Source of the DNA: Armatimonas rosea
GTDB taxonomy: Bacteria; Armatimonadota; Armatimonadia; Armatimonadales; Armatimonadaceae
Reading direction: 5' to 3'
NCBI RefSeq assembly: GCF_014202505.1
Contig: NZ_JACHGW010000001.1
Span: 1-64,000 of the forward strand
Length of the DNA: 64,000 bases
Shown here: positions 1 through 64,000 of the stretch, piece by piece
Numbering within the stretch: the stretch's first letter is position 1
Layout of the letters: each line of letters opens with the position of its first letter
Notes under the pieces: model-generated
What the model saw: the letters and a program-made list of their open reading frames with translations, nothing else
Told to the model about the DNA's origin: nothing
Database searches by the model: none
Program-made: the position numbers and the translations under genes

Positions 1-305
1 AGGGGAAATCAGTTTTTTGTAGAATGTTGCCATTCCACGATTTGCGCCAGTCACGCTAGGTGCTGGCAAATTGTAAATCCTGAAGCTCGATAAAAACGTT
101 GCCCCCAAGAGAATCGCTCCTCTTGAGTTTCAAACATTTTTGGAGATCACTTTACTAGAGTGATCGTCCGAAGTTATGTACATTCGCTCTGGTTGTTGCT
201 CAAAGAACACAACTTACAAAGCTATCTGTAAAACACTATTTTATTGTTAAAGTTCGTCAGTAACTATCATTTCTATTAGCTACTTGCTTCGGTCTTGGCC
301 GAGGC
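1..305 (-). other. Putative rRNA operon leader with boxA
   Basis: This is a gene-free stretch, AT-richer than its surroundings. On the minus strand, about 100 nt after the predicted start site, lies TGTTCTTTGA (209-200), which matches the boxA antitermination element of bacterial rRNA leaders. It is followed by a stem-loop with arms GATCACT/AGTGATC near 145-166. A strong promoter, boxA and an untranslated leader over 300 nt together suggest a 16S gene starting just outside the window. No 16S sequence is visible inside, so this is an inference. Confidence 0.45.
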
Positions 306-314
306 GCAGGGAGG

Positions 315-343
315 ATATTATCGCAATGGGAACCCTCTGTCAA
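315..343 (-). promoter_or_regulatory. Strong sigma-70 promoter pointing off the left edge
   Basis: On the minus strand a perfect -35 TTGACA (343-338) is followed by a 17-nt spacer and the -10 TAATAT (320-315). Transcription would start near 305 and run left. No minus-strand reading frame follows within the window, so the product is probably a stable RNA or a gene beyond base 1. This is the best -35/-10 pair in the first kilobase. Confidence 0.6.
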
Positions 344-515
344 GACAATCCGTAAAACTTTTTACTTTTTCTTTAGCAACACGACACTCGCAGGCGGTAG
401 ATAGCACCTTGTCCACTCGAGCCTATAACTAGGCTCGCGCGCGTGAGGGGTGCCTGTCGAGGAGCCGTCAGAGGGCATAGAAAATATTTTCGGCGTACAA
501 TAGAGACCTACTACC

Positions 516-1169
516 ATGAGCTATAACCAGTACCAGATGGAGCCGCAGCCCAGCCAAGGGTCTCGCATGGCTCTGACCCCTTTTGTGCGTGAGACCTACC
601 GCCTCTTCCTCTTTGGCCTCTTGGGGATGGCAGGGATTGGGGCGATCTCCTACAACCTGATCGTGCAGTCGCCGCTCTTTGCACTGGTGGGGGGACTATT
701 TTCCCTGATCATGTGGATCGCGGTCTGCTTTGGCTGGCGTCGGCCCACGCGGGTGGTGCTTCCCCTCTTCACGGTGGCGACCGGGATCATGATGGGCTGG
801 CTGGGACACATGTACGCGCAGGTCTTTCTGCCGGGCGTGCTCCTCACCGTGGGGGCCTTCAGCGGCCTGACCCTCTATGCCCACACGACCCGCAAGGACT
901 TTAGCTACCTGATGGGCTTTCTGTGGTCGTCGTTCTGGGTCTTGCTGGTGGGGATTATCCTCAACCTGTTTTTGCACATCCCGTTTCTCAGCCTGGGAAT
1001 CGCGGCGCTGGGGGCGGTGGTGATGGGGGCCTGGATCCTCTTTGATACCAGCCGCTTGCTCCAAGACGATGGGCAGCGCATGACCCCCGGTGAGGCGGCG
1101 ACCGAGCTCTTGCTCGATATCGTGATGCTCTTCCGCTGGATCCTGCGCCTACTCAACCAGTTCCGCTAG
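516..1169 (+). CDS. Bax inhibitor-1 / YccA family membrane protein
   Basis: This is a 217-residue integral membrane protein with about seven hydrophobic helices between residues 28 and 175, after a polar N-terminus. The order of helices and the C-terminal segment (ELLLDIVMLFRWILRLL) fit the BI-1/YccA family, whose members act as inner-membrane ion channels or stress modulators. A -10-like TACAAT lies at 496-501, leaving a very short leader and no clear ribosome site. The last 21 bases overlap the convergent phosphatase gene. The family call is good; the physiological role is not known from the sequence. Confidence 0.8.
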   Translation: MSYNQYQMEPQPSQGSRMALTPFVRETYRLFLFGLLGMAGIGAISYNLIVQSPLFALVGGLFSLIMWIAVCFGWRRPTRVVLPLFTVATGIMMGWLGHMYAQVFLPGVLLTVGAFSGLTLYAHTTRKDFSYLMGFLWSSFWVLLVGIILNLFLHIPFLSLGIAALGAVVMGAWILFDTSRLLQDDGQRMTPGEAATELLLDIVMLFRWILRLLNQFR

Positions 1170-1988
1170 GAGCTGCTCCACTGCTGCCGCCACCGCCGCC
1201 TCGGGGGGGGCCTCCGGGCCGACCCGGTCCGCGGCGGCGAGCGCCATGGGGCGCGAGTGTGGCATCGCCACCCCCAGACCTGCCCAGCGCAGGAGCTCGG
1301 CATCGTTGTCCCCATCGCCAAAGAAGACAATCTCCTGTGGAGGGATGCCGAGACGCTGGGCAACTACCTCAAGCGCGGTGGCTTTATTGACACGCGGGTC
1401 GGAGAACTCCAGGTACTCCGGGTCGGTGATGGTGATGTAGCAGCGCTCCCCCAGCCGCTCTCGCCACTGCTCTGCGAGTGTCGCGATCTGGGGCTCGTCG
1501 GCGATCCACAGAATCTTAAAAGGCGGCTGCCCGGGAAAGCGCACGCGCGGGTCCCCGACGACCTCATACGTGGCCTTGGTGCGCACCTCTAGAATCTCAA
1601 AGTGCCGTGTCCGCTCCCAGCCCACCACCCCCGGAGGACCGTCCCAGACCTGGGTGATCCCCAGTCGCCGGCCTTCGTCGAGGAGCTCGCTCGCTAGTTC
1701 CCCATCAAAGAGCAGCTCCCGCCAGACCTCGTCGGTCTCCGCCACCTTGACCAGGCAGCCGTTGGCACTGACAATCGGCCCGGAGAGCCCCAGCTGCTCG
1801 TGGAAGCGCACGACATTGAAGTGCGGTCGCCCCGTGGCGAGAATGACGGTGACCCCCAACGCCTGGAGCCGCCCCACCGCCGCGACATTGGCAGCAGAGA
1901 TCTCCTTATCGGGCCCAAGGAGCGTGCCATCCAGATCGAAGACAGCGAGGCGAAAGGGAAGAGAGGCGAGAGCGGCGGAAGTTGACAT
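1149..1988 (-). CDS. Cof-type HAD-IIB sugar phosphatase
   Basis: The 279-residue protein has the HAD motifs in order: DLDGT near the N-terminus (motif I nucleophile Asp), ATGRP (motif II region), a conserved Lys before the cap exit, and FGDGDNDAELL (motif IV) close to the C-terminus. These mark the Cof/YidA subfamily, which dephosphorylates sugar phosphates and similar small metabolites in the cytoplasm. The start at 1988 (MSTSAALAS) is preferred over the longer frame because TACCAT at 2003-1998 lies 9 nt upstream, which would make the transcript leaderless. The gene converges on and overlaps the BI-1 gene. Confidence 0.85.
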   Translation of the reverse strand: MSTSAALASLPFRLAVFDLDGTLLGPDKEISAANVAAVGRLQALGVTVILATGRPHFNVVRFHEQLGLSGPIVSANGCLVKVAETDEVWRELLFDGELASELLDEGRRLGITQVWDGPPGVVGWERTRHFEILEVRTKATYEVVGDPRVRFPGQPPFKILWIADEPQIATLAEQWRERLGERCYITITDPEYLEFSDPRVNKATALEVVAQRLGIPPQEIVFFGDGDNDAELLRWAGLGVAMPHSRPMALAAADRVGPEAPPEAAVAAAVEQLLAELVE

Positions 1989-2042
1989 AGCACCGGCATG
2001 GTACCCGACCGACTCGGTATGCAGGTAAACTATAGCCACTCT

Positions 2043-2411
2043 ATGAACCGACGAACCCTCTGTCTCTTCCTCCTGGCGCTCACCGGCTGTGGCTCGGCTC
2101 AGGAGATTCCCTCGCTCTACAGCGCGTGGCCCCTACGCAAGCGAAGCGGTGGTTTTACAGGCACCACCACCACCATCACGGGGGGAGAAACCCTCACGCT
2201 AGAGCCCCGTCGCGGTGTCTGGAAGCACGCCGATGGGAGCGAAGAGCGCTTCGAGTACACCCTGTCTACGGTTCAAGACCAGCAGCTCTTAACGCGCCTC
2301 GATGGCACGGGCATTCGCTACTGGCTCACACAGTCCACCGACCAGCGCCAGCTCACCCTCACGGATGCCTATGTTGGAGATGGGTACACCTACTCATTTG
2401 ATCGCCCATGA
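2043..2411 (+). CDS. Small predicted lipoprotein
   Basis: The 122-residue product begins with a basic N-terminus, a hydrophobic stretch and the lipobox LTGC (Cys about residue 17), so it is predicted to be a lipid-anchored exported protein. The mature part is short, polar and rich in beta-type sequence, with Thr runs and a TLTDAYVGDGYTY ending. I do not recognise the family. It is the first of three very small genes coupled by 4-base overlaps (2408-2411 and 2593-2596), so the three products are probably made together. Confidence 0.65.
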   Translation: MNRRTLCLFLLALTGCGSAQEIPSLYSAWPLRKRSGGFTGTTTTITGGETLTLEPRRGVWKHADGSEERFEYTLSTVQDQQLLTRLDGTGIRYWLTQSTDQRQLTLTDAYVGDGYTYSFDRP

Positions 2412-2596
2412 AAAACGCTCTCACCGTCCTTGGTATCCTGATCGCGCTTGGCTACGCCCAGCTTGCTGAGCGCTTCCTCCACCACTCCCCCACGCCGCAA
2501 AAGCCCGTCACCCTAAACCTAAAGCCCGCTGTGGTCGATCTCCCAGACTACACTGTCCACGAGGATGGGCCCAACTGTGGCAACGGTCCGGAGTGA
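2408..2596 (+). CDS. Small single-pass membrane protein, unknown
   Basis: This is a 62-residue protein with one N-terminal hydrophobic segment (residues 4-20) that may be an uncleaved signal anchor. A polar, proline-rich tail ends PNCGNGPE. Its ATG overlaps the stop of the lipoprotein gene in an ATGA junction, which is the main evidence that it is translated. The function is unknown. The single Cys near the end could form a disulfide if the tail faces outward. Confidence 0.5.
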   Translation: MKNALTVLGILIALGYAQLAERFLHHSPTPQKPVTLNLKPAVVDLPDYTVHEDGPNCGNGPE

Positions 2597-2715
2597 AAAA
2601 ACTCCTGCGTTTCTTTCTCGTGTTGCTGGGAATTGTCGGGGCGATTGGCCTCCTGACCTCTCCCTGGAAGCTCTGGGGCCAGCCCGAACCGGAAAAGAGC
2701 GTCCCCTCTTCCTAA
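2593..2715 (+). CDS. Forty-residue membrane peptide, unknown
   Basis: A GTG start at 2593 overlaps the preceding TGA stop as GTGA. It opens a 40-codon frame that begins MKKLLRFFLVLLGIVGAIG and ends at TAA 2713-2715. The first 23 residues form one hydrophobic helix after two lysines; the rest is short, polar and Pro/Glu-rich. The overlap and the N-terminal charge pattern support translation. It resembles the small membrane peptides that modulate larger membrane proteins, but no partner is evident. Confidence 0.45.
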   Translation: MKKLLRFFLVLLGIVGAIGLLTSPWKLWGQPEPEKSVPSS

Positions 2716-2757
2716 GACCGCGTACCGCTGCCTAGTTCCTCCCGGATGCATTAACCC

Positions 2758-3306
2758 ATGAAACGAGTCCTTACCATCGTTGCCGCGCTGATCGTCCTTC
2801 TGCTCCTGGGAGGAGGGTGGATGTTTGCCAACAGTCCTGATGTCCTCAATCAGCAGCTCGTCCGCGCCATCCAAGACAAGCAGAGTGCCGCGCAGCTTGA
2901 GGTACTGCTTTCCCATGGCGCAAACCCCAACTACACCTACTCGGCATCGAAGCAGGAGCCTAGCTCCCTCGAAAAAATAAACTCCGCGCTCTCCGGGGTA
3001 GAGACAGCTCGGCCGGGCTTTGGCACCACACTCCTCGCCCTAGCCTGCACACAAGCCAACGATGCAGCGATTGATGCGCTCCTGAAGCACGGAGCCAACC
3101 CGAACCTCGAAGAGAGTACCGAGGTTCCCCTCTGGATCGCCGTGCAGAGCGAGAACCTCAGCCTCGTGAAGCGGCTCCTGGACCATGGCGCCGACCCGGA
3201 TCGCAAGCTAAGAGAGTACAACAACATGACTGCCCGTCAGCTCGCCGAGGAGACAAAAAAACCAGAGCTGATCGCGCTGTTCAAAAAAGCAAGCCCCCCC
3301 AAGTAG
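2758..3306 (+). CDS. Membrane-anchored ankyrin repeat protein
   Basis: The 182-residue protein has an N-terminal transmembrane anchor (residues 4-24) followed by ankyrin repeats. Visible repeat signatures are VLLSHGANPNY, TTLLALACTQANDAAIDALLKHGANPN and PLWIAVQSENLSLVKRLLDHGADPD, ending with a partial capping repeat (TARQLAEE). Ankyrin repeats bind other proteins, so a periplasmic or membrane-proximal scaffold role is likely, though no partner is known. It follows the three small membrane genes by about 40 bases and may belong to the same group. Confidence 0.8.
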   Translation: MKRVLTIVAALIVLLLLGGGWMFANSPDVLNQQLVRAIQDKQSAAQLEVLLSHGANPNYTYSASKQEPSSLEKINSALSGVETARPGFGTTLLALACTQANDAAIDALLKHGANPNLEESTEVPLWIAVQSENLSLVKRLLDHGADPDRKLREYNNMTARQLAEETKKPELIALFKKASPPK

Positions 3307-3409
3307 GCCCGTTTACGGGTCTTGCCGCACCAGCGGGCCGCTTTAGCCGCCCGTCTCCCGCCCGAAAACAAAACGCCCCGAAACGCTGCCGTGGTACCAT
3401 GACCCCGAT

Positions 3410-4789
3410 ATGGCACTCTGGGGCGGACGATTTGAGGGCACGACCGATGCTCTCGTCTGGACATTTAATCAATCACTTCCTTTCGACCAAAGGCTCTGGC
3501 GTGAGGACATCACCGGCAGCATCGCGCATGCGAAGATGCTCGGCAGGCAGGGCATTGTCCCCGAGAGCGACGCCGCAAAGATCGTCGCGGGGCTAGAGGC
3601 GCTCTACGCCGACTTAGCGAGCGGCGCGGCGAGCCTGCCGCCGGAGGCTGAGGATATCCACTCCGCGGTGGAGAGCATGCTCTTTGCGCGCCTGGGGAAA
3701 GAGGTCGCCGGGAAGCTGCACACCGCGCGCTCCCGCAACGACCAGATCGCCACCGACGTGCGCCTCTGGCTCCGCACTGCGCTGGATGAGTTGCAGAGCG
3801 AGCTGACCAAGCTCCGCGTGCAGCTCGTCGCGCTGGCCGAGGCGAACTTGGGGACGGTATTGCCTGGGCGGACGCACCACCAGCACGCGCAGCCCGTGCT
3901 CCTTTCCCATCACTTGCTGGCCTACTTCTGGATGCTCAGCCGCGACGACGAGCGCCTCGCGGACTGCCGCAAGCGCCTGAATCGCCTGCCGCTCGGAGCC
4001 GGGGCGCTGGCGGGGACGCCGTTTCCGATCGACCGGGAGTTTGTGGCCAAGGAGCTGGGCTTCGACGGTGTCTGTCCCAACTCACTGGATGCTGTGGCGG
4101 ATCGCGACTTCGCGGTCGAGTTCTGCGCCGATGCCAGCCTCTTGCAGCTCCACCTCTCGCGCCTCGCCGAGGAGCTGGTGCTCTGGAGCGCGCCCGAGTT
4201 TGGCTTTGTCGAGCTCGCCGACTCCGTCACCACGGGCTCGTCGATCATGCCCCAGAAGAAAAACCCCGATGTCGCCGAGCTGATTCGCGGCAAGACCGGG
4301 CGTGTCTACGGCGACTTGACGACGCTCCTGACCCTCATGAAGGGCCTGGTGCTGACCTACAACAAGGACATGCAGGAGGACAAGGAGCCGCTCTTTGATG
4401 CCGCAGATACGGTCACGCTCTGCGTCTCGCTCATGCACCGGATGCTGGAGACCGCCGCCTTCAAGCCGGAGCGGATGAAGCAAGCGATGCGCGGCGACTT
4501 CTCCACCGCCACCGACCTCGCCGATGCGCTGGCCGCCGACGGTGTCCCGTTTAGAGAGGCCCACGAGATTGTTGGGCGGATCGTGCGCGGCTGTATCGCG
4601 GAGAAGATCGGCCTGGAAGACCTCACCCTAGAGGCGCTCCAAGCCTACGACCCGCGCTTCACCGCCACCGCGCTCGATGCCATCACCCCCGAGGCCTCCG
4701 CCAACGCCCGCACCAGCCAAGGCGGCACGGCCCGCGTGGCGGTCGAAGCACAGCTCCAGCTCGCCCGGGCAAGCCTGGAGCAACACTAG
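3410..4789 (+). CDS. argH: Argininosuccinate lyase
   Basis: The product splits argininosuccinate into arginine and fumarate, the last step of arginine biosynthesis, in the cytoplasm. The 459-residue length is normal. The N-terminus LWGGRFEG, the HTARSRNDQ segment, the GRTHHQHAQPV block with the catalytic His, and the superfamily signature GSSIMPQKKNPD are all present. The start is supported by TACCAT at 3395-3400, 9 nt upstream, and there is no Shine-Dalgarno sequence. The next gene starts 8 nt after the stop, so the two may be cotranscribed. Confidence 0.96.
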   Translation: MALWGGRFEGTTDALVWTFNQSLPFDQRLWREDITGSIAHAKMLGRQGIVPESDAAKIVAGLEALYADLASGAASLPPEAEDIHSAVESMLFARLGKEVAGKLHTARSRNDQIATDVRLWLRTALDELQSELTKLRVQLVALAEANLGTVLPGRTHHQHAQPVLLSHHLLAYFWMLSRDDERLADCRKRLNRLPLGAGALAGTPFPIDREFVAKELGFDGVCPNSLDAVADRDFAVEFCADASLLQLHLSRLAEELVLWSAPEFGFVELADSVTTGSSIMPQKKNPDVAELIRGKTGRVYGDLTTLLTLMKGLVLTYNKDMQEDKEPLFDAADTVTLCVSLMHRMLETAAFKPERMKQAMRGDFSTATDLADALAADGVPFREAHEIVGRIVRGCIAEKIGLEDLTLEALQAYDPRFTATALDAITPEASANARTSQGGTARVAVEAQLQLARASLEQH

Positions 4790-4797
4790 GATTTATT

Positions 4798-6051
4798 ATG
4801 CGATCAGAACCAAGTAAACCGGGAAAACGAGGCGCGGCCCGCGCCACCCCGAAGCCTGCGGCGAAGCCGGGAAGGCCGTTGAAGGGGGGCAAGACCCGCC
4901 CCGTAGCAAAGGCGAAGCCCGAGGCGGAGAAGAAGCCAGCGGGTCCCGCGTTTGAGTACATCTTGGAGACGATCCCGGGGCTAGAGGCGGTCGCCAGTGT
5001 GGAGATCAAGGAGCGCTTCACGACGCCCCCGAAGAAAGACCGCACCGTGCCGGGGCTGATGCACCTCGCGTTCACCGGAAAGGCGGAGCGCCTGCTGGCC
5101 CTGCGCTCGATCGTGGCGGTCTTCCGACGGCGCGTCCATCCCGTCCCCCGCCCGACCGGCCTCCTGGGGCACCAGTACTTCTCCGCCATCCTCGCCGACT
5201 GCAACGCCGCGATCGCCCTGCACCCCGAGGGGAGTTTCACGTCGCTGCGCCTCGCCGCCGCCGGTCGCGACTCCGCCGTGATGGCCCGGATCGCCAGCGA
5301 GCTCGCCAAGGAGCTCAAGCTCGATATCGACACAACCGGCGAGGAGACACAGACACTTCTCGTACGACTCCTCCCTCTCCAAAAGAAAGTCGAGAAGCCG
5401 CCGCGCCGCCGCTCCCGTGACGATGCCCCCGAGGTGGATGAGTATGTCACGGTCTGGGAGAGCCTGGTGAGCCTCTCGCCGCGCCCGCTCTCGACCCGCA
5501 CGTGGCGCAAAGAGAACTACCCCGGCGCGGTCAATGCCTGTGTCGGCTACGCCATGGGCCGCTTAGTCGGGCCGGCGGAGCGGTTTTTGAACCTCTGCGC
5601 GGGCTCGGGGACGATCCTGATCGAGCGGGAGCAAAAGGGCGCACTAGGCTGTGATACCAGCAAGGCCGCCCGCGAGGCCGCCGCCGCCAATGGGGTGGAG
5701 CTGGCCGACTGGGACGCCACCGCGGTCCCGCTGGAAGACGGCTGGGCGGATGCGATTGTGGCCGATCTGCCGTTTGGGCAGCGCATCGGCTCGCACAAGG
5801 ACAATGTCAAGCTCTACCCCGCGCTCCTCACCGAGTCTGCACGGCTCCTGCGTGTGGGCGGGACTGCGGTCTTTCTGACCCACGAGCTCAAGCTCTTTGA
5901 GCAGACCATCGGGGCGCAGTCGCAGTGGCAGATCGAGCGCGTGATTCCGCTCACGGTCGGCGGGATGCACCCCAAGATCTATATGCTCAAGCGGCTTAAG
6001 TCGCAAGCTGGCGGCGGAGCAAAAAAGCAAAAAACGGCGCGCCCAAAATAG
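4798..6051 (+). CDS. THUMP-domain RNA methyltransferase (Trm14/RlmL-like)
   Basis: The 417-residue protein has a Lys/Pro/Ala-rich basic tail (1-50), a THUMP-like region (about 53-200) and a Rossmann methyltransferase domain. That domain carries the SAM motif FLNLCAGSGTI and the catalytic motif ADLPFGQRIGS, a [D/N]PP[F/Y]-like motif of N2-guanine methylases. It most likely modifies guanine in tRNA or 23S rRNA. The basic tail, unusual for the family, may add RNA affinity. The 3' end overlaps the convergent permease gene by 56 bases. Target RNA and position are unknown. Confidence 0.82.
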   Translation: MRSEPSKPGKRGAARATPKPAAKPGRPLKGGKTRPVAKAKPEAEKKPAGPAFEYILETIPGLEAVASVEIKERFTTPPKKDRTVPGLMHLAFTGKAERLLALRSIVAVFRRRVHPVPRPTGLLGHQYFSAILADCNAAIALHPEGSFTSLRLAAAGRDSAVMARIASELAKELKLDIDTTGEETQTLLVRLLPLQKKVEKPPRRRSRDDAPEVDEYVTVWESLVSLSPRPLSTRTWRKENYPGAVNACVGYAMGRLVGPAERFLNLCAGSGTILIEREQKGALGCDTSKAAREAAAANGVELADWDATAVPLEDGWADAIVADLPFGQRIGSHKDNVKLYPALLTESARLLRVGGTAVFLTHELKLFEQTIGAQSQWQIERVIPLTVGGMHPKIYMLKRLKSQAGGGAKKQKTARPK

Positions 6052-6982
6052 CCGTGATCACCCCGATGGGCAAGAGCTTGTCGGGGAGGACGCTGCGGGA
6101 GAGCTGATCGGCCAGCACCAAGAGCGCCGCCCCGAGCAGGGCAGACACGGGGACAAGCGGGCGGTGTGGCGGACCGATCAGCGCCCGCGCCAGGTGCGGC
6201 ACGACCAGCCCCACAAAGCCGATCACCCCCGAGACCGCCACGGCGCTCGCGGTCAGCAGGGCGATCAGGGCCAGCACCCCCAGCTTGAAGCGCTCGACCT
6301 CCACCCCCACCGAGCGCGCGGTCGCCTCGCCAAACGCCATCGCATCCAGCCCCTTGCCACAGCGCGCCATCGCAAAAGTGCCCAAGCTAGTCACCACGGC
6401 TAGCACCGCAATCTGGGGCCAGTCTCGGTCAGTGAGCTCCAGGTAGCCCAGGAGCTTCTGGAGGATCTGGCTCTGCTGCTGCCCGGCCAGGGTGAGCAAG
6501 AGGTTGACGATCGCCGAGAGAAAGGTTCCGACGACAACTCCCGCCAGGAGAAACCCCGAGAGCGAGAGCTGCCGCTCGGAGCGGGAGAGGGCAAAGACCA
6601 GCCCCGTGGCCAGCAGGGCGCAGGCCAGCGCCAGGAGCGAGAGAAGCGGCTGCCCGGGCAGGTCCACGATCCCGACAAGCACCCCGACCCCGACCCCCAC
6701 CGACGCTCCCGAGGCAACCCCGACTAGATAGGGATCGGCCAACGGGTTGCCGGTCAGTCCCTGCAGCCCCACTCCCGCCACCGCGAGGGCCGCGCCCACC
6801 AAGGCCGCCGCGAGAATCCGGGGAAGGCGCGCGCTCCAGACGGTCTCCCCATGGTGGAGGAGCTCCTGCCAAGCCGCCGCCACGGAGATCGTGCGCTCCC
6901 CCAGCAGTGCCGCGACAAAAATGCTCCCCAGGCACAGGAGCAAAGCGCCCAAGAGAACCGGCAAAAAGGGGAGTCGTCGCAC
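5996..6982 (-). CDS. FecCD/BtuC-type ABC transporter permease, orphan
   Basis: This is a 328-residue polytopic membrane protein with the FecCD hallmarks: TLLGVALAVAG-like early helices (here ALVGAALAVAGVGLQGLTGNPLADPYLVG), the GVIGFVGLVVPHLAR motif and a C-terminal LPIGVITAILGAPFF. Such permeases import iron-siderophore or cobalamin with a binding protein and an ATPase. Neither partner gene adjoins it here. The start is GTG at 6982, with TACAAT at 6994-6989 only 6 nt upstream, so no leader or riboswitch is possible on that transcript. The substrate cannot be told from the permease alone. Confidence 0.88.
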   Translation of the reverse strand: MRRLPFLPVLLGALLLCLGSIFVAALLGERTISVAAAWQELLHHGETVWSARLPRILAAALVGAALAVAGVGLQGLTGNPLADPYLVGVASGASVGVGVGVLVGIVDLPGQPLLSLLALACALLATGLVFALSRSERQLSLSGFLLAGVVVGTFLSAIVNLLLTLAGQQQSQILQKLLGYLELTDRDWPQIAVLAVVTSLGTFAMARCGKGLDAMAFGEATARSVGVEVERFKLGVLALIALLTASAVAVSGVIGFVGLVVPHLARALIGPPHRPLVPVSALLGAALLVLADQLSRSVLPDKLLPIGVITAILGAPFFAFLLRRQLAT

Positions 6983-7032
6983 AGGCGAATTGTATCACCG
7001 AGGCCTTTGCCAAAGTTACCAAAGCCCGAAGA

Positions 7033-7234
7033 GCCCTAGGAACGCGTGGCCCTAGGAACAAGTCCTTGGGCTTGAGAGGGCGATCCACCCGCAAGCGGGT
7101 ACCCGGCCTGCGCAGCCAATCATACGAGATGCAGTCAATCGAATCTAGTGGCGACGAAGGTCGCCGTAGCCCTCCTAAGCCCGGACACTCGTTGTCCGGG
7201 AATCTTGTTGTCCGGGCAAACCTCGCTGTCCGGG
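7033..7234. repeat. Short repeats in the gene-free stretch 6983-7254
   Basis: This 272-base gap holds two direct copies of GCCCTAGGAAC (7033-7043 and 7049-7059), a GGCGAC/GTCGCC hairpin near 7150-7164, and an inverted CCCGGACA (7180-7187) followed by three direct copies of TGTCCGGG (7193-7200, 7209-7216, 7227-7234). The last copy ends 8 bases before the -10 of the ThuA gene. No reading frame or riboswitch is apparent. The TGTCCGGG copies may be a binding array or a degenerate palindromic repeat. Confidence 0.6.
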
Positions 7235-7254
7235 AATGTGGTATGCTTTCCCTC

Positions 7255-7929
7255 ATGGCAACACGAAAAGCACTGGTCGTCTGGGGCGGCTGGGATGGGC
7301 ATCAGCCCAAAGAAGTTGGGGAGTTATTTGCCGAGGCTCTGCGAGGCAAGGGCTTCGAGGTGGTGGTCGAGAACACGCTGGATGCGTACCTCAACCACGA
7401 CTTGACCACGTTTAGTGTGATCGTCCCGGTCTGGACCATGGGACAGATCACCGGCGAGCAAGAGAAAGCGCTGGTCAGCGCGGTGAAGTCGGGGGTCGGG
7501 ATCGCGGGCTGCCACGGCGGCATGTGCGACTCCTTCCGCAACAGCACCGAGTACCAGTTCATGACCGGTGGGCAGTGGGTCTCACACCCCGGCAACTCGG
7601 AGGTGGAGTACACGGTCGATATCCGCGACCCCGACCACTTCATCACGCAGGGCTGCCCCGCCGTGATCCCTGTGAAGTCGGAGCAGTACTACCTCCATGT
7701 CGATCCCGCAGTTCGGGTCTTGGGCACCACCCGCTTCCCTGTCGCAGACGGACCGCATGTCAAGAACGGAATCGTGGACATGCCGACCATCTGGACCAAG
7801 TACTACGGCGAGGGCCGTGTCTTCTACACCGCTCTGGGCCACCGCGCAAGCGATCTCACCCCGCCTGCCGTCCTAGAGCTCCTCACCCGTGGCTGCCTCT
7901 GGGCAGCGCACGCGGAAGACGCCGCCTAG
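7255..7929 (+). CDS. ThuA-like domain protein
   Basis: The 224-residue protein starts KALVVWGGWDGH and contains VVENTLDAYLNHDL, the GVGIAGCHGG turn, TGGQWVSHPG and FYTALGH. These are features of the ThuA-like glutamine-amidotransferase fold linked to trehalose and sugar use and common beside sugar dehydrogenases. It is cytoplasmic, with no signal peptide. The ATG at 7255 is chosen because TATGCT (7242-7247) lies 7 nt upstream; the upstream frame runs through repeats and has no family similarity. The exact reaction is unknown. Confidence 0.85.
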   Translation: MATRKALVVWGGWDGHQPKEVGELFAEALRGKGFEVVVENTLDAYLNHDLTTFSVIVPVWTMGQITGEQEKALVSAVKSGVGIAGCHGGMCDSFRNSTEYQFMTGGQWVSHPGNSEVEYTVDIRDPDHFITQGCPAVIPVKSEQYYLHVDPAVRVLGTTRFPVADGPHVKNGIVDMPTIWTKYYGEGRVFYTALGHRASDLTPPAVLELLTRGCLWAAHAEDAA

Positions 7930-7941
7930 GGCCGGGATACC

Positions 7942-7998
7942 CTGCCCCACTCTTGAAAAACGAGTAGTGGGGCAGCCTTTAAAAACCTCTGTTTTTTT
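7942..7998 (+). terminator. Tandem hairpins after the ThuA gene
   Basis: A 10-bp stem (CTGCCCCACT 7942-7951 with AGTGGGGCAG 7966-7975) is followed by a second small stem AAAAAC/GTTTTTTT (7981-7998) that ends in a T run. Together they look like a factor-independent terminator 12 bases after the ThuA stop. Confidence 0.65.
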
Positions 7999-8071
7999 CG
8001 ACATTTCTCCGATCAACCTAAGTAGAAGCTGGGTATGCTATTTGTAGTACTCACTGAAGGAGACGTGTAAA

Positions 8072-9136
8072 ATGAAGTTCTTTCCGATTCTTGTCGCCCT
8101 CACTTTGCCGGGCGTGGCTCTCGCACAGGCACAGACGCCCCCCGAGCAGCCTCCCGCAAAGGCGGCACCCGTCGAGGAGAAAGTCGCCCCCAAGACCAAG
8201 CGCGTCCTGGTGGTCTCGTTCCAGCAGCTGGATCGGAAGATCAAGAACAACCTCCCCATCGGCCAGGATGTCGCCGACATGATGACCCTCTCGCTGGTCA
8301 ATATCGGGACGCGGGTTGTCGAGCGGGTCGAGCTGGCGGCGCTGGAGCGAGAGCGCGGCCTACAAAACGGCGGGGGGAGCCAAGCGGCCGTGCAGGAGCT
8401 GGGCAAGCTCAAGGGAGCCAGTGTCGCCGTGATGGGCAAGATCACCGAGTTTGGGGTCTTTGAGAAGAACGCCTCGGTGGCAAAGAACGCGGTCAACCAG
8501 GCAACCAACCAGATCGGTGGGCTCCTTGGCAAGAAGAAGAAAAGCAGCGACGATAAAAAAGACTATGAGCTCCGGGTGAGCATGGATGTCCGGCTGGTCA
8601 ATGTCGAGACAGGCGATATCCTGGCGGTTGCGTCCACGACTGTCACGGAGAGCCAGGCCGACGATAGCATGGAGAGCCTGTTTGGCAAGTCGTTTGCGCA
8701 GAAGAACTCCCTGGCGGGCGCGGCGGTGGCGGCGACAGGCCTAGGGAGCACGACTACCAAGGCCGATGACTGGAACGAGTCGGCGGCGGGACAGGCGGCA
8801 CGCAAGGCGGTCAGCCAGCTTGCCCGCTCGATCTTTGGCAAGATTCCCCTGGCCCCGGAGGGAGAGATCGACGATGCCATCACGATCAAGCTCAGTGTCG
8901 AGGGGCTCGCTAGCTTCAAAGAGGCCGACACCCTGGCAAAGTCCATCGCCAAGCTCAAGGATATCTCCGAGGCCGAGATCGCCGACTTCACCCCCGAGCG
9001 CACGGAGATCGTCATCAAGGGCGCTCCCAAGGCCATCAAAGGGCTCGCGGCCAACCTACAAGACGACAGCGCGGTCATGAGCCTAGGGCTCAAGATCGCC
9101 CGCGTGACCAAAGAGGTCATCACTCTCAAAAAATAG
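8072..9136 (+). CDS. Exported CsgG-like lipoprotein-family protein
   Basis: The 354-residue protein has a signal peptide (cleavage after ALAQA, about residue 20). A CsgG/curli-assembly-like region follows (about 45-270), with RVLVVSFQQLD, a block around TRVVERVELAALERE and VAVMGKITEFG. There is no lipobox Cys, unlike true CsgG. The C-terminal part (280-354) has a GEIDDAITIKLSVEGL repeat-like fold of unknown type. A good ribosome site (AAGGAG) precedes the start. CsgG relatives form outer-membrane secretion pores or act as periplasmic adaptors; which applies here cannot be decided. Confidence 0.7.
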   Translation: MKFFPILVALTLPGVALAQAQTPPEQPPAKAAPVEEKVAPKTKRVLVVSFQQLDRKIKNNLPIGQDVADMMTLSLVNIGTRVVERVELAALERERGLQNGGGSQAAVQELGKLKGASVAVMGKITEFGVFEKNASVAKNAVNQATNQIGGLLGKKKKSSDDKKDYELRVSMDVRLVNVETGDILAVASTTVTESQADDSMESLFGKSFAQKNSLAGAAVAATGLGSTTTKADDWNESAAGQAARKAVSQLARSIFGKIPLAPEGEIDDAITIKLSVEGLASFKEADTLAKSIAKLKDISEAEIADFTPERTEIVIKGAPKAIKGLAANLQDDSAVMSLGLKIARVTKEVITLKK

Positions 9137-9178
9137 TCCCCTCTCAAGAAAATCTGTGACAAGGAGCAGTATCTTACG

Positions 9179-10264
9179 ATGAAACGTCCTCTCCCCCAAG
9201 ACTCAAAAGTCAACTTAATCCAGAAGTCAAACCCCCTCTCCCCGGTCGTGTTGCGTCCCGAGCGCTACCTGGAGATCCTACGCTCAGACTCCCTCGTTCA
9301 GCTGCAAGAGCGTGGCATTAGCAATCGCCTGCAGAGCCTGAAGCAGGGCTTTGACCAGAACCGCCCTGCTTTCGACAAGGCCCGCCAGGCCGTCAAGTTC
9401 GATGAAAATGCCCTCCGCGCCGATACCGAGCGCCTCAAGGCCATCAGCGACCCCGCAGCGCTCCAGGCAGCGACCGCCCAGTTTCTCCAGCGCTGGGGCT
9501 CAACCATTGAGTCACTCCGCAGTGCAACGGGGCTGACAGGCAGTGAGGCAGCCGGGGGAGCAGCGTTTGCGGGGATGCAGCTCAAGAATGGCGTCCTCCA
9601 GGGAGACTCCAGCTCCGTCGAGGGATCGTCGTCTCAGGTCACCTACAGGCCCCTCTCAGCGCCCGGACGAATCTCAGGGATCGGCAAGATCCTAGGCGGG
9701 AAGACAACACCAGCGGGCCCGCAGCAGCTATCCTTTAAAGCCCCGTTCACGGGAGCGGGCGTGAGTGGTCCTTCGGGGAGTAGCAAGGCCACCGCAGCCG
9801 ATGGAAAATTCAACTCATCGCTCGCCTTGTACTGGGTGGGATCCGATCAAGCCCGTAGCTTCATTACCCAGAGCCTTGCGGTTCCTGCAGGTGTGAACCG
9901 TGTGAGTGTCACAGCAAACCTCACGAGCTTGAACTGGTGGCAGAGCGTGGTGATTGTCTTGGGCTATGGCAACACCGAGACCATTGTCAATCTCCGCGTG
10001 ATGGATGGCTCTCGCGTGGTTGCCAGTGACCGTCTTAGCTTGAAGCGCATTAGCATCCCGGTCGGTGGAGCCTCCTCAGAGTCAGGCCAAGGGCCACTCT
10101 CTCTACGCTGCGAGTTTAACCGGGACCGTCCTGGTGATATCTCCACCTACACGCTTGTCGCGGAGCTAGAGATCTGGGCGGGCCTAGGCAGTGTCTTGGG
10201 AACGACGGCTACCTGCTATGAGTATGCCACGTTGGGTTCGTTCGACGCCGTGCTCTACTCCTAG
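9179..10264 (+). CDS. Unknown protein with coiled N-terminal region
   Basis: I do not recognise this 361-residue protein. Residues 35-120 are rich in Gln, Arg, Ala and Glu and probably form helices or a coiled coil (LQERGISNRLQSLKQGFDQN). Residues 150-210 are Gly/Ser-rich and flexible. The rest looks beta-rich, with VTANLTSLNWWQSVVIVLGYG and a final cysteine near the end. There is no signal peptide or membrane segment. It has a ribosome site (AAGGAG) and lies 42 bases after the CsgG-like gene, so the two may be one transcript. Confidence 0.6.
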   Translation: MKRPLPQDSKVNLIQKSNPLSPVVLRPERYLEILRSDSLVQLQERGISNRLQSLKQGFDQNRPAFDKARQAVKFDENALRADTERLKAISDPAALQAATAQFLQRWGSTIESLRSATGLTGSEAAGGAAFAGMQLKNGVLQGDSSSVEGSSSQVTYRPLSAPGRISGIGKILGGKTTPAGPQQLSFKAPFTGAGVSGPSGSSKATAADGKFNSSLALYWVGSDQARSFITQSLAVPAGVNRVSVTANLTSLNWWQSVVIVLGYGNTETIVNLRVMDGSRVVASDRLSLKRISIPVGGASSESGQGPLSLRCEFNRDRPGDISTYTLVAELEIWAGLGSVLGTTATCYEYATLGSFDAVLYS

Positions 10265-10267
10265 GCG

Positions 10268-12988
10268 CTAGATCGGAGGCAGGAGCGGCGCGGTGCCGTC
10301 GGGGGGGAGTGCCAGTGGCTGCTGTGCGAGGGCGAGTGCCTGCTCAAAGCTTAGCTGGCGTCCCTCCGCCAGCGCCCGCTCCAGCCCTTCGGGGTCGGGG
10401 GCACGCAGGCAGGCGAGGTCCCGCTCGTAGACCCGCTGCTCCAGTGGGTTGGGGAGAGCCCCCAGCTGCTCGCGTGTCTCCAGCAGGTAGCCATAGAGCC
10501 TTCCCCCACGCTCGGTCTCTCCGATATCGGCGAGAAACGAGCCCACCGCCCCAAGAAGATAGACCCCAAGGATCGGGCGGGTGAAGTTCCGCTGACGGAA
10601 GTGGAGCATCTGCCCCAAGGCATGCTGCGCCTGGCCCCAGAGCGCAAGGTGGCGACTCGCCTGGAGCAGATCGTGCCAGGCATTGAAGGCATCACTGGGG
10701 ACACCCAGCCGGGGCGCTAAGACAACGAGGCGCTCCACAAGAGTCCTTAAAGCACCAGGCTCTGGGTGAGGCCGTGCTCGCTGTGCCCGCATCTGCATGC
10801 TGAGGGTCAGCACCTCGATGTAGGTACTCTCCAGCAGAGCCGCGGTCTCCTGGAGCCGCTGGAGCAAGGGTGCCGCCGCCACAAAGTTTTGCTGAACCAG
10901 GTGCACCCCGACAAGGCTATAGAGCCCCTCCATCACCTTGTGCAGATCGCCCTCTGCCTCAAACAGAGCCGTGGCCTGGCTCACACGCTCCAGCTTGATC
11001 GCATGGTCGTTGAGGCTATCGAGGAAGCTCTCCACCTGAAGGAGTGCCTGGGCATGGTGCCAGCGCCCCCAAGTCGTCCCACGGGTCTCCTCCAGGATCG
11101 GCTGTATGGATGCCCAGTAGCTCTCGTAGGTAAGCGCCTTGCTATCGGTGCTCAGAGCAAGGGTCGCCTCGATCGCGATCGTGCGGCTCTGCGCCTGCGC
11201 CGCCTCGGTGAGGCACGCCCGCCCACGCACGCTGTCTCCCGCGGCACTGTAGAGGGTTCCCAGCACCAGGAGCGCCGCAAAGCGCACCTCCGACGGCTCC
11301 AAGACGCCGGCTAGTGCTTGCTCGGTCCGCTGGATGCCCTCGGTGAGCAGGCCGCGACGCTGCCAGTACTGGCCTAGAGCGACGGCGAGGCGTAGGCTTT
11401 CCTGGCCGGTGAGGTAGGGCCAGGTCGCCAGGAGGTTTGCCTGCTCCTTGTCGAGCTTCTTGAGCCAGAGGTGCTGCTCGGCGCGGCGCAGCTCCGGGGC
11501 GGCTTTCTCGGCAAGCACGAGGTACCAGTGGGCGTGGCGCTGACGAAGCTCGGGTGCCTCGCCACTGCGCTCCAGCCGCTCGACACACCACTGGCGAATC
11601 GGCTCCAGAAAGCGGTAGCGGGTCGTGCCATCGGGCTGGATCTGGGCCTGGACCAGGGATTTCTCCACCAGCGCCGCCAGAGACTCGCGGCGCGCCTGAC
11701 AGATCTCCAGCACCGCCGCACGCTCGGCCCCTCCCGCAAAGACCGCAAGACGATAGAGCAGCGCGCGTTGCTCGGGCACCAGGAGTGCCTCACTCCAGGC
11801 CAGAGTCGCCTCCAGAGAGCGCTGGCGTGTCGGCAGCGAGGCACTTGCTGTCTCCCCAAGCCCAAACCCCTCGCTCAGGTCCTGGGCGAGTTCCCGCAAT
11901 GACAGGCTCCGGCACTGCGAGGCGGCTAGCTCAAGCGCCAAAGGTAGCCCTTCAAGCTGCGCACAGATCTGCCGTAGCGCCTCGGGATCGTCGGGGAGGT
12001 CCGGCCGCACGGCGCGCGCCGATGTCCGCAGGAAGCGGGCCGCGACCGTAGGATCGAGCGGCTGGAGCGCCAGGGTACGCTCGCCCTCCACCCGAAGCGG
12101 CTCCCGGCTTGTCACCACGAGCTTGAGGCGGGGCGCTGCACGCAAAAGCCGCAGCACCAGCGCACTGGTTGCAGGCAAGACATGCTCCGCGTTGTCTAAG
12201 ATTAGCAGTAGATTTCGGCTCGCCATCAGCCGCAAGAGGCTCTCTTCGCGCGGCTCTTCCCCATGCAGAGAGAGCCCCAGCGCCTCGATAATGCTCTGAA
12301 GAAGTCGCTCCTCACCGGAGCCAGAGGACAGTGCTGCCAGCTCTACAAAGACAACATCGTGCTTCATCCCTGCTGCCAGCGCCACCGCAAGCCGTGTCTT
12401 CCCCACCCCGCCTGGGCCCAAGAGGGTGATTAGCCGCACGCCCGGCTCGGACAGGAGAAGCGAGAGCCGCTCCAGCTCACTCTCTCGTCCCTGCAGCTCC
12501 GAGAGATAGAGGGGGAGCCCCGCACGCGGGGAGGGAGCGGGAATCCCTGCGGCGGGAACCTGCGCAAGGAGGGCGTTGAGCCGCTCTCGCTCGGTGAGGA
12601 TCGCCTCCTCAAAGAAGCCAGGGAGGAGCTCGCCGCGCCAGAGGCTCCGTGCCCGAGTGCCCTCGCCCCGCAGCAAGGCCGCCTCAAAGGTCGCCACATC
12701 GGTCGTGGTTCCCTCGGCGAGCCAGAGCGCGTGGCTATCGGCGTGGACAAGCTCTTGCTCAGGGAGGGCCTGGCGCAGGTACAGCAAGGTCTGGCGCAGG
12801 TTCCGGCGCCCTGTCTCGGTATCGGCATCGGGCCAGAGCTGCACGGCGAGCTCCTCACGGGCGTGCCGCTGCTGGGGTCGGAGCGCCAGGAGCGCCAGCA
12901 GGGCTGCAGCCTTGCGCCGTGGGAATGTCTCAAAGCGCTTCCCATGCACCTCAACACACAGACCGCCCAGGAGCAAGATACGAGTCAT
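10268..12988 (-). CDS. SARP/BTAD-type transcription factor with NB-ARC ATPase and TPRs
   Basis: The 906-residue regulator has an OmpR-like DNA-binding and BTAD region (1-145), then an NB-ARC STAND ATPase with P-loop GPGGVGKT (191-198) and Walker B LLLILDN (260-266). A long helical TPR-like C-terminus follows, the layout of AfsR-type regulators. STAND ATPases switch by ligand-driven nucleotide exchange. The ATG at 12988 lies 8 nt after a perfect TATAAT. Tandem 11-bp repeats sit where the -35 should be, so autoregulation is likely. The divergent neighbour at 13086 and the unknown gene at 9179 are possible targets. The signal is unknown. Confidence 0.87.
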   Translation of the reverse strand: MTRILLLGGLCVEVHGKRFETFPRRKAAALLALLALRPQQRHAREELAVQLWPDADTETGRRNLRQTLLYLRQALPEQELVHADSHALWLAEGTTTDVATFEAALLRGEGTRARSLWRGELLPGFFEEAILTERERLNALLAQVPAAGIPAPSPRAGLPLYLSELQGRESELERLSLLLSEPGVRLITLLGPGGVGKTRLAVALAAGMKHDVVFVELAALSSGSGEERLLQSIIEALGLSLHGEEPREESLLRLMASRNLLLILDNAEHVLPATSALVLRLLRAAPRLKLVVTSREPLRVEGERTLALQPLDPTVAARFLRTSARAVRPDLPDDPEALRQICAQLEGLPLALELAASQCRSLSLRELAQDLSEGFGLGETASASLPTRQRSLEATLAWSEALLVPEQRALLYRLAVFAGGAERAAVLEICQARRESLAALVEKSLVQAQIQPDGTTRYRFLEPIRQWCVERLERSGEAPELRQRHAHWYLVLAEKAAPELRRAEQHLWLKKLDKEQANLLATWPYLTGQESLRLAVALGQYWQRRGLLTEGIQRTEQALAGVLEPSEVRFAALLVLGTLYSAAGDSVRGRACLTEAAQAQSRTIAIEATLALSTDSKALTYESYWASIQPILEETRGTTWGRWHHAQALLQVESFLDSLNDHAIKLERVSQATALFEAEGDLHKVMEGLYSLVGVHLVQQNFVAAAPLLQRLQETAALLESTYIEVLTLSMQMRAQRARPHPEPGALRTLVERLVVLAPRLGVPSDAFNAWHDLLQASRHLALWGQAQHALGQMLHFRQRNFTRPILGVYLLGAVGSFLADIGETERGGRLYGYLLETREQLGALPNPLEQRVYERDLACLRAPDPEGLERALAEGRQLSFEQALALAQQPLALPPDGTAPLLPPI

Positions 12989-12996
12989 TCCTTACA

Positions 12997-13041
12997 ATTA
13001 TAACAAAAATGACGCTCCGATGATACTGCGATGACGCTACG
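12997..13041 (-). promoter_or_regulatory. SARP-type promoter: three 11-bp repeats plus TATAAT
   Basis: Reading the minus strand, three tandem 11-mers (13041-13031, 13030-13020, 13019-13009; consensus CGNAGCGTCAT) end 6 bp before the perfect -10 TATAAT (13002-12997). There is no recognisable -35. SARP-family activators are known to bind direct repeats with 11-bp period that overlap the -35 region. The array also lies upstream of the divergent gene at 13086. Confidence 0.65.
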
Positions 13042-13085
13042 TCTACGCGAGGGTGAGATACTACCCCATCAGAAAGGCTAAGACC

Positions 13086-13886
13086 ATGCGTTTCACTCCG
13101 ATTACCAACTCGATCTTTCCTATCACGTTCTCTCTCCCACGCGGCTGGAAGGTCCTGAAAGCACAGGACAACAACACGGTTCTGGTTCCCAGCAGCTCCG
13201 GTGAGGTCGAGGCGCTCTTGATCGCCCACCTGGGCCTCTACACAAAAACAGAGACGCTCGTCAAGGGGCTGGCGGCCTCGCTCAAGGACCTCAATTGCAA
13301 AAATATCGAGGTGCGCGAGGAGGGTGAGCGGACTCTTGCGGGCAAGAAGTTCTATGTCGCCAAGGGGCAGGCGCTCAATGGGCAAGACAAGCCCGTGGTC
13401 TTTGCGCTCTACAGCCTGCTCAGTGACAAGCAGCTGGGGGCGGGCCTTGTGGCGCTCTCCCAGCCCGCGCAGGGCAACGAGACGCTCCGCGCCGCCGAGG
13501 AGCTGATGACCAGCCTGCAGTTTGGCAGTTTTGCGCCCTCACGCACCGCGGCCACGCCGCTGATGGGGGTCTGGGAGAGTAGCCGTAGCGAGGGCTCGCG
13601 GACCTCGGGGATCGGTGGGGTGAGTGTCTCATCGTTCACCCGCTATGTCTTCCAGGGCTCGGGCCGGTTCGCCTCACGCTCCCAGAGCAGTGTGAGCGCC
13701 AGCGGGGAGTTTGGGGACTTTGGCTCCAGCCTCGCAAAAGATAGCTCCACCGAGGACGAAGGCGAGTTCTTTGTGGTGGGCAAGAAGCTGGTTCTCTCCA
13801 GCGCCAAGAACGGCACGACCGTCACCGATTTCACGCTCCAAGGTGGAGTTCTCAAGCTCAACGGAGCCACTCTACGAAGAAAGTAA
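13086..13886 (+). CDS. Unknown protein, two-domain, Ser/Gly-rich C-terminus
   Basis: This 266-residue product is of unknown family. Residues 1-150 resemble the small alpha/beta fold seen in PsbP/DUF1795-like proteins (PITFSLPRGWKVLKAQDNNTVLV and later VFALYSLLSDKQLG), but this is only a visual likeness. Residues 155-266 have a Ser/Phe/Gly-rich beta region that reads like a lipocalin or META-type measured-effect domain (LMGVWESSRSEGSRTSG). No signal peptide is seen. The start at 13086 has AAAGG upstream. It is divergent from the SARP regulator and shares its repeat-bearing promoter region, so it may be a target. Confidence 0.6.
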   Translation: MRFTPITNSIFPITFSLPRGWKVLKAQDNNTVLVPSSSGEVEALLIAHLGLYTKTETLVKGLAASLKDLNCKNIEVREEGERTLAGKKFYVAKGQALNGQDKPVVFALYSLLSDKQLGAGLVALSQPAQGNETLRAAEELMTSLQFGSFAPSRTAATPLMGVWESSRSEGSRTSGIGGVSVSSFTRYVFQGSGRFASRSQSSVSASGEFGDFGSSLAKDSSTEDEGEFFVVGKKLVLSSAKNGTTVTDFTLQGGVLKLNGATLRRK

Positions 13887-13921
13887 CAACGACCAGATAA
13901 CAGACACGAAAGGTTGAATCC

Positions 13922-15052
13922 ATGCAGTACTACTCTCGCGCCGCGCTCGTGGCGCTCGCGTCCCTCTCCCTCTCTCTCGTACTCGGCTGTGGCGGCGGCG
14001 GCTACACGCCCGGAACCGATCCCACGCCTACACCGACACCCGGCGCAACCCCCACCCCGACGCCAACACCAACGCCGGCTCCCACGGGCCGCTATGCCTT
14101 CTCCGTGCTCCCCACGACCCTCGCCAGCCGGCCTTTTGGGTTGGCAAACGCCGGCAAGGGCACCCAGCAGGGCGGTGAGACCTTTGGGGAGGGGTCCTTT
14201 GGCTCCCACGCAACCCTGTGGACTGCGGCAACGGGAGCGATTACGGACCTGCACCCCAGCGGCTTTAACTCGTCGCGCATCCTTGCCTTAAGCGGGACTC
14301 AGCAAGCAGGACGAGGCACCCCATCCTCCGGCCAGAATCACGCGCTCCTCTGGTCCGGTACCGCCGCCTCCGTGGTCGACCTGCACCCCACTTCGGATGG
14401 CGTGTCCGAGGTGCAGGGTATGAGCAGTAGTCAGCAGGTGGGGACTCTCAACAACCACGCCGCGCTCTGGTCGGGGAGTGCGGCCTCGTTTGTGGACCTC
14501 CACCCCGCAGGGACACTCAACTCCGAGGCACACGACACCGATGGGACACACCAGGTGGGCGAGGCCCTGCTCACGAGCAGCACGAACCACGCCTTCCTCT
14601 GGACCGGCACGGCGGCCTCCGCGGTGGACCTCAATCCCACGGGCTCAGCAGTATCTTTTGCCCTCGGTGTCCAGGGTAACCAGCAGGTCGGGGCCTTCCA
14701 GCCCTCGGGCGGCTCGATCCATGCGGCGATCTGGAGCGGCACGGCGGCGTCGGTCGTGGATGTCCACCCGGCGCAGCTCGGAAAGACCGACTCGCTGATC
14801 CGTGCCACCAATGGGATCGACCAGGTAGGACTTGTCCGCAACTCCAGCGGGACGACCTCGGCGGCGACGGTCTGGACGGGCACGGCGGCCTCGGCAATCA
14901 ACCTGGAGAGCTTTATCCCCGCCAGCTTCGGGACGATCGTCCGCAGCGAGGCCCTGGGTATCAACAGCGCAGGAGATATTGTCGGCTGGGTGGACCGGCG
15001 TGAGTCTAATGGCAATGTGGTCCGACTGCCCGTGATCTGGGTCAAAGACTAG
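13922..15052 (+). CDS. HAF-repeat lipoprotein
   Basis: The 376-residue protein has a signal peptide with lipobox LVLGC (Cys about 23) and a Pro/Thr repeat linker (about 35-58). It then has six or more copies of a roughly 45-residue repeat with the core HALLWSGTAASVVDLHP, known as the HAF extracellular repeat. The protein should be lipid-anchored and display a repeat domain, probably beta-propeller-like, outside the membrane. Two more HAF proteins occur in the window (30729-33206 and 34162-35253). It starts 35 bases after the previous gene. The ligand is unknown. Confidence 0.85.
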   Translation: MQYYSRAALVALASLSLSLVLGCGGGGYTPGTDPTPTPTPGATPTPTPTPTPAPTGRYAFSVLPTTLASRPFGLANAGKGTQQGGETFGEGSFGSHATLWTAATGAITDLHPSGFNSSRILALSGTQQAGRGTPSSGQNHALLWSGTAASVVDLHPTSDGVSEVQGMSSSQQVGTLNNHAALWSGSAASFVDLHPAGTLNSEAHDTDGTHQVGEALLTSSTNHAFLWTGTAASAVDLNPTGSAVSFALGVQGNQQVGAFQPSGGSIHAAIWSGTAASVVDVHPAQLGKTDSLIRATNGIDQVGLVRNSSGTTSAATVWTGTAASAINLESFIPASFGTIVRSEALGINSAGDIVGWVDRRESNGNVVRLPVIWVKD

Positions 15053-15094
15053 CCGCTTGCGTCCCTGGTAAAAAAGCAGGTAGGATAGGCCGTC

Positions 15095-15805
15095 GTGCCT
15101 ACCCTACCTGCCTCGTTTGTCATCCCCACCCTCACCGAGCAGCCCGAGTGGTGGAGCCTACCCTGCCAGGAGTGCGGCGAGCCGCTGGTTACTCTTGTCG
15201 AAGGTCCGCGCCTGCACCTCCAGCCGGTCTACGCCCAGCTTGGCTTCGCGGGAGCCTCGACCACGATCACCCTCCGTCAAGGTGCGCTGGAGCGCCTAGA
15301 GCGAGCCCTCGCGACGCTCCCGGAGACGCTCGGGTTTCTGGTCTACGACGGCTTCCGGCCCCTTATTGTGCAGCAGGCGCTCTGGGACTGGCAGTGGGCC
15401 GAGGTCACCCGCGACTACCCGCACTTCACGCAGGCAGAGATCTACGAGAAAGTGCGCCACTTTGTCGCCGAGCCCAACGCCGACCCGACCAAGCCGACGC
15501 CCCACCGCACCGGCGGCGCGGTCGATCTGACGCTCTTTGAGCTCGCCACGGGCGCGGAGCTGGCGATGGGCACCGCGTTTGACGAAGCCTGCGATGCGAC
15601 TGTCACGGACTGGTTCGAGCGCTACCCCCAGGAGCCCCTCACCCACAACCGGCGCCTGCTCTACCACGCCATGACCCAGGCCGGGTTTGCCAACTACCCC
15701 AACGAGTGGTGGCACTTTGAGTACGGCACCCGGCGCTGGGCGGGCCACCAGAGCCAACAGAGTTACCAGGGCATGAATCTTGCAGTCTATGGATCTGCGG
15801 AGTAG
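15095..15805 (+). CDS. D-alanyl-D-alanine dipeptidase (VanX/DdpX-type, M15D)
   Basis: This 236-residue zinc peptidase has the M15D motifs: an Arg in YDGFRP (R88), zinc ligands H137 and D144 in TPHRTGGAVDL, and catalytic E204 with ligand H207 in EWWHFE. It cleaves D-Ala-D-Ala for peptidoglycan turnover or nutrient recovery. No vanH or vanA homologue is nearby, so drug resistance is not implied. The GTG at 15095 is 8 nt after TAGGAT (15081-15086), so it is likely leaderless. There is no signal peptide, so it is presumed cytoplasmic. Confidence 0.88.
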   Translation: MPTLPASFVIPTLTEQPEWWSLPCQECGEPLVTLVEGPRLHLQPVYAQLGFAGASTTITLRQGALERLERALATLPETLGFLVYDGFRPLIVQQALWDWQWAEVTRDYPHFTQAEIYEKVRHFVAEPNADPTKPTPHRTGGAVDLTLFELATGAELAMGTAFDEACDATVTDWFERYPQEPLTHNRRLLYHAMTQAGFANYPNEWWHFEYGTRRWAGHQSQQSYQGMNLAVYGSAE

Positions 15806-15813
15806 CCAGCGCG

Positions 15814-16053
15814 ATGGACCAAACACAAGAGCTCAGAGAGGTGGTCGTTTTTTTCTCCTACGACAACCCCACTCGTCCCAGGCGACTCGCGGAGGTGATG
15901 CTCGCGGAGCTCAAGCTGCCTCACCTAGCTCTGGGGGTGGACGCGCTCACGGGGGGCTGTGAGCTCCGGCTCTACTACCATAAAGAGACCCTCGCGCAGG
16001 TGCAGGCCTACCTACACCAGCGCAAGATAATCCACGACATTTCGTATCTCTAG
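15814..16053 (+). CDS. Small unknown protein upstream of a diguanylate cyclase
   Basis: The 79-residue soluble protein has alpha/beta character (REVVVFFSYDNP, then a Leu-rich helix, then CELRLYYHKETLAQVQAYL). I do not recognise it. It sits 8 bases after the dipeptidase gene and 6 bases before the response regulator gene, so it is probably in their operon. A role as a small partner of the cyclase is possible but unsupported. Confidence 0.5.
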   Translation: MDQTQELREVVVFFSYDNPTRPRRLAEVMLAELKLPHLALGVDALTGGCELRLYYHKETLAQVQAYLHQRKIIHDISYL

Positions 16054-16059
16054 ACGACC

Positions 16060-16974
16060 ATGCAGATTCTGATTGTTGACGATGACACCTCGGCGCGGAA
16101 AGTTCTGGCGAGCCAGCTCACCCAGCTGGGCCATGGAGTCCGCACGGCTGCCAGTGGCGATGAGGCGACCTGTAGCTACCAGCGCCTCGGAGCCGATGTG
16201 ATTGTCACCGACTGGAAGATGCCCGGCACCGATGGGCTGACCCTCTGCCGCCGCCTGCGCGAGACCCGCAGCGATGCGTCGCCCTATCCCTACATCATTC
16301 TGCTCACCGCCCACGACGGCCCGGATCACTTTCTGCGCGGCATGGAGGCCGGCGCCGACGACTACCTAGTCAAGCCGCTGGATATTCGCCACCTCCAGGC
16401 GCGGCTGATCGCCGCCGAGCGGGTGACCACGCTCCACCGCAGGCTCTTTGAAGCATCGCGCACCGATGCGCTCACCGGGCTCTCCAACCGCTTGCGGCTC
16501 AATGAGCGGCTCGCCATCCTGCGGGAGCAGGTCGAGACCATGGGTCAGGGAGTCACGCTGGCCCTGTGCGATATCGACTACTTCAAGCGCTACAACGACC
16601 GCTACGGGCACCTGGAGGGCGACCTCGCCCTCTGGCGGGTCGCGGAGATATTGCGCAACGGGGTCGAGGGAGTCGGGCAGGCGTTTCGCTTTGGCGGCGA
16701 GGAGTTCTGCCTGGTGATCGAGAGCCTCCCGCCCCCCGCCACGGACACTCTGGAGACCATCCGCCTGACCCTCGAGAGCGCCGCCCTCCCCAACGAAGGC
16801 AGCGAGCTAGGAATTCTCACCCTCTCGATCGGCGCCTCGACGCTTCGTCCCGGCGATGGCAAGACCGGCGACCAGCTCCTCTCGGAGGCCGATACCGCCC
16901 TCTACCAAGCCAAGTCGTTTGGCCGCAACCGCCTCGCCCCCAAGGCCTTCGAGCGCCTCGCCCAGCGTCACTAG
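16060..16974 (+). CDS. Response regulator with GGDEF domain (diguanylate cyclase)
   Basis: The 304-residue protein has a receiver domain (1-120) with the acidic pocket DDD (7-9), phosphoacceptor D51 in VTDWKMPG and the VKP lysine. A GGDEF domain (about 135-300) follows, with active-site GGEEF and the metal-binding DIDYFKRYND. It should make c-di-GMP when phosphorylated, like PleD/WspR. The inhibitory RxxD site upstream of GGEEF is absent (EGVG instead), so feedback control is probably lost. No partner histidine kinase is seen nearby. Confidence 0.92.
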   Translation: MQILIVDDDTSARKVLASQLTQLGHGVRTAASGDEATCSYQRLGADVIVTDWKMPGTDGLTLCRRLRETRSDASPYPYIILLTAHDGPDHFLRGMEAGADDYLVKPLDIRHLQARLIAAERVTTLHRRLFEASRTDALTGLSNRLRLNERLAILREQVETMGQGVTLALCDIDYFKRYNDRYGHLEGDLALWRVAEILRNGVEGVGQAFRFGGEEFCLVIESLPPPATDTLETIRLTLESAALPNEGSELGILTLSIGASTLRPGDGKTGDQLLSEADTALYQAKSFGRNRLAPKAFERLAQRH

Positions 16975-16979
16975 TCGCT

Positions 16980-17102
16980 GGGGCCTGAAAGTCCCCAGCT
17001 GTGGCCGCCTTCGGCGAAGCGGGCCGAGCCCGCACCCCATCTTTCTCCGCGGCCTCGGGCCGCTTCGCGCTTGCGCGGCTGAGCTGGGGACTTTCAGGCC
17101 CC
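16980..17102. repeat. Palindromic repeat, family A copy 1
   Basis: This 123-base element has perfect 21-bp outer arms (16980-17000 and 17082-17102) and an inner near-perfect pair built on GCGAAGCGG...CCGCTTCGC. It starts 5 bases after the cyclase stop codon. The right half is nearly the same as that of the element at 38581-38702. It could fold into one long hairpin and act as a terminator or be a MITE/REP-like mobile sequence. Confidence 0.85.
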
Positions 17103-17149
17103 GAACCCAATTTATTTTCAGGTACGATGCAACCGAGGAGAAGACAGCG

Positions 17150-18970
17150 ATGGCAGTGACGATCCTGCGCGATGCTTTTGGGGTTCCCCATCTCTACGCC
17201 GACACAGCCGCGGCGCTCTTTTTTGGCTTTGGCTATGTCCAGGCACAAGACCGGCAGGAGGCGCTCTTTCGCAACCTCAAGCAGGCCCGTGGGGAGCTCG
17301 CGGAGCTAGAGGGGGCGACGGCGCTGGAGGGCGATATCGCGGTGCGTGCCTTCTGCCTGCACGAGCGGGCACAGGGGGCCTGGCGCTCGCTGCCCGGTGC
17401 GGTGCGGGCGGAGATCGGGGCGTTTGCGGCGGGGATCAACCGCTACCAGCGCGACTTCCCGGAGCAGCGTCCCCTTGGCGCGTTCATGGTCACCCCACAG
17501 GATATCCTCACCTTCGCTCTCTTTGTCAACCTTGCCTTCTCGCTGGAAGGGCTCGCGGCGGGCTCCAATGCCTTTGTGGTCGCACCCGAGCGCCTGGCAA
17601 GCAAGCACGGGAGCCTTGTCTCGATGGACCCACACCTGCCCCTCCAGGGGTTCTACCGCTGGTACGAAGCGCGGCTGGTGGGGGGAGAGTTCGACCTGCA
17701 TGGGGTGACGTTTGTGGGGCTCCCCTACCCTGGCATGGGAAGCAACGGCCACCTCGCCTGGGCAAATACAGTCAACCAGCCGGATCTGTCGGATGCGTAC
17801 CTACTACGCCTGAAGGGCAATACAGGCTACGAGTACGACGGCCAGACCCGTGCGCTGGAGTTTCGGGAGTTTGTCTTTAAGCTCAAGGACGGCGGAGAGC
17901 TGACACGCAAGATCGCCTACTCACACCATGGGCCGATGCTGACTGAGGGGGTTGCCCTTCGCCGAGTCGGGGGGAGCGATGCGGGGCTGGTGACGCAGAT
18001 TCGAGCGCAGGGGCTGGCAACAACGACGCAGGAGTACCGAGAGGCGCTCGCGCAGCGTGGGACCGTGATGTTCAACCATCTCTTCGGGGATAGCCGTGGA
18101 CAGGTGGGCTATGTCTGGGGCGGACGAATCCCGCGCCGCCCGGAGGGGTTTGATTTTAGCGGCCCGGTTCCCGGCTGGACGAGTGCAACTGAGTGGGGCG
18201 AGCCGGTGGCGTTTTCGGAGCACCCCCAGTGCAGTTTCCCGCCGCTCGGGTTTCTGCAGAGCTGCAACGATGGCCCCACCCGCACAGGGGCGGGGGCCCA
18301 TCTCACACCGCCCGGCCCGTTCCCCGCTTGGCTCGCCCCCGACTCCCAGACCCTGCGGGGCCAGCGGCTCCATGCGCTCCTAGAGGCCAGCGGACCACTC
18401 GATCTGGAGGGGGCCAAGACCATCGCGATGGACTGCCGCGACCTGAATGCGGAGGCCGACCTACCGCGCTTTTTGGCCGAGGCAAAGACCGGCCCCGCCC
18501 ATGAGCTGCTCGTACGCTGGGACAAGACCCTCACCCAAGACTCCCGTGGAGCGGCTCTCTTTCAGCTTGCACGTCGGGAGGGGAGTGTCGTGCGGGCGCT
18601 GGCCCGGCTCTCGCGCCATGGCCTGCCCCTCGATACTGCCTGGGGGGAGCTCCACCGGCACCAGCGGGGCAAGATCGACCTGCCTATGGACGGCGGCGGG
18701 GAGTCGCTCTGTCCCAACGACGGAGAGCTTGGCCCCGATTGCCGCACGGTCGTGACGTTTGGGTCGTCGTTTCGCATGCTGGCTCAGCTAGCTCCCGACA
18801 CGCCACCGGAGCTCTGGGCCGCCCAGCCCTACGGCAACTCGGACAACCCGGACTCGCCCCACTACACCGACCAGATGCCCCTCGCCTGTCGTCGTCGCTA
18901 CCGGAGGGTTCCTTGGACTCGTAGCGCCCTAGATGCCGAGGCGACCAGCCGGCACCGCCTGGAGAGCTAG
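17150..18970 (+). CDS. Penicillin acylase family Ntn-hydrolase
   Basis: The 606-residue protein has the family layout: an alpha segment with VTILRDAFGVPHLYA and YVQAQDRQ, then the autocatalytic nucleophile S139 in AAGSNAFVV, then the beta chain with SMDPHLPL, GHLAWANT and FNHLFGD. Such enzymes split acyl amides such as penicillins, acyl-homoserine lactones or acyl peptides. There is no signal peptide, although many homologues are periplasmic, and it is shorter than most. A ribosome site GAGGAG supports the start at 17150. The substrate cannot be predicted. The 3' end overlaps the convergent gene by 4 bases. Confidence 0.85.
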   Translation: MAVTILRDAFGVPHLYADTAAALFFGFGYVQAQDRQEALFRNLKQARGELAELEGATALEGDIAVRAFCLHERAQGAWRSLPGAVRAEIGAFAAGINRYQRDFPEQRPLGAFMVTPQDILTFALFVNLAFSLEGLAAGSNAFVVAPERLASKHGSLVSMDPHLPLQGFYRWYEARLVGGEFDLHGVTFVGLPYPGMGSNGHLAWANTVNQPDLSDAYLLRLKGNTGYEYDGQTRALEFREFVFKLKDGGELTRKIAYSHHGPMLTEGVALRRVGGSDAGLVTQIRAQGLATTTQEYREALAQRGTVMFNHLFGDSRGQVGYVWGGRIPRRPEGFDFSGPVPGWTSATEWGEPVAFSEHPQCSFPPLGFLQSCNDGPTRTGAGAHLTPPGPFPAWLAPDSQTLRGQRLHALLEASGPLDLEGAKTIAMDCRDLNAEADLPRFLAEAKTGPAHELLVRWDKTLTQDSRGAALFQLARREGSVVRALARLSRHGLPLDTAWGELHRHQRGKIDLPMDGGGESLCPNDGELGPDCRTVVTFGSSFRMLAQLAPDTPPELWAAQPYGNSDNPDSPHYTDQMPLACRRRYRRVPWTRSALDAEATSRHRLES

Positions 18971-19569
18971 CGCCGAAAGGGCTTGAGGGCGAGGGTCAAG
19001 CGCTGGTAGAGCCGCGCCACCCAGGGATCGTCGGCGGGAGGCGCGGGTCGGCTCCGCAGGTCGCAGGGGGCGATCCAGATACGGCTATTTTTCAGCCCGA
19101 CAGTCGCCACCAGCGGGAATAGCTCCTCGATACTCGCATCTCCCAGCGCGAGGCAGCCGATTGAGACACAGTTCCCATGGACATAGATATCCCCGCCCAG
19201 CTGCTCCCGCGGCACGGTCGCGTGCGCGAGGTCGTCTTTGTTGGGATAGTCCACCCGAAACGAGAGATGGAAGCGGGAGCTAGGGTTGAGAGCGGTGAGC
19301 TTGTAGAACCCCTCGGGGACCTGGCGATCGCCTTGACGGCGCTTCACTCCGGGGCTCCCGCTGGCGGCTTGGACAGAGTAGCGCGTGAGAAGCTTGTAGC
19401 GACCGCCCCCATTGGCTCCCCAGACCTCCAGGGATTTTTCGTCTTTGAAGGCCAGCAGGAGCAGGCGCTTGGGAGGGAAAGCGATCCCCGCCCGCTTGCA
19501 CGCGGGCACAAAGCGCCGTCGCATCACCGGACCGTAGGTCTCCATGGCCTCTGCAAGAGTGCGCTGCAT
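18967..19569 (-). CDS. L,D-transpeptidase family protein (YkuD/YafK-like)
   Basis: The 200-residue protein carries the catalytic motif HGNCVSIGCLALGD with H131 and nucleophile C139, and a QVPEGFYKL segment typical of YafK/ErfK-like L,D-transpeptidases. These cross-link peptidoglycan or attach proteins to it. No clear signal peptide is seen, which is odd for a periplasmic enzyme. The start at 19569 is fixed by TATACT (19583-19578) 8 nt upstream; a longer N-terminus would have to lie outside that transcript. Export by another route or a cytoplasmic role is possible. Confidence 0.82.
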   Translation of the reverse strand: MQRTLAEAMETYGPVMRRRFVPACKRAGIAFPPKRLLLLAFKDEKSLEVWGANGGGRYKLLTRYSVQAASGSPGVKRRQGDRQVPEGFYKLTALNPSSRFHLSFRVDYPNKDDLAHATVPREQLGGDIYVHGNCVSIGCLALGDASIEELFPLVATVGLKNSRIWIAPCDLRSRPAPPADDPWVARLYQRLTLALKPFRR

Positions 19570-19588
19570 ACACGCTTAGTATATCCCG

Positions 19589-21343
19589 CTAGGCAGCCCA
19601 GCGGAGTGCGGTTCTCAGCGCCTCGGTGGCGGACGCATGGGTTGTGGTGCTTAAAAAGGCCGCGACATCGTGCTCGGCCAGGGGGCGCTGGAAGTGATAG
19701 CCTTGGCCCAACGCGCAACGCATGGAGCGCGCAAGCTCGCGCTGGGCGGCGGTCTCGATCCCTTCTGCCACGATCAAGAGATCCAGTGCCTGCCCCGCAG
19801 AGACCATTGCCCGGAGGAGTGCTTGGTTGCGCTGGGCACGCACGGGGAGCGCATCGGTGGCGCTCCAGAGAAACGAGCGGTCGATCTTCAGGGCATGGAT
19901 AGGGAGCTCACTCAGGGCCGAGAGCGACGAGTACCCGATCCCAAAGTCGTCGAGCACCAGTGCCACGCCTGCATCGTAGAGCTCCTGTAGCTGCGGCAGG
20001 ACGGACTCACGCCCCAGCGCAAAGATACTCTCCGTTACCTCCAGCACGAGCTTATCGGGGGGGAGGCCGGTCTGCTCCAGAGTGGCGAGTACCTCGCGGG
20101 TAAAGTGAGGAGCCTGAAGCTGTGCCACGGAGATATTCACCCCCATGCTGAGGTGCGGAGCAAGCTGCCGCCACCGAACCGCACAGTGGCACGCCTGGCG
20201 CAGGAGCTGGAACCCCAGCGGGACAATCAGACCTGTCTCTTCCGCAATCGGTATGAACTGATCGGGAGGGATATTGCCATGGGTAGGGTGCTGCCAGCGT
20301 GCCAGTGCCTCCAGCCCCACCACAGCTCGTGACTCCAGCAGAAAGAGAGGCTGGTAGGCCAGGGTGAGCTGCTCCCGCTCGATAGCAACCCGCAGGGCGT
20401 TCTCCAGCTCAAAACGAAGGCGAGTCTCCTGCTCCATCTGCGCATCAAAGACACAAGCACGGCCACGGCCACGGGTCTTGGCGGCGTACATGGCGATATC
20501 GGCGTTGCGCAGGAGCCCGGTTGCTCCCTGGTCGCTGCCCAAGGAGATACCAATGCTTGCGGAGAGATAGATCCGCTCCGTCAGCTCAAGCGGCAGAGAC
20601 AGAGGCAGCCTGATCTGCTCCTGAACCCGCTCCGCCAGTGCCCAGGCTTCGTCGTGGGTTGCGTCCGGGCGCAGAAGCACCGTGAACTCATCGCCGCCCA
20701 GCCGGATGACATCGCCGCGTGCGCCCACACTCTGCCGGAGCCGCTTTGCCACCTCCACCAGTACTTGATCCCCCATGGGGTGCCCAAGGTTATCGTTGAT
20801 GGCCTTGAAGTTATCGAGATCGAGAAAGAGCAAGAGGCGCTGTGCGCTCCGTGGGTCTTTCTCCAGAATCTTGGAGAGATAGGCACGATTGGGGAGCTGG
20901 GTGAGGGGGTCGTGGTGCGCCTCGTGGATCAGCTGGCGCTCCGTACTCTTGCGCTCCGTGATATCGACCCAGACCCCCACCGCACGGCCGTAGCCCGGAG
21001 TCTGCTGCTCCAGCTCGATCGACTCCTGCACCCAGAGCACTGAGCCATCGGTCTGGATGAGCTCGAACTCGCGGGTCACCGAGGAGAGATTCGCCGCCAA
21101 GGCTTCGTCGATTATCCGGCACCCCTCACGCTGCGCCTCGGCGGAGCGTGCCCAGAAAAGGTCCTCCGCATAGCTGTGGCCTTCCTGCCGGGGAATGCTC
21201 AGCCAGGTATGGGCCGCCTCTTCATTCAAGACGGTTGTCTTCCAGAGCCCGGGGATGAAGTCGGCGTACCAGAGCAGATAGCGCCCCCGACGGAGTGCAT
21301 AGTCTAGGGAAGAGCCTAGGGAGGGAGGGACGGCACTACTCAT
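19589..21343 (-). CDS. PAS-GGDEF-EAL c-di-GMP protein
   Basis: The 584-residue soluble protein has a PAS domain with PAC end (about 20-135; VGVWVDITERK), then GGDEF (about 140-305) with LGGDEF, then EAL (about 315-565). The EAL domain has GLEALARW, the Asn and Glu metal residues (MGVNIS, LEVTES), DDFGIGYSSL, KIDRSF and EGIET. Both catalytic sites appear intact, so it could make or degrade c-di-GMP depending on the PAS input. It lies near the response regulator cyclase at 16060, but on the other strand. It diverges from the heparinase gene. Confidence 0.92.
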   Translation of the reverse strand: MSSAVPPSLGSSLDYALRRGRYLLWYADFIPGLWKTTVLNEEAAHTWLSIPRQEGHSYAEDLFWARSAEAQREGCRIIDEALAANLSSVTREFELIQTDGSVLWVQESIELEQQTPGYGRAVGVWVDITERKSTERQLIHEAHHDPLTQLPNRAYLSKILEKDPRSAQRLLLFLDLDNFKAINDNLGHPMGDQVLVEVAKRLRQSVGARGDVIRLGGDEFTVLLRPDATHDEAWALAERVQEQIRLPLSLPLELTERIYLSASIGISLGSDQGATGLLRNADIAMYAAKTRGRGRACVFDAQMEQETRLRFELENALRVAIEREQLTLAYQPLFLLESRAVVGLEALARWQHPTHGNIPPDQFIPIAEETGLIVPLGFQLLRQACHCAVRWRQLAPHLSMGVNISVAQLQAPHFTREVLATLEQTGLPPDKLVLEVTESIFALGRESVLPQLQELYDAGVALVLDDFGIGYSSLSALSELPIHALKIDRSFLWSATDALPVRAQRNQALLRAMVSAGQALDLLIVAEGIETAAQRELARSMRCALGQGYHFQRPLAEHDVAAFLSTTTHASATEALRTALRWAA

Positions 21344-21430
21344 AAAACGTGACTATCTATGGTTAAGATATCGGCAGGCACGCTGATTTTAATGAGGCTA
21401 CCGCTTTGCAAGCAGTTGTATACTGAGGAC

Positions 21431-23425
21431 ATGATGCCTCTGATAGCCATTACGTCGCTCCAAACACCCCCACTGGTCACCGATGCCAAGCTCGCGGCAC
21501 TTCCCGCACACCCGCGCTTGCTGGCGACCAAGGCCGAGCTGGAAGCGGCCAAGCGCAAGCCCGAGAACAAGGCGTTTTTAGACGGCCTACTCGCCCGCGC
21601 CGAGACCTTGAGTAAGAAGCCCGTCGTGCTACCCGAGCGCGGGGGGCAGTGGCCGCACTGGTACGCCTGCAAGACCCACGGCGCACGCCTCAAGACCGAG
21701 TCGCCCACGCGCCATGTCTGTCCGGTCGATGGGCAGGTCTACACGGGCTGGCCCTACGACGATGTCCCGCTCCTGGCGGAGCACAACGACTGGGCCAGCG
21801 CACTGCGCGACCTCGGGCTGGCCTACCAGCTCAGCGGCGAGCGACGCTACGCACAGAAGGCGCGGGAGATCCTGCTCGCCTACGCCGTCAAGTACCCCGG
21901 CTACGCCTACCACGACAAAGACGGTAAGACCGGCACGGGTGGCGGTAAAGTGGGGCCGCAGACCCTCGACGAAGCAGTCTGGCTGATCCCGATGGCGCAG
22001 GGGGCCGACCTAGTCTGGGAGACCCTCTCCGAGAGCGAGCGCGCCACCCTCAAGACCGACCTCTTCTTCCCCGCCGCCGAGGTCATTCGCAAGCACAAGA
22101 TGGGGGTCCACAATATCCAGTGCTGGAAGAATAGCGCGGTCGGGCTGGTGGCGCTGCTCTACGGCGACAAGGCGCTCCTCGCCGAAGCCATCGACGATCC
22201 CGAGCGTGGGCTGCAGCGCCAGCTACGCGAGGGAATCACCGACGATGGCCCGTGGTACGAGGGGGCGTGGAGCTACCACTTCTACACGATGAGCGCCCTC
22301 GCGCCGCTGATGGAGGCGGGCTACCACGCCGGGCTCCCGCTCTACTCGGGGACGCTCGGGGAGCGCTACAAGAAGCTCTATCTCGCCGCGATCCGCATGG
22401 CCCTGCCCGGCGGTCAGCTCCCCGCCTTCAACGACTCCAACGCCGCCACCGCGATGAGCAACCCGCTCTACGAGACCGCGTTCGTACGCTTCCAAGACCC
22501 CCAGCTCGCCCTGCCCCTGACCACCAGCCCGCGCAAGACCCTCCCCGCGTTCTTGGCCGGCGCTCCCCCACTTCCCGCAACAGCCAGCCAGACACTCCCC
22601 TCCGAGGTCTTTGCGGCGGTGGGCTATGCCTACCTCCGTGCACCCGGCGCGACCCTGATCCTTAAGTACGGCCCCCACGGCGGCGGCCACGGCCACGCCG
22701 ACAAGCTCAACACGGTCTTCTTTGCGGGCGGGAAGACGCTCCTCGATGACCCGGGGACCAGTGTCTATGGCATTCCTGCCCACCTCGGCTGGTACAAGAC
22801 CACCCTGGCGCACAACACGTTTGTACAGGCCGAGACCAACCAAGCTCCCGCCACAGGAAGGCTCCTGGACTTCAAGACCGGCACGGGCTGGGCCGCCGCC
22901 CTCGCCGATGCCGGGGCCGCCTACGAGGGCACCACTCTCCAGCGCGCCGCGTTTCTGCTGGGCAGCGACACCGCAGTCTTCGTGGACCACGCCGAGCAAA
23001 AAGCCCCCGGCCTGCTCGACCTCGCGATCCACCCCAGCTTCGAGCCCAAGAGCTGGCTGATGCAACCGGGAGACGTGCAGAGCTTGCCGGACAAACCAGG
23101 CTACCGCTACCTGCAAGCCGCCAAGCAAACCAGCAGCTTTTCATCCTACACCGACTCGTCGGGGTTTGCCCTCTCGCTCGTCCCGCTGACTACCCCCACC
23201 CGCTACGTGATCGCGACCGGGATGGGCAAGAGCAGCGAGGACCGTGTCCCGATCCTCCTGGCACGCACCGTGGAAAAGAGCGCACGCTGGGTCTGGGCAA
23301 TCGCGCCCCGTGGGACCACTCTCACGGCCCGCACCCGCGGCGAGGAGGTCCTTGTCGAGGTAAACACGCCGGGCAAGAGAAGCTGGCAGCTCCGCGTGAC
23401 AGCCACGACGCTCGACGTAAAATAA
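21431..23425 (+). CDS. Heparinase II/III family polysaccharide lyase
   Basis: The 664-residue protein has an alpha/alpha toroid part (about 20-370) with HNIQCWKNSAVGL and WYEGAWSYHFYTM, and a heparinase II/III-like beta part (about 390-660) with YGPHGGGHGHADKLN. Conserved Tyr and His residues fit the lyase active site. It likely cleaves a uronic-acid polysaccharide by beta-elimination. The start at 21431 is chosen because TATACT (21419-21424) lies 6 nt upstream. With that start the N-terminus (MMPLIAITSLQTPP) is only weakly hydrophobic, so export is uncertain. Confidence 0.85.
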   Translation: MMPLIAITSLQTPPLVTDAKLAALPAHPRLLATKAELEAAKRKPENKAFLDGLLARAETLSKKPVVLPERGGQWPHWYACKTHGARLKTESPTRHVCPVDGQVYTGWPYDDVPLLAEHNDWASALRDLGLAYQLSGERRYAQKAREILLAYAVKYPGYAYHDKDGKTGTGGGKVGPQTLDEAVWLIPMAQGADLVWETLSESERATLKTDLFFPAAEVIRKHKMGVHNIQCWKNSAVGLVALLYGDKALLAEAIDDPERGLQRQLREGITDDGPWYEGAWSYHFYTMSALAPLMEAGYHAGLPLYSGTLGERYKKLYLAAIRMALPGGQLPAFNDSNAATAMSNPLYETAFVRFQDPQLALPLTTSPRKTLPAFLAGAPPLPATASQTLPSEVFAAVGYAYLRAPGATLILKYGPHGGGHGHADKLNTVFFAGGKTLLDDPGTSVYGIPAHLGWYKTTLAHNTFVQAETNQAPATGRLLDFKTGTGWAAALADAGAAYEGTTLQRAAFLLGSDTAVFVDHAEQKAPGLLDLAIHPSFEPKSWLMQPGDVQSLPDKPGYRYLQAAKQTSSFSSYTDSSGFALSLVPLTTPTRYVIATGMGKSSEDRVPILLARTVEKSARWVWAIAPRGTTLTARTRGEEVLVEVNTPGKRSWQLRVTATTLDVK

Positions 23426-23473
23426 AAAAGCAACCTTTCCAAATTTGTAACGTCTGCACCGGAGGAAACCAAA

Positions 23474-24034
23474 ATGCTCTATCAAGTTCTGTTCACGGTG
23501 GGAGGGTTAGGACTGCTCGTACAAGCGGTCCTTGGCTCCGCACACCATGATGGCGATGCCACCAGCGACAGCGGACACAGCGGGCACAGCGACCACTCGC
23601 TCCCCGACGACGGTGGGCATTTCTGGCTTCTCTTTCTCTCGCCCCTTCGCCTCTTTGGCTTTAGCCTGGGTATGGGGGGCGCAGGACTGGCTCTGGAGAG
23701 CGCCCTCAAGCTCCCCCCCGTCTTGGTCTTTGGGCTGGCCCTGCTCGCGGGCTGGCTGTTCTACCGCGCCGTGATCAAGCCGCTCATGGCCCTTGTCCTG
23801 CACTTTGCCAGCAAGCCCGCCACGATGCTCTCCGGAGCAGTCGGGCAAGAGGCAACCGCGGACAGTCGCTTCGATGCAACCGGGCGAGGCATTATCACCT
23901 TAGTGGTGGACGGGCACCTTGTGCGCCTGCTGGCAACTCTGGAGGGCTCGCCCGAAGCCGTCGAGGCGGGCGAGAAGCTCGTGGTGATTGCGATCGACAT
24001 GCGGCGCAATACCGCGACCGTGGCAAAGCTATGA
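23474..24034 (+). CDS. NfeD/YqiJ-like membrane protein with acidic His-rich loop
   Basis: The 186-residue protein has three or so membrane helices (about 1-22, 50-75, 80-105) and a C-terminal OB-fold-like domain (about 125-186) that reads VGQEATADSRFDATGRGIITLVVDG. This layout matches NfeD-type partners of flotillins. The first loop (about 24-50) is packed with His and Asp and could bind metal. A ribosome site GGAGGA precedes the start. It overlaps the next, paralogous gene by 4 bases and the flotillin gene follows. Confidence 0.75.
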   Translation: MLYQVLFTVGGLGLLVQAVLGSAHHDGDATSDSGHSGHSDHSLPDDGGHFWLLFLSPLRLFGFSLGMGGAGLALESALKLPPVLVFGLALLAGWLFYRAVIKPLMALVLHFASKPATMLSGAVGQEATADSRFDATGRGIITLVVDGHLVRLLATLEGSPEAVEAGEKLVVIAIDMRRNTATVAKL

Positions 24035-24588
24035 TCTACCAGAGCTTGTTTACGATTGGCCTCCTCGGCATCCTGGTGATGAGCCTCTCGGGGCTACGCG
24101 GCGGACGCGGGGGGCGTGTGCGGGGCCGAGGCCGGGCGCACGCAAGAGGCCGCGGCCGTGGCAAAGGCGCGGTCGGAGGCTCGCTGCTCGATGCACTGGT
24201 GGGCCTGCTCTCCCCGATGAACCTCTTTGCGATCTGCCTCGGAGCCGGGGCGGTCGGGATGCTCACGGGGCGCTGGTGGTGGGCCTTGCTGGGAGGCATT
24301 GTCTTCTGGAAGCTGATCGTAGAACCTCTGGAGCAGCTCGTGATGCGCTTCGCCTCAGAGCCCGCCCAGAACCTAGAAGGGGCCCGCGCCACCGAGGCGA
24401 TTGTCCAGAGCCGGTTTGACTCCCAAGGACAGGGCATGGTGAGCATCACGGTAGATGGTCAGCTCCGGCGCGTCTTGGCCACCCTGGCCGAGACCGAGGA
24501 AAACCCCCGTTCCCTCCAAGTGGGCGAGAGAGTTGTCGTTGTGGATGTAGACCCGAGGCGAAACACCTGCCGTATCGCCCGGCTCTAG
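24031..24588 (+). CDS. NfeD/YqiJ-like membrane protein with basic Arg/Gly loop
   Basis: This 185-residue paralogue of the previous gene has the same order: an N-terminal helix, a loop, two more helices and an OB-fold-like end (EGARATEAIVQSRFDSQGQGMVSITVDG). Its loop (about 22-52) is rich in Arg and Gly, opposite in charge to the neighbour's His/Asp loop, which suggests that the two form a heteromer. The ATG overlaps the previous stop as ATGA. It very likely works with the flotillin encoded next. Confidence 0.75.
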   Translation: MIYQSLFTIGLLGILVMSLSGLRGGRGGRVRGRGRAHARGRGRGKGAVGGSLLDALVGLLSPMNLFAICLGAGAVGMLTGRWWWALLGGIVFWKLIVEPLEQLVMRFASEPAQNLEGARATEAIVQSRFDSQGQGMVSITVDGQLRRVLATLAETEENPRSLQVGERVVVVDVDPRRNTCRIARL

Positions 24589-24621
24589 ATAGGTTTTAAA
24601 GAAAGAAAATAGGAAAGCAAG

Positions 24622-25995
24622 ATGCCTCTAGGGCTCATTATTCCAATTGTCGTGGTGGTTGCCATACTGCTGATTCTTGTCAGTGTGGGCCAGTTTCTTA
24701 CCACGGTCGATGCCGGTACGATCCGCATGGTGACCGGGTGGCGCGGGAGCACGAGTATCTTCCGTGGCCCCGGCAAGGCGTTTGAGATCCCCATCCTCAC
24801 CACGGGGACGACCATTCCCTCCAAGGCGATCAATATCGACCTGGATATCTCCGACCAGACCGCGGACATGGGCAGTGATGGGATTCCCCGCCCGATCAAG
24901 GTGCGCGTGCTTGCCAGCGCCATTGTCTCGGTGGGCGACTCCAACGAGATGATCATGACCGCGGCCAATAAGTTCTTTGCCAAGAACATGGAGGAGCAAA
25001 ACGGGATTCTCTCCGACCTGCTGACCTCCACAGGCCGACGTGCGATCAACCTGCTCAACCACGATGAGCTCTTCTCCGCGGGGGGGACGGGCACGGCGGG
25101 GCCGGAGGAGGACGACCGCCTGGCGATTATCATCAAGGGCGCGTGCTCCCGTGAGCTCCAGGACCTCGGGCTGGTGTTTAACTCGCTCAACATTAAAGAG
25201 GTCCAGTCCGAGGTGGCGGAGGCGCGCCGCCGCCAGTCCGCGGTCGAGGCCAAGGCCAACGCCGATATTGTCGCCGCGGATCAAGAGCGCCGCGCCAAAG
25301 AGGCACAGCTCCAGGCCGAGCAAGCGGTCAACGACAAGCAGCGTGATCTCGAGCGCCGCAAGGCCGAGAACGCCGCCGCGATCTCACAGGCCGAGGCCGA
25401 GCGCCAGAACTCGCTTGCCATCCAGCGTGAGGCCGAGCTCCGCGCCACCCTGATCGCCCAGGCCAACGCCGACCTTGCCAAGGCCCGTGTCGATGCCGAG
25501 GGCGAGGCCATGCGCAAGCGTGTCGCCGCGGAGGCCGATGCCGCCAAGATGAAGATCAACGCCGAGGCAGAGGCCAACCGCGTGACCATCACCGCGGGCG
25601 CTGAGGCAACTCGCACCAAGATCGCCGCTGAGGCAGAGGCAGAGCGCACCCTCAAGATCGCACAGGCCGAGGCAGAGGCCGAAGCGGTGAAGATTCGTGC
25701 GGTCGGGCAGGCGCAGGCCGAGGCGATCCGTGCGGTCAACGAAGCCATTCAGCAGGGCGGCAATGCCTACCTGAGCCTCAAGCAGCTGGAGATGACCCCG
25801 CAGATCACCGCCGAGATCGCCAAGGCGCTCGCACAGGCCAAGATGGTCAATATCAGCGGCGGCGGGGGCGGCGGCAGCGCGGCGGGCGACACAGCCAGCC
25901 AGCTCACCGGAATCGTCCAGAGCCTCCTCGCCACCCGTCTGATCGGCGATCAGCTCCAGTCCGACCAGAAGCAAAACACGACTCCCAGCGAGTAG
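24622..25995 (+). CDS. Flotillin-like SPFH domain protein
   Basis: The 457-residue protein has an N-terminal membrane helix (4-26), an SPFH/band-7 domain (about 30-210) and a long Ala/Glu/Lys-rich coiled coil (about 205-390) with the repeated AEAEA pattern typical of flotillins. It ends in a Gly-rich linker and a short C-terminal tail. Flotillins scaffold membrane microdomains. The two NfeD-like genes upstream are the usual partners, so this is a three-gene microdomain operon. A bidirectional terminator follows. Confidence 0.93.
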   Translation: MPLGLIIPIVVVVAILLILVSVGQFLTTVDAGTIRMVTGWRGSTSIFRGPGKAFEIPILTTGTTIPSKAINIDLDISDQTADMGSDGIPRPIKVRVLASAIVSVGDSNEMIMTAANKFFAKNMEEQNGILSDLLTSTGRRAINLLNHDELFSAGGTGTAGPEEDDRLAIIIKGACSRELQDLGLVFNSLNIKEVQSEVAEARRRQSAVEAKANADIVAADQERRAKEAQLQAEQAVNDKQRDLERRKAENAAAISQAEAERQNSLAIQREAELRATLIAQANADLAKARVDAEGEAMRKRVAAEADAAKMKINAEAEANRVTITAGAEATRTKIAAEAEAERTLKIAQAEAEAEAVKIRAVGQAQAEAIRAVNEAIQQGGNAYLSLKQLEMTPQITAEIAKALAQAKMVNISGGGGGGSAAGDTASQLTGIVQSLLATRLIGDQLQSDQKQNTTPSE

Positions 25996-26003
25996 TCCCT
26001 GCA

Positions 26004-26041
26004 AAAGCTCCCCCGCACGCACCGGCGTGCGGGGGAGCTTT
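26004..26041. terminator. Bidirectional terminator
   Basis: A 17-bp stem (26004-26020 with 26025-26041; core GCTCCCCCGCACGC) has a four-base loop, with A-rich and T-rich flanks on both sides. It separates the flotillin gene (plus) from the subtilisin gene (minus) and would stop both transcripts. Confidence 0.9.
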
Positions 26042-26048
26042 CTTATTT

Positions 26049-27257
26049 CTAGAGGCGGCTGACGGTGGCGGCGATATCGATCATGCCCTTGCCGAGGTTG
26101 CCTTTGTAGGCGGGGTTAAACTTATCCACGGAGCGGGCAGAGCTGAGGATCGCGTCTTTGGTGTTGGCAGGAAGAAACTCGGGGTGGAGGGACTGGACCA
26201 GCGCGGCCTCGCCGGTGACAAAGGGCGCGGCAAACGAGGTGCCGGCCCAGGTGGCGTAGCCGCCGCTCAGGTAGGTGCTGCGAATCTCCACACCGGGCGC
26301 AACCACCGAGACCGAGCGGTTGTAGTTGGAGAACGGGGCCTTGATATTGTTGCTGTCCACGGCCCCCACGACAACCACTTCCTTGCGCGACGACGGGTAC
26401 TGGGTCTCGCTGGTGCCGTTGTTGCCTGCGGCGACAATGCAGGTCATCCCCGCCGCCTCGGCAGCGTCCATGGCATCGTCGATTGTCTTGGAGCGCACCG
26501 ACGAGGTCAGGCTGAGGTTGGCGACCTTTGCGCCGCTCCGCAGTGCGTACTGAATCCCCTTGGCAACATTGAGTGCGCTCCCGAGCCCATCGGCGTTGAG
26601 CACACGAATCGGGAGGATCTGGGCATCGGGGGCGATCCGGGCGATGATCCCGGCGACCATGGTCCCGTGCCCCATCGCGGCGTTGGTTAGCCCGTCGTAG
26701 GACTCACCGGGGAGGTACGCCGGGTTGAGGACGTTCATTCCCAGTAGGCAGTGGCCCTGGAGGAGCGGGTGCGATGTGTCCAGGCCCGTGTCTAACACGG
26801 CAACCAGCACGCCCGCGCCCCGGGTTCGCGCCTGCGCCAGCCCCAGGTTGACCTGTCGTAGCGGGCTGGAGTCGGTGTAGACCCCGAGCGGCGCGGTCCA
26901 CTGGGCCAAAAACCCCGCATCGGCGGCGGCAAAATCGAAGGCAAGATGGACCGGGTCGCCCTTGATCTCCGGGTTGAGCAAGAACGTATCCACCTCGGCA
27001 AAGACCAAGCGCGAGTCGGTGTTGAGGAGCGTGGCAAAGCTCGCCTCGGTCTGGCCTGCGGGCACGGTCAGGCTATAGACCGCAGTCCCCGGCACCTGGT
27101 CGTCCACTTTTACCCGGTAGGTATTGGCGATCGCGCTAATCGAGACCCCTGGCTTGGTCTTCACCAGGACATGCCCTAGGATAGTTCCATCCGCCCACCC
27201 CATGCGCGCGAGGAGCAGGAGAAAACTCAGTGTAAGAATTGCCTTAAGTACGTTCAT
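26049..27257 (-). CDS. Secreted S8 subtilisin-like serine protease
   Basis: The 402-residue protein has a signal peptide (about 1-22), a propeptide-like inhibitor region (24-95) and a catalytic domain with the full triad: D156 (VLDTG), H197 (GHGTMVAG) and S341 (GTSFAAP), plus oxyanion N279. It should act outside the membrane. It is last in a minus-strand run and begins 25 bases after the TPR-CHAT gene ends, so it is very likely cotranscribed with it. The pairing of a secreted subtilisin with a cytosolic CHAT protease suggests one response with two proteolytic arms. Confidence 0.92.
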   Translation of the reverse strand: MNVLKAILTLSFLLLLARMGWADGTILGHVLVKTKPGVSISAIANTYRVKVDDQVPGTAVYSLTVPAGQTEASFATLLNTDSRLVFAEVDTFLLNPEIKGDPVHLAFDFAAADAGFLAQWTAPLGVYTDSSPLRQVNLGLAQARTRGAGVLVAVLDTGLDTSHPLLQGHCLLGMNVLNPAYLPGESYDGLTNAAMGHGTMVAGIIARIAPDAQILPIRVLNADGLGSALNVAKGIQYALRSGAKVANLSLTSSVRSKTIDDAMDAAEAAGMTCIVAAGNNGTSETQYPSSRKEVVVVGAVDSNNIKAPFSNYNRSVSVVAPGVEIRSTYLSGGYATWAGTSFAAPFVTGEAALVQSLHPEFLPANTKDAILSSARSVDKFNPAYKGNLGKGMIDIAATVSRL

Positions 27258-27282
27258 TGTTCTTTACCATTCTGACCGGTGG

Positions 27283-29958
27283 CTACCGCGAGCCGATCAC
27301 ACAAAACGGTGCCCAGTAGTACGGGTGCGGAAGCTCCGCACGTAGCGTTGTCTGTGCACGACGAAGCGCGGCGCTGGGGGTCTCCCCCGCCAGCAGTGCC
27401 TCATAAAACAACCCCATCAGCCGCGCCGTCGCGGTATCGTCGGCGGGCCAGAGGCTCACCGCCAGGGACTTGACCCCTGCGGCCAAGAAGCCCCGCACCA
27501 GCCCAAAGAGCTCGTCACCGGGCGCCACATCCGAGACCCCGGTCCGGCAGGCCGAGAGCGTGACCAGCTCGGCGTCCAGGCGCATCCCATAGAGATCGCG
27601 CGCCAGCAGCCAGCCATCGGCGAAGCGCAGGCCGGAGAAGAGCGGGTTGTCGGCGCGGAAGAGGCCGTGGGTCGCCAGGTGGAGCAGGCGCTTGCCGGGG
27701 GCGTGCTGCAGGAAGGTCGCCAGGGTCGCCTCCGGCCCACAGACCGAGATCGCATCGGGGAGGAGCGCGGTGAGCTGCGCCAGCTCCTGGGCCACCTGGG
27801 CGATTCCGGGCTCGGGAACCCCCAAGAGGAGCAGGCGATTGTCGAGCGCGAGGCGGGGCCGCTGCTGGAGCGTGTGCCAGAGCGAGGCGCTGGGGGCCAG
27901 GGTCAGCTCCCAGCGCTCCAGCGCCGGGCCGGTGCCATCGTGGAGCGCGTGGAACGGCACCCGGTGCAGGGGGCCTTGCGGGACGATCACCAGCTGCGTG
28001 ATACCTGTCAGCGGCCCCAGCGGTCGCAGGAGCTGGTCGTAGAGGAGCCCGAGGACCTGCTGAATCCCCGCTTGTGGCAGCGACTCTCCCCCGTGCTCGG
28101 CATCGGTGGCGGCGGTCTGGAGGTAGAAGCGCAGGCGGCGCAGGTTTGTCTCCAGCGCCGCGGTCGTGCAGAGGTGCGCGACAAAGCGCACGCCCTGGGT
28201 TGTCAGGACAAAGGCCCCCAGCTCTCCCCGGTGCAGGTAGTACTCCACCAAGCACTGCTCTGGACACAGGCTCTGGGCGAGAAGCGCGATAGGAACGGTC
28301 GGGGCGAGGGCACTGGCGCTGGCGGGCTGGCTGAGCTCAGCCTCGCGCAGGAGCTGGCGGTAGGAGTGCTCCAGGCCCTTGAGCTGCCCCGCGCTGGCTA
28401 GAGTCAGGCGGCGCGCCTCGCTGTCGCCTAGGACAATCTCACGGTGGTAGGCCCGGCTGAGCTGTGCCCGGAGCGCGCTCAAGCGGCCCTGGAGCTCTTG
28501 GGGCAGCACGGGGACACTCTCCTCCACCGCGGCCAGAACACGCTCCAGCAGGAGCCGGGAGCGAGAGCGCTCGACTTGCTCCAGTGCCTCGGCGACACTC
28601 TCGGGGGTTCCCTGCTCCAGCAAGAGCGCCACCAGCGCCTCGTAGACCCCGAGCTTGTCTTGTAGGAAGGCTGTGTGGAAGTCCTCCTGTGCCAGGTGGC
28701 CCCGGACGGTCTCCAGCGCCGCGACACTGGCACGCAGGTAGCGCAGGGCGGTGCGGGTCTTTCCTGCGGCCGCGGCATGGTTTCCAAGGGCGAGCAGGGC
28801 CCGGCACTCCAGCCAGCCGCGCCCGGTCTGCTGCGCGGTGCGCCGGACGCGCTGGAGGCGCCCTGGCTGGCTGGGGCCGAGCGTATCCAGCACGAGCGCT
28901 GCCTCCGCCGCCCAGCCTTGGAGGCCTGCCTGAGCGAAGGCGCGCGCCGCGGCTCGGGCCATGCGCCGGGCCTCATCGGCTTGGCCTTGGAGCAAGGCGA
29001 GGCGAGCCCGCAGGAGCTGGGCATGGGCACGCTGGGGCGCGACCTGCTGTTGCTCGAAGATCGCCTCTGCCCGGTTCAGGTCCGCGCTCGTCTCCGGTGC
29101 CAGCGGCTGGGTCGCGGCGCGCCCGAGACGGGCGCGGGCCTCGTCGTAGTCGAGGGGGAGTTCGACAAAGACCGCCAGCGCCTGCTCGTAGCACTCGCGT
29201 GCCTCGGGGGCCAGGTTCAGGGTTCGGTAGACATCGCCCGCATCGATCGCGTAGCGTGCCGCATCGTGGAGCCGCCCCTGCTCCGCAAAGCGCGCCCGCG
29301 CCTGGTTCAGCGCCGCCAGCGCCGCCACCGAGCGCCCGGAGACATGGTGCACAAAGCCGATATTGGCCTCGACTGTCGCGGCCTCGACAAGCTGCTCGGT
29401 CTCTAAGAACGCCGCCCGTGCCTGCTCGTAGAGGGCCAGGGCCTCGTCGGTGCGGTCAAGAAACGTCAGGGCGAGCGCGGTATTGGTCCAGACATGGGGC
29501 AGGAGAAACGCAGCGTTGGCCGAGCTTGCGAAGCGCTCTGCGGCCCGCTCGAAGCAGGCCAGTGCCTCGGCATAGCGGTCCCGGCGGTAGTGCAGGCCCC
29601 CGAGATTGAAGACTACTTTTGCTGCGGCCTCGCTCGCCCCAACAGCCTGGAGCGCGCTCTCCAGCGCCAGTGCCAGCGCCTCGGCCTCGTCGTAGCGGCC
29701 CAGCATCCCCAGAGAGTCGATACTTCCCACCTGCACGAGCGCCGCCTGGGTTGTGTCCCCAAGGGCATAGGCGAGCGCGGCGGCGGCGGAGAAGGCCTCG
29801 ACAGCCTCGGCGTGGCGGGAGAGCGCGCGCAGTGCTTGCCCACGGATGCGGTGGGCAAGCGGTGTCGCCTCCACGCCCAAGGCCTCGTCGGCGAGGCGGA
29901 GCGTCGCCGCAGGGTCCGTGGAGAGGAGCCCCAGCGCCTGCTGTAGCAGCTCGCTCAC
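27283..29958 (-). CDS. TPR-CHAT caspase-like protease
   Basis: The 891-residue cytosolic protein has about 20 TPR-like helices pairs over residues 1-480, a helical linker (480-600) and a C-terminal CHAT domain (about 610-891). The caspase dyad is intact: H764 in LHLATHG and C804 in TLSACRTG. CHAT proteases are activated by partners bound to the TPR part and cut specific proteins; in type III-E CRISPR the TPR-CHAT protein cuts an anti-sigma-like partner. Here the GTG start overlaps the stop of a zinc-finger anti-sigma-like gene (GTGA). That gene product is the obvious first candidate substrate. Confidence 0.92.
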   Translation of the reverse strand: MSELLQQALGLLSTDPAATLRLADEALGVEATPLAHRIRGQALRALSRHAEAVEAFSAAAALAYALGDTTQAALVQVGSIDSLGMLGRYDEAEALALALESALQAVGASEAAAKVVFNLGGLHYRRDRYAEALACFERAAERFASSANAAFLLPHVWTNTALALTFLDRTDEALALYEQARAAFLETEQLVEAATVEANIGFVHHVSGRSVAALAALNQARARFAEQGRLHDAARYAIDAGDVYRTLNLAPEARECYEQALAVFVELPLDYDEARARLGRAATQPLAPETSADLNRAEAIFEQQQVAPQRAHAQLLRARLALLQGQADEARRMARAAARAFAQAGLQGWAAEAALVLDTLGPSQPGRLQRVRRTAQQTGRGWLECRALLALGNHAAAAGKTRTALRYLRASVAALETVRGHLAQEDFHTAFLQDKLGVYEALVALLLEQGTPESVAEALEQVERSRSRLLLERVLAAVEESVPVLPQELQGRLSALRAQLSRAYHREIVLGDSEARRLTLASAGQLKGLEHSYRQLLREAELSQPASASALAPTVPIALLAQSLCPEQCLVEYYLHRGELGAFVLTTQGVRFVAHLCTTAALETNLRRLRFYLQTAATDAEHGGESLPQAGIQQVLGLLYDQLLRPLGPLTGITQLVIVPQGPLHRVPFHALHDGTGPALERWELTLAPSASLWHTLQQRPRLALDNRLLLLGVPEPGIAQVAQELAQLTALLPDAISVCGPEATLATFLQHAPGKRLLHLATHGLFRADNPLFSGLRFADGWLLARDLYGMRLDAELVTLSACRTGVSDVAPGDELFGLVRGFLAAGVKSLAVSLWPADDTATARLMGLFYEALLAGETPSAALRRAQTTLRAELPHPYYWAPFCVIGSR

Positions 29959-30563
29959 ACCCCCTCCAGCGTGAGCTCGGGGACGAGCAGCTCGGTGTTG
30001 GGGAGGCGCACGGCGAGGCGGTAGGTTCCCGCCGCCACGGCCCCAAAGTGGAACTCCTGGTTCTCGGTGTGGGCGGTCTGGGCGTTGCCTTGCGCTCCCA
30101 CCATCAGCACCGCCTCGGGGGAGAGAAAGTCTTGGGTCGCGCGGTCGTAGACCTGACCAATCAGGTACCAGGGCTCCACGGCCTCCACCTCGGTCGCCTC
30201 GGCCCAGAGCCGAATCTCGTACTCGCCCGCATCGTAGCGTAGCTGAATGCCTTCGTCGCTGCCCCGTGCTCCCACGGCCTGCTGCAGGCGGGTATCGCGC
30301 AGGAGCGTGGCGATCCAGAGAGGCCGCTCGCGTGCCTCCAGCCGTGCCGCGGCTAGCTCCCGAAGCGCCCGCCGGGTTGTCTCAGCCAGGCCAGGAGCCG
30401 CTACCTGAGAGAACGCCGCCAGCGTCCGCCCAATCCAAGCCTGCTGCGCCGTGCACGCCGCGCAGCCACTCTCCAGGTGTGCCTGAAGCTCCGCCGCACG
30501 CGCGGGGGTTGTGCGCGTCTCGGCTAGGTCGAGCCAGTCTTGTAGGGAAGGACAGTGTGTCAT
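29955..30563 (-). CDS. Soluble zinc-finger anti-sigma-like protein
   Basis: The 202-residue protein has an N-terminal zinc-binding anti-sigma (zf-HC2-like) motif with C4, H29, C34 and C37 (HLESGCAAC). A middle helical region (45-100) follows, then a C-terminal beta domain (105-202) that reads like an Ig or carboxypeptidase-regulatory fold (GTYRLAVRLP near the end). No membrane helix is present, so the usual membrane signalling route is absent. It is encoded directly before the TPR-CHAT gene and downstream of an ECF sigma gene. Both contexts fit a sigma inhibitor controlled by proteolysis. Confidence 0.75.
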   Translation of the reverse strand: MTHCPSLQDWLDLAETRTTPARAAELQAHLESGCAACTAQQAWIGRTLAAFSQVAAPGLAETTRRALRELAAARLEARERPLWIATLLRDTRLQQAVGARGSDEGIQLRYDAGEYEIRLWAEATEVEAVEPWYLIGQVYDRATQDFLSPEAVLMVGAQGNAQTAHTENQEFHFGAVAAGTYRLAVRLPNTELLVPELTLEGV

Positions 30564-30659
30564 AGGGTTAGTATTCCCGCGGATCGGTTTAAAGAATGCA
30601 TCTCTACCTCGAAGAAATACACTCGGGTCAATTTATTTGTGCGGACCGGGCCTGCACCA

Positions 30660-30705
30660 ACGATCAAGTGATGCAGCTCCCTGAGAAGCTGCACCACTTG
30701 ATCGT
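30660..30705. terminator. Long two-stage hairpin between HAF and anti-sigma genes
   Basis: The outer arms ACGATCAAGTG (30660-30670) and CACTTGATCGT (30695-30705) and the inner arms TGCAGCT (30672-30678) and AGCTGCA (30687-30693) give 18 paired bases with a one- to two-base interruption. It lies 24 bases after the HAF stop on the minus strand. No T tract follows, so it may be a terminator, an attenuator or an RNA stability element. Confidence 0.6.
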
Positions 30706-30728
30706 CTTCCACCAGCCCACCAAGGAGC

Positions 30729-33206
30729 TTAGCGGAAGTTTGCGGTTACCGACGTGTCCTTGGTGATGGTCACCGCGATGGGATTCGTGGTTCCCGAGAC
30801 CGCTCCAGACCAGCCCAGCCAGGGGGAGCCTGAGGCGGGAGTGGCGGTCAGGGTGACCACGGTTCCGGGAGCGTAGGTGCTGGCCGCGGGGCTTGCCGTG
30901 ATGGTTCCCTTGCCGTTGGTCACCAGGGTCAGCTTGTACTTGGTGGTGCTACCACCACCGCCGCCGCCTCCACCGCTGTTTCCTCCCAGACCGGTCTTGA
31001 TGGTAACCGCCATGCTTGCCTGTCCTCCCACCGAGTTCCAGACAGTGACCGTTGTCGGCGGGGTGTCGAGGAGGATCGAGCCCTTGAAGACTCCCAGCTC
31101 AAACTGCATCGTCCCGAAGGGGCCATTGGCATCGCCGTAGGTCAGGACACTGTTGGCGTAGGTGGTGGTTGCCTGCACCTTGAGCATCTTCGTGTCGAGC
31201 ATGTAGTCCGCCTGGGTGATCACGACCGTGGGGATAGGGACCACAAAGACGGTTGCGCTAACTGTGGAGCCGTTGTAGGTCGCCTTCAGGGTGACGCCCT
31301 TGCGGCCTGGAACCACGACCGTGGTCGCGTTGATTGTCGTGCTGTAGGTGCCGTAGGGGACGGTCACCGTTGCGGGAACCTGCAGGGTCGCGGGGTCGCT
31401 GCTGGTGAGGGTAATGACCGCACCGGCCGCCGCACGGGGGAAGTTATTGAGCGTGACCGTCACGGGCATGGTCTGACCGCCCACGGTCTCGGGGCCGCTC
31501 ACACTGCTCAGCGCGACAACGGGGGCAGGGCTCAGGGTAACACTCCCCGAGATCGTGGTTCCTCCCATGGTCGCGGTGATCGGAACCACGGTAGTGGTCG
31601 TGACCGATGCCGTGGTGATGGCAAAGCTCAGGGTCGTATAGCCCTGGAGGAAGTTCAAGGCCGCCGGGACACTCACCAGCGACGGGTTCCCGCTGGTCAG
31701 GGCCACACTCGCTCCGCCCAGCTGGGCAGGAATATTGAGCGAGGCGGTTCCCGTGGTGTTGAAGCCGCCCTCCACCGGGTTGGCCACCAGCGATGCCAGC
31801 TTGACCACGGGGGTGAGGGTCAGTGCGGTCGCGCGGCTCACGGTTCCATCGGTGGCGTAGAGCTTCAGGCTCGCCGGTGTTGTCAGCGTGGCACCATCCG
31901 TCGGTACATTAAAGGTCGCGGTGGTCTCGCCCTCAGGGATGACAATCGAGGCGGGAGTGGGCACCAGAGCGGTCGCGGTGCTCAGGAACTGGATACTCAC
32001 GCCGCCCGCAGGAGCAGGGCTACCAAGTGTCACCTGGCCTTGGAGTGTCGTGCCGGGGGCGACATTGGCCTGGTCCAGGGTGAGCGAGGCCAGCTGCACG
32101 GGAGCCGGAGCGCCCGGTGCAAAGACCACGGCGATGGCACCTGCGGGGATCGCGAGGCCGTAGGGATGCGCTCCGTTGTAGGCGTAGCCCACGACATTGC
32201 CATTGGCGTCGATTCCCGTCGCCACGGCGTTGGTGTAGCCGGCGGGTAGGAACTGGTTCAGGTCGATCACGCTCTCGGGCGTCCCCGTCCACAGCAGGGC
32301 ATGGCGCACCGAGCCCGCCGTGTTGGCGGCCCCGACCCAGCCCTCGCCCACTTGCTTGTCGCCGCTCAGCGATGTGATCTTCGAGTCGGTGTAGGCGCTG
32401 GGGTGCAGATCGACCACGCTGGAGGCGCTGCCGCTCCAGAGAAGCGCGTGCTGGTGGCTGGTTCCCAGGGCGATATAGCCCCAGCCGCCCTGCTGCGTAC
32501 CATTCGTACAGCTCGCCTCCGAGGCATCGTAGCCGACCGGGTGCAGGTCCACGGCGCTCGCGGCGGTCCCTGCCCAGCGCATGGCGTGGCTGGTCGTGTG
32601 GTAGCCCGCCGCATCGCCGTCCGGGTAGGCAAGCGACGAGACATACCCTACCTCCTCGTTGTCGTCGCAGCCGAGGGCGCGGGAGAAGGGATAGGCAGAG
32701 ATCGGGTGGAGGTCCACCGCGCTCGCCGCAGAGTCGTGCCAGCACATGGCATGGGAGGCGGTGACAAAGTAGACCTGGTTCTGGGCATAGCCGACCTGCT
32801 TGTGGTTGCGCACCCCGAGGCAGTAGGAGAACATGTAGCCGCTAGGGTTCAGGTCCGCGTACGAGGACGACGAGCCATTCCAGACCAAGGCATGCACGCC
32901 TCCGCTGAGGCTGGAGTAGCCCCAGCCACCCTGCTGCGTGCCATCGGTGCACATGGCCATGGAGTTGTAGTACAGAGCCGGGTTTAGGTCGATGGAGGTC
33001 AGCGCATTGCTCCCCACCGATACCGCATGCGAGGTGCCACCAACCGTGGCGGCCCCGACCTGTGAGCCGCCCGCGGTCCCACTCAGTCGCCCTGAGGTAC
33101 TGCCCGCAGGGGTGAGATCGTTGTAGTGATACTCTTGCGCAAAGGTCTGTGCCTGCAGAAGCAGCACACTGACCGTCGCAAGAAGGGTTATCAGAGATTT
33201 CTTCAT
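30729..33206 (-). CDS. Large secreted HAF-repeat protein with beta-sandwich and InlB-type repeat
   Basis: The 825-residue protein has a signal peptide (MKKSL... to about 24) and N-terminal HAF repeats (about 25-330) with WSGSASSVVDLHP-type cores. Several beta-sandwich repeats follow (about 350-680; motifs such as ASLTLDQANVAPGTT). The C-terminal domain ends NPIAVTITKDTSVTANFR, typical of the divergent InlB B-repeat. It is likely surface-exposed or secreted. The start at 33206 is chosen for its signal peptide; the longer frame is not credible. It lies between the sigma gene and the anti-sigma/CHAT genes on the same strand. Confidence 0.85.
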   Translation of the reverse strand: MKKSLITLLATVSVLLLQAQTFAQEYHYNDLTPAGSTSGRLSGTAGGSQVGAATVGGTSHAVSVGSNALTSIDLNPALYYNSMAMCTDGTQQGGWGYSSLSGGVHALVWNGSSSSYADLNPSGYMFSYCLGVRNHKQVGYAQNQVYFVTASHAMCWHDSAASAVDLHPISAYPFSRALGCDDNEEVGYVSSLAYPDGDAAGYHTTSHAMRWAGTAASAVDLHPVGYDASEASCTNGTQQGGWGYIALGTSHQHALLWSGSASSVVDLHPSAYTDSKITSLSGDKQVGEGWVGAANTAGSVRHALLWTGTPESVIDLNQFLPAGYTNAVATGIDANGNVVGYAYNGAHPYGLAIPAGAIAVVFAPGAPAPVQLASLTLDQANVAPGTTLQGQVTLGSPAPAGGVSIQFLSTATALVPTPASIVIPEGETTATFNVPTDGATLTTPASLKLYATDGTVSRATALTLTPVVKLASLVANPVEGGFNTTGTASLNIPAQLGGASVALTSGNPSLVSVPAALNFLQGYTTLSFAITTASVTTTTVVPITATMGGTTISGSVTLSPAPVVALSSVSGPETVGGQTMPVTVTLNNFPRAAAGAVITLTSSDPATLQVPATVTVPYGTYSTTINATTVVVPGRKGVTLKATYNGSTVSATVFVVPIPTVVITQADYMLDTKMLKVQATTTYANSVLTYGDANGPFGTMQFELGVFKGSILLDTPPTTVTVWNSVGGQASMAVTIKTGLGGNSGGGGGGGGSTTKYKLTLVTNGKGTITASPAASTYAPGTVVTLTATPASGSPWLGWSGAVSGTTNPIAVTITKDTSVTANFR

Positions 33207-33390
33207 TGTCTCGTTCTTTCGTTTAAGATTGCAGCTGGGGAGGATGAGTCCCGCCTGTACAGAGGGAGCAAGACACGAGAAAATACACGCACAGGAAAAT
33301 TCTTTTTGTCGGAGATTGTGTGATTGCCCTCGACGGTAAACCTCAGGGCTATGGGACGCTTCGCGCCGCCTCGCTTCGCTCGGAATTCTC

Positions 33391-33421
33391 TTGTACCAAC
33401 GAGCCTCTTTGTACCGACGAG
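33391..33421. promoter_or_regulatory. Paired direct repeats upstream of the HAF gene
   Basis: Two copies of TTGTACC[A/G]ACGAG (33391-33403 and 33409-33421), starts 18 bases apart, lie in the 293-base gap 33207-33499 between the sigma gene and the HAF gene. The pair could be an operator or a sigma recognition region for the HAF promoter. Nothing else firm is visible in this gap beyond a short Gly/Cys-rich chance frame. Confidence 0.4.
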
Positions 33422-33499
33422 GCACAAGGCGGCGGCCAAAGGCCTGGATACCCTCTGGGTAAGCCGGACGTTTATCGTTCTGGCGGCTTTATCACACGA

Positions 33500-34087
33500 T
33501 TAGAAGTCCAGGGTATGGAGGATCTTCTTGAGGCGCTCTAAACACCGCGCACGCTGCGGACCGATACTGCCCACGGGGATTCCGAGGCGCTCGGCGATCA
33601 GGGCATAGGCGAGCGGGGGATCGTCTTTGTAGAGCAGGGTGAGGAGCTCACGGCAGCGCTCCAGGAGCTGGGAGAGCGCCTGGCGCACGAGGTGCTGCTC
33701 CTCCAAGGCGATCACACTCGCCTCGGGGAGGGCGGCGTCTTCGGAGTCCGGGAGCTGCTCCAGCGTGCTGGTCTCGGTCTCGGGGAGCTCGGTGAGGCGG
33801 CGGGTGCGCTGGCGCTGCACGAGGCGCCAGGACTCACGCTTGGCCGTGGTCACCAGCCACGCCGAGAGGCGGCTCTCTTGCTGGAGCTTGTCGACATGGT
33901 TCAGGAGCGCGATAAAGACGGTCTGCGCAACATCCTCCACATCGCTGGCCGAGAGCCCCATCCGGCGCGGGATCGCACAGACCAGCACCTCGTAGCGCGC
34001 CACGAGCAGGTCCCACGCCCGCAGCTCGCCCGCGCGGTAGGCACGCAGGAGCTCAGGGTCGGGGGTCTGGGGGGTAAGGCGGCGCAT
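33500..34087 (-). CDS. ECF-type RNA polymerase sigma factor
   Basis: The 195-residue protein has sigma region 2 (about 15-90; DVEDVAQTVFIALLNHVDKL then SAWLVTTAKRESWRLVQRQ) and a region 4 helix-turn-helix (about 135-190; LAYALIAERLGIPVGSIGPQRARCLERLKKIL), joined by an acidic linker. It has no region 1 or 3, as expected for an ECF factor. It would direct polymerase to a dedicated promoter set. The nearby anti-sigma-like, TPR-CHAT, subtilisin and HAF genes on the same strand are the likely regulon or control circuit. Confidence 0.9.
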   Translation of the reverse strand: MRRLTPQTPDPELLRAYRAGELRAWDLLVARYEVLVCAIPRRMGLSASDVEDVAQTVFIALLNHVDKLQQESRLSAWLVTTAKRESWRLVQRQRTRRLTELPETETSTLEQLPDSEDAALPEASVIALEEQHLVRQALSQLLERCRELLTLLYKDDPPLAYALIAERLGIPVGSIGPQRARCLERLKKILHTLDF

Positions 34088-34161
34088 CTCAACACGTTAT
34101 GCCATAAAAAATTTCTTTTCGCGGGTGTATTTTTACGCTCTGGCTCCCTCTCTGTTGGAGC

Positions 34162-35253
34162 ATGAACGTCAAGCAACTCTTCACCACACTTGCCGTGCTC
34201 TCCCTCTCCGTGATGGCGCACGCACAGACCGCCTACCAGGCAATCGACCTCACTCCCTCGGGAGGCACTGCCGCCGCCAATGGGATCTTTGCCGGGCAGG
34301 CAGCCGGGAGCCTGACTTCCGCGGGCAGCTCCCATGCCGCTCTCTTCTCGCAAGACGGCACCACGCTCGATCTGCACCCTAGCTTTCTGAATACAGCAAC
34401 TGTTGTGGGCCGCTCGACCCTGCTGGCACAGGCCGAGGGCTACCAGGTCGGCTCGGGCACGGGCACCGCGACAAACAACCGCCTCGCCGCGCTCTGCTGG
34501 ACGGGCACTGCGGAGAGCGCATCGGTGCTCTTCGTTCCCTTTGACCACTACGGCGCTCAGGCCAACGCGGTCGGGGGCGGCCAGATTGTGGGGCAGGCGC
34601 AGTCCATCACCACCAAGCGCGAGGTGATCTCCTACGGCCCCCAGCACGCCCTGCTCTGGGACGCGGCCTCGGGCGCGGTGACCGACCTGCATCCCGGCGG
34701 AAATGGCACCGTGGCGCTGGGCGTGGGCGGCGGCAAGCAGGTCGGCTACGAGATTAAGAGCGAGGCAAGCGCGGTGGTCTGGTCAGGGAGCGCACGCTCG
34801 ATGGTCTCCCTCCACCCCGCCCCGTACGACGCGTCGGTGGCCAGCGCAACCGATGGCCTCTCCCAAGTGGGCTACGCCGGGGTCGATGTGCAGATCTATG
34901 TAGAGAAGCGGGGACGGCGCGTGCGCTTCAACTACGCAATGCTCTGGAGCGGCACGGCCACCAGCTTCCAGACCCTGGATTCGTCGTCGTTCCGCGACAC
35001 CTACGCCACAGGAGTCTCGGGGAGCGTGATCTGCGGCACCGGGGCGATTGGGATTCCCACGGGGACGATCACGAGCCGCCATGCCATCGCCTGGACCGGT
35101 GCAAGCCACACCCTCACCGACCTGCATCGCCTGCTCCCCGCCGGCTTTGCCAGCTCCACGGCGACGGGGGTCGATGCCCAGGGCAATATCTCCGGGACCG
35201 CGACCCTGCCCACCGGGGAGCGCCACGCGATTGTCTGGGTGCCCGTTCCTTAG
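34162..35253 (+). CDS. Secreted HAF-repeat protein
   Basis: The 363-residue protein has a signal peptide (cleavage after AHA, about 22), then HAF-type repeats through the whole chain, with cores such as HALLWDAASGAVTDLHPGG and LWSGTATSFQTLD. It ends at an unbroken repeat (ERHAIVWVPVP). No anchor is visible, so it is probably secreted or loosely surface-bound. It diverges from the sigma factor gene across 74 bases, so the two may share control. It is the third HAF protein in the window. The function is unknown. Confidence 0.83.
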   Translation: MNVKQLFTTLAVLSLSVMAHAQTAYQAIDLTPSGGTAAANGIFAGQAAGSLTSAGSSHAALFSQDGTTLDLHPSFLNTATVVGRSTLLAQAEGYQVGSGTGTATNNRLAALCWTGTAESASVLFVPFDHYGAQANAVGGGQIVGQAQSITTKREVISYGPQHALLWDAASGAVTDLHPGGNGTVALGVGGGKQVGYEIKSEASAVVWSGSARSMVSLHPAPYDASVASATDGLSQVGYAGVDVQIYVEKRGRRVRFNYAMLWSGTATSFQTLDSSSFRDTYATGVSGSVICGTGAIGIPTGTITSRHAIAWTGASHTLTDLHRLLPAGFASSTATGVDAQGNISGTATLPTGERHAIVWVPVP

Positions 35254-35273
35254 AAGGCGATACAATGGGGGCG

Positions 35274-36182
35274 ATGTCTGTCCCCCACCCCGCTGAACAG
35301 GGGATGCGCTCGACGCTGATCGGAATTGGAGTCAATATCTTCCTGGCCATCGGGAAGATGCTTGCGGGGATCTTTGGGCACTCCTACGCTCTGATCGCCG
35401 ATGCCATTGAGTCCGGCCTCGATGTGCTCTCGTCGATCCTGGTCTACTTCGGCCTGAAGGTCTCGACCCTCCCTGCGGATGAGAACCACCCGCAGGGGCA
35501 TGGGAAGGCCGAGCCGCTGGCCGCCGTGGTAGTGGCGATCTTCTTGTTTGTCGCGGCCTTTGGGATCGCCTACGAGAGTATCGAGCGCATCCGCACTCCC
35601 CACCGCATGCCCGCTCCCTGGACCCTGATCGTGCTGCTGGGGGTGGTTGCGATCAAGGAGGCGCTGGTGCGCTTCTCCCTCAAGGTCGGGGAGGAGACGG
35701 GCAGCAACGCGGTCAAGGCCGATGCGCTCCACCAGCGCTCCGACACGATCACGAGCATCTCCGCCTTTGTGGGAATCACGGTCGCCCTGGTGGGCAGCCG
35801 CCTCCACCCCGATCCCCGCTGGCCTAGCGCCGATGACTGGGCCGCCCTCATGGCGTCTTTGGTGATCTTCCACAACGGGATCGGTGTCCTGCGGGGCGCC
35901 CTCTTTGAGCTCACCGATGCCCACCCCGACCCCGCGCTGGAGGCCGAGGTCCGCCGGGTCGCGCTGACGGTTGAGGGAGTGGAGAACCTGCACAAGTGCT
36001 TTATCCGCAAGATGGGCTTTGACTACTATGTCGAGATCGATGTGCGGGTAGACGGCGAGCTGTCGGTCTTTCACGGCCATGAGATCGCCCACGAGGTGCA
36101 GGATGCTGTCCGCGCCCAGATCACCGATAAGCGCTTCGCCCGTGTTCTGGTGCACATCGAGCCAGCACTGCCGAAGGAGTGA
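35274..36182 (+). CDS. Cation diffusion facilitator (CDF) metal exporter
   Basis: The 302-residue protein has six membrane helices (about 12-200) and a cytoplasmic C-terminal domain (about 205-300) with the HGHEIAHEVQDAV metal-binding motif. It should export a divalent metal in exchange for protons. In helix 2 the site A motif reads ExxxD (IESGLD), where most relatives have HxxxD or DxxxD, while helix 5 keeps HxxxD (HQRSD). That may shift metal choice. The start at 35274 is preferred: TACAAT (35261-35266) lies 7 nt upstream and overlaps the alternative ATG. Confidence 0.9.
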   Translation: MSVPHPAEQGMRSTLIGIGVNIFLAIGKMLAGIFGHSYALIADAIESGLDVLSSILVYFGLKVSTLPADENHPQGHGKAEPLAAVVVAIFLFVAAFGIAYESIERIRTPHRMPAPWTLIVLLGVVAIKEALVRFSLKVGEETGSNAVKADALHQRSDTITSISAFVGITVALVGSRLHPDPRWPSADDWAALMASLVIFHNGIGVLRGALFELTDAHPDPALEAEVRRVALTVEGVENLHKCFIRKMGFDYYVEIDVRVDGELSVFHGHEIAHEVQDAVRAQITDKRFARVLVHIEPALPKE

Positions 36183-36332
36183 CATCCCCCCGCCGCTTAG
36201 ACGGCGACCCCCTTCGCCTGAAACCCGCGTTCCGCGGGGCGAAGGGGATTAAGGAAGCCCCCCAACCCCCTTCGCAGCGACGAAGGAGCGAAAAGGCGAA
36301 GGGGGTCGCGAGCGGTGCGAGCGGGGGGATGT
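36182..36332. repeat. Palindromic repeat, family B copy 1
   Basis: This 151-base element starts on the last base of the CDF stop codon. It has 12-bp outer arms (36182-36193 and 36321-36332) and a perfect 16-bp inner pair (36204-36219 and 36294-36309), and each half forms its own CCCCTTCGC/GCGAAGGGG hairpin. It shares GCCGCT[T/G]AGACGGC and the loop motif GCTCCTTCGTCGC with the element at 62053-62378. Confidence 0.85.
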
Positions 36333-36366
36333 AGGAATCTGCGCCCTCGCTGGACAACCTAGTGCC

Positions 36367-37323
36367 ATGCATATCCTTGTAACCGGTGCGGGTGGCTTTC
36401 TGGGACGGCTGCTGATCGACACCCTCCTTGCCCAGACCGACGCGACCATCACGGCACTCGATGTCGTGCCTCTCTCCTTTGCCAGCGAGCGCGTGACCGC
36501 GTTTGTCGGAGATCTCTCTGATGCTGCCTGGCTGGCGGCGACTCTGGCGCAGGTGGCACCGGTCGAGCAGGCCTACCACCTCGCGGCCGTGGTCTCGGGC
36601 TCGGCGGAGGCGGACTTCGACCTGGGCTACCGCGCCAACCTAGAGGGGACGCGCAATATTCTGGAGGCTCTGCGCCGCCAGAGCGCCAGCGGCGGCCCCG
36701 TTGCCCGGCTGGTGTTCACGTCGAGCGTCGCGGTCTTTGGCGGCAACCTCCCCGAGGTCGTCACCGATGGCACGGTCGCCGCGCCGCAGGGCTCCTACGG
36801 GGTGCAGAAGCTCATGAGCGAGTATCTGATCGGGGACTACACCCGCAAGGGGTATGTCGATGGCCGCGCCGTGCGCCTCCCGACCGTGAGTGTCCGCCCC
36901 GGTAAGCCCAACGCGGCGCTCTCCAGCTTCGCCAGTGGGATCATCCGCGAGCCGCTCCAGGGAAAGGTCTCCGAGCTCCCCGTCACGCGCGACACCGCGG
37001 TCTGGATTCTCTCCCCGGACTCGGCGGTCGCGGCGCTACGCCACACGCTCACCCTTGATCATGAGGTCTTTCACGGCGGAGTCTACGGCCCCGCGGTCAA
37101 CCTGCCCGGCCTGTGCGTGAGTGTCTCACAGATGCTAGACTCGCTGCTCGAAGTGGGCGGCCCGGAGGCGCTCGCGCTGGTGAAAGATGTCCCCGACCCG
37201 CGCGTGACCAAGCTGGTCGCCACCTGGCCCACCAAGTTCGCCCCCGAGCGCGCCCTCGCGCTAGGCTACCGCGCCGACAACGACTTCACCCAGATCGTCC
37301 GCACCTTCGCCGCGCGCCTCTAA
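36367..37323 (+). CDS. NAD-dependent SDR, D-erythronate dehydrogenase-like
   Basis: The 318-residue extended short-chain dehydrogenase has the cofactor motif VTGAGGFLG, HLAAVVSGSAEADFDLGYR, the catalytic Ser region VFTSSVAVFGG and the Tyr/Lys pair YGVQK. It also has DGRAVRLPTVSVRPGKPNAA and FASGIIREPLQG, which I associate with DenD, the enzyme that oxidises D-erythronate to 2-oxo-tetronate. The partner DenABC-type genes are not beside it, so the substrate assignment rests on motif likeness only. The next gene starts 7 bases downstream. Confidence 0.78.
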   Translation: MHILVTGAGGFLGRLLIDTLLAQTDATITALDVVPLSFASERVTAFVGDLSDAAWLAATLAQVAPVEQAYHLAAVVSGSAEADFDLGYRANLEGTRNILEALRRQSASGGPVARLVFTSSVAVFGGNLPEVVTDGTVAAPQGSYGVQKLMSEYLIGDYTRKGYVDGRAVRLPTVSVRPGKPNAALSSFASGIIREPLQGKVSELPVTRDTAVWILSPDSAVAALRHTLTLDHEVFHGGVYGPAVNLPGLCVSVSQMLDSLLEVGGPEALALVKDVPDPRVTKLVATWPTKFAPERALALGYRADNDFTQIVRTFAARL

Positions 37324-37330
37324 GCCCCCC

Positions 37331-38587
37331 ATGCAAACCCAGAGCCAGCAAGAAAAAGAGACACCTACCGTCCAGCTTCGGGCGGGAAAGTATATCGCCC
37401 AAATGGGACGTATCCTCTTTTTCTTCTGGCTCCTCATGTTGCTGACCTCCCAGTTCCCAAAGACCGAAATCCCGGTCGAAATTATTCTACTCTTCACCCT
37501 TGTCATGCTTCCCCCTGCGCTGGCATTTGCTCTCTGGGAGGCGCGCGCGCGGCTCGTGGCCGACGACGACGGTCTGCGCTGGCGGCACTTTGGGCGCTGG
37601 CACGCGGCGCGCTGGGACGAGATCGACGACTATTTCTTCCAGGCAAGCGAGCGCGGCGCACGCACGACCAACTGCCTGCGTTTTCGCGACGGGCGCAAGC
37701 TAGACCTCTCGTTTACCCTCTGGGGCGACCAGACTGAGTTTCTGGAGCTTGTCACGCAGAAGGCGACTCAGGCAAAATCATCCGGGTGGCTGCTTCGGGG
37801 CAAAGAAGGGACGATCACGGGGCGGCATGTCTTTAGCTACAAAAGCCCCAAGCGCACCGAGCGCTTCGAGGCCGATGAGCAGGGCGTGCGCTACTTCGAC
37901 GGTCACACGCTCCACGAGGCGGCTTGGAGCGAGGTCCTCGCCCTCCACGATCCCCAGCTCATCTTCCAGCGCAATGTCCTCACCCTCGACACCCGCGACT
38001 GGAGCGCCTCGTTTTCGTCGGCGCTGAAAGACCACAATCTGCTGCGCGCCATGATCCGCCAGTACGCCCCCCAGATATCCATGGGCCGCCTACGAACACC
38101 CCCTCGCGAGCTTCTGATCCCCACCGAGCGCGACAACGGCAAGCGCACCTTCCACTACCAAACAAGATTCTACCGAAGCATGCTTGCACTTCCTTTGCTT
38201 ACCGGAATTTCTTCCCTGGCCATGGGTATCTGGCTTGCCCTCTTCAGCCATCGCTACGGCCTGGAAGACATGGATAAGGTCTGCGTTGTCCTCAGTGGCT
38301 TTGGTCTTTTGTGCCTGGCTATCTGGATTATCGAGCTACGCCGCTTCAAGATCGAGCGGATTATCGTGGACCGCGAGTCGGTGACGTGGATTCATCTGCT
38401 AGGGGAGCGGCGGGTGTTCTTCGAGGAGATTCAAGCGATTGAAATAAGCCGGGAGAGCGACACGCTAGTGACCCGCTCCGGCGAGCGCCCGATCCGCTGG
38501 CGGCACTCCCTCGCCAATGTCGCCGAGCTACGCGACGAGATCAACCAGCACCTTTCCGCCAAAAACAACGAAGATTCGGTGGCCTGA
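37331..38587 (+). CDS. Four-helix membrane protein with duplicated PH-like domains, unknown
   Basis: The 418-residue protein has two membrane helices near the N-terminus (about 26-42 and 50-68), a soluble beta-rich part (about 70-255), two more helices (about 280-340) and another beta-rich part (340-405). Each soluble part reads like the bacterial PH-type domain that follows paired helices (LVADDDGLRWRHFGRWHAARWDEI; IIVDRESVTWIHLLGERRVFFEEI), so the protein looks duplicated. The function is unknown. The stop codon TGA lies inside a palindromic repeat (38581-38702). Confidence 0.6.
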   Translation: MQTQSQQEKETPTVQLRAGKYIAQMGRILFFFWLLMLLTSQFPKTEIPVEIILLFTLVMLPPALAFALWEARARLVADDDGLRWRHFGRWHAARWDEIDDYFFQASERGARTTNCLRFRDGRKLDLSFTLWGDQTEFLELVTQKATQAKSSGWLLRGKEGTITGRHVFSYKSPKRTERFEADEQGVRYFDGHTLHEAAWSEVLALHDPQLIFQRNVLTLDTRDWSASFSSALKDHNLLRAMIRQYAPQISMGRLRTPPRELLIPTERDNGKRTFHYQTRFYRSMLALPLLTGISSLAMGIWLALFSHRYGLEDMDKVCVVLSGFGLLCLAIWIIELRRFKIERIIVDRESVTWIHLLGERRVFFEEIQAIEISRESDTLVTRSGERPIRWRHSLANVAELRDEINQHLSAKNNEDSVA

Positions 38588-38702
38588 AAGGCCACATCTG
38601 GGCCGCGCTCTGCGCGAAGCGGCCCGGGGCCGCGCCGATTCGGCTTCTCTGCGGGCTCGGCCCGCTTCGCGCTTGCGCGGCTGAGGCGGGGACTTTCAGG
38701 CC
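38581..38702. repeat. Palindromic repeat, family A copy 2
   Basis: This 122-base element has arms GGCCTGAAAG (38581-38590) and CTTTCAGGCC (38693-38702) around inner GC-rich inverted repeats. The right half matches the element at 16980-17102 at almost every base over about 50 bases. It supplies the stop codon TGA of the upstream gene (38585-38587) and ends 15 bases before the convergent gene's stop. Confidence 0.85.
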
Positions 38703-38716
38703 CCGGCTTAGAGCGA

Positions 38717-40966
38717 TTATTTCTTGAACTTCACCGTCGCGGTGCTGGAGTCCTTGCCCCCCGTGCCCGTGGCGGTGACCTCGGCGGTGAAGAGCAGGCT
38801 GGTCAGCTCCTTGGGGACGCGGAGCACGATGGGCTGGGTGGACCAGCGGCCGGTGGCATCGGACTTGGCGGTCACCTCCCCGACCAGCCCGGAGGCCGTG
38901 AGGATGCTGGCACGCTTGCCGGTGTAGCGGACGGTCACCTTAATCGTGGCATTGGGCAGGCTGCGCCCCGAGAGCACGACACTCCCCCCGACACTGGCAC
39001 CGTCTTGCGGCTGGTCGATAATCGGAATCTCCGGTGGCCCCGCCGTGACCGTGATGGCATTGCTCGCCTTCTGGGTGGCGGTGCGCCCACGGGAGTCGGT
39101 CACGGTCACGCTCAGCGGCGCGGCGACCAGAACATCCTGCTTCTGCACCGTGTAGCTCCCTACGTAGACCCCCGGCGAGTCCTCTTTGAGCGGCTGGTCC
39201 TTCACCTTCGCCCCCAGCGTAAAGGTCGCCTTCGAGCCCGGCGCACCCACGGCCTTGATCGTCAGGACATCGCCAAAGTTCAGCGGGCGGTCCGCGGGCA
39301 GCGCGACAACCGAGCTCAGCAGGGCGGTTGGGATCACCGTGAAGCGCCACTCGCGGCTGGTCTCGTTACCGGCGGCATCACGCGCCGTGAGCTTGGCGAC
39401 CACGGGGCCCTGTGGCAGGTCGGTGGGTGGCTGGTAGGTGAAGTAGGTATCGGTGAAGATCGCGCGGCCCGTGACATCCTCGCCGTTGATCGAGAGCTGC
39501 ATCTTGCGCGGGTCGATCCCGCTGCCCTGGTCGGCGTAGGTGCCGGTGAAGTTAGGACGTGCATCGGTGAGCTCGCTGCTCTCCGTGGGCGTGAGGGTTC
39601 CAATAGTCGGCCCCACCGCATCGATCACAAAGGTCTCCGCGGATGCCACGGTCGGCGACGAGAGCGAGTCGAGGGCCAGGGTCGCCAGCGCGGTGGCGTC
39701 CTTGAGCGCGACACCGGCAGGGACCGTGATATTGGCGATATAGCTCCCGGGGCTGGTCTCGACCAGGGGGAGCGCCTCCGCTCCCGCGAGTCCGGGAACC
39801 CGAAGTGTCCCCTTGGCGGCCGGGGTTCCGGTGACCGTGAAGGTGATCGTATCGCCGCCCTTGACCCACTTGGGGCTGGCGTTGTGGACCACCTTGAGCA
39901 CCTCCACCCGCGGCGTGGCGGGCTTCTCTCCCTCGATCACGCTCAGGGCCACGGCACGCTTGCTCACGGGGTTGATCCGCAGGCGCACCCGCTCGCCGGG
40001 CTTGACCTCGCTCAGGCTCGACGGGTTGCCGAGCCGCTTGATATCGGCGAGGGTCTCGACCTCGGCGGCGCTTCCCTCCGTAAAGAGCGCGATCCAGTGG
40101 TCGCCCAGCGCCTCCAGGCTCTTGAGTACCCCCACCCGCTCGTCGTAGCTCACCTCGATCAGAAACGCCCGCCCGAGGCTATCGCGCTTGATCTGAACGG
40201 CATCGCCCGTCTTGAGCGCCGCGAGCTCCTGGCGCACCTGAGGCGCATCGCCCACCTTCACCAGGACGATCACATCCGGGGAGAGGGGCAGCGACTCCGG
40301 GAGGCCCGTCGCGGGCTGGACCGTGAGCTTATCGGGCGCCATGGCGGTGAGGGTTCCCGCCACTGGCTCGGTCTTGGTGATAACGGCGGGCGTGTTGAGC
40401 TGCAAGGGCTGGGTGGGCGGCGCAGTGCCCCCTCCCGCGTTCTTGATCTCCTCGGGGGTCAGGCCCTTCACGGGGATCACAATGGGCTTCTCTTGGGCGG
40501 GTGGCGGCGGCACTTTCCCACCCCCCACTCCCGTGCTGGTCACGGGCTTGGCTCCCACCAGGAGGATCGCCACCAGCCGCGCGTTGGCGTCCCACTTCAC
40601 ATCGGCCCCAAACGCCTCGGAGATAATGCGCAGGGGGAGCATGGTGGTTCCCCCGATATTCTGCGCGGGAGTCGGCAGGCTCTTGGGCTTGCCATTGACA
40701 TAGCCCACCGACTCGCCCAGCTGCAGCGCGACGGTCGTGGTGCCGCGGGTGGCGGTGATCGTGCGGGTCTTGGGCAAGAACTGCACCGATGCCCCCAGGC
40801 TCTCAAAGACCTCGCGCAGAGGCACCAGGATACTGCCATCGGGTGCCTGGATCGGCCCTTGCTTGGGAAACGCCACCGGATTCCCGTTGACCGTCACCGA
40901 GATTCCCTGTGCCCAGGTCGCCCCACTCATCATGGCAAGGCTTGCCGCCAGAAACACCTTCTTCAT
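38717..40966 (-). CDS. Secreted protein with copper-amine-oxidase-N domain and Ig-like repeats
   Basis: The 749-residue protein has a signal peptide (to about AQG, 20), then two copper amine oxidase N-terminal-like repeats (about 22-140). These carry LVPLREVFESLGASV and MLPLRIISEAFGADVKWD, stalk-like binding modules. A Pro/Lys linker, a central beta region and several Ig/Big-type domains (about 380-749) follow. It is likely a cell-surface or periplasmic structural protein. The start at 40966 is set by TAAAAT (40979-40974), 7 nt upstream. No catalytic oxidase domain is present. Confidence 0.82.
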   Translation of the reverse strand: MKKVFLAASLAMMSGATWAQGISVTVNGNPVAFPKQGPIQAPDGSILVPLREVFESLGASVQFLPKTRTITATRGTTTVALQLGESVGYVNGKPKSLPTPAQNIGGTTMLPLRIISEAFGADVKWDANARLVAILLVGAKPVTSTGVGGGKVPPPPAQEKPIVIPVKGLTPEEIKNAGGGTAPPTQPLQLNTPAVITKTEPVAGTLTAMAPDKLTVQPATGLPESLPLSPDVIVLVKVGDAPQVRQELAALKTGDAVQIKRDSLGRAFLIEVSYDERVGVLKSLEALGDHWIALFTEGSAAEVETLADIKRLGNPSSLSEVKPGERVRLRINPVSKRAVALSVIEGEKPATPRVEVLKVVHNASPKWVKGGDTITFTVTGTPAAKGTLRVPGLAGAEALPLVETSPGSYIANITVPAGVALKDATALATLALDSLSSPTVASAETFVIDAVGPTIGTLTPTESSELTDARPNFTGTYADQGSGIDPRKMQLSINGEDVTGRAIFTDTYFTYQPPTDLPQGPVVAKLTARDAAGNETSREWRFTVIPTALLSSVVALPADRPLNFGDVLTIKAVGAPGSKATFTLGAKVKDQPLKEDSPGVYVGSYTVQKQDVLVAAPLSVTVTDSRGRTATQKASNAITVTAGPPEIPIIDQPQDGASVGGSVVLSGRSLPNATIKVTVRYTGKRASILTASGLVGEVTAKSDATGRWSTQPIVLRVPKELTSLLFTAEVTATGTGGKDSSTATVKFKK

Positions 40967-41009
40967 GCCCGGTATTTTACCAGAGCAGGGCCATAAAGTC
41001 CCCGTAGGC

Positions 41010-41519
41010 TCAGCGTCGGTCGCGCGTGACACTCACGAGGGCATAGAGCGGGGCCTTGTTCTCCCCTTTACCCAGGGGCAGAAGAAAGCTCTCGCCCGAC
41101 TTCAGCCGGTAGGTTGTCTGGACCGAGCGCCGTGTGATAGTGGGGAGCGTCCCGTTGTAGCCCGCGAGAAAGCTATGCTCCAGCTGGAAGGCAAGCCGGA
41201 TCGTCCCGTCTTTTTCCTCGGTGGGTGTCGCGGCGATACTCCAGCCCCACTGTGCCTGCCCCTTTGCCGTCTCCGTGATCGGGTACTCGAGCTGGCTAAG
41301 AATCGCGGTCTTGCCCTCGTTGCCCGCCAGCATGCTCACGCTGGGTTGCACCACGGTCTTGGCGTTGGGTAAGCGCGTGATATTCTCGAGCGTCACTTTG
41401 GTCGCCTCAGGGACCTCGAGCACTTTTGTCGTGACCGTAAAGCCGGGAAGAAGCGTGGATGGAGAAGTCGGCCCTTGAGCGAGCGTGCCCAGAGCGACAA
41501 AGACAGGAATCAGTAGCAT
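41010..41519 (-). CDS. Short exported secretin-like domain protein
   Basis: The 169-residue protein has a signal peptide (MLLIPVFVALGTLAQG) and a beta-rich body with VVQPSVSMLAGNEGKTAIL and a QTTYRLKSGESFLLPLG segment. That segment resembles the C-terminal part of type II/III secretins (QPNVLTLDGKEA-like and RRVETTVRLKDGETVVLGG-like motifs). It is far too short to form a full secretin ring. The start at 41519 has a strong AGGAGG ribosome site. It lies directly upstream of the copper-amine-oxidase-N gene on the same strand. The role is unknown. Confidence 0.6.
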   Translation of the reverse strand: MLLIPVFVALGTLAQGPTSPSTLLPGFTVTTKVLEVPEATKVTLENITRLPNAKTVVQPSVSMLAGNEGKTAILSQLEYPITETAKGQAQWGWSIAATPTEEKDGTIRLAFQLEHSFLAGYNGTLPTITRRSVQTTYRLKSGESFLLPLGKGENKAPLYALVSVTRDRR

Positions 41520-41611
41520 GACAAACCTCCTAAGCTTAGTTTCGGCACGGGACGCGCCGCTCCCTACCAAAGACACGGCAGTTTAACAGAATCCAAGGTA
41601 AATTTTAAGCC

Positions 41612-42067
41612 ATGACCCGACAGCAAAGACACTGGCAAGCCATCGAGCAGCAAAAAACCGAGGTGCTCCGTCGCCTAGAGGCGCTCACGCCCACGCAGGC
41701 ACAGCAGGGCGACTGGTCAGCGGCCCAGGTCGCCTACCACCTGATGCGCGCCGAGGAGCTGCTCCCCGCTCCCCCCGATGGTAGCTCGACCCGGCGCAAG
41801 CCTGTTTTCTACGTCGGCTGCGCCCTGCTCCGCGCCGCGGTCTCGATTCCGTCGAAGGCGCGTGAGGAGCCCCGCGGCGACCTGCCCCTCTCCGAGCTCA
41901 AGGCGCGCTGGGCCGCTAGCCGGGAGACTCTTCAGGCCACGCTCGCCACCGCCGCGCCCGGCGAGCGGGTCGCACAGCACCCTGTCTTTGGCGCGCTGGA
42001 TGCCGAGAGCTACCTGAGGATGCTGGAGGCGCACCTGACCTACCACCTGAAGCGCTGGCCCGCTTGA
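41612..42067 (+). CDS. DinB family four-helix protein
   Basis: The 151-residue protein has the DinB/YfiT layout: four long helices with metal-ligand His candidates in VAYHLMRAEELL and near the end in HLTYHLKRW. Members are metal-dependent thiol transferases (bacillithiol or similar) or have unknown roles. It has no signal peptide. It is preceded by a TAAATT element 14 bases upstream. The mqnE promoter -35 overlaps its stop codon. Confidence 0.75.
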   Translation: MTRQQRHWQAIEQQKTEVLRRLEALTPTQAQQGDWSAAQVAYHLMRAEELLPAPPDGSSTRRKPVFYVGCALLRAAVSIPSKAREEPRGDLPLSELKARWAASRETLQATLATAAPGERVAQHPVFGALDAESYLRMLEAHLTYHLKRWPA

Positions 42068-42111
42068 CAGCCCCTTCCGGCAGCGATAGAATTTGTGAAC
42101 AAGTTCACAAA
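42064..42111 (+). promoter_or_regulatory. mqnE promoter with Rex-type operator
   Basis: A perfect -35 TTGACA (42064-42069), 17-nt spacer and -10 TAGAAT (42087-42092) are followed at once by the perfect palindrome TTTGTGAAC-AA-GTTCACAAA (42092-42111), which covers the predicted start site near 42099. The core TGTGAACAAGTTCACA fits the Rex operator consensus TGTGAACNNNTTCACA known from Streptomyces. Rex represses when NADH is low, so the site predicts redox control of menaquinone synthesis. No rex gene lies in the window. Confidence 0.8.
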
Positions 42112-42124
42112 GTCAGGCAAACCA

Positions 42125-43300
42125 ATGGCAACGTCACTTTTTATGCACCAGTACCTCCAGCGTGGAGAGCTCTCCGGGATCTACGGTAAGGTCATGGAGG
42201 GCAAGCGGCTCTCCTTCGACGATGGCTTGGCGCTGTGGAAGTCCGACGACCTCACGGCTATCGGGGCGCTGGCCAATATCGTCCGCGAGAATAAGAACGG
42301 CAACGACACGTTCTATGTCCGCAACCAGCACATCAACTACACCAACCTCTGCAACAAGGGCTGCAAGTTCTGCTCGTTCTACGCCCAAAAAGACGGCCCC
42401 TCGGCCTACACGATGAGCATGGAGCAGGTACGCCAGAAGCTGGAGCGCACACGCCACCTGCCGGTCACCGAGATCCACATGGTGGCGGGGATCAACAAGA
42501 AGCTCCCCTACTCCTACTACCTTGAGCTCCTTGATACCGTCAAGGCTACCCGCCCCGAGGCGCATATCAAGGCCTTCACGATGGTCGAGCTCCTGCATAT
42601 CCAGACCCTGGCCAACAAGCCCATGACCGAGATGCTCCTCGAGCTCAAGGCACACGGCCTCTGTAGCCTGCCCGGCGGCGGCGCAGAGATCCTCACCGAC
42701 CGGGTCCACGATGCGATCTTCCCGCGCAAAGAGACCGCCGCGGAGTGGCTGGAGACCGCCAAGACCGCGCACCGGGCGGGGCTTCACACCAACGCGACCA
42801 TGCTCTACGGCCATATCGAGACCCTGGAGGAGCGCGTGATCCACACGATGAAGCTGCGCGAGGCCCAAGACGAGACCGGGGGCTTTCTGACCTTTATCCC
42901 GCTTGCCTTCTCCAGCAAGGGCACCAAGCTCTCGCATATCCCCAGCACGACCGGCTATCTGGACCTAAAGGCGATCGCGATCGGGCGGCTGATGCTGGAC
43001 AACTTCCCGCACATCAAGGCCTTCTGGATGATGATCACCCCCCCCGTGGCCCAGACCGCGCAGTGGTACGGCGCCGACGATATCGACGGCACCATTGTGG
43101 AGTACACCATCACGCACGAGATCGACGACGACAACGAGGGGCAGAACCTGAGCCAGCGCCAGCTAGTCCAGATGATTGTCGAGGCGGGCCGCGACCCGGT
43201 GGAGCGCGACCCCCTCTACAACGTGATCGAGCGCGACGATAGCCGTGCCGTGCTGGAAGACCCGCGCCGGCTTGCCCTACCGATGCTGGCGCAGAGCTAG
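42125..43300 (+). CDS. mqnE: Aminofutalosine synthase, radical SAM
   Basis: The 391-residue enzyme joins the enolpyruvyl group of 3-enolpyruvylbenzoate to adenosine from SAM, an early step of the futalosine menaquinone pathway. The radical SAM cluster motif is C76-x3-C80-x2-C83 (CNKGCKFC). The LPGGGAEIL, NATMLYGH and FIPLAF segments distinguish MqnE from MqnC. The ATG at 42125 is preferred over a GTG at 42095, since the latter lies within the operator palindrome and before the expected transcript start. The gene stands alone and overlaps the convergent gene's end by 4 bases. Confidence 0.93.
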   Translation: MATSLFMHQYLQRGELSGIYGKVMEGKRLSFDDGLALWKSDDLTAIGALANIVRENKNGNDTFYVRNQHINYTNLCNKGCKFCSFYAQKDGPSAYTMSMEQVRQKLERTRHLPVTEIHMVAGINKKLPYSYYLELLDTVKATRPEAHIKAFTMVELLHIQTLANKPMTEMLLELKAHGLCSLPGGGAEILTDRVHDAIFPRKETAAEWLETAKTAHRAGLHTNATMLYGHIETLEERVIHTMKLREAQDETGGFLTFIPLAFSSKGTKLSHIPSTTGYLDLKAIAIGRLMLDNFPHIKAFWMMITPPVAQTAQWYGADDIDGTIVEYTITHEIDDDNEGQNLSQRQLVQMIVEAGRDPVERDPLYNVIERDDSRAVLEDPRRLALPMLAQS

Positions 43301-43653
43301 CACGACTGCCTACGAAGCCGGGGGGAGCGGTAGTACTGCCCCGATAGCGCCGAGAGAATCCCCACGCGGATTGTCTTGACCGAGTCAAAAGGGCTCAAGA
43401 CAACCAGCGCGTCGCTGTCTTGAGGCACATCACTGACAATGATGTAGGCATCAAAGTCCTTGACCTCGGCGGCGGCCACTCCCTCAGGGAAGTACACCAA
43501 GAGGTCATGGGGGAACCGCCGTAGCTCCTCAAACGAGGTCTGCTCAGGGTCGACCAAGCGCACCGCCTCAAACCAAGCTAGGTTCTTGAGAACGCTTGCT
43601 GCTCCCTCGGTCAGCAAGGGAGAGCCGTAGGCGGTGGCTTGACGACCAGACAT
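43297..43653 (-). CDS. Small unknown cytosolic protein
   Basis: The 118-residue protein is of unknown family. It has alternating helices and strands (GAASVLKNLAWFEAVRLVDPEQ, then HDLLVYFPEGV, DAYIIVSDVP, DALVVLSPFD), which suggests a compact alpha/beta fold, and ends with a basic tail and a final Cys. No signal peptide is evident from the chosen start. It follows the small secreted protein gene at 43676 by 22 bases on the same strand and probably shares its transcript. Confidence 0.5.
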   Translation of the reverse strand: MSGRQATAYGSPLLTEGAASVLKNLAWFEAVRLVDPEQTSFEELRRFPHDLLVYFPEGVAAAEVKDFDAYIIVSDVPQDSDALVVLSPFDSVKTIRVGILSALSGQYYRSPRLRRQSC

Positions 43654-43675
43654 AGGAAGCCTGTTGCTCTTCCGC

Positions 43676-44020
43676 CTAGCTAGGCAAGACCACCGTGGTC
43701 GTCCCGACAACCTGCGTGCTTCCCTCGACGGTGGCGTAGACCGTCACCGGCCCCACGTAGCCGGTCGCAAACGGGACAGAGACATAGTTGCCGCCGTTTT
43801 GCACCGTGATATCCATCTCGACAACCCCCGAGGGGATACTGTGCAGATGCGCGACCCCGCTGCCCTCCACCGTGACGACACAAGGCGCGGTAGTGCCAGC
43901 AGTGACCAGTGTCGGTAAGATCACATCGGTCGGCTGAACGTTATCTCCAAGAGCGCCTAGCGCCACGATGAGTAGGCACGCTCCTGAAGCGATAATCTTG
44001 TGAAAACCTGTAACTTTCAT
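43676..44020 (-). CDS. Small secreted protein, unknown
   Basis: The 114-residue protein has a signal peptide (about 1-25, ending ALGALG) and a mature domain of beta-sandwich type (VTAGTTAPCVVTVEG, VEMDITVQNGGNYVSVPFATGYVGPVTVYATVEGS) resembling a single Ig-like module. One Cys is present in the mature part. A ribosome site GAGGA precedes the ATG. It lies between the SARP regulator (44092-47070) and the 118-residue gene, all on the minus strand. Confidence 0.6.
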   Translation of the reverse strand: MKVTGFHKIIASGACLLIVALGALGDNVQPTDVILPTLVTAGTTAPCVVTVEGSGVAHLHSIPSGVVEMDITVQNGGNYVSVPFATGYVGPVTVYATVEGSTQVVGTTTVVLPS

Positions 44021-44091
44021 CTCATTTTCCTCGGCAACGATTTCTATCTGAGTGTCATTTTCATTGACGTAATGAGAGTAACAGCTTTGCT

Positions 44092-47070
44092 TTACAGGCT
44101 TCTTACAAACTCCCTTACAATTTTTCGTAGCTGCTCATCGGTGAGGTCAGGTTGCCCTTGTGTCAGCTCCTCCGCCCAAGCTAGGATCGTCTTCTTCGTC
44201 TCCTCAAGCGAGGTCACTTTTTTCGGGGTGATCTGCAGCTCATGTTGGGCTATAAAACGGGACGAGACAATACCAAACTCAAAACCTAAAACCTGCCTCA
44301 TGCCATATATAGATTCCAAAATATCTCGTAGCTCAGGCGTGGGATTAGCTCTATACAGGATCAAGCAATAACAGATCAGAGCCCCAAGCATCTCAAAGAA
44401 ATTTTTGGAGTGCAAACAGTTTTTAATTACATTCTTATAAAGAATCAAAGCATGCCGTTCATCTCCATAGGTCATTAAACAACCGGCAAGGGCTATGATA
44501 GAGCCATTAACATATGCCCCATTACGTATCCTGCGCGCCAATAAATAGTGCTTACAAGTAAATTTTATCGACTGTTCAATATTATCAATACGAATATAAC
44601 CCATAGCAGCATTATAATAACCTGTTATGAGTCTTTCATAATCACTATTTTTTCGCAGCAAATAAAAGGATCGATTTGAATAAGTTATAAAATTATCAAC
44701 ACCATAGGTACTCACCTCAGCGGCGCTCATATTTGCATATATTATAGCTTCTAGTATCTCATCTCCCCGTTCGCTCATTAGACTTAAAGCCTTTTTTCCC
44801 CAGAGACAAACTTGTTCGTACTCACCACCCGTTAGTAGCTGAGTCATCAGACTGATTTTCAGGCGAACGACTTGCTCGACAGTCACCACCTGGTGTAGTG
44901 ACTCTTTTTGGAGTAGCTCTACAAGGTAGCGTTGCCCCTCTTTATGGTAGACATTTATCCACCAGAAGCGCCCCAGGCTACTCCCCAGCCTATAGGCGAC
45001 CTCCAGACGCTCAGGCTCCTCCCCTTCGAGGCTCCAGCCCATCGCAGCACGCAGGTTCGGTAGGACACTCTCTAAGCGCTCCATCCAAAGCGACTCCTGG
45101 TCTGTACGCCAGTGCCCGCGCGCCTGCTCCGCAAGACCGGCAAAGTACTCCGCGTGTCGGCGACGTCCCTCTTCACGCTCCTGAGGCCCCCACTGCTGGT
45201 CCGCAAACAGCCGCAACGACTCCAGCATGACAAAGCACACCCGATGCTCGCTCAGCTCTGTCGTGAGAAAGGAGCAGTCACACAGCTCTGCAAGGTAGTC
45301 CAGCGCAAGAGGGATTCCGAGTACCTGCTCCACGTCGAGATGGCCAAAGCTCCCCCGGAAGACCGTCAGCCTCGCTAAGAAAACTTTTAGCTCAGGACGC
45401 AGAAGATCAAAACTCCACGAGATACTGGCATAGAGAGAGCGATGTCGCTCCGGCCCGCCCTTTCGAGTTGTCGCCAGGAGCTGAAACCGTGCCTCGACCC
45501 CCTCAAGGATCTGCAGGGGGGACATTACCTGCACGCGTGCCGCTGCCAGCAGCAGCGCAAGCGGGATCCCCTCCAAGACATGGACAATACGAGCAACAAT
45601 CGCCAGGTTACGAGCGTGTAGATGAAAGTCCGGCACGCTCTCACGCGCACGATCCACAAAGAGAGCCACACTGGGCCAGCGCGCCTCAAACTGTGCAGGG
45701 TCTTCTTCCTCCAGAGCAAGAGACTCCACAGGCGGGGTTGGCAAGGGGGCGAGGGGAAAGAGCCGCTCGCCTGGGATGGAGAGCCGGTTCTGCGAGGTTG
45801 CCAGGCACTGGAGAGAGGGAGCACGCTGCAAGAGAGCCCGCAGGCACTCAAGGGCATCGGACTCAAGAAGCTGCTCCATATTATCCAGAACAAGCAGAAC
45901 CCTACCGCTCTGACTGAGAAGCGAGGAGACGAGCTCCAGTAGCTCACCCCCCTGCCCCGAGGGGAGGCGGACCTGCAGGCTACTGGCAATCGCCTGAAGA
46001 AACCCTTGCCCGTGGCGCGCCTCCTGCAAGGAGACAAAGTAGGCACTCCCCCCCTCTTGCTGAACCTGTCGCGCCAGCTCCAGCGCGAGGCGGGTCTTCC
46101 CAATTCCTCCAGGCCCAATCAAGGTGAGAAGGCGTACCTCCTCGCGCTCCAGTAGGCCCTTCAGCTGCGCCAGCTCCTCCTGACGCCCCACAAAATGGGT
46201 GATATCCAGCGGTAGGGCGGACACGCGGCTCAGCGGTGGCGTCTCTCTTAGGGGAGAGGGAGCAGGAGCCGCAAAGACAACTGGAGCTGCCGCAGGCCGA
46301 GGCTTCTTTCGAGTACTCGCCGTGGGATAGAGCGCCAAAGCCGCCTGCGCACGCCGCTCCACCGAAGCAGGCAAGCTCCCCAAGCCATCGTCTTTCCAGC
46401 GCCGCACCGCGTCGTGGTAGGCCTGAGCCGCCTCTTCCATCCGCTTCTCTTCCGTCAGTAGCTGGATCAAGTGCTCCAGAGCGCCTGTATCTTCTGGAAA
46501 ATAGAGCAGCTCCTGGCGACGCCAGTAGATGGCCTCGTCGATATCTCCCTCTTCTTCGGAGAAGCTTCCCAGTCGCCGCACGGCAGCCGTGAAGCGATCC
46601 CTTAGGCGTGCCTGCTCGCTCAGCACCCAGTCATCATAGAAACCGGGGAGAAATGTCCCTCGAAAGAGAGCTAGTGTCTGGCGTAGTGTGTTGATCGCCT
46701 CGGGGGTATTGTCACTGGAAACCCCATCGAGCGCCTGCTCAAACTCCAGCACATCGCTGCTCACAGCCTCGGCTCTGACGCCTAAAGTACGTGGATCGAC
46801 AAGGAGAACCTGTCCCACGAGCTCCGTCTCTAGCTGGCTACGTAGTGATGAGACCGCAACCGAGAGGCTCGCGCGTGCCTTATCGGGATGGGGAGCATCG
46901 TGCCAGAACATCTCGGCCAGCACTTCACGAGAGAGACGCTTCCCTCGGTGGAAGACTAAGTACGCAAATAGGGATGCCGTCTGACGCGTCCGAAAACGAC
47001 TAAAGCTTCCCCCTACTCCCGCTACCTGAAATCCCCCCAGCATCTCGACACGTAACATCGCCTGAGCCAT
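44092..47070 (-). CDS. Second SARP/BTAD-type regulator with NB-ARC ATPase
   Basis: The 992-residue protein has an OmpR-like DNA-binding region (1-95), a full BTAD domain (about 105-245), a proline-rich linker and an NB-ARC STAND ATPase with P-loop GPGGIGKT (319-326) and Walker B VLLVLDN (391-397). The helical repeat C-terminus follows. The last 250 or so codons (44092 to about 44850) are much more AT-rich than the rest. It is divergent from the oxidoreductase/cysteine-rich gene set, whose promoter has 11-bp-spaced repeats, so it probably activates that set. A GGAG ribosome site precedes the ATG. Confidence 0.87.
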   Translation of the reverse strand: MAQAMLRVEMLGGFQVAGVGGSFSRFRTRQTASLFAYLVFHRGKRLSREVLAEMFWHDAPHPDKARASLSVAVSSLRSQLETELVGQVLLVDPRTLGVRAEAVSSDVLEFEQALDGVSSDNTPEAINTLRQTLALFRGTFLPGFYDDWVLSEQARLRDRFTAAVRRLGSFSEEEGDIDEAIYWRRQELLYFPEDTGALEHLIQLLTEEKRMEEAAQAYHDAVRRWKDDGLGSLPASVERRAQAALALYPTASTRKKPRPAAAPVVFAAPAPSPLRETPPLSRVSALPLDITHFVGRQEELAQLKGLLEREEVRLLTLIGPGGIGKTRLALELARQVQQEGGSAYFVSLQEARHGQGFLQAIASSLQVRLPSGQGGELLELVSSLLSQSGRVLLVLDNMEQLLESDALECLRALLQRAPSLQCLATSQNRLSIPGERLFPLAPLPTPPVESLALEEEDPAQFEARWPSVALFVDRARESVPDFHLHARNLAIVARIVHVLEGIPLALLLAAARVQVMSPLQILEGVEARFQLLATTRKGGPERHRSLYASISWSFDLLRPELKVFLARLTVFRGSFGHLDVEQVLGIPLALDYLAELCDCSFLTTELSEHRVCFVMLESLRLFADQQWGPQEREEGRRRHAEYFAGLAEQARGHWRTDQESLWMERLESVLPNLRAAMGWSLEGEEPERLEVAYRLGSSLGRFWWINVYHKEGQRYLVELLQKESLHQVVTVEQVVRLKISLMTQLLTGGEYEQVCLWGKKALSLMSERGDEILEAIIYANMSAAEVSTYGVDNFITYSNRSFYLLRKNSDYERLITGYYNAAMGYIRIDNIEQSIKFTCKHYLLARRIRNGAYVNGSIIALAGCLMTYGDERHALILYKNVIKNCLHSKNFFEMLGALICYCLILYRANPTPELRDILESIYGMRQVLGFEFGIVSSRFIAQHELQITPKKVTSLEETKKTILAWAEELTQGQPDLTDEQLRKIVREFVRSL

Positions 47071-47149
47071 CTACCATCTCCTCATTCCCCCTGCTTACGT
47101 AGATAAGACACCTAGCTTTGTAATTCCTTCTCAAAACGAGGCCTTGGAC

Positions 47150-47183
47150 TTGTAAGCTTTCTGTAATCCAATCTGCCTATACT
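47150..47183 (+). promoter_or_regulatory. SARP-type promoter of the cysteine-rich island
   Basis: Heptamers TTGTAAG (47150-47156) and CTGTAAT (47161-47167) are 11 bp apart, and the second 11-mer ends 6 bp before the -10 TATACT (47178-47183). There is no good -35. A third heptamer TTGTAAT lies at 47118-47124 but off the 11-bp grid. The geometry matches that at 12997-13041 and fits activation by the divergent SARP regulator. Confidence 0.5.
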
Positions 47184-47189
47184 CTCGTC

Positions 47190-47267
47190 ATGACAAACGC
47201 CCTAGGAAAATCTCCAAAGATGAATAAAACCTCACACCGTCATGAGATCGAAAAATATGAAAAATAA
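47190..47267 (+). CDS. Possible 25-residue leaderless leader peptide
   Basis: An ATG lies 6 nt after TATACT and opens a 25-codon frame (MTNALGKSPKMNKTSHRHEI, then five more residues). It ends at TAA 47265-47267, overlapping the preferred start of the next gene (47257) by 11 bases. The leaderless position and the overlap suggest translational coupling. There is no family support and it could be chance. Confidence 0.35.
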   Translation: MTNALGKSPKMNKTSHRHEIEKYEK

Positions 47268-48540
47268 AGAATATAAAAAAACAGTAAACAGTATACTATA
47301 TTTCATAACAATATTTTTATCTGGATTATTTTCGTTTCATACTCTCACAGAAAAACAATCAGAATCCATACTCGCAATTAAAAAAGCAACACTATTTTAT
47401 TACGGAAAAAGTGAATCACACTCAACTCTCGCACAAGGCATCGTCCAAGCTTTCGGAACATATTCTGTAGACCTAAGCCAGCCAGGTGCTGGTAAAAAAG
47501 TCAGACAGCTGACAGGATTAGATAAAATTTCCAGTCCTACACTAGTATGGACAAATAATAACAATACAACTATTGTATCAGGCGTTTCTGCAGTCAAACA
47601 ATCCGTAAAATCGGCCCTACTAAAGGAGTCCCCCTTTACAAAAGGACGAGTGGCAATTATTCTCGTTGTTCTATTCGTAGGCCTAGGCATCTTGTATACC
47701 GATGAGATCTACAAATCAGTAGGATATGCTGTTTTCTTCTGCTTATTCGGATTAAGTGCCGTTTTAGGAAAATGTATCTCTTGCCATTCAGGAACAAACA
47801 ATGTAATCTTATCCCTAGTACCTGTTTTTGGATTACTCTATACAATCTTTAGCGCATGTATCTTCTCCTCAGGAAAAAACTTCCCTCGTTGGAGTTATAT
47901 AATATGCCTACTCGCGTCGAGAATATTTCCTATCATCCAGTCAGTTCTTCTTTTGATTGAACCTAAGCTATGTTTTGGTTGTATGCTCATGACAGTAGCT
48001 TCAATCCTATACTCAGCTGCATCTTTAAAAGCCATCAACTCAGGGAAAGTCATCTGTATCAAAACACCCAATAGTCTAAAAACCATTTCTATCATCTGGC
48101 TATCTCTACTTTTTATCCGGCAAGGTCTTGTTTTAAACGGGACAGTCAAGCTTGAGCCAGGTGAGGAAAATGTTCCCAATATTATTGGACGCAAATGGTC
48201 TGACATCTCTTACAAGAGTCAAGTCCCGGCAAGAACGCTTATACTAGTCAGCCAAAAAGGATGCAGTTCATGCGATATAGCATCTAAAGACCTAACAAAA
48301 ATTGGAGTATCTTGGAGAAAAGTTCCAATCTGCAATACCTTAGAATCTGAAAACTGTTTTAATGGCGCAGGATTAAGTTTCCCAACGCCTATGCTGCTGG
48401 TAGTTGATGAAAGAGGTGTCATCACATTCCAGTATAACGGGTGGCCGAGCCCTGGAGCAGAGCGAGACACGCTTCTGCAACAGCTTCGAGCAACTCTTCT
48501 TAGCTCAAACACCTCCTCTCTTACGAAAGAAAACCAATGA
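47257..48540 (+). CDS. Polytopic membrane thiol-disulfide oxidoreductase (MauE/VKOR-like with thioredoxin-like end)
   Basis: The 427-residue protein has an N-terminal membrane segment (about 9-27), an exported domain (30-120), then a multi-helix membrane core with two cysteine pairs (CISC and CFGC) placed as in MauE or VKOR-like proteins. A C-terminal thioredoxin-like domain (about 310-420) has the active-site CSSC and a following cis-Pro candidate (FPTPMLLVV). It probably forms or shuffles disulfides outside the membrane. The next gene overlaps it by 4 bases and encodes a ten-Cys secreted protein, the likely client. Base composition is AT-rich. Confidence 0.65.
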   Translation: MKNKEYKKTVNSILYFITIFLSGLFSFHTLTEKQSESILAIKKATLFYYGKSESHSTLAQGIVQAFGTYSVDLSQPGAGKKVRQLTGLDKISSPTLVWTNNNNTTIVSGVSAVKQSVKSALLKESPFTKGRVAIILVVLFVGLGILYTDEIYKSVGYAVFFCLFGLSAVLGKCISCHSGTNNVILSLVPVFGLLYTIFSACIFSSGKNFPRWSYIICLLASRIFPIIQSVLLLIEPKLCFGCMLMTVASILYSAASLKAINSGKVICIKTPNSLKTISIIWLSLLFIRQGLVLNGTVKLEPGEENVPNIIGRKWSDISYKSQVPARTLILVSQKGCSSCDIASKDLTKIGVSWRKVPICNTLESENCFNGAGLSFPTPMLLVVDERGVITFQYNGWPSPGAERDTLLQQLRATLLSSNTSSLTKENQ

Positions 48541-48887
48541 AAACAAATAAGATTCGACTCTCCCTTACCGGTCTTCTCGCAACGCTTGCCTGCACGGGAC
48601 TATGGTTTAGTAGCTCCAATATTGCGTTCGCTGGAACAGCCACTGCGATCCACTGTCTTGAAGCGGGAGCAACGGGTGGTACGGGATGCTACGCACAGTA
48701 CTGTAACGTTATTAGCCCCAATAAAGGAATTACTTGGAACGCATCGTGGGAGTGCTGCTACGATCCCTCCAACAACCTGGTCTCTGCAAAAAACTATACC
48801 TGTAGCGCGACCTTCAATGGAGGCTGCTGCAACAACCTTGATGGCGCGCCTCATTGCCCGAATATGAGCTGCCAGCAGTCCTACTAA
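48537..48887 (+). CDS. Secreted ten-cysteine small protein, MADH light-chain-like
   Basis: The 116-residue protein has a signal peptide (cleavage after AFA, about 32) and a mature part of about 84 residues with ten Cys, including two CC pairs. The segment WNASWECCYDPSNN resembles, from memory, the region around the first tryptophylquinone Trp of methylamine dehydrogenase light chain (ASWVASCYNPTDG). The second quinone Trp region is missing, so an active TTQ cofactor is unlikely. Its ATG overlaps the oxidoreductase stop, implying dedicated disulfide formation. The relationship is a hypothesis; the secreted Cys-rich nature is plain. Confidence 0.6.
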   Translation: MKTNKIRLSLTGLLATLACTGLWFSSSNIAFAGTATAIHCLEAGATGGTGCYAQYCNVISPNKGITWNASWECCYDPSNNLVSAKNYTCSATFNGGCCNNLDGAPHCPNMSCQQSY

Positions 48888-48902
48888 TCTAGGGGTAGAT
48901 AT

Positions 48903-48938
48903 CCCCATCTACTTATAAATGAGTAGATGGGGTTTCTT
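48903..48938 (+). terminator. Factor-independent terminator
   Basis: An 11-bp perfect stem (CCCCATCTACT 48903-48913 with AGTAGATGGGG 48922-48932) and an 8-base loop are followed by TTTCTTT. It lies 16 bases after the cysteine-rich gene and would end or attenuate the transcript before the pseudopilin gene. Confidence 0.88.
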
Positions 48939-48961
48939 TATAAATTATAAAGGCCACGCAC

Positions 48962-49606
48962 ATGTCTCTAAAAAAATATCAAGCATTTACTCTTATCGAG
49001 TTGTTGATTGTTATTTCTATCATTAGTGTACTTTCCAGTATACTATTTCCGGTTTTTACTCAAGCACGACGATCTGCTCGGCAGACGAGCTCTCTGTCGA
49101 ATATTCGCCAGTGTGGAATGTCTCTACGCATGTACATGGAAGACTATAGTACCGATAGCCTTCCCAGCCTCGCGATTGCTCGCAGTGTCCTTAAGAGCTC
49201 GCCCACCTGCGACTTAGAAGATAACTGGCGTCAGTCCTGCTCAGACTACTCGCGAGACCCTCTGATTGGCTCCTATGCCTACGCGGGTGGAGTGGCCCCT
49301 TTTGACACAGAAGAGGGCTGGGACTGGTATCGAACACTGGGCAACCAGAACCCCACACTACTCCTCAGCATCTTTTACGCAGACCAGCGGGTAAAGCCCT
49401 TTACGGGAAAAGGGATCGATCCGAAAAACTGCTCACCAGACTTCTCAGATTGCCGTATGCCCACACGGGTGATCCGCGTCCGCCTGGATGGCTCCGCTTC
49501 TACATCACCCGTACAAACCCACGGAGAAGGCTCGTATCTTATGACCTGGAACCTTTTGTTTGTCTCCGATCCACATAACAACCCGAAAGGGGTGACTCCA
49601 AAATGA
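48962..49606 (+). CDS. Type IV pilin-like pseudopilin (Armatimonadota-style)
   Basis: The 214-residue protein has a class III prepilin signal: a short basic leader, then FTLIELLIVISIISVLSSI as the hydrophobic helix, with the position -1 residue Ala instead of the usual Gly. After LFPVFTQAR it has the SNIRQCGMSLRMYMEDY block and a globular C-terminal domain with several Cys and a VRLDGS segment. It would be processed by prepilin peptidase and assembled or displayed at the surface. It is followed by an overlapping membrane gene. It shares strand and base composition with the Cys-rich pair. Confidence 0.85.
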   Translation: MSLKKYQAFTLIELLIVISIISVLSSILFPVFTQARRSARQTSSLSNIRQCGMSLRMYMEDYSTDSLPSLAIARSVLKSSPTCDLEDNWRQSCSDYSRDPLIGSYAYAGGVAPFDTEEGWDWYRTLGNQNPTLLLSIFYADQRVKPFTGKGIDPKNCSPDFSDCRMPTRVIRVRLDGSASTSPVQTHGEGSYLMTWNLLFVSDPHNNPKGVTPK

Positions 49607-50028
49607 TGCACCAAAAACTAGATGTCCAGCAAACAGATTTTAAAGATTCTTTATTGCAGCTTTCGAAGCTCAGTCGTTTCTCCCTTATTACTATAGCGGC
49701 AGCATTAGCTGCATACTACATACCATTCATAGTCGCTTCATTGTTTGGAAAAATGCTTAATATGTTATGGATGTGGATTGAGATGGCTTTTAGTGTATCC
49801 TTCTTGATCATCACAACAATTATCAGTAATAAACTAAAAAAAGTATGGATGATCTCTTTATGCTTATCTTCTCTTCTCACAGCGTATCAGATTAGCTTAG
49901 GGATCCGAATGATTATGCCGGGACAATCCTTCGATTTCTTCTGGAAAGCCTCCCTACCAGTCATTAGCATCCTGCTGAATGCAGCACTCTTCCAGTGGGG
50001 GAAAAAGTATGCAGAACTAGAAAAATGA
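49603..50028 (+). CDS. Four-helix membrane protein, unknown
   Basis: The 141-residue protein has four hydrophobic helices (about 27-50, 55-73, 80-97, 112-131) and short polar ends. I do not recognise it. Its start overlaps the pseudopilin stop (ATGATG over TGA), so they are translated together. It could be a membrane partner for the pseudopilin or the Cys-rich protein. It closes the AT-rich island; the next gene returns to high GC. Confidence 0.6.
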   Translation: MMHQKLDVQQTDFKDSLLQLSKLSRFSLITIAAALAAYYIPFIVASLFGKMLNMLWMWIEMAFSVSFLIITTIISNKLKKVWMISLCLSSLLTAYQISLGIRMIMPGQSFDFFWKASLPVISILLNAALFQWGKKYAELEK

Positions 50029-50072
50029 GGCAAGGGCTAGCGTAGACGAGCTTGGGAGTGCATAATCTTCGC

Positions 50073-51092
50073 ATGGCAAAGAAAGTTGCGGTGATCGGCT
50101 ATGGGGCTGCGTTTAACATGGGCCGGCATCACCTACGAGAGATGGAGCGGGCGGGGATGGTCCCCACCGCCGTGTGCGATCTGGACAAAGAGCGGCTCAA
50201 GGCCGCGCGGCAGGACTTTCCGGGGATCAAGACCTACACCCGGGTGGCGTCGCTCCTGAGCAAGACCGATGTGGACCTGGTGACGGTCATCACGCCGCAC
50301 GTGGCGCACGCTCCGCTGGCGCTCCAGTGCTTGAAGGCCGGGCGCGCCGTGGTGATCGAGAAGCCCATGACCATCACGACCGCCCAGTGCGACCGGCTGA
50401 TCGCGGAGTCCGAGAAGCAAGGGGTCTTGCTCTCGACCTACCACAACCGCCACTGGGACGGGCATATCCTCAAGGCGATGGAGCTGATTGGTAGCGGCGA
50501 GATCGGGGAGGTCTATAAGATCGAGGCGCACATGGGCGGCTGGGGCCAGCCTCGGGAGTGGTGGCGCACCCAGCGGAGCATCTCCGGCGGGATCCTCTAC
50601 GACTGGGGCGTGCATCTTCTCGAGTACGCCCTCCAGATCCTCCAGCCCTCCGAGCTGGTTGAGGTGAGCGGCTACGCCAAGAGCGGCTTCTGGCAAGACT
50701 CGCTTCCCTACGGCGACGATACCAACGAGGACGAGGCGCAGCTGACGGCACGCTTCAAGGACGGCCGCTGGCTCTCGCTCAATGTCTCGCACCTCGATAG
50801 CCACCCGAAGAACGAGCGTGGTGTCCTGGAGATCACGGGGACGAAGGGCACCTATATCATGCACTTCGACCGCTTTATCATCCGCAAACACGAGGGCACG
50901 GAGCTGACGATCCGCGAGGGCAAGAACGCCCCGAGCGAGGGACAGAAGTTCTACAACAATATCGCGGCGGCACTCGAGGGAAAAGAGGAGCTGATCATCA
51001 CCCCACAGTGGGCACGCCGCCCCGTGCATATCCTCGACCTGGCCGTCCAGAGCGCCCAGAAAGGCCGCGCGGTGCCGGCCAAGTACGCGTAG
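50073..51092 (+). CDS. Gfo/Idh/MocA family oxidoreductase
   Basis: The 339-residue protein has an N-terminal Rossmann fold (VAVIGYGAAFNMGRHH), the EKPMTITTAQCDRLI motif of the family, and a catalytic-type GGILYDWGVHLLEYALQ segment with the conserved Asp and His. It is probably an NAD(P)-dependent sugar or inositol dehydrogenase; the substrate is unknown. The start at 50073 is preferred: CATAAT (50061-50066) lies 6 nt upstream and contains the alternative GTG. A hairpin repeat begins at its stop codon. Confidence 0.88.
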   Translation: MAKKVAVIGYGAAFNMGRHHLREMERAGMVPTAVCDLDKERLKAARQDFPGIKTYTRVASLLSKTDVDLVTVITPHVAHAPLALQCLKAGRAVVIEKPMTITTAQCDRLIAESEKQGVLLSTYHNRHWDGHILKAMELIGSGEIGEVYKIEAHMGGWGQPREWWRTQRSISGGILYDWGVHLLEYALQILQPSELVEVSGYAKSGFWQDSLPYGDDTNEDEAQLTARFKDGRWLSLNVSHLDSHPKNERGVLEITGTKGTYIMHFDRFIIRKHEGTELTIREGKNAPSEGQKFYNNIAAALEGKEELIITPQWARRPVHILDLAVQSAQKGRAVPAKYA

Positions 51093-51116
51093 TCCGGCCG
51101 ATGAGAACGGCCGGAC
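51092..51116 (+). repeat. Short hairpin at stop codon, copy 1
   Basis: Arms GTCCGGCCG (51092-51100) and CGGCCGGAC (51108-51116) with loop ATGAGAA begin on the last base of the oxidoreductase stop codon. The same arms and loop occur, in sense with the gene, right after the stop at 55862. The rest of 51117-51219 holds a CCCCCCCG/CGGGGGGGG hairpin and no gene. Confidence 0.8.
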
Positions 51117-51219
51117 AGGAGAGCCTGCGACGCTCGCCAGCCCCCCCGCTCCAACCGGGGGGGGGAGACTGGAAACACGCTGGAAACAGTGAGCGGCTAA
51201 ATTAGCACCAGAGTGGTCA

Positions 51220-52728
51220 ATGTGGCCCAAAATTCGCTATTGCGTCGGAAAGTGGGCTGTGAACGTGTCGCTTTTGGAAACCTATGAGCCGGGTATCTTT
51301 TACGATGAGCTGATGCTCCCCTCGGGCAAGCCGCGTGCGCACTCCCGCGCGCTCGCGGAGCACCTGGATGCGATGAGCCCCACCGAGTTTGCCCAGCGTG
51401 CGCGCCTCGCCGAGACCCTGATGATGCAGCAGGGAATCACGTTCAATGTCTATGGTGCCGAGGGTGGGGTCGAGCGGGCGTTTCCCTTTGATCTCGTCCC
51501 CCGTGTCCTCACCGCCGGCGAGTGGGAGACCATTGAGAAGGGCCTCACCCAGCGGCTCACAGCGCTCAATCTCTTTCTCTGGGATATCTACCACGAGCAG
51601 AAGATCCTCAAAGATGGGGTCGTTCCGCGCGCCTTGGTGATGGGAGCGGTTCACTTTCGCCGCGAGTTCATGGGGGCCGATCCCCCCGGCGGGGTCTATG
51701 TCCATATCTGCGGCACCGACCTGATCCGCGACACCGACGGCAAGTTCTATGTCCTGGAAGACAACCTCCGCACGCCATCGGGTGTCTCGTACATGCTGGA
51801 GAACCGTGCCATCCTGGCGCGCGTGATGCCCCAGCTCTTCCAGGACATGGGCGTCCGCCCCATCGCCGACTACACGTCGCACCTGCTCCACAACCTGCGC
51901 GCCCTCGCTCCCGCACACCGCAGCGACGATCCCACGGTCGTGCTCCTGACACCGGGGGTCTACAACAGCGCCTACTACGAGCACTCGTATCTGGCGCAGC
52001 AGCTGGGGATTCCTCTGGTCGAGGGCCGGGACTTGATTGTCGAGGAGAACATTGTCTCCATGAAGACCACCCACGGCCTCAAGCGGGTCGATGTGATCTA
52101 CCGGCGCGTGGACGATGACTTTCTGGACCCGCTGATCTTCCGCCCGGACTCGCAGCTGGGGGTGGCGGGCCTGGTCAATGCCTACCGCGCGGGCAATGTG
52201 GCGCTCGCCAACTCGATTGGGACGGGGGTCGCCGACGATAAAGTGATCTATGCGTATGTGCCAGAGATTATCAAGTACTATCTAGACCAGGAGGTAATCC
52301 TGCCCAATGTCGAGACCTATCCCGCCTTTGAGGACAAGCACCGTGAGTACATCCTGGACAACTTAGACAAGCTCGTGGTCAAGGCGGCCAACGAGTCCGG
52401 GGGCTATGGGATGCTCATGGGGCCGCAGGCCAGCCTCTCAGAGCGCGAGGTCTTTGCTGAGCTGGTGAAAGCCAACCCGCGCAACTATATCGCCCAGCCG
52501 CTGATTCATCTCTCCCGCGCCCCCGCCTTCGTGGAGCCAGGGCACTTTGAGGGCCGCCATATCGACCTGCGCCCCTTCGCCCTCTGTGACCGGGACCTGC
52601 GCGTGACCATTGTCCCCGGCGGACTCACCCGTGTCGCGCTGAGAAAAGGCTCGTATGTCGTGAACTCGTCGCAGGGCGGCGGAAGTAAAGATACCTGGGT
52701 GCTTGGAAAGGAGAGCCGCAATGCTTAG
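51220..52728 (+). CDS. Circularly permuted ATP-grasp protein
   Basis: The 502-residue protein matches the circularly permuted ATP-grasp (DUF404/407) family: [71 protein letters not shown], and the nucleotide-binding [13 protein letters not shown] with [13 protein letters not shown]. Such enzymes are predicted to join amine and carboxyl groups. An alternative start is GTG 51259 ([12 protein letters not shown]), better matched to the family's beginning and with GGAAAG upstream. It overlaps the alpha-E gene by 8 bases, as usual for this cassette. Confidence 0.9.
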
Positions 52729-53695
52729 CCGAGAGGCCGACTCGTGTTTCTGGATCGGGCGCTATGTCGAGCGCGCCGAGGCCACGGCGCGCATGCTGGA
52801 CGTGCACTACCACGCCACTCTCGAAGGGGTTCCTGGCATGCTGGAGTGGGAGTCCGTCCTCGCGATCGCCGACTGCGCCGCAGACTTTCGCAAGCGCCAC
52901 GACCAGCTCAATGAGCGCACCGCCATCCAGTACTTTGTCTTCGACACGGACAACCCCGGCTCGATTGTCTCCGCCCTCACCTACGCCCGTGAGAACGCCC
53001 GCTCGATCCGGGAGATGGTGGCCTCGGAGATCTGGGAGTGCCTGAACATGATCTACCTGGAGCTGAAGGAGTGGGATGTCGATAAGGCGCTCGCTGGGAC
53101 TCCGCATGCCTTCTTCACCAAGATCAAGAACGCGGCGCATCTCTTCCATGGGATCACCTACCGGACCCAGCTGCTCAACGAGACCCGCGACTGGCTCCGT
53201 GTCGGCACCTTCCTGGAGCGCGCCGACCAGACCGTCCGGCTTTTAGATGTCAAGTACCACGATCTCCTTCCCGCCACCCGGGCGGGAAAGCCCGAGATCG
53301 GTGGCCTGGGCGTCGGTGGGCCGGCGGATATCCATGGCTGGATCGCGGTCCTGCGCTCGGTGAGTGCCTTTGAGATGTACCGCAAGACCCACCGTGAGGG
53401 GATTCACCCGGCGGGGGTCGTGGACTTTCTGGTGCTCAACCCGATCTTCCCGGCATCGGTGCGCTACAGTATCGGCCAGACCGAGGAGGCGCTACGGCGT
53501 GTGAGCGGGACCTCGCCCAGCAGCCCTGCCACGTGCGACCCCGAGCGGCTGGTCGGACGACTCCGCGCTGAGCTCAACTACGCCCGCGCCGATGAGATCA
53601 TTGTGGGGGGCTTGCACGAGTACCTCCAGAGTGTTCAGAAGCGCTGTACGGAAATTGGCGGTAGTATCACCAAAACGTATCTCTCGTATCAGTGA
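52721..53695 (+). CDS. Alpha-E domain (DUF403) protein
   Basis: The 324-residue all-helical protein begins [24 protein letters not shown] and has [32 protein letters not shown], the signatures of the alpha-E family. Its genes almost always accompany the circularly permuted ATP-grasp and a transglutaminase. The role is unknown, but the three are proposed to make or modify a peptide. The ATG at 52721 has an AAAGGAG ribosome site inside the previous gene. A palindromic repeat starts right after its stop. Confidence 0.92.
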
Positions 53696-53830
53696 TCGCC
53701 CCCGTTGTAGGGGAGCGTCAACGGGCGTTCCGCCGCAAAGGCCTTCGGCCATACAACTCGCGGAGAGCTCCCTATGGCCGAAGGCCTTCCTAGCCGTAGG
53801 CTCGTTGACGCCCCCCTACAACGGGGGCGA
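53696..53830. repeat. Palindromic repeat between alpha-E and transglutaminase genes
   Basis: The 135-base element starts immediately after the alpha-E TGA. Outer arms of 28 bp (53696-53723 and 53803-53830) pair with one mismatch, and inner arms of 16 bp (53738-53753 and 53773-53788; core GGCCTTCGGCC) pair fully. It would fold into a very long hairpin and splits the usually tight cassette. The CCCCCGTTG-type end resembles the repeat inside queG (55491-55571). Confidence 0.88.
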
Positions 53831-53855
53831 TACAAAACGGGCGCGAAACATTATC

Positions 53856-54722
53856 GTGATCTATCGCATTTGTCATAGCACCGAATACCGCTATCCCGGT
53901 CTGGTGCGTAACAGCCACAACGAGCTACGCTTGAAGCCTTTGAGCGACCTCTGGCAGACCTGCCGCCGCTTCGAGCTACGGGTCGAACCGGAGGCACGCC
54001 TCTTCAGCTACGAGCTACCGGGTGGCGCGGTCCACCACTTCAGCCACCGCTTGCCCCACCATAGCCTGCGGATAGTCGCGGAGTCTGAGGTGGAGAGCTG
54101 CAAGAACAACCCCTTCTCGCACCTGGATCTCATCACCGACGATAGCCCATTCTATCTCCAGCCGAGCCTCTACAATAATTTCTGTGAGTACCTCGACCCC
54201 ACGGAGCGTGTCCCCAACCACCGCTATATCCAGCTGGAGTGCGAGCAGATCGCGGCGTCGGCGCGGCAGGAGGTGCTGAGCTGTAGCACGGCGGCCTTTC
54301 TGGTCGCGCTGACCAAGCTGCTCCACCGGGAGTTCCGCTACGAGCCGGGCAGCACCCATGTCCACACGAAGATCGAGGAGATCTTTATCTACCGCCGTGG
54401 GGTCTGCCAGGACTTTGCCCAGGTAATGCTGGCGGTCTGTCGGAGCCAGGGAATCCCGGCGCGCTATGTCAGCGGCTACCTCTACACGGGCCACAATGGG
54501 CTTGTCAGCAACGATGCGACCCACGCCTGGGTGGAGTGCCTCCTCCCCGATGGCAGCTGGCACGGTTTCGACCCCACGAATGATATGGTGGTCAACGATG
54601 CCTACATCCGCACCCACACCGGCCGGGACTACAGCGATGTCGCTCCGGTCCGCGGGCTCTACCAAGGCCCTCCCGCCAGCAAGCTCGATGTCGTGGTCAC
54701 GGTCGAACGCATAGACGAGTAA
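53856..54722 (+). CDS. Transglutaminase-like cysteine peptidase of the ATP-grasp cassette
   Basis: The 288-residue protein has the transglutaminase N-terminal beta region (ICHSTEYRYPGLVRNSHNELRLKP) and a catalytic core with the triad C184 (RGVCQDFAQ), H223 (ATHAWVE) and D239 (GFDPTND). It may cut or cross-link the product of the partner ATP-grasp. The GTG at 53856 is chosen since family similarity begins there. An upstream frame would run through the repeat and the alpha-E gene. The 3' end overlaps convergent queG by 26 bases. Confidence 0.88.
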   Translation: MIYRICHSTEYRYPGLVRNSHNELRLKPLSDLWQTCRRFELRVEPEARLFSYELPGGAVHHFSHRLPHHSLRIVAESEVESCKNNPFSHLDLITDDSPFYLQPSLYNNFCEYLDPTERVPNHRYIQLECEQIAASARQEVLSCSTAAFLVALTKLLHREFRYEPGSTHVHTKIEEIFIYRRGVCQDFAQVMLAVCRSQGIPARYVSGYLYTGHNGLVSNDATHAWVECLLPDGSWHGFDPTNDMVVNDAYIRTHTGRDYSDVAPVRGLYQGPPASKLDVVVTVERIDE

Positions 54723-55878
54723 GCGCCCAGTGGGCGTGCTCGCGCACCATCTCGGAGGGATCGGTCTGGGCGACGGTTTCCAGCGCGGGAATCGCCTCGG
54801 GGCTCCCGACATTTCCCAACGCCACACAGACATTGCGCCGCAGCCCCGTGCGCCCCGTACGCAGGATCGGGCTTCCGGCAAAGCGCGCCTCAAAGGCCTC
54901 GTCGGTGGCGAGGAGAGCCAGTAGCGCGACCAAGTCCACACGCCCCTCGCCGCCGTAGAGCTTTTGCTCGCTTGCCGCCTGGGCCTTGTCGTTCCAGGGA
55001 CACGCCGCGAGGCAGTCGTCGCAGCCGAAGATATGGTCCCCCATGAGCGGCCGCAGCTCCTCGGGGATGCTGCCGTGGAGCTCGATGGTGAGATACGAGA
55101 TGCAGCGGCGGGCATCCAGGGTCATGGGAGCGACAATCGCGCCCGTGGGGCAGGCGGCGATACAGCGCGTGCAGGTGCCGCAGTGGTGCTTGTCAAACGG
55201 CGGGTCGGGCTCTAGCTTCAGCGAGGTCAGGAGTGCGCCTAAGAAGAAAAAATTCCCCAGCTTGAGCGAGATCAGGTTTGTGTGCTTGCCCTGCCAGCCC
55301 AAGCCCGCCCGCGCCGCCAGCTCCCGCTCGCGGATCGGCCCGGAGTCCGTATAGCCCCGGCTGACCGTCCCCGGAAACTCCTCCGCCAGCCAGTCGCGCA
55401 GCGTGTTGAGCTTCTCCCACATCACCTGGTGGTAGTCCGCGCCGCGGGCATAGCGCGCGATCTGGCCTTGTCCCCCCCCTGCCCCCGCTTGCCCCCTAAC
55501 CCCCGTGGAACGGGGGGACAAAGAGGAATCCGATTCCTTATACTCCCCCCGCTCGGCGGGGGTTAGGGGGCCAAAATCGTAGCTCTGGGCGACCACGATC
55601 ACACTGCGGGCTTTTCCCAGGAGCTTCTGCGAGTTGAGCGGGCCGCCGCGCAGGCGCTTGCGGGTCTTGAGGTAGCTCATCTCGCCGTGGTAGCCCGCCT
55701 CCAGCCAGGCATCGACAAAGGCCGCATGACCGGGCGCGGCGGGCGTGGTAAAGCCGACTGCGTCAAAGAGCGTCAGCGCGTACTCACGGACGGTCTCAGT
55801 GAGCGGAGTGTCCCCCCGGTTAGCGCGGCGCTCTCCAGTCCGGCCGTTCTCATCGGCCGGATTATCGGTTTGCTTCAA
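54697..55878 (-). CDS. queG: Epoxyqueuosine reductase
   Basis: The enzyme reduces epoxyqueuosine in tRNA, the last step of queuosine formation, using cobalamin and two [4Fe-4S] clusters. The cluster motifs CGTCTRCIAACPTGAI and CDDCLAACPWN and the IARYARGADYHQ and GPIRERELAARAGLGW segments are clear, with HEAT-like repeats at the end. Two things are odd. No ATG or GTG precedes the conserved start; the only candidate is TTG at 55878, which would add a tail encoded by a hairpin repeat. Residues encoded by 55491-55571 are a palindromic repeat insertion in frame. Activity is uncertain. Confidence 0.85.
   Translation of the reverse strand: MKQTDNPADENGRTGERRANRGDTPLTETVREYALTLFDAVGFTTPAAPGHAAFVDAWLEAGYHGEMSYLKTRKRLRGGPLNSQKLLGKARSVIVVAQSYDFGPLTPAERGEYKESDSSLSPRSTGVRGQAGAGGGQGQIARYARGADYHQVMWEKLNTLRDWLAEEFPGTVSRGYTDSGPIRERELAARAGLGWQGKHTNLISLKLGNFFFLGALLTSLKLEPDPPFDKHHCGTCTRCIAACPTGAIVAPMTLDARRCISYLTIELHGSIPEELRPLMGDHIFGCDDCLAACPWNDKAQAASEQKLYGGEGRVDLVALLALLATDEAFEARFAGSPILRTGRTGLRRNVCVALGNVGSPEAIPALETVAQTDPSEMVREHAHWALTRLCVRP
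55491..55571 (-). repeat. Palindromic element read in frame within queG
   Basis: Arms GCCCCCTAACCCCCG (55491-55505) and CGGGGGTTAGGGGGC (55557-55571) pair perfectly over 15 bp, with an inner GGAATC/GATTCC pair and further CCCCC/GGGGG blocks. It encodes a low-complexity stretch (GPLTPAERGEYKESDSS and on) between the conserved VIVVAQSYDF and GQIARYARG segments of QueG, without a stop or frameshift. Confidence 0.85.
55838..55861 (-). repeat. Short hairpin at stop codon, copy 2
   Basis: On the minus strand, arms TCCGGCCG and CGGCCGGA with loop ATGAGAA directly follow the TAA stop of the phosphatase-like gene (55864-55862). The arms, loop and position relative to the gene are the same as at 51092-51116. 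It also lies at the unclear 5' end of queG. Confidence 0.8.
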
Positions 55879-56296
55879 TAAACTCCGCCCAGACCCCGTC
55901 GGGGTGCCAGATATCGTGTAGGTCGTCGAGGGCCTCGGTCGGATCAAAGCCGTTGCGCAGGCGCCAGAGGTAGAGAAACGCGGATGCCCGCATGTTGGCA
56001 GCGCAGTGGACAAAGAGCTTCTGGCCCTGGCGCGCGTCCATCGCGGCGCAGAACGCGTCGAGGTTCTCCCGCGTCGGGCTGCGCCAGAGCACGGGAATCC
56101 GCACAAACTCCATCCCCAGCGTAGCGACCCGCTCCGGCTCCTCGGGGAACCAGGCATCGGACTCATCGGGGAGGAGGTTTATCACGCACGCAAAGCCCTC
56201 GGCGGCGACCAGCTCCAGCTGCTCGGGGCGCACCAGCCCCGATGTGCCAAGGTTCTCGTCGAGCCAGAGGAAGTCCCGGATCGTGTGGAGGCTCAT
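55862..56296 (-). CDS. Dual-specificity phosphatase-like protein
   Basis: The 144-residue protein looks like a small cysteine phosphatase: TSGLVRPEQLELVAAEGFACVINLLPDE, then a loop and FVHCAANMRASAFLYLWR. The signature has H97, C98 and R103, so it is C-x4-R, one residue short of the classical C-x5-R, and catalysis is uncertain. Its ATG overlaps the stop of the PhyH gene (ATGA), so both are on one transcript. The substrate is unknown. Confidence 0.7.
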   Translation of the reverse strand: MSLHTIRDFLWLDENLGTSGLVRPEQLELVAAEGFACVINLLPDESDAWFPEEPERVATLGMEFVRIPVLWRSPTRENLDAFCAAMDARQGQKLFVHCAANMRASAFLYLWRLRNGFDPTEALDDLHDIWHPDGVWAEFIEANR

Positions 56297-57096
56297 GAGC
56301 CCCAGACCCGCGGCGAGTGCGCCTCGTCGTCGACCACCTGGTTGTGCCGGAAGATATGCCGCGCGTCCTCGCTCCACGACTCCCAGGTGGTCTTGGGGAC
56401 GGTGATCGTCGGTGTGCGCAGAAAGCCCCGCTCGTAGACAATCGCGTACATCGTCCGGGGGTAGTCGGCATCGTTGGGCATGCCGCGGTGCCACATCCGC
56501 ATGTCCCGCAGGATGAAGCTCCCGACCGGCACCTCCGTGCGGGTGGAGGGAAACGCCGCCGCCCGGGCATCGTCCACCGGGCCGAGCGTGAGGTGCGTCC
56601 CCGGCCAGACCTCGGTCGCTCCATTGGCGACCGTGAAGTCGCAGAGCGGAATATTTAGCACCAGTGTGGCGACCGGGTGTGGGACTCCCATCAGGTGCCC
56701 TGTATCACGGTGGACCGGCTGGATCCCCGAGCCAGGGAGCGCCGTGTTGGTATGAAAGAAGGCACACTGCAGGTCATCGCCCAGGAGCGCCTTCATCACC
56801 TGCACCGCAATCGGCTGCGCGGCCAGCTGCGAGTCGGCGACCGGGAGGTTCAGTGGGGGGAAAAACCCGATATGGTTCTTACCAAAGGTCTTGCCCTCCA
56901 GCGCCGCAAGCCCGCCTTTGCCCGCGATAAAGCGCTCCAGCTCGACCTCGTAGGCCACGCGGACGGTCTCGAGAAATGCCAAGTCGTAGGCGTCTTCAAT
57001 CACTACGTAGCCTACATCGTTGAAGGTCTGCACCGCCTCCTGCAGACGCTCCCCGGAGAGTGCCCCCTTCGTCTTCTCCGAATCGGTTAGTTTCAT
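56293..57096 (-). CDS. Phytanoyl-CoA dioxygenase (PhyH) family protein
   Basis: The 267-residue Fe(II)/2-oxoglutarate oxygenase has the facial triad H129-x-D131 (PVHRDTGH) and distal H203 (MWHRGMPN), so it is a hydroxylase type rather than a halogenase. It has WPGTHL and a 2-oxoglutarate-binding Arg candidate after the last His. The start at 57096 is fixed by TAGAAT (57108-57103), 6 nt upstream. It diverges from the amino acid:carrier-protein ligase gene. The substrate may be a small amino-acid derivative, but nothing proves it. Confidence 0.87.
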   Translation of the reverse strand: MKLTDSEKTKGALSGERLQEAVQTFNDVGYVVIEDAYDLAFLETVRVAYEVELERFIAGKGGLAALEGKTFGKNHIGFFPPLNLPVADSQLAAQPIAVQVMKALLGDDLQCAFFHTNTALPGSGIQPVHRDTGHLMGVPHPVATLVLNIPLCDFTVANGATEVWPGTHLTLGPVDDARAAAFPSTRTEVPVGSFILRDMRMWHRGMPNDADYPRTMYAIVYERGFLRTPTITVPKTTWESWSEDARHIFRHNQVVDDEAHSPRVWGS

Positions 57097-57197
57097 GACC
57101 CTATTCTACCTGCCCCTGTTTACGCGTTTTTCACGTTTGGTATGGTTTTTGCCCTTGAAATATTTACATCAGTGATGATTAGCAAGGAATCTGCCCC

Positions 57198-58115
57198 ATG
57201 AGTGCTCCGACTCCCTATACCGCTACCGCCGAAGAGGCCTATCTGGACCGCCTCCTTGCCGCGCGCCTCCTGCTCCCTACCAACCTGCCTGGCATCTATG
57301 CCCGTGGCTCGGCCTTTACCCAGCTCATGGAGGGCTTGGAGCGCGCCATCACCCGCTACGGCCGCACGGAGAGCACGCAGATTTTGCGCTGCCCGCCGGT
57401 CTTGCCACGGAGCATTGTCGAGAAGTGCGGCTACTTCCAGTCGTTTCCCAACCTGCTGGGCTGCATGTGCTGCTTCACCGGCGGCACGACCGAGCACGAG
57501 GCGCTCCTCAGCGCGGTGGACTCGGGCGCGGACCTACTCCCCCACCTCGAGCTCTCCGATGTCGTGCTGGCTCCGGCGGCCTGCTACTATGTCTATCCCT
57601 ACCTCACGGGAACTCTCCCACAGGCGGGCAAGACCACCGATATCGAGAACTGGTGCTACCGCCACGAGCCGTCGCTGAACCCCATGCGGATGCGTGCCTT
57701 TCGGATGCGGGAGTTTGTTCACGCGGGCACCCCAGAGCAGGCGCTGGGCTTCCGCGACTCCTGGATCGAGCGTGCCCAAGCGTTTCTCGCCCGTCTTGGC
57801 CTCTCTGCCACGGTCGCGCCGGCCGACGACCCGTTCTTTGGCGCGGGCGAGCGGCTCATGGCGGCCCAAACCCTCAAGTTCGAGCTACTGATCCCGATTG
57901 TCTCCGACACGCGCCCGACCGCGGTGATGTCGTCGAACTACCACAAAGACCACTTCGGGCACCTGTTTGATATCCGCACCCCCGATGGCGCGGCGGCCCA
58001 CACAACCTGCATTGGCTTTGGCATGGAGCGCATTGTCTTGGCGCTCCTCGCCCAGCACGGGCTCCAGCTCAGCAAGTGGCCCACCGCCCTCCGTGAGCAC
58101 CTCGGGCTCGCCTAG
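57198..58115 (+). CDS. Amino acid:[carrier protein] ligase, class II aaRS-like
   Basis: The 305-residue protein resembles the catalytic core of methanogen-type seryl-tRNA synthetase without a tRNA-binding domain, like Bradyrhizobium bll0957. Zinc ligands C129, E172 and C271 match the Cys-Glu-Cys set of that group, FRMREFVHAG holds motif 2 and GFGMERIVLALLAQHG is motif 3. It should activate a small amino acid and load it onto a phosphopantetheinyl carrier protein. No carrier protein gene is seen nearby. A weak AAGGA ribosome site precedes the ATG. It ends 4 bases into the convergent gene. Confidence 0.85.
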   Translation: MSAPTPYTATAEEAYLDRLLAARLLLPTNLPGIYARGSAFTQLMEGLERAITRYGRTESTQILRCPPVLPRSIVEKCGYFQSFPNLLGCMCCFTGGTTEHEALLSAVDSGADLLPHLELSDVVLAPAACYYVYPYLTGTLPQAGKTTDIENWCYRHEPSLNPMRMRAFRMREFVHAGTPEQALGFRDSWIERAQAFLARLGLSATVAPADDPFFGAGERLMAAQTLKFELLIPIVSDTRPTAVMSSNYHKDHFGHLFDIRTPDGAAAHTTCIGFGMERIVLALLAQHGLQLSKWPTALREHLGLA

Positions 58116-58723
58116 CACTTGGGCGTCAGGAGGGGGGCAAGGGGCACCCGCAGGGTTTTCTCCGCTCCCACCAGAGCCAGCTCCGTGGGGGTGATCTTGC
58201 TGACTTGATACCGTGCGCCCAAGACCTCTATCTGCCTGCCCTCGGTGACAATCTGCACGTCGGAGTCGGGTGGGGTGCCTACCTCCAGGATCGCCAGCGC
58301 GGTGGAGCCCTGGAAGAGAGCCCCCGCCATCCGGCACGGAATCCCCTCCACAACCGGCAGCTTTGCCTGCTGGAGCCGTGTTATAAGGTCGTCCAGGGAA
58401 GGCACTGGCGAGTCCGGCTGGGGCTTGATAATCACCACCCCATTGGCCTGTGTCCACTGGAACGGGCGGATGGCTTTCTTGCTCAGGCTCTTGAGGAGCT
58501 CGTCGAAGGGGAGCTGGGCGGAGCGGGCGGTCAGCAAGCCAGCGACATTGTTGTCGATGACATAGCTATTCTTCCCAAAGCCCCGCATCACCAGCTCCAA
58601 GGCGGTGCGAATCGGCGCATCGGCCAGCACCAAGTCGACTTTAAGCGCAGGTGTCTTCTGGGCGCGGCTGGTTTGCGGCAGGAGCATCAGCCCGGTCAGT
58701 GCGAGAAGTTTTCTTCGGTTCAT
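58112..58723 (-). CDS. Small exported STN/secretin-N-like protein
   Basis: The 203-residue protein has a signal peptide (MNRRKLLALTGLMLLPQTSRAQ) and then a domain like the secretin/TonB short N-terminal (STN) fold (VDLVLADAPIRTALELVMRGFGKNSYVIDNNVAG). The rest is beta-rich, of unknown type. It lacks a secretin pore. With the short secretin-like protein at 41010 it shows a taste for isolated secretin pieces. It diverges from tricorn across 66 bases. Confidence 0.65.
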   Translation of the reverse strand: MNRRKLLALTGLMLLPQTSRAQKTPALKVDLVLADAPIRTALELVMRGFGKNSYVIDNNVAGLLTARSAQLPFDELLKSLSKKAIRPFQWTQANGVVIIKPQPDSPVPSLDDLITRLQQAKLPVVEGIPCRMAGALFQGSTALAILEVGTPPDSDVQIVTEGRQIEVLGARYQVSKITPTELALVGAEKTLRVPLAPLLTPKC

Positions 58724-58789
58724 AGCCACTAGGAGTCTCTTTCTTGGGGTGATCTTCACCATCAAGGCAAGATTGGGTATATTTTCCGC

Positions 58790-61700
58790 ATGATAATCCC
58801 CGCTCCCTTCTTTCTGGCGACTCTAGCGCTCTCCCAGCCCATGCAGGCGGCCCCGCGTGGCTACTTCCGAACCCCTAGCCTGCGCGGCGAGACCGTGGTC
58901 TTTGCGGCGGAGGGCGATCTGTGGCGGGTCGCGGTGGGGGGTGGGGGGGCGACCCGGCTCACGACGCACCCCAGCGAGGAGAGCAATCCTGCCCTCTCGC
59001 CCGACGGGAAGTGGGTGGCGTTCTCGGCGTCGTACGAGGGCCCCGACGAGGTCTATGTCATGCCCAGCACAGGCGGTGAGCCGACCCGGCTGACCTTTGG
59101 CGCGGGCGGCACCGTGGCGGGGTGGACCAAAGACGGCAAGATTCTCTACGCCACGGGCAAGCACTCGTCGCTGCCCAGCACGCAGCTGGTCGCGCTCGAT
59201 CCCAATACCAAGCAGCGCACCCGCATCCCGCTCGCCCAGGCCAGCGACGGTGTCTACGACGACGTGGGCAATCTCTTCTTCACGCGCTTTGACTTCCAGG
59301 GCAGCCAGACCAAGCGCTACCAGGGCGGCACGGCGCAGAACCTCTGGAAGCTCGCGCCCGGTGCCACGGAGGCGGTCGCGCTGACCGCGGACTTCAAGGG
59401 GACCAGCCGCAACCCGATGGTCTGGAAAGACCGTGTCTACTTCCTCTCGGACCGCGATGGCATCATGAATGTCTGGAGCATGGACACCAATGGGAAGAGT
59501 GTCAAGCAGGTCACCCATGAGACGGGCTTCGATGTCCAGAACCCCCAGCTCGACACCACCACGGGGAAGCTGATCTACCAGCACGGTGCCGATCTCTATG
59601 TCGCCGATGCCGCCACGGGCACCTCGACCAAGCTCGGCATCACCCTCAGCTCGGACTTTGACCAGCTACGCGAGCGCTGGATCACCCGGCCGCTGGACTG
59701 GGTGACCGCCGCGCACCTCTCCCCCAGCGGCGATAAGCTCGTGCTGACCGCGCGCGGCCAGGTCTTTGTGGTGCCCACGGGCAAGACAGGCCGCATTGTC
59801 GAGGCGACCCGCAAGCCCGGTGTCCGCTACCGCGAGGCGCGCTTCCTCCCCGATGGCAAGGGGCTGGTCGCGCTCTCGGATGAGTCCGGCGAGGTCGAGC
59901 TCTGGAAACTGCCTCCCACGGGCGAGGTCACCGCGCCACGGGAGCAGCTCACCAAAGACGGCCAGGTGCTGCGCTGGGACACGACCCCCTCGCCCGATGG
60001 CAAGTGGATCGCCCACACCGATAAGTTCAACCGGCTCCACCTCTACGATGCCACGGCCAAGACCACGAAGGTGATCGCCACGAGCGACGATGGCGGCATC
60101 GGCAGTGTGACCTTCTCCCCGGACAGCCGCTATATCGCCTTTAGCTTCCCCTGCGCCAATAGCTTCAGCCAGCTGCGCCTCTACGATATCAAGACCGGCA
60201 AGACCACCGAGCTGACCACGGACCGCTACGACTGCTCCGACCCGGCGTTCTCCCCCGATGGCAAGTTTCTCTACTTCCTCTCCGACCGCTCGTTCAACTC
60301 CAAGGTCGGCTCGCCGTGGGGACCGCGCCAGCCCGAGCCCTTCTTTGAGAACCAGACTCAGGTATTTGCCCTCAGCCTCCAGCCGGGAAACCGCTCGCCC
60401 TTCCTGCCCGAGAACGAGCTGGATGCCGAGAAAAAGGCAGAAGAGAAGAAGCCCGAGGAAAAAAAGCCCGACGAGAAGAAGCCCGAGCCGGGCCTGCCCG
60501 CGATCGTGACGGAGGGAATCGCCACGCGCCTAAGCCTGGTCCCCGTACCCGCAGGCAGCTACGGAAACCTCAAGACCGATGGTAAGAAGCTCTTCTTGAC
60601 CGCCAACACCGATAGCGGCACCCACCTGATGGCAATCGTGATCCGCAGCGAGGACATCAAGCTCGACACGCTGGTCACGGGGATCGGGAGCTACGAGCTG
60701 AGCGCCGATAGCAAGAAGCTCCTGGTGGGACAGAACAACGCCTACCTGGTCTTCGATGCCAGCGGTGGCCCCGACCCCGCCCGTAGCCGGGTCTCGCTCC
60801 TGGACCGCTGGAGCTTCTCCCTCGATCCCAAAGAGGAGTGGAAGCAGATGTACGACGAGGCATGGCGGCTCCACCGGGACTACTTCTACGATCCCAAGCT
60901 ACACAACGTGGACTGGCCCGCTCTGCGCGAGAAGTACCGCCCGCTCGCCGCACGGATCGCCTGCCGCGCCGATCTCTCGGATGTGCTGGCGCAGCTGATG
61001 GGCGAGCTCTCGGTCTTGCACACATTTGTCTATGGCGGCGACCAGCGCGGCGGGACGGATAGTGTCGGGGTGGCAACCCTCGGCGCGGAGTGGGAGAAGG
61101 ACGAGGCCAAGGGCGGCTGGCGCATCACCCGCCTCTGGCGCACCGACCCGGACATGCCCGAGAAGCTCGGCCCGCTCCTCAAGCCCGGTGTGGAGGCGAG
61201 CGAGGGCGATGTGATCGCACAGATCAACGGGGTGCCGACACTCTCACTCGACGATCCCGCGCAGCTCTTGCGCGCCCAGACAAATAAGCAGGTCCGGCTA
61301 AAGCTCTTCCCCGGCGGCGACTCCAGCAAGGCGCGCGATGTGATTGTGACGGCGATCTCCGGCGGCCAGGAGTGGGACCTGCGCTACAGCGACTGGGAGT
61401 TTACCCGCCGCCAGGCCGTGGAGAAAGCCGCGCCGGGCAAGCTGGGCTATGTCCACCTCCGGGCGATGGGTAGCGGCGATATCGCGCAGTGGGAGCGGGA
61501 GTTCTACCCGGTCTTCAACCGCGACGGCCTGATTATCGATGTGCGGCACAACAACGGCGGCAATATCGATAGCTGGATCCTGGAGAAGCTGGCACGCAAG
61601 GCCTGGATGTTCTGGAAGGCTCCCGTGGGCGCGCCGACCTGGAACATGCAGTACGCCTTCCGCGGCAAGGTCGTGGTGCTCTGCGACGAGAGCACGGCCT

Positions 61701-62053
61701 CCGATGGCGAGGCCTTCGCAGAGGGCTTCAAGCGGCTTGGGCTCGGAAAAGTGATCGGCACCCGCACCTGGGGCGGCGAGGTCTGGCTGACATCGTCCAA
61801 TACCCTCGTGGACCGGGGAATCGCCACCGCCGCCGAGTTTGGTGTCTTCGGCCCCGAGGGCAACTGGCTGATCGAGGGCCACGGAGTCGAGCCGGATATC
61901 GTGGTGGACAACCTCCCCCGCGCCACCTACGACGGCAAAGACGCCCAGCTCGACGCGGCGATCCAGCACTTGCTCAAGGAGCTGGCGAAGAACCCGGTTC
62001 CCAAGATCAAGGTGCCACCGTACCCGGATAAATCGTTTCCGAAAAGAAGATAG
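58790..62053 (+). CDS. Tricorn protease homologue (S41 family)
   Basis: The 1087-residue protein has a signal peptide (about 1-21), two WD40/PD40-type propellers (about 30-540), a Lys/Glu linker (about 545-570) and the C1 domain (DEAWRLHRDYFYDPKLHNVDW). A PDZ domain (about 760-860) and the C2 peptidase domain (870-1050) follow, with nucleophile S971 in STASDGEAF. The His of the tricorn Ser-His pair is kept (SVLHTFVYGG) but the Ser is Leu. Tricorn degrades peptides into small pieces. TATATT (58778-58783) is 6 nt upstream of the start. Confidence 0.92.
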   Translation: MIIPAPFFLATLALSQPMQAAPRGYFRTPSLRGETVVFAAEGDLWRVAVGGGGATRLTTHPSEESNPALSPDGKWVAFSASYEGPDEVYVMPSTGGEPTRLTFGAGGTVAGWTKDGKILYATGKHSSLPSTQLVALDPNTKQRTRIPLAQASDGVYDDVGNLFFTRFDFQGSQTKRYQGGTAQNLWKLAPGATEAVALTADFKGTSRNPMVWKDRVYFLSDRDGIMNVWSMDTNGKSVKQVTHETGFDVQNPQLDTTTGKLIYQHGADLYVADAATGTSTKLGITLSSDFDQLRERWITRPLDWVTAAHLSPSGDKLVLTARGQVFVVPTGKTGRIVEATRKPGVRYREARFLPDGKGLVALSDESGEVELWKLPPTGEVTAPREQLTKDGQVLRWDTTPSPDGKWIAHTDKFNRLHLYDATAKTTKVIATSDDGGIGSVTFSPDSRYIAFSFPCANSFSQLRLYDIKTGKTTELTTDRYDCSDPAFSPDGKFLYFLSDRSFNSKVGSPWGPRQPEPFFENQTQVFALSLQPGNRSPFLPENELDAEKKAEEKKPEEKKPDEKKPEPGLPAIVTEGIATRLSLVPVPAGSYGNLKTDGKKLFLTANTDSGTHLMAIVIRSEDIKLDTLVTGIGSYELSADSKKLLVGQNNAYLVFDASGGPDPARSRVSLLDRWSFSLDPKEEWKQMYDEAWRLHRDYFYDPKLHNVDWPALREKYRPLAARIACRADLSDVLAQLMGELSVLHTFVYGGDQRGGTDSVGVATLGAEWEKDEAKGGWRITRLWRTDPDMPEKLGPLLKPGVEASEGDVIAQINGVPTLSLDDPAQLLRAQTNKQVRLKLFPGGDSSKARDVIVTAISGGQEWDLRYSDWEFTRRQAVEKAAPGKLGYVHLRAMGSGDIAQWEREFYPVFNRDGLIIDVRHNNGGNIDSWILEKLARKAWMFWKAPVGAPTWNMQYAFRGKVVVLCDESTASDGEAFAEGFKRLGLGKVIGTRTWGGEVWLTSSNTLVDRGIATAAEFGVFGPEGNWLIEGHGVEPDIVVDNLPRATYDGKDAQLDAAIQHLLKELAKNPVPKIKVPPYPDKSFPKRR

Positions 62054-62378
62054 CCATCTCCCTGCCGCTGAGACGGCTTCCCTCTTCCCCGATTTGCTCC
62101 TTCGTCGCGGGAAGAGGGACTTTTCATGAAAAAGGCTTAGAGGGGAGACCTTTTAAATCAAAAAACTGAGCTTTAATCTAAAAATCCGACCCTAGAATCT
62201 TTTCTCCAGAAAATAAATTATCTCTGGCAGTTTTAGCCCTAGGAACAGAGATTTAATTCTTAACGCCGAGTTTTTGTTTAAAACTCGGCGTTTTGATTCT
62301 TAATGCTGAGTCCCTCTTCCTAGCGAGGCACGAGCGACACAGGGAAGAGGGAAGCCGTCTCAGCGGCAGGGAGATGGC
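62053..62378. repeat. Palindromic repeat, family B copy 2, with AT-rich centre
   Basis: The 326-base element has perfect 37-bp terminal inverted repeats (62053-62089 and 62342-62378) and starts at the last base of the tricorn stop codon. Each end has a second hairpin (CCCTCTTCC/GGAAGAGGG). The centre (about 62100-62330) is AT-rich with no gene, has a GCCCTAGGAAC copy (62236-62246) and two direct ATTCTTAA[C/T]GC[C/T]GAG copies. It looks like a non-autonomous mobile element. It accounts for the whole gap between tricorn and acs. Confidence 0.9.
62262..62292. terminator. Bidirectional terminator inside the repeat
   Basis: A 13-bp perfect stem (AACGCCGAGTTTT 62262-62274 with AAAACTCGGCGTT 62280-62292) and a 5-base loop are followed by TTTTG on the right and AAAA-type sequence on the left. 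It would end both the tricorn and the acs transcripts. Confidence 0.8.
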
Positions 62379-62400
62379 GCGAAGCGGCGGGGGAGCTGCC

Positions 62401-64000
<1,600 letters not shown>

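Follow-up and report, generated by a model that had tools for sequence, protein, structure and literature searches.

Three 11-bp direct repeats stand head to tail on the minus strand at 13009-13041, between the gene for a 906-residue regulator and a divergently oriented neighbour. We interpret this array, with about even confidence, as an autogenous operator of the SARP type, most likely autoactivating and co-controlling the divergent transcription unit. Judged from the sequence, the regulator very probably controls its own gene, and it is plausible that the divergent unit at 13086 is under its control too. As to the sign of the regulation, activation is slightly ahead of autorepression. In what follows, the window means the whole 64-kb stretch of DNA that was analysed; the features discussed are collected in Table 1.

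Table 1. Repeat units, predicted promoter elements and genes around the array.
Feature	Coordinates	Strand	Remarks
Regulator gene, 906 aa	10268..12988	minus	predicted SARP-type winged helix ~1-95, truncated BTA ~96-145, STAND/NB-ARC ATPase ~164-358
Extended -10 TGTTATAAT of regulator gene	12997..13005	minus	predicted from sequence and conservation in the orthologue
Repeat unit 1 (proximal)	13009..13019	minus	CGGAGCGTCAT; ~-29 to -19 of regulator promoter, end 6 bp from TATAAT
Repeat unit 2	13020..13030	minus	CGCAGTATCAT; ~-40 to -30, in place of -35
Repeat unit 3 (distal)	13031..13041	minus	CGTAGCGTCAT; ~-51 to -41 of regulator promoter
Possible degenerate fourth unit	13042..13052	minus	CCTCGCGTAGA; in-register part is the GCGT core only, four bases, weak
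Extended -10 TGAGATACT of divergent transcription unit	13054..13062	plus	predicted; identical in the orthologous intergenic region
Divergent gene, 266 aa, function not assigned	13086..13886	plus	orthologue in genus mate
Convergent neighbour, 361 aa, function not assigned	9179..10264	plus	kept beside the orthologous regulator (synteny)

The minus-strand order is CGTAGCGTCAT CGCAGTATCAT CGGAGCGTCAT TTTTGT TATAAT TGTAAGGA ATG. A sequence-only reading had taken the units for three exact 11-mers placed head to tail. Their coordinates and the spacing of exactly 11 bp stand, but the units are not exact copies. Unit 1 agrees with unit 3 at 10 of 11 positions, and unit 2 agrees with each of the others at 8 of 11, with a core of GTATCAT against GCGTCAT in units 1 and 3. 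With 26 of 33 pairwise matches at period 11, the array is the sole such triple in the window, where the chance level is 0.03 per shuffled window. Its score was never equalled when the 97-bp intergenic region was dinucleotide-shuffled 20,000 times. A genome scan, which the same reading had proposed, found the three-unit pattern (up to three mismatches) once in the window (0.00 expected) and at no other place in the 6.3-Mb genome. A wider regulon was also sought over the whole genome with three- and two-unit patterns, and only the known site and one match in apparent coding sequence were returned. The two-unit matches were equal in number to those of a reversed-pattern control, and the extra coding match is near chance. 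That no second two-unit operator appears beyond this match is as expected for a dedicated self-operator. A scan of viral contigs with a 16-base pattern gave 16 matches; a collection of that size should contain such a pattern by chance. The window also holds an 11-bp direct repeat, CTGGAAACACG CTGGAAACAG, at 51168-51190, which lies in front of a circularly permuted ATP-grasp gene (51220-52728), and a 12-bp direct repeat, CTAGGGAAGAGC CTAGGGAGG, at 21302-21322, which lies in front of a heparinase/alginate-lyase-like gene (21359-23425).

SARP targets are direct repeats at 11 or 22 bp, with the last heptamer about 8 bp from the -10 element. Here there are three units spaced at 11 bp, and the conserved core GCGTCAT ends 6 bp before the -10 (6-8 bp by the core definition chosen; the phase of an 11-bp tandem is arbitrary), slightly below the 8-bp rule. 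The -10 is a perfect TATAAT at 13002-12997, 6 bp from the end of the array as the earlier reading had it; what that reading missed is the preceding TGT, which makes it an extended -10, TGnTATAAT. The regulator ATG is at 12988 and transcription is predicted to start at about 12990, and the message would thus be essentially leaderless. A recognisable -35 was found at neither the regulator promoter nor the divergent one. With TATAAT set at -12 to -7, the array spans -51 to -19 of the regulator's own promoter. The SARP-like position attributed to the repeats is borne out by comparison with the AfsR box of Streptomyces coelicolor, which occupies -40 to -19 as 11-bp repeats at -40 to -30 and -29 to -19 (PMC10936776). 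The direct repeats of both systems lie in the -35/spacer region, and the unit windows coincide exactly, down to the last. The afs unit is CGTT(T/C)ATCG (PMC10972967), and a part of it, TCATCG, is contained in the array repeats. The array differs from the AfsR box in having three units instead of two and a core that lies nearer to the -10 by a few bp.

The only orthologue of the regulator that was found, with 63% identity over all 906 residues, is in a genus mate, an Armatimonadetes metagenome-assembled genome from Lac Pavin. Upstream of it is the same arrangement, GCGTAGACGCAGCGTCATCGGTGTATCATCTAAGCGTTATTTTTGCTATAAT, in which CGCAGCGTCAT, CGGTGTATCAT and CTAAGCGTTAT are the counterparts of units 3, 2 and 1. 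Each of the three cores, the deviant GTATCAT among them, is retained, with a single change in the last, and the bases between the cores vary. The GCGT core of the possible fourth unit is kept as well (CCCTGCGTAGA), and the regulator -10, TGCTATAAT, lies at the same 8-nt distance from the ATG. The conserved intergenic block runs from the regulator TGnTATAAT to TGAGATACTA, the extended -10 on the divergent strand, and the sequence outside both ends has diverged. The array pattern has one match per genome in both genus members, each upstream of the orthologous regulator gene, and none in 29 further Armatimonadota genomes. On the other side of the regulator, a CsgG-like gene followed by the gene of the 361-aa protein (8072-10264) is convergent to it in both genomes. 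The earlier reading would have been given up if the repeats were not conserved upstream of orthologues; they are kept before the only one found. The candidate operator thus stands before its own gene and is conserved with it, as expected of autoregulation, in two genomes that form one orthologue pair. It is very improbable that the array is a chance repeat without function. There are only three units, they are imperfect, and the second is off consensus, but the shuffles never reached the array score, and it is this deviant second unit that is also conserved while the orthologues' intergenic flanks have diverged.

The N-terminus of the regulator matches Trans_reg_C slightly below the gathering score, and 51 of 61 homologues match it. 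A profile built on 61 N-termini of this genome and its relatives, compared to solved structures, reached AfsR (E 6e-14) and EmbR (2e-12). AfsR was reached by the family profile only, since a Phmmer search of the whole regulator protein against PDB gave no match. The predicted structure of residues 1-170 has a mean pLDDT of 91.9, and in two programs the best matches to the predicted fold are AfsR and EmbR (Z 16-17 over ~150 residues), with the best other OmpR-type winged helix at Z 10.8. The profile match and the predicted fold support a SARP-type DNA-binding domain in the regulator, that is, the N-terminal OmpR-type winged helix of the SARP family. It is followed by NB-ARC (1.3e-7) and AAA_22 (2.5e-9) matches, as in the large SARP/STAND ATPases. 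The sequence-only reading had called the protein a SARP regulator, which holds for the DNA-binding domain but not for the complete BTA domain of that family. The regulator has no BTAD match, its P-loop domain starts at about residue 164, and the model aligns to AfsR residues 24-194 only, with helices to about residue 142. A full BTAD is found in other paralogues, e.g., 44092-47070. In AfsR, the BTA domain covers residues 120-270, and residues 211-263 are among those that touch sigma region 4 and alpha-CTD (PMC10936776). The match stops at AfsR residue 194, so the regulator is without most of the activation surface known from AfsR. In residues 360-906, Pfam gave no TPR match (E up to 5), and the C-terminal half has no Pfam match of any kind. 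PADLOC returned no defence link.

From these sequences, we infer that the array is the target of the encoded regulator. The N-terminal winged helix would bind to three 11-bp units, or perhaps four, next to one another along the same face of the DNA helix, the bound array would stand in for the missing -35, and the STAND ATPase part may gate the assembly. At the leaderless extended -10 promoter of the regulator itself, the array would then most likely recruit RNA polymerase, giving autoactivation. Characterised SARPs activate transcription, and they do so by bridging sigma region 4 and RNA polymerase. Activation is favoured here because the -35 is missing and the array is in its place, as in SARP activation. 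A credible, if somewhat less likely, alternative is autorepression with divergent activation, in which protein over -51 to -19 would block the regulator's own promoter and activate the divergent operon from about -60 to -28. It is credible because the extended -10, kept in both genomes with no -35, is perfect and may not need an activator, and because the BTA is cut before most of the AfsR polymerase contacts. The divergent -10, GATACT, is extended, conserved and weaker than the regulator -10, and the nearest unit lies over its -35 position; this would follow the classical logic of divergent regulators. However, characterised SARPs activate from about the position of the array, and the paralogue L038 has three GTCTTA-type units at 11 bp before a TATAAT that is not extended and has no -35, for which activation is the simpler reading. 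Of the earlier claim that the regulator activates itself, the self-control is well supported by the conservation and by the private repeats of the paralogues (below), whereas the activation says more than the sequence bears out, in view of the extended -10 and the short BTA.

Seen from the divergent extended -10 promoter, the array is located at about -60 to -28, and under the preferred reading it most likely has a share in controlling the unit from 13086. The Shine-Dalgarno on the divergent side is also conserved in the genus mate. There, the contig with the regulator ends 218 bp upstream of the regulator gene, and its final 141 bases recur unchanged where the contig with the 13086 orthologue begins; the order is regulator, operator, P0002, 13086 orthologue, M15 peptidase. 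P0002, a protein of ~515 aa encoded between the operator and the 13086 orthologue, is absent here and from the other 20 genomes searched and has no family match. The 13086 locus looks as if a deletion had fused the 13086 gene to the promoter, and the 13086 product is without the signal-peptide-like N-terminal stretch present in the genus-mate orthologue. What makes control of the divergent gene plausible is that its extended -10 is kept and that the 13086 orthologue is in the relative's divergent operon. Although the first gene differs, the divergent promoter is retained at the same place with respect to the array, which supports, without proving, shared control. The same conserved -10 and Shine-Dalgarno, and the same orthologue in the divergent operon, could be taken to mean that the repeats serve the divergent gene only and that their nearness to the regulator promoter is incidental. 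We consider this quite improbable: the two genomes do not share their first divergent gene, while the array and the regulator -10 are kept, and 12 of 30 paralogues have a -10 just before the start, several of them with repeats directly upstream of it.

The genome encodes about 30 paralogues with this N-terminus (loci L033-L062). Most of the SARP-like paralogues are on STAND ATPases, and some are without most of the activation domain. Differently spelled upstream repeats of their own, at 11- or 12-bp spacing, are present in about one-third of the 30, and about two-thirds are without clear repeats. Self-matching of the 30 upstream regions peaks at 11 and 12 bp. Measured against genome background tiles, with the word length that gave the strongest signal among several tried in each case (the others give weaker values), there are 4 of 30 at lag 11, where 0.21 are expected (P 5.6e-5), and 4 of 30 at lag 12, where 0.34 are expected (P 3.5e-4). 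The tiles were used as the control because coding DNA is 3-periodic, which inflates lag 12; an earlier control of window genes was too small and had several lag-11/12 matches of its own. No 11- or 12-bp repeats are seen in seven cyclase-type ATPase paralogues that have no winged helix. In several paralogues, e.g., L015, L017, L018, L022, L024 and L026, a class III nucleotide cyclase-like N-terminus (FLFTDIEGST) is on the ATPase part, replacing the winged helix. In distant Armatimonadota, the repeat statistics are less clear, so the feature is claimed for the genus and a few family members only. The repeats of L045 are CGTGAAC, kept in the genus-mate counterpart L091, and those of L061 are CGTTACC, kept in L105; L050 and L062 have GTGGAC, and L056 has GCGTATAG. 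Private repeats at the regulators' own promoters are what autogenous binding predicts, and they therefore support it. It is unlikely that the array is bound instead by another OmpR/PhoB-type regulator. PhoP recognises the AfsR repeats in Streptomyces (PMC10972967), and 11-bp direct repeats are usual for OmpR-type winged helices. A regulator with several targets should, however, have several sites, while the operator is unique in each genome and always faces the same regulator gene, and the repeats of the paralogues differ in sequence with no common box.

Leaderless promoters are common among the paralogues: the TATAAT-like -10 of the 12 mentioned above is 6-11 nt before the start, versus 1 paralogue with it at 13-20 nt. 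A second layout, seen in L050, L061, L062, L105, L094 and L056, mainly full-BTAD proteins, has a pair of units at 12-bp spacing, joined in several cases by a third unit 23 bp on. In most of these, a conserved AGGA(T/A)TT-like motif, which may be an odd -10 or some other element, follows the second unit by 7-8 bp. Recognition-helix positions 66 and 70 correspond to AfsR T88 and R92, which make base contacts, and paralogues alike at these positions tend to a common spelling (R/D with GTGG[AT]C, R/E with CGTTAC). A code relating recognition helix to operator was tried on ten paralogues; its permutation P of 0.04 was gone after regressing overall identity (partial r 0.06). The covariation of helix and operator is therefore suggestive, and in ten proteins, it is inseparable from overall relatedness.

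The relationships of the system to known regulators are partial. AfsR shares the OmpR-type winged helix, the start of the BTA and the NOD/STAND ATPase. The regulator differs in its truncated BTA, in an apparent target that is its own gene and a neighbour instead of afsS, and in its phylum, Armatimonadota. PimR and other SARP-LAL regulators likewise have a SARP N-terminus on a large ATP-binding protein and a three-unit operator. The PimR operator, located between divergent genes, is made up of three heptamers separated by 4-nt spacers, and two units are needed for binding (PMC5930380). PimR is not autoregulated, and its operator does not overlap a -35 (PMC3367932), whereas here the array stands next to the -10 of the regulator itself. 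EmbR of Mycobacterium tuberculosis is alike in its winged helix and BTA fold (Z 16.8), but it has an FHA domain and a full BTA where the regulator has a STAND ATPase and a truncated BTA. LysR-like divergent regulators are autoregulated through a shared operator, an inverted repeat bound by the LysR dimer. The logic is similar in that one operator is flanked by two divergent promoters, neither of which has a -35. The difference is that the repeats here are tandem and direct, and the presumed binder is an OmpR-type domain on a STAND ATPase.

To our knowledge, SARPs have been described almost entirely from actinomycete antibiotic clusters. The array and its regulator are a variation on the SARP theme, outside the actinomycetes and with an incomplete BTA, in a genome of the Armatimonadota in which SARP-like DNA-binding domains have expanded to ~30 copies. 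We suggest, tentatively, that the ~30 SARP-like STAND paralogues could be self-addressed switches, each with a private helical-repeat operator, read by helix positions 66 and 70, at its own, often leaderless promoter. They would fall into an 11-bp class, mainly with a truncated BTA, and a 12-bp class with a third unit 23 bp on, mainly with a full BTAD. If this is true, one genome holds a natural series for deriving the SARP recognition code. If confirmed, the system would provide a natural protein-operator series for studying SARP specificity and the 11- or 12-bp spacing, together with a test case of whether a SARP without a full BTA is an activator or a repressor.

What the first reader, a model, noticed from the sequence alone, without database searches (positions are those of the whole stretch)
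26049..34087. Sigma / anti-sigma / TPR-CHAT / subtilisin module resembling a CRISPR-free Craspase
Five genes on one strand read: ECF sigma, HAF secreted protein, soluble zinc-finger anti-sigma-like protein, TPR-CHAT protease with intact H764/C804 dyad, and secreted subtilisin. The anti-sigma and CHAT genes overlap by 4 bases. In type III-E CRISPR systems a TPR-CHAT protease cuts a partner that holds an ECF sigma factor; here the same parts occur with no cas gene. The anti-sigma has no membrane helix, so proteolysis by CHAT is a plausible release step. I infer a stress or conflict circuit in which CHAT activation frees the sigma factor and induces the secreted arm.
Basis: partly seen in the sequence, partly recalled or inferred. 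Interest (0 to 1): 0.9.

Follow-up and report, generated by a model that had tools for sequence, protein, structure and literature searches.

The report
CRISPR-free sigma/anti-sigma/TPR-CHAT protease module
A bacterium carries a gene set in which a caspase-like protease sits beside a gene-switch protein (sigma factor), its likely inhibitor and a secreted protease; the same set with its own conserved promoter recurs in several bacterial phyla, so the wiring known from one rare CRISPR system appears to exist widely without CRISPR.

Summary
On the minus strand at 26049-34087 lie an ECF sigma factor, a secreted HAF/InlB-type protein, a soluble zinc-finger protein (X), a TPR-CHAT protease (H764/C804 intact; 4-base overlap with X) and a secreted subtilisin. 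The HAF gene is local; sigma/X/TPR-CHAT/S8 is not: of 25 close CHAT relatives with full flanks, 18 have all three partners, in several phyla, and the own genome holds three modules. X is an anti-sigma-type protein by profile (ChrR, RslA, RsiW, DdvA) fused to a beta-sandwich. The module sigmas form one clade. The TPR-CHAT fold is closest to Csx29 of Craspase, but there is no Cas7-11 and no detectable Csx30 kinship. New here: a conserved promoter element (TGTATTTTTC, 15-16 nt, CTTA-like) precedes X across phyla, and also S8, HAF and other secreted-protein genes. In Acidobacteriota CHAT is coupled to sigma, outside that unit. I favour: CHAT is the sensor-protease, X the anti-sigma, and X plus the secreted arm the sigma regulon. 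Cleavage of X by CHAT is inferred, not shown. It works like the Craspase output arm but is not a Craspase.

The parts
33500..34087 (-). ECF sigma factor (regions 2 and 4; region 4.2 signature GSIGPQRARCL)
   Evidence: module-sigma clade
30729..33206 (-). secreted HAF-type / InlB-B-repeat protein (HAF1); local addition, predicted regulon member
   Evidence: (HAF repeat below cut-off); not present in relatives' modules
29955..30563 (-). X: soluble anti-sigma-type protein, N-terminal 4-helix zinc domain plus C-terminal beta-sandwich; invariant R100 in the joining loop
27283..29958 (-). TPR-CHAT cysteine protease, H764/C804 dyad
26049..27257 (-). secreted S8 subtilisin (D156/H197/S341 triad, N-terminal hydrophobic signal)
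34162..35253 (+). second secreted HAF-type protein (HAF2), divergent, carries the same promoter element and 5' leader GCTCCCTCT as HAF1
30590..30621 (-). putative sigma-dependent promoter of X-CHAT-S8 (TGTATTTCTTC ... ATTCTTTA)
33256..33287 (-). putative sigma-dependent promoter of HAF1 (TGTATTTTCTC ... TCTGTACA)
34126..34157 (+). putative sigma-dependent promoter of HAF2 (TGTATTTTTAC ... CTCTGTTG)
30660..30705 (.). 19-bp hairpin between HAF1 and X (transcription-unit boundary, inferred)
   Evidence: I18
26004..26041 (.). 17-bp perfect hairpin after S8, terminator-like
   Evidence: (I20)

Best explanation
It is a self-contained, protease-gated ECF sigma switch. X is the anti-sigma factor: its N-terminal four-helix (often zinc) domain holds the sigma, and its C-terminal beta-sandwich is a docking or sensing part. 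TPR-CHAT is the sensor-protease: its TPR superhelix reads an unknown intracellular cue and its CHAT domain then cuts X, possibly at the invariant Arg100 in the loop between the two X domains. Freed sigma transcribes from the conserved TGTATTTTTC/CTTA promoter in front of X (negative feedback), in most phyla CHAT and S8 too, and secreted surface genes (S8, HAF proteins, DUF4382/DUF5666 lipoproteins). Shown by computation: conserved set, anti-sigma-type domain by profile, intact invariant dyad, Csx29/separase-like fold, one sigma clade, promoter association. Inferred: sigma-X binding, cleavage of X, the site, the cue, and that this sigma reads the element.
For: Gene set: 21/25 sigma, 22/25 X, 20/25 S8, 18/25 all three near close CHAT relatives with full flanks, against 0/20 with all three for distant CHATs (loci). 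Three modules in the own genome. X profile hits anti-sigma factors ChrR (E 1.5e-4), 3hug chain B (2e-4, RslA), RsiW (1.6e-3) and DdvA (0.013) over its N-terminal part; zf-HC2 in 8 members; full four-ligand zinc set in 20/34, mostly lost as a set elsewhere. X model: four helices then a beta-sandwich, pLDDT 87.5. CHAT H764 and C804 invariant in 35. Best structural matches Csx29 (Z 36, 532 residues) then separase. X Arg100 invariant in 34/34 in a G-V/A-R-S/G loop. All module sigmas fall in one clade (100/97) free of 23 other own ECFs. Promoter: 7 of 20 bipartite matches in 1.16 Mb lie upstream of X against 0.12 expected; a PWM from own sites is significant in other phyla; 16 of 17 near-start intergenic hits in module loci precede X, S8, secreted or glycosyltransferase genes. 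In Acidobacteriota CHAT is coupled to sigma and lies before the promoter, as expected for a sensor rather than an output.
Against: No binding or cleavage data. Two own paralogues, the same-genus module and others have an X without the zinc part or with a shortened N-terminus, so the way sigma is held must vary, or those X are not anti-sigmas. Structure search of the X model recovered only beta-sandwich folds and barely tested the helical part. Craspase cleavage sites are not conserved between orthologues (PMC11106740), so invariance of Arg100 need not mark a cut site; it may be structural. The promoter element is absent or weak in several modules (for example L040, L044, L067), and a sequence element is not proof that this sigma reads it.
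Confidence: 0.55

Rival explanations
1. X is an ordinary zinc or ligand-sensing anti-sigma (RsrA/ChrR style) that lets sigma go by redox or ligand binding; CHAT and S8 are merely sigma-induced effectors that cut other proteins.
For: ChrR and RslA are among the best profile matches of X; the zinc-ligand set is intact in 20/34; in Armatimonadota and Chloroflexota CHAT and S8 lie behind the promoter.
Against: Many X have lost all zinc ligands while the module persists. In Acidobacteriota CHAT is translationally coupled to sigma and lies outside the promoter-controlled unit, which fits poorly with an induced effector.
Confidence: 0.25
2. CHAT controls sigma without cutting X: the TPR array binds X or sigma as a co-regulator, and the protease has another substrate such as a surface or death target.
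For: The TPR part matches peptide-sensing Rap proteins and LGN scaffolds; TPR scaffolds bind regulators.
Against: The catalytic dyad is invariant in 35/35, so proteolysis matters; in the closest structural relative, Csx29, the known substrate is a sigma inhibitor (PMC10028731).
Confidence: 0.12
3. Neighbours by chance or loose genomic hitch-hiking with no shared circuit.
For: Own genome has about 77 ECFs; some CHAT relatives lack sigma (L050, L051, L057, L061).
Against: Recurs across phyla with order changes but the same members, one sigma clade, shared promoter element.
Confidence: 0.02
4. A true type III-E Craspase locus that lost its Cas7-11.
For: Same parts list (ECF sigma, sigma-inhibitor candidate, TPR-CHAT) and best fold match to Csx29.
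Against: No RAMP gene in the genome; no Csx30 match for X; Csx29 model score 20 against cut-off 300; the same set in several phyla argues that the CRISPR-free state is not a local loss.
Confidence: 0.04

Closest known systems
Type III-E Craspase / CASP (Cas7-11, Csx29, Csx30, CASP-sigma; PMC10028731)
   Same: [quoted passage not shown] predicted autoregulated promoters.
   Different: No Cas7-11 or CRISPR; X is a ~200-aa anti-sigma-type domain plus beta-sandwich with no detectable sequence similarity to the 565-aa Csx30; secreted subtilisin is a constant partner; wide distribution.
Regulated proteolysis of anti-sigmas (RseA-DegS/RseP, RsiW)
   Same: Logic: protease destroys an anti-sigma to free an ECF sigma.
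   Different: Those anti-sigmas are membrane proteins cut at the envelope; X is soluble and the protease is a cytoplasmic caspase-fold enzyme encoded beside it.
Soluble zinc anti-sigma factors (RsrA, ChrR)
   Same: N-terminal four-helix domain with H/C...H-x3-4-C-x2-C ligands.
   Different: C-terminal carboxypeptidase-regulatory-like beta-sandwich and CHAT partner; zinc ligands incomplete in 14 of 34.
Metacaspase-sigma70 operons of Myxococcus and relatives (PMC3501461)
   Same: Caspase-fold gene in one operon with a sigma70 gene.
   Different: Metacaspases (Peptidase_C14), not TPR-CHAT; no anti-sigma-type X or S8 mentioned in the passages read.
Separase / CHAT peptidases (clan CD)
   Same: Helical superhelix plus CHAT-type domain, H/C dyad.
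   Different: Eukaryotic separase cuts cohesin; no sigma circuit.

Membership tests
Type III-E CRISPR Craspase | Cas7-11 (gRAMP) effector present | tested here: not met
   PF03787 RAMP search of the whole genome (98% complete): 0 matches, controls ring in 4 genomes
Type III-E CRISPR Craspase | TPR-CHAT is Csx29 by curated model | tested here: not met
   NF041237 20 bits against cut-off 300; but fold match Z 36 to Csx29 and profile E 5.6e-14 over CHAT and the region before it
Type III-E CRISPR Craspase | Csx30 substrate/inhibitor | tested here: not met
   Profile of 34 X proteins against all PDB chains gives anti-sigmas and beta-sandwiches, no Csx30; sequence only, Csx30 fold not compared
Type III-E CRISPR Craspase | ECF sigma factor in the locus | tested here: met
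   not compared with CASP-sigma itself
Type III-E CRISPR Craspase | RNA-triggered cleavage of the sigma inhibitor | not testable with these tools
   needs biochemistry
ECF sigma / anti-sigma pair | sigma with regions 2 and 4 only | tested here: met
   Sigma70_r2 28-94, Sigma70_r4 137-188
ECF sigma / anti-sigma pair | partner carries an anti-sigma (ASD/ZAS) domain | tested here: met
   at family level by sequence profile; window X alone has no zf-HC2 hit in Pfam; several X shortened; fold search of this part inconclusive
ECF sigma / anti-sigma pair | sigma-controlled promoter of its own operon | tested here: inconclusive
   conserved element upstream of X; no expression data
ECF sigma / anti-sigma pair | binding and inhibition | not testable with these tools
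   complex prediction not available here
CHAT peptidase | His-Cys dyad in CHAT fold | tested here: met
Secreted S8 subtilisin | D/H/S triad and export signal | tested here: met

The most novel reading that the evidence does not exclude
Bacteria of several phyla own a caspase-fold signalling cassette in which a TPR-CHAT protease gates an ECF sigma by cutting a soluble anti-sigma. The type III-E Craspase output arm is a late recruit of such a cassette, with RNA recognition by Cas7-11 grafted onto an older stress or surface-remodelling switch.
Probability: 0.35. Interest if true: 0.88.

Novelty: new variant of a known kind. Interest (0 to 1): 0.74.

Why it matters
Craspase is the only case I found described in which a TPR-CHAT protease acts on a sigma-factor inhibitor, and its origin and native output are open. 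A widespread CRISPR-free module with the same parts, its own sigma clade and its own promoter element gives small, ordinary operons in culturable genera (for example Rubrobacter) in which the cue, the cut and the regulon can be tested directly. It would also be a bacterial case of a caspase-fold protease running a transcription programme rather than cell death.

Tried and rejected
(1) Csx29 and CASP-sigma for a tree: searched 395 genomes of the phylum of Desulfoluna with the Csx29 model; nothing rang, controls included, so uninformative. (2) Foldseek and VIA-align of the whole X model: weak, beta-sandwich only (CrdA Z 9.4 best); no anti-sigma factor appeared in the lists, but the helical domain was barely tested, so its identity rests on sequence profiles. 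(3) Sigma70-type promoter scan: nothing above shuffles. (4) The first motif guess GTGTATTTNTNCG with one mismatch: 47 genome hits against 43 for the reversed control, so that loose form carries no signal genome-wide; only the exact form (4 against 0, two in the locus) and the 9-mer read by gene position are informative. The 9-mer itself is not enriched overall (28 against 25 control). (5) Literature: seven searches for CHAT with sigma, anti-sigma, S8 or ECF found only the Craspase papers and the metacaspase survey as relevant; the main ECF reclassification paper is not held, so a prior mention there is possible. (6) Defence idea: no PADLOC hit for sigma, X or CHAT; S8 hits only generic subtilase and weak IetS models.

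Full report
OBSERVATION. The window carries, on the minus strand, an ECF sigma gene (33500-34087), a secreted HAF/InlB-type gene (30729-33206), X (29955-30563), a TPR-CHAT gene (27283-29958) and an S8 gene (26049-27257). X and CHAT overlap by 4 bases. The dyad H764/C804 is present and invariant in 35 relatives. X has no segment hydrophobic enough for a membrane helix in any of 34 members. A second HAF-type gene runs divergently at 34162-35253.

CHANCE. The genome (6.33 Mb) has 8 CHAT genes and about 77 ECF genes above cut-off. Three of the 8 CHATs have a same-strand ECF immediately upstream; a simple count gives about 4e-5. Relatives of X in the own genome sit beside two of those CHATs. The modules on contigs C3 (L018) and C13 (L019), in the same genus (L022) and in another family of the phylum (L023) all read sigma-X-CHAT-S8. 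X-like genes occur in 26 of 291 genomes of the phylum at E up to 1e-3, though the weakest few are probably beta-sandwich matches only.

CONSERVATION ACROSS PHYLA. A scan with the CHAT alignment gave 80 loci. With own profiles of sigma, X, CHAT and S8, 25 loci had a CHAT score of 400 bits or more and 3 kb of flank on both sides. Of these 21 have sigma, 22 X, 20 S8 and 18 all three; of 20 distant CHATs none has all three. The loci were picked by likeness to the window's CHAT, so this is conservation within that branch, not a rate for all CHATs. By record title, modules (some incomplete at contig ends) are in Armatimonadota, Acidobacteriota, Chloroflexota, Rubrobacter, Rubrivivax and Candidatus Eisenbacteria. 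Order varies: sigma-X-CHAT-S8 in most, and sigma-CHAT, then X-S8 in one Acidobacteriota clade, where sigma and CHAT overlap or touch (for example L034, L037, L047).

THE SIGMA. In a maximum-likelihood tree, all 48 module sigmas plus five others from the same kind of loci form one clade (100/97), and none of the 23 other own-genome ECFs included falls inside. All but a few carry a distinctive region 4.2, GSIGPxRxRCL, or GSIGFxRxRCL in the Acidobacteriota clade; none of the other own ECFs checked has the SIGP form.

PROTEIN X. It has four N-terminal helices and a C-terminal beta-sandwich (model pLDDT 87.5). A profile of 34 X proteins finds known anti-sigma factors in the PDB over the N-terminal part: ChrR, the membrane-protein chain of 3hug (RslA, from my own knowledge), RsiW and DdvA. 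Pfam zf-HC2 is matched by 8 members and a carboxypeptidase-regulatory-like domain by 20. The four zinc ligands occur together in 20 of 34 and are mostly lost as a set elsewhere. The two own paralogues and the same-genus copy lack that part, a real limit on calling X an anti-sigma everywhere. One internal charged residue is invariant in all 34, Arg100, in a G-V/A-R-S/G loop of variable length between the two parts. It is my candidate cut site, as inference only.

TPR-CHAT. The model is good (pLDDT 90, pTM 0.88). The best structural matches are Csx29 chains from Craspase (Z 36, rmsd 5.1, 532 residues, 15% identity) and then separases (Z about 30). Few CHAT proteins have solved structures, so 'closest to Csx29' means closest among those. 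By the curated Csx29 model it is not Csx29.

A CONSERVED PROMOTER ELEMENT. GTGTATTTNTNCG occurs exactly four times in the genome (its reversed control never), two of them upstream of X and HAF2; HAF1 has it with one mismatch. Of 28 exact TGTATTTTT in the genome, only a handful lie between genes and close upstream of an ORF, and five of those precede module-linked genes: HAF2, X of C13, the two genes flanking the C13 module, and a DUF4382/DUF5666 lipoprotein about 10 kb from the C3 module. The 9-mer as such is not enriched over its reversed control (28 against 25); the position is the signal. A weight matrix trained only on own-genome sites is significant (p below 0.05 by shuffling) in 13 of 48 regions downstream of sigma, including Chloroflexota, Rubrobacter and Acidobacteriota. 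In the Acidobacteriota clade the element sits between CHAT and X. A bipartite form, TrTAyTTT-(15-19)-yTTA, has 20 matches in 1.16 Mb, 7 of them upstream of X against 0.12 expected. The window and same-genus sites, the other-phyla sites and the Acidobacteriota sites each show a second information peak at the same distance, about 24 nt from the start of box 1. In module loci, 16 of 17 near-start intergenic hits precede X, S8, secreted-protein or glycosyltransferase genes. Sigmas with SIGP go with G before TATTTT and those with SIGF with A; this fits region 4.2 reading box 1, but the SIGF sigmas are one clade, so it is one evolutionary event. I inspected sites while forming the bipartite motif, so its p-value is optimistic; the independent support is the transfer of the own-genome matrix to other phyla.

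MECHANISM. Wherever the element is found in a module, X lies directly behind it, as expected for an anti-sigma in negative feedback. S8 and secreted genes are the output. CHAT is behind the promoter in most phyla but is coupled to sigma before the promoter in the Acidobacteriota clade, so it is not consistently an induced output; that favours CHAT as the upstream sensor-protease. In Craspase, Csx29 cuts Csx30, which binds and inhibits an ECF sigma (PMC10028731). The simplest reading is the same logic with another trigger. Binding, cleavage and the trigger are inferred.

MEMBERSHIP. It works like the Craspase output arm. It is not a Craspase: no RAMP gene in the genome, X does not resemble Csx30 by sequence, and CHAT fails the Csx29 model. 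As an ECF sigma/anti-sigma pair it meets the tests that sequence can give. No prior description was found in the open papers held, with the gap that the main ECF classification paper is not held.

VERDICT. The conserved promoter element and the Acidobacteriota gene order are new evidence for a working circuit.

Noticed in passing
L019 (G000:C13:25000-43000): The C13 module lies on a 45-kb contig with what read by eye as ParB-, MerR- and replication-like genes and a multicopper oxidase, possibly a plasmid.
   Followed up: no
L087, L094, L095, L101, L103: Flavobacteriia CHAT genes have an ECF sigma of a sister clade about 700 bp away on the opposite strand: a second, different CHAT-sigma association.
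   Followed up: partly
L032, L034, L037, L039, L063, gap between X and S8: A second conserved element TTTGTACCATTG (or close) precedes S8 in Acidobacteriota modules.
   Followed up: no
L023:10730-11977 and L035:6456-7727: A similar MurG-like glycosyltransferase (by eye) neighbours the module in Armatimonadota and Chloroflexota; in L035 it carries the module promoter element.
   Followed up: partly
L067: Two sigma-X pairs, one on each side and on opposite strands, flank a single TPR-CHAT gene.
   Followed up: no
L083, L086, L096 (Catellatospora): Sigma and S8 are together on the strand opposite CHAT: a divergent layout of the same parts without a detected X.
   Followed up: no
L016 and L017 (own genome): Other TPR-CHAT genes sit in tandem beside an adenylate-cyclase-like gene, and behind what looks like a BTAD-type regulator, with no sigma: other CHAT contexts.
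   Followed up: no
window 44001-52000: G+C falls to 51-54% against about 65% around it; possible foreign island.
   Followed up: no
window 23474-25995: NfeD-like gene, a related gene and a flotillin/SPFH gene form an operon ending against the S8 terminator hairpin.
   Followed up: no
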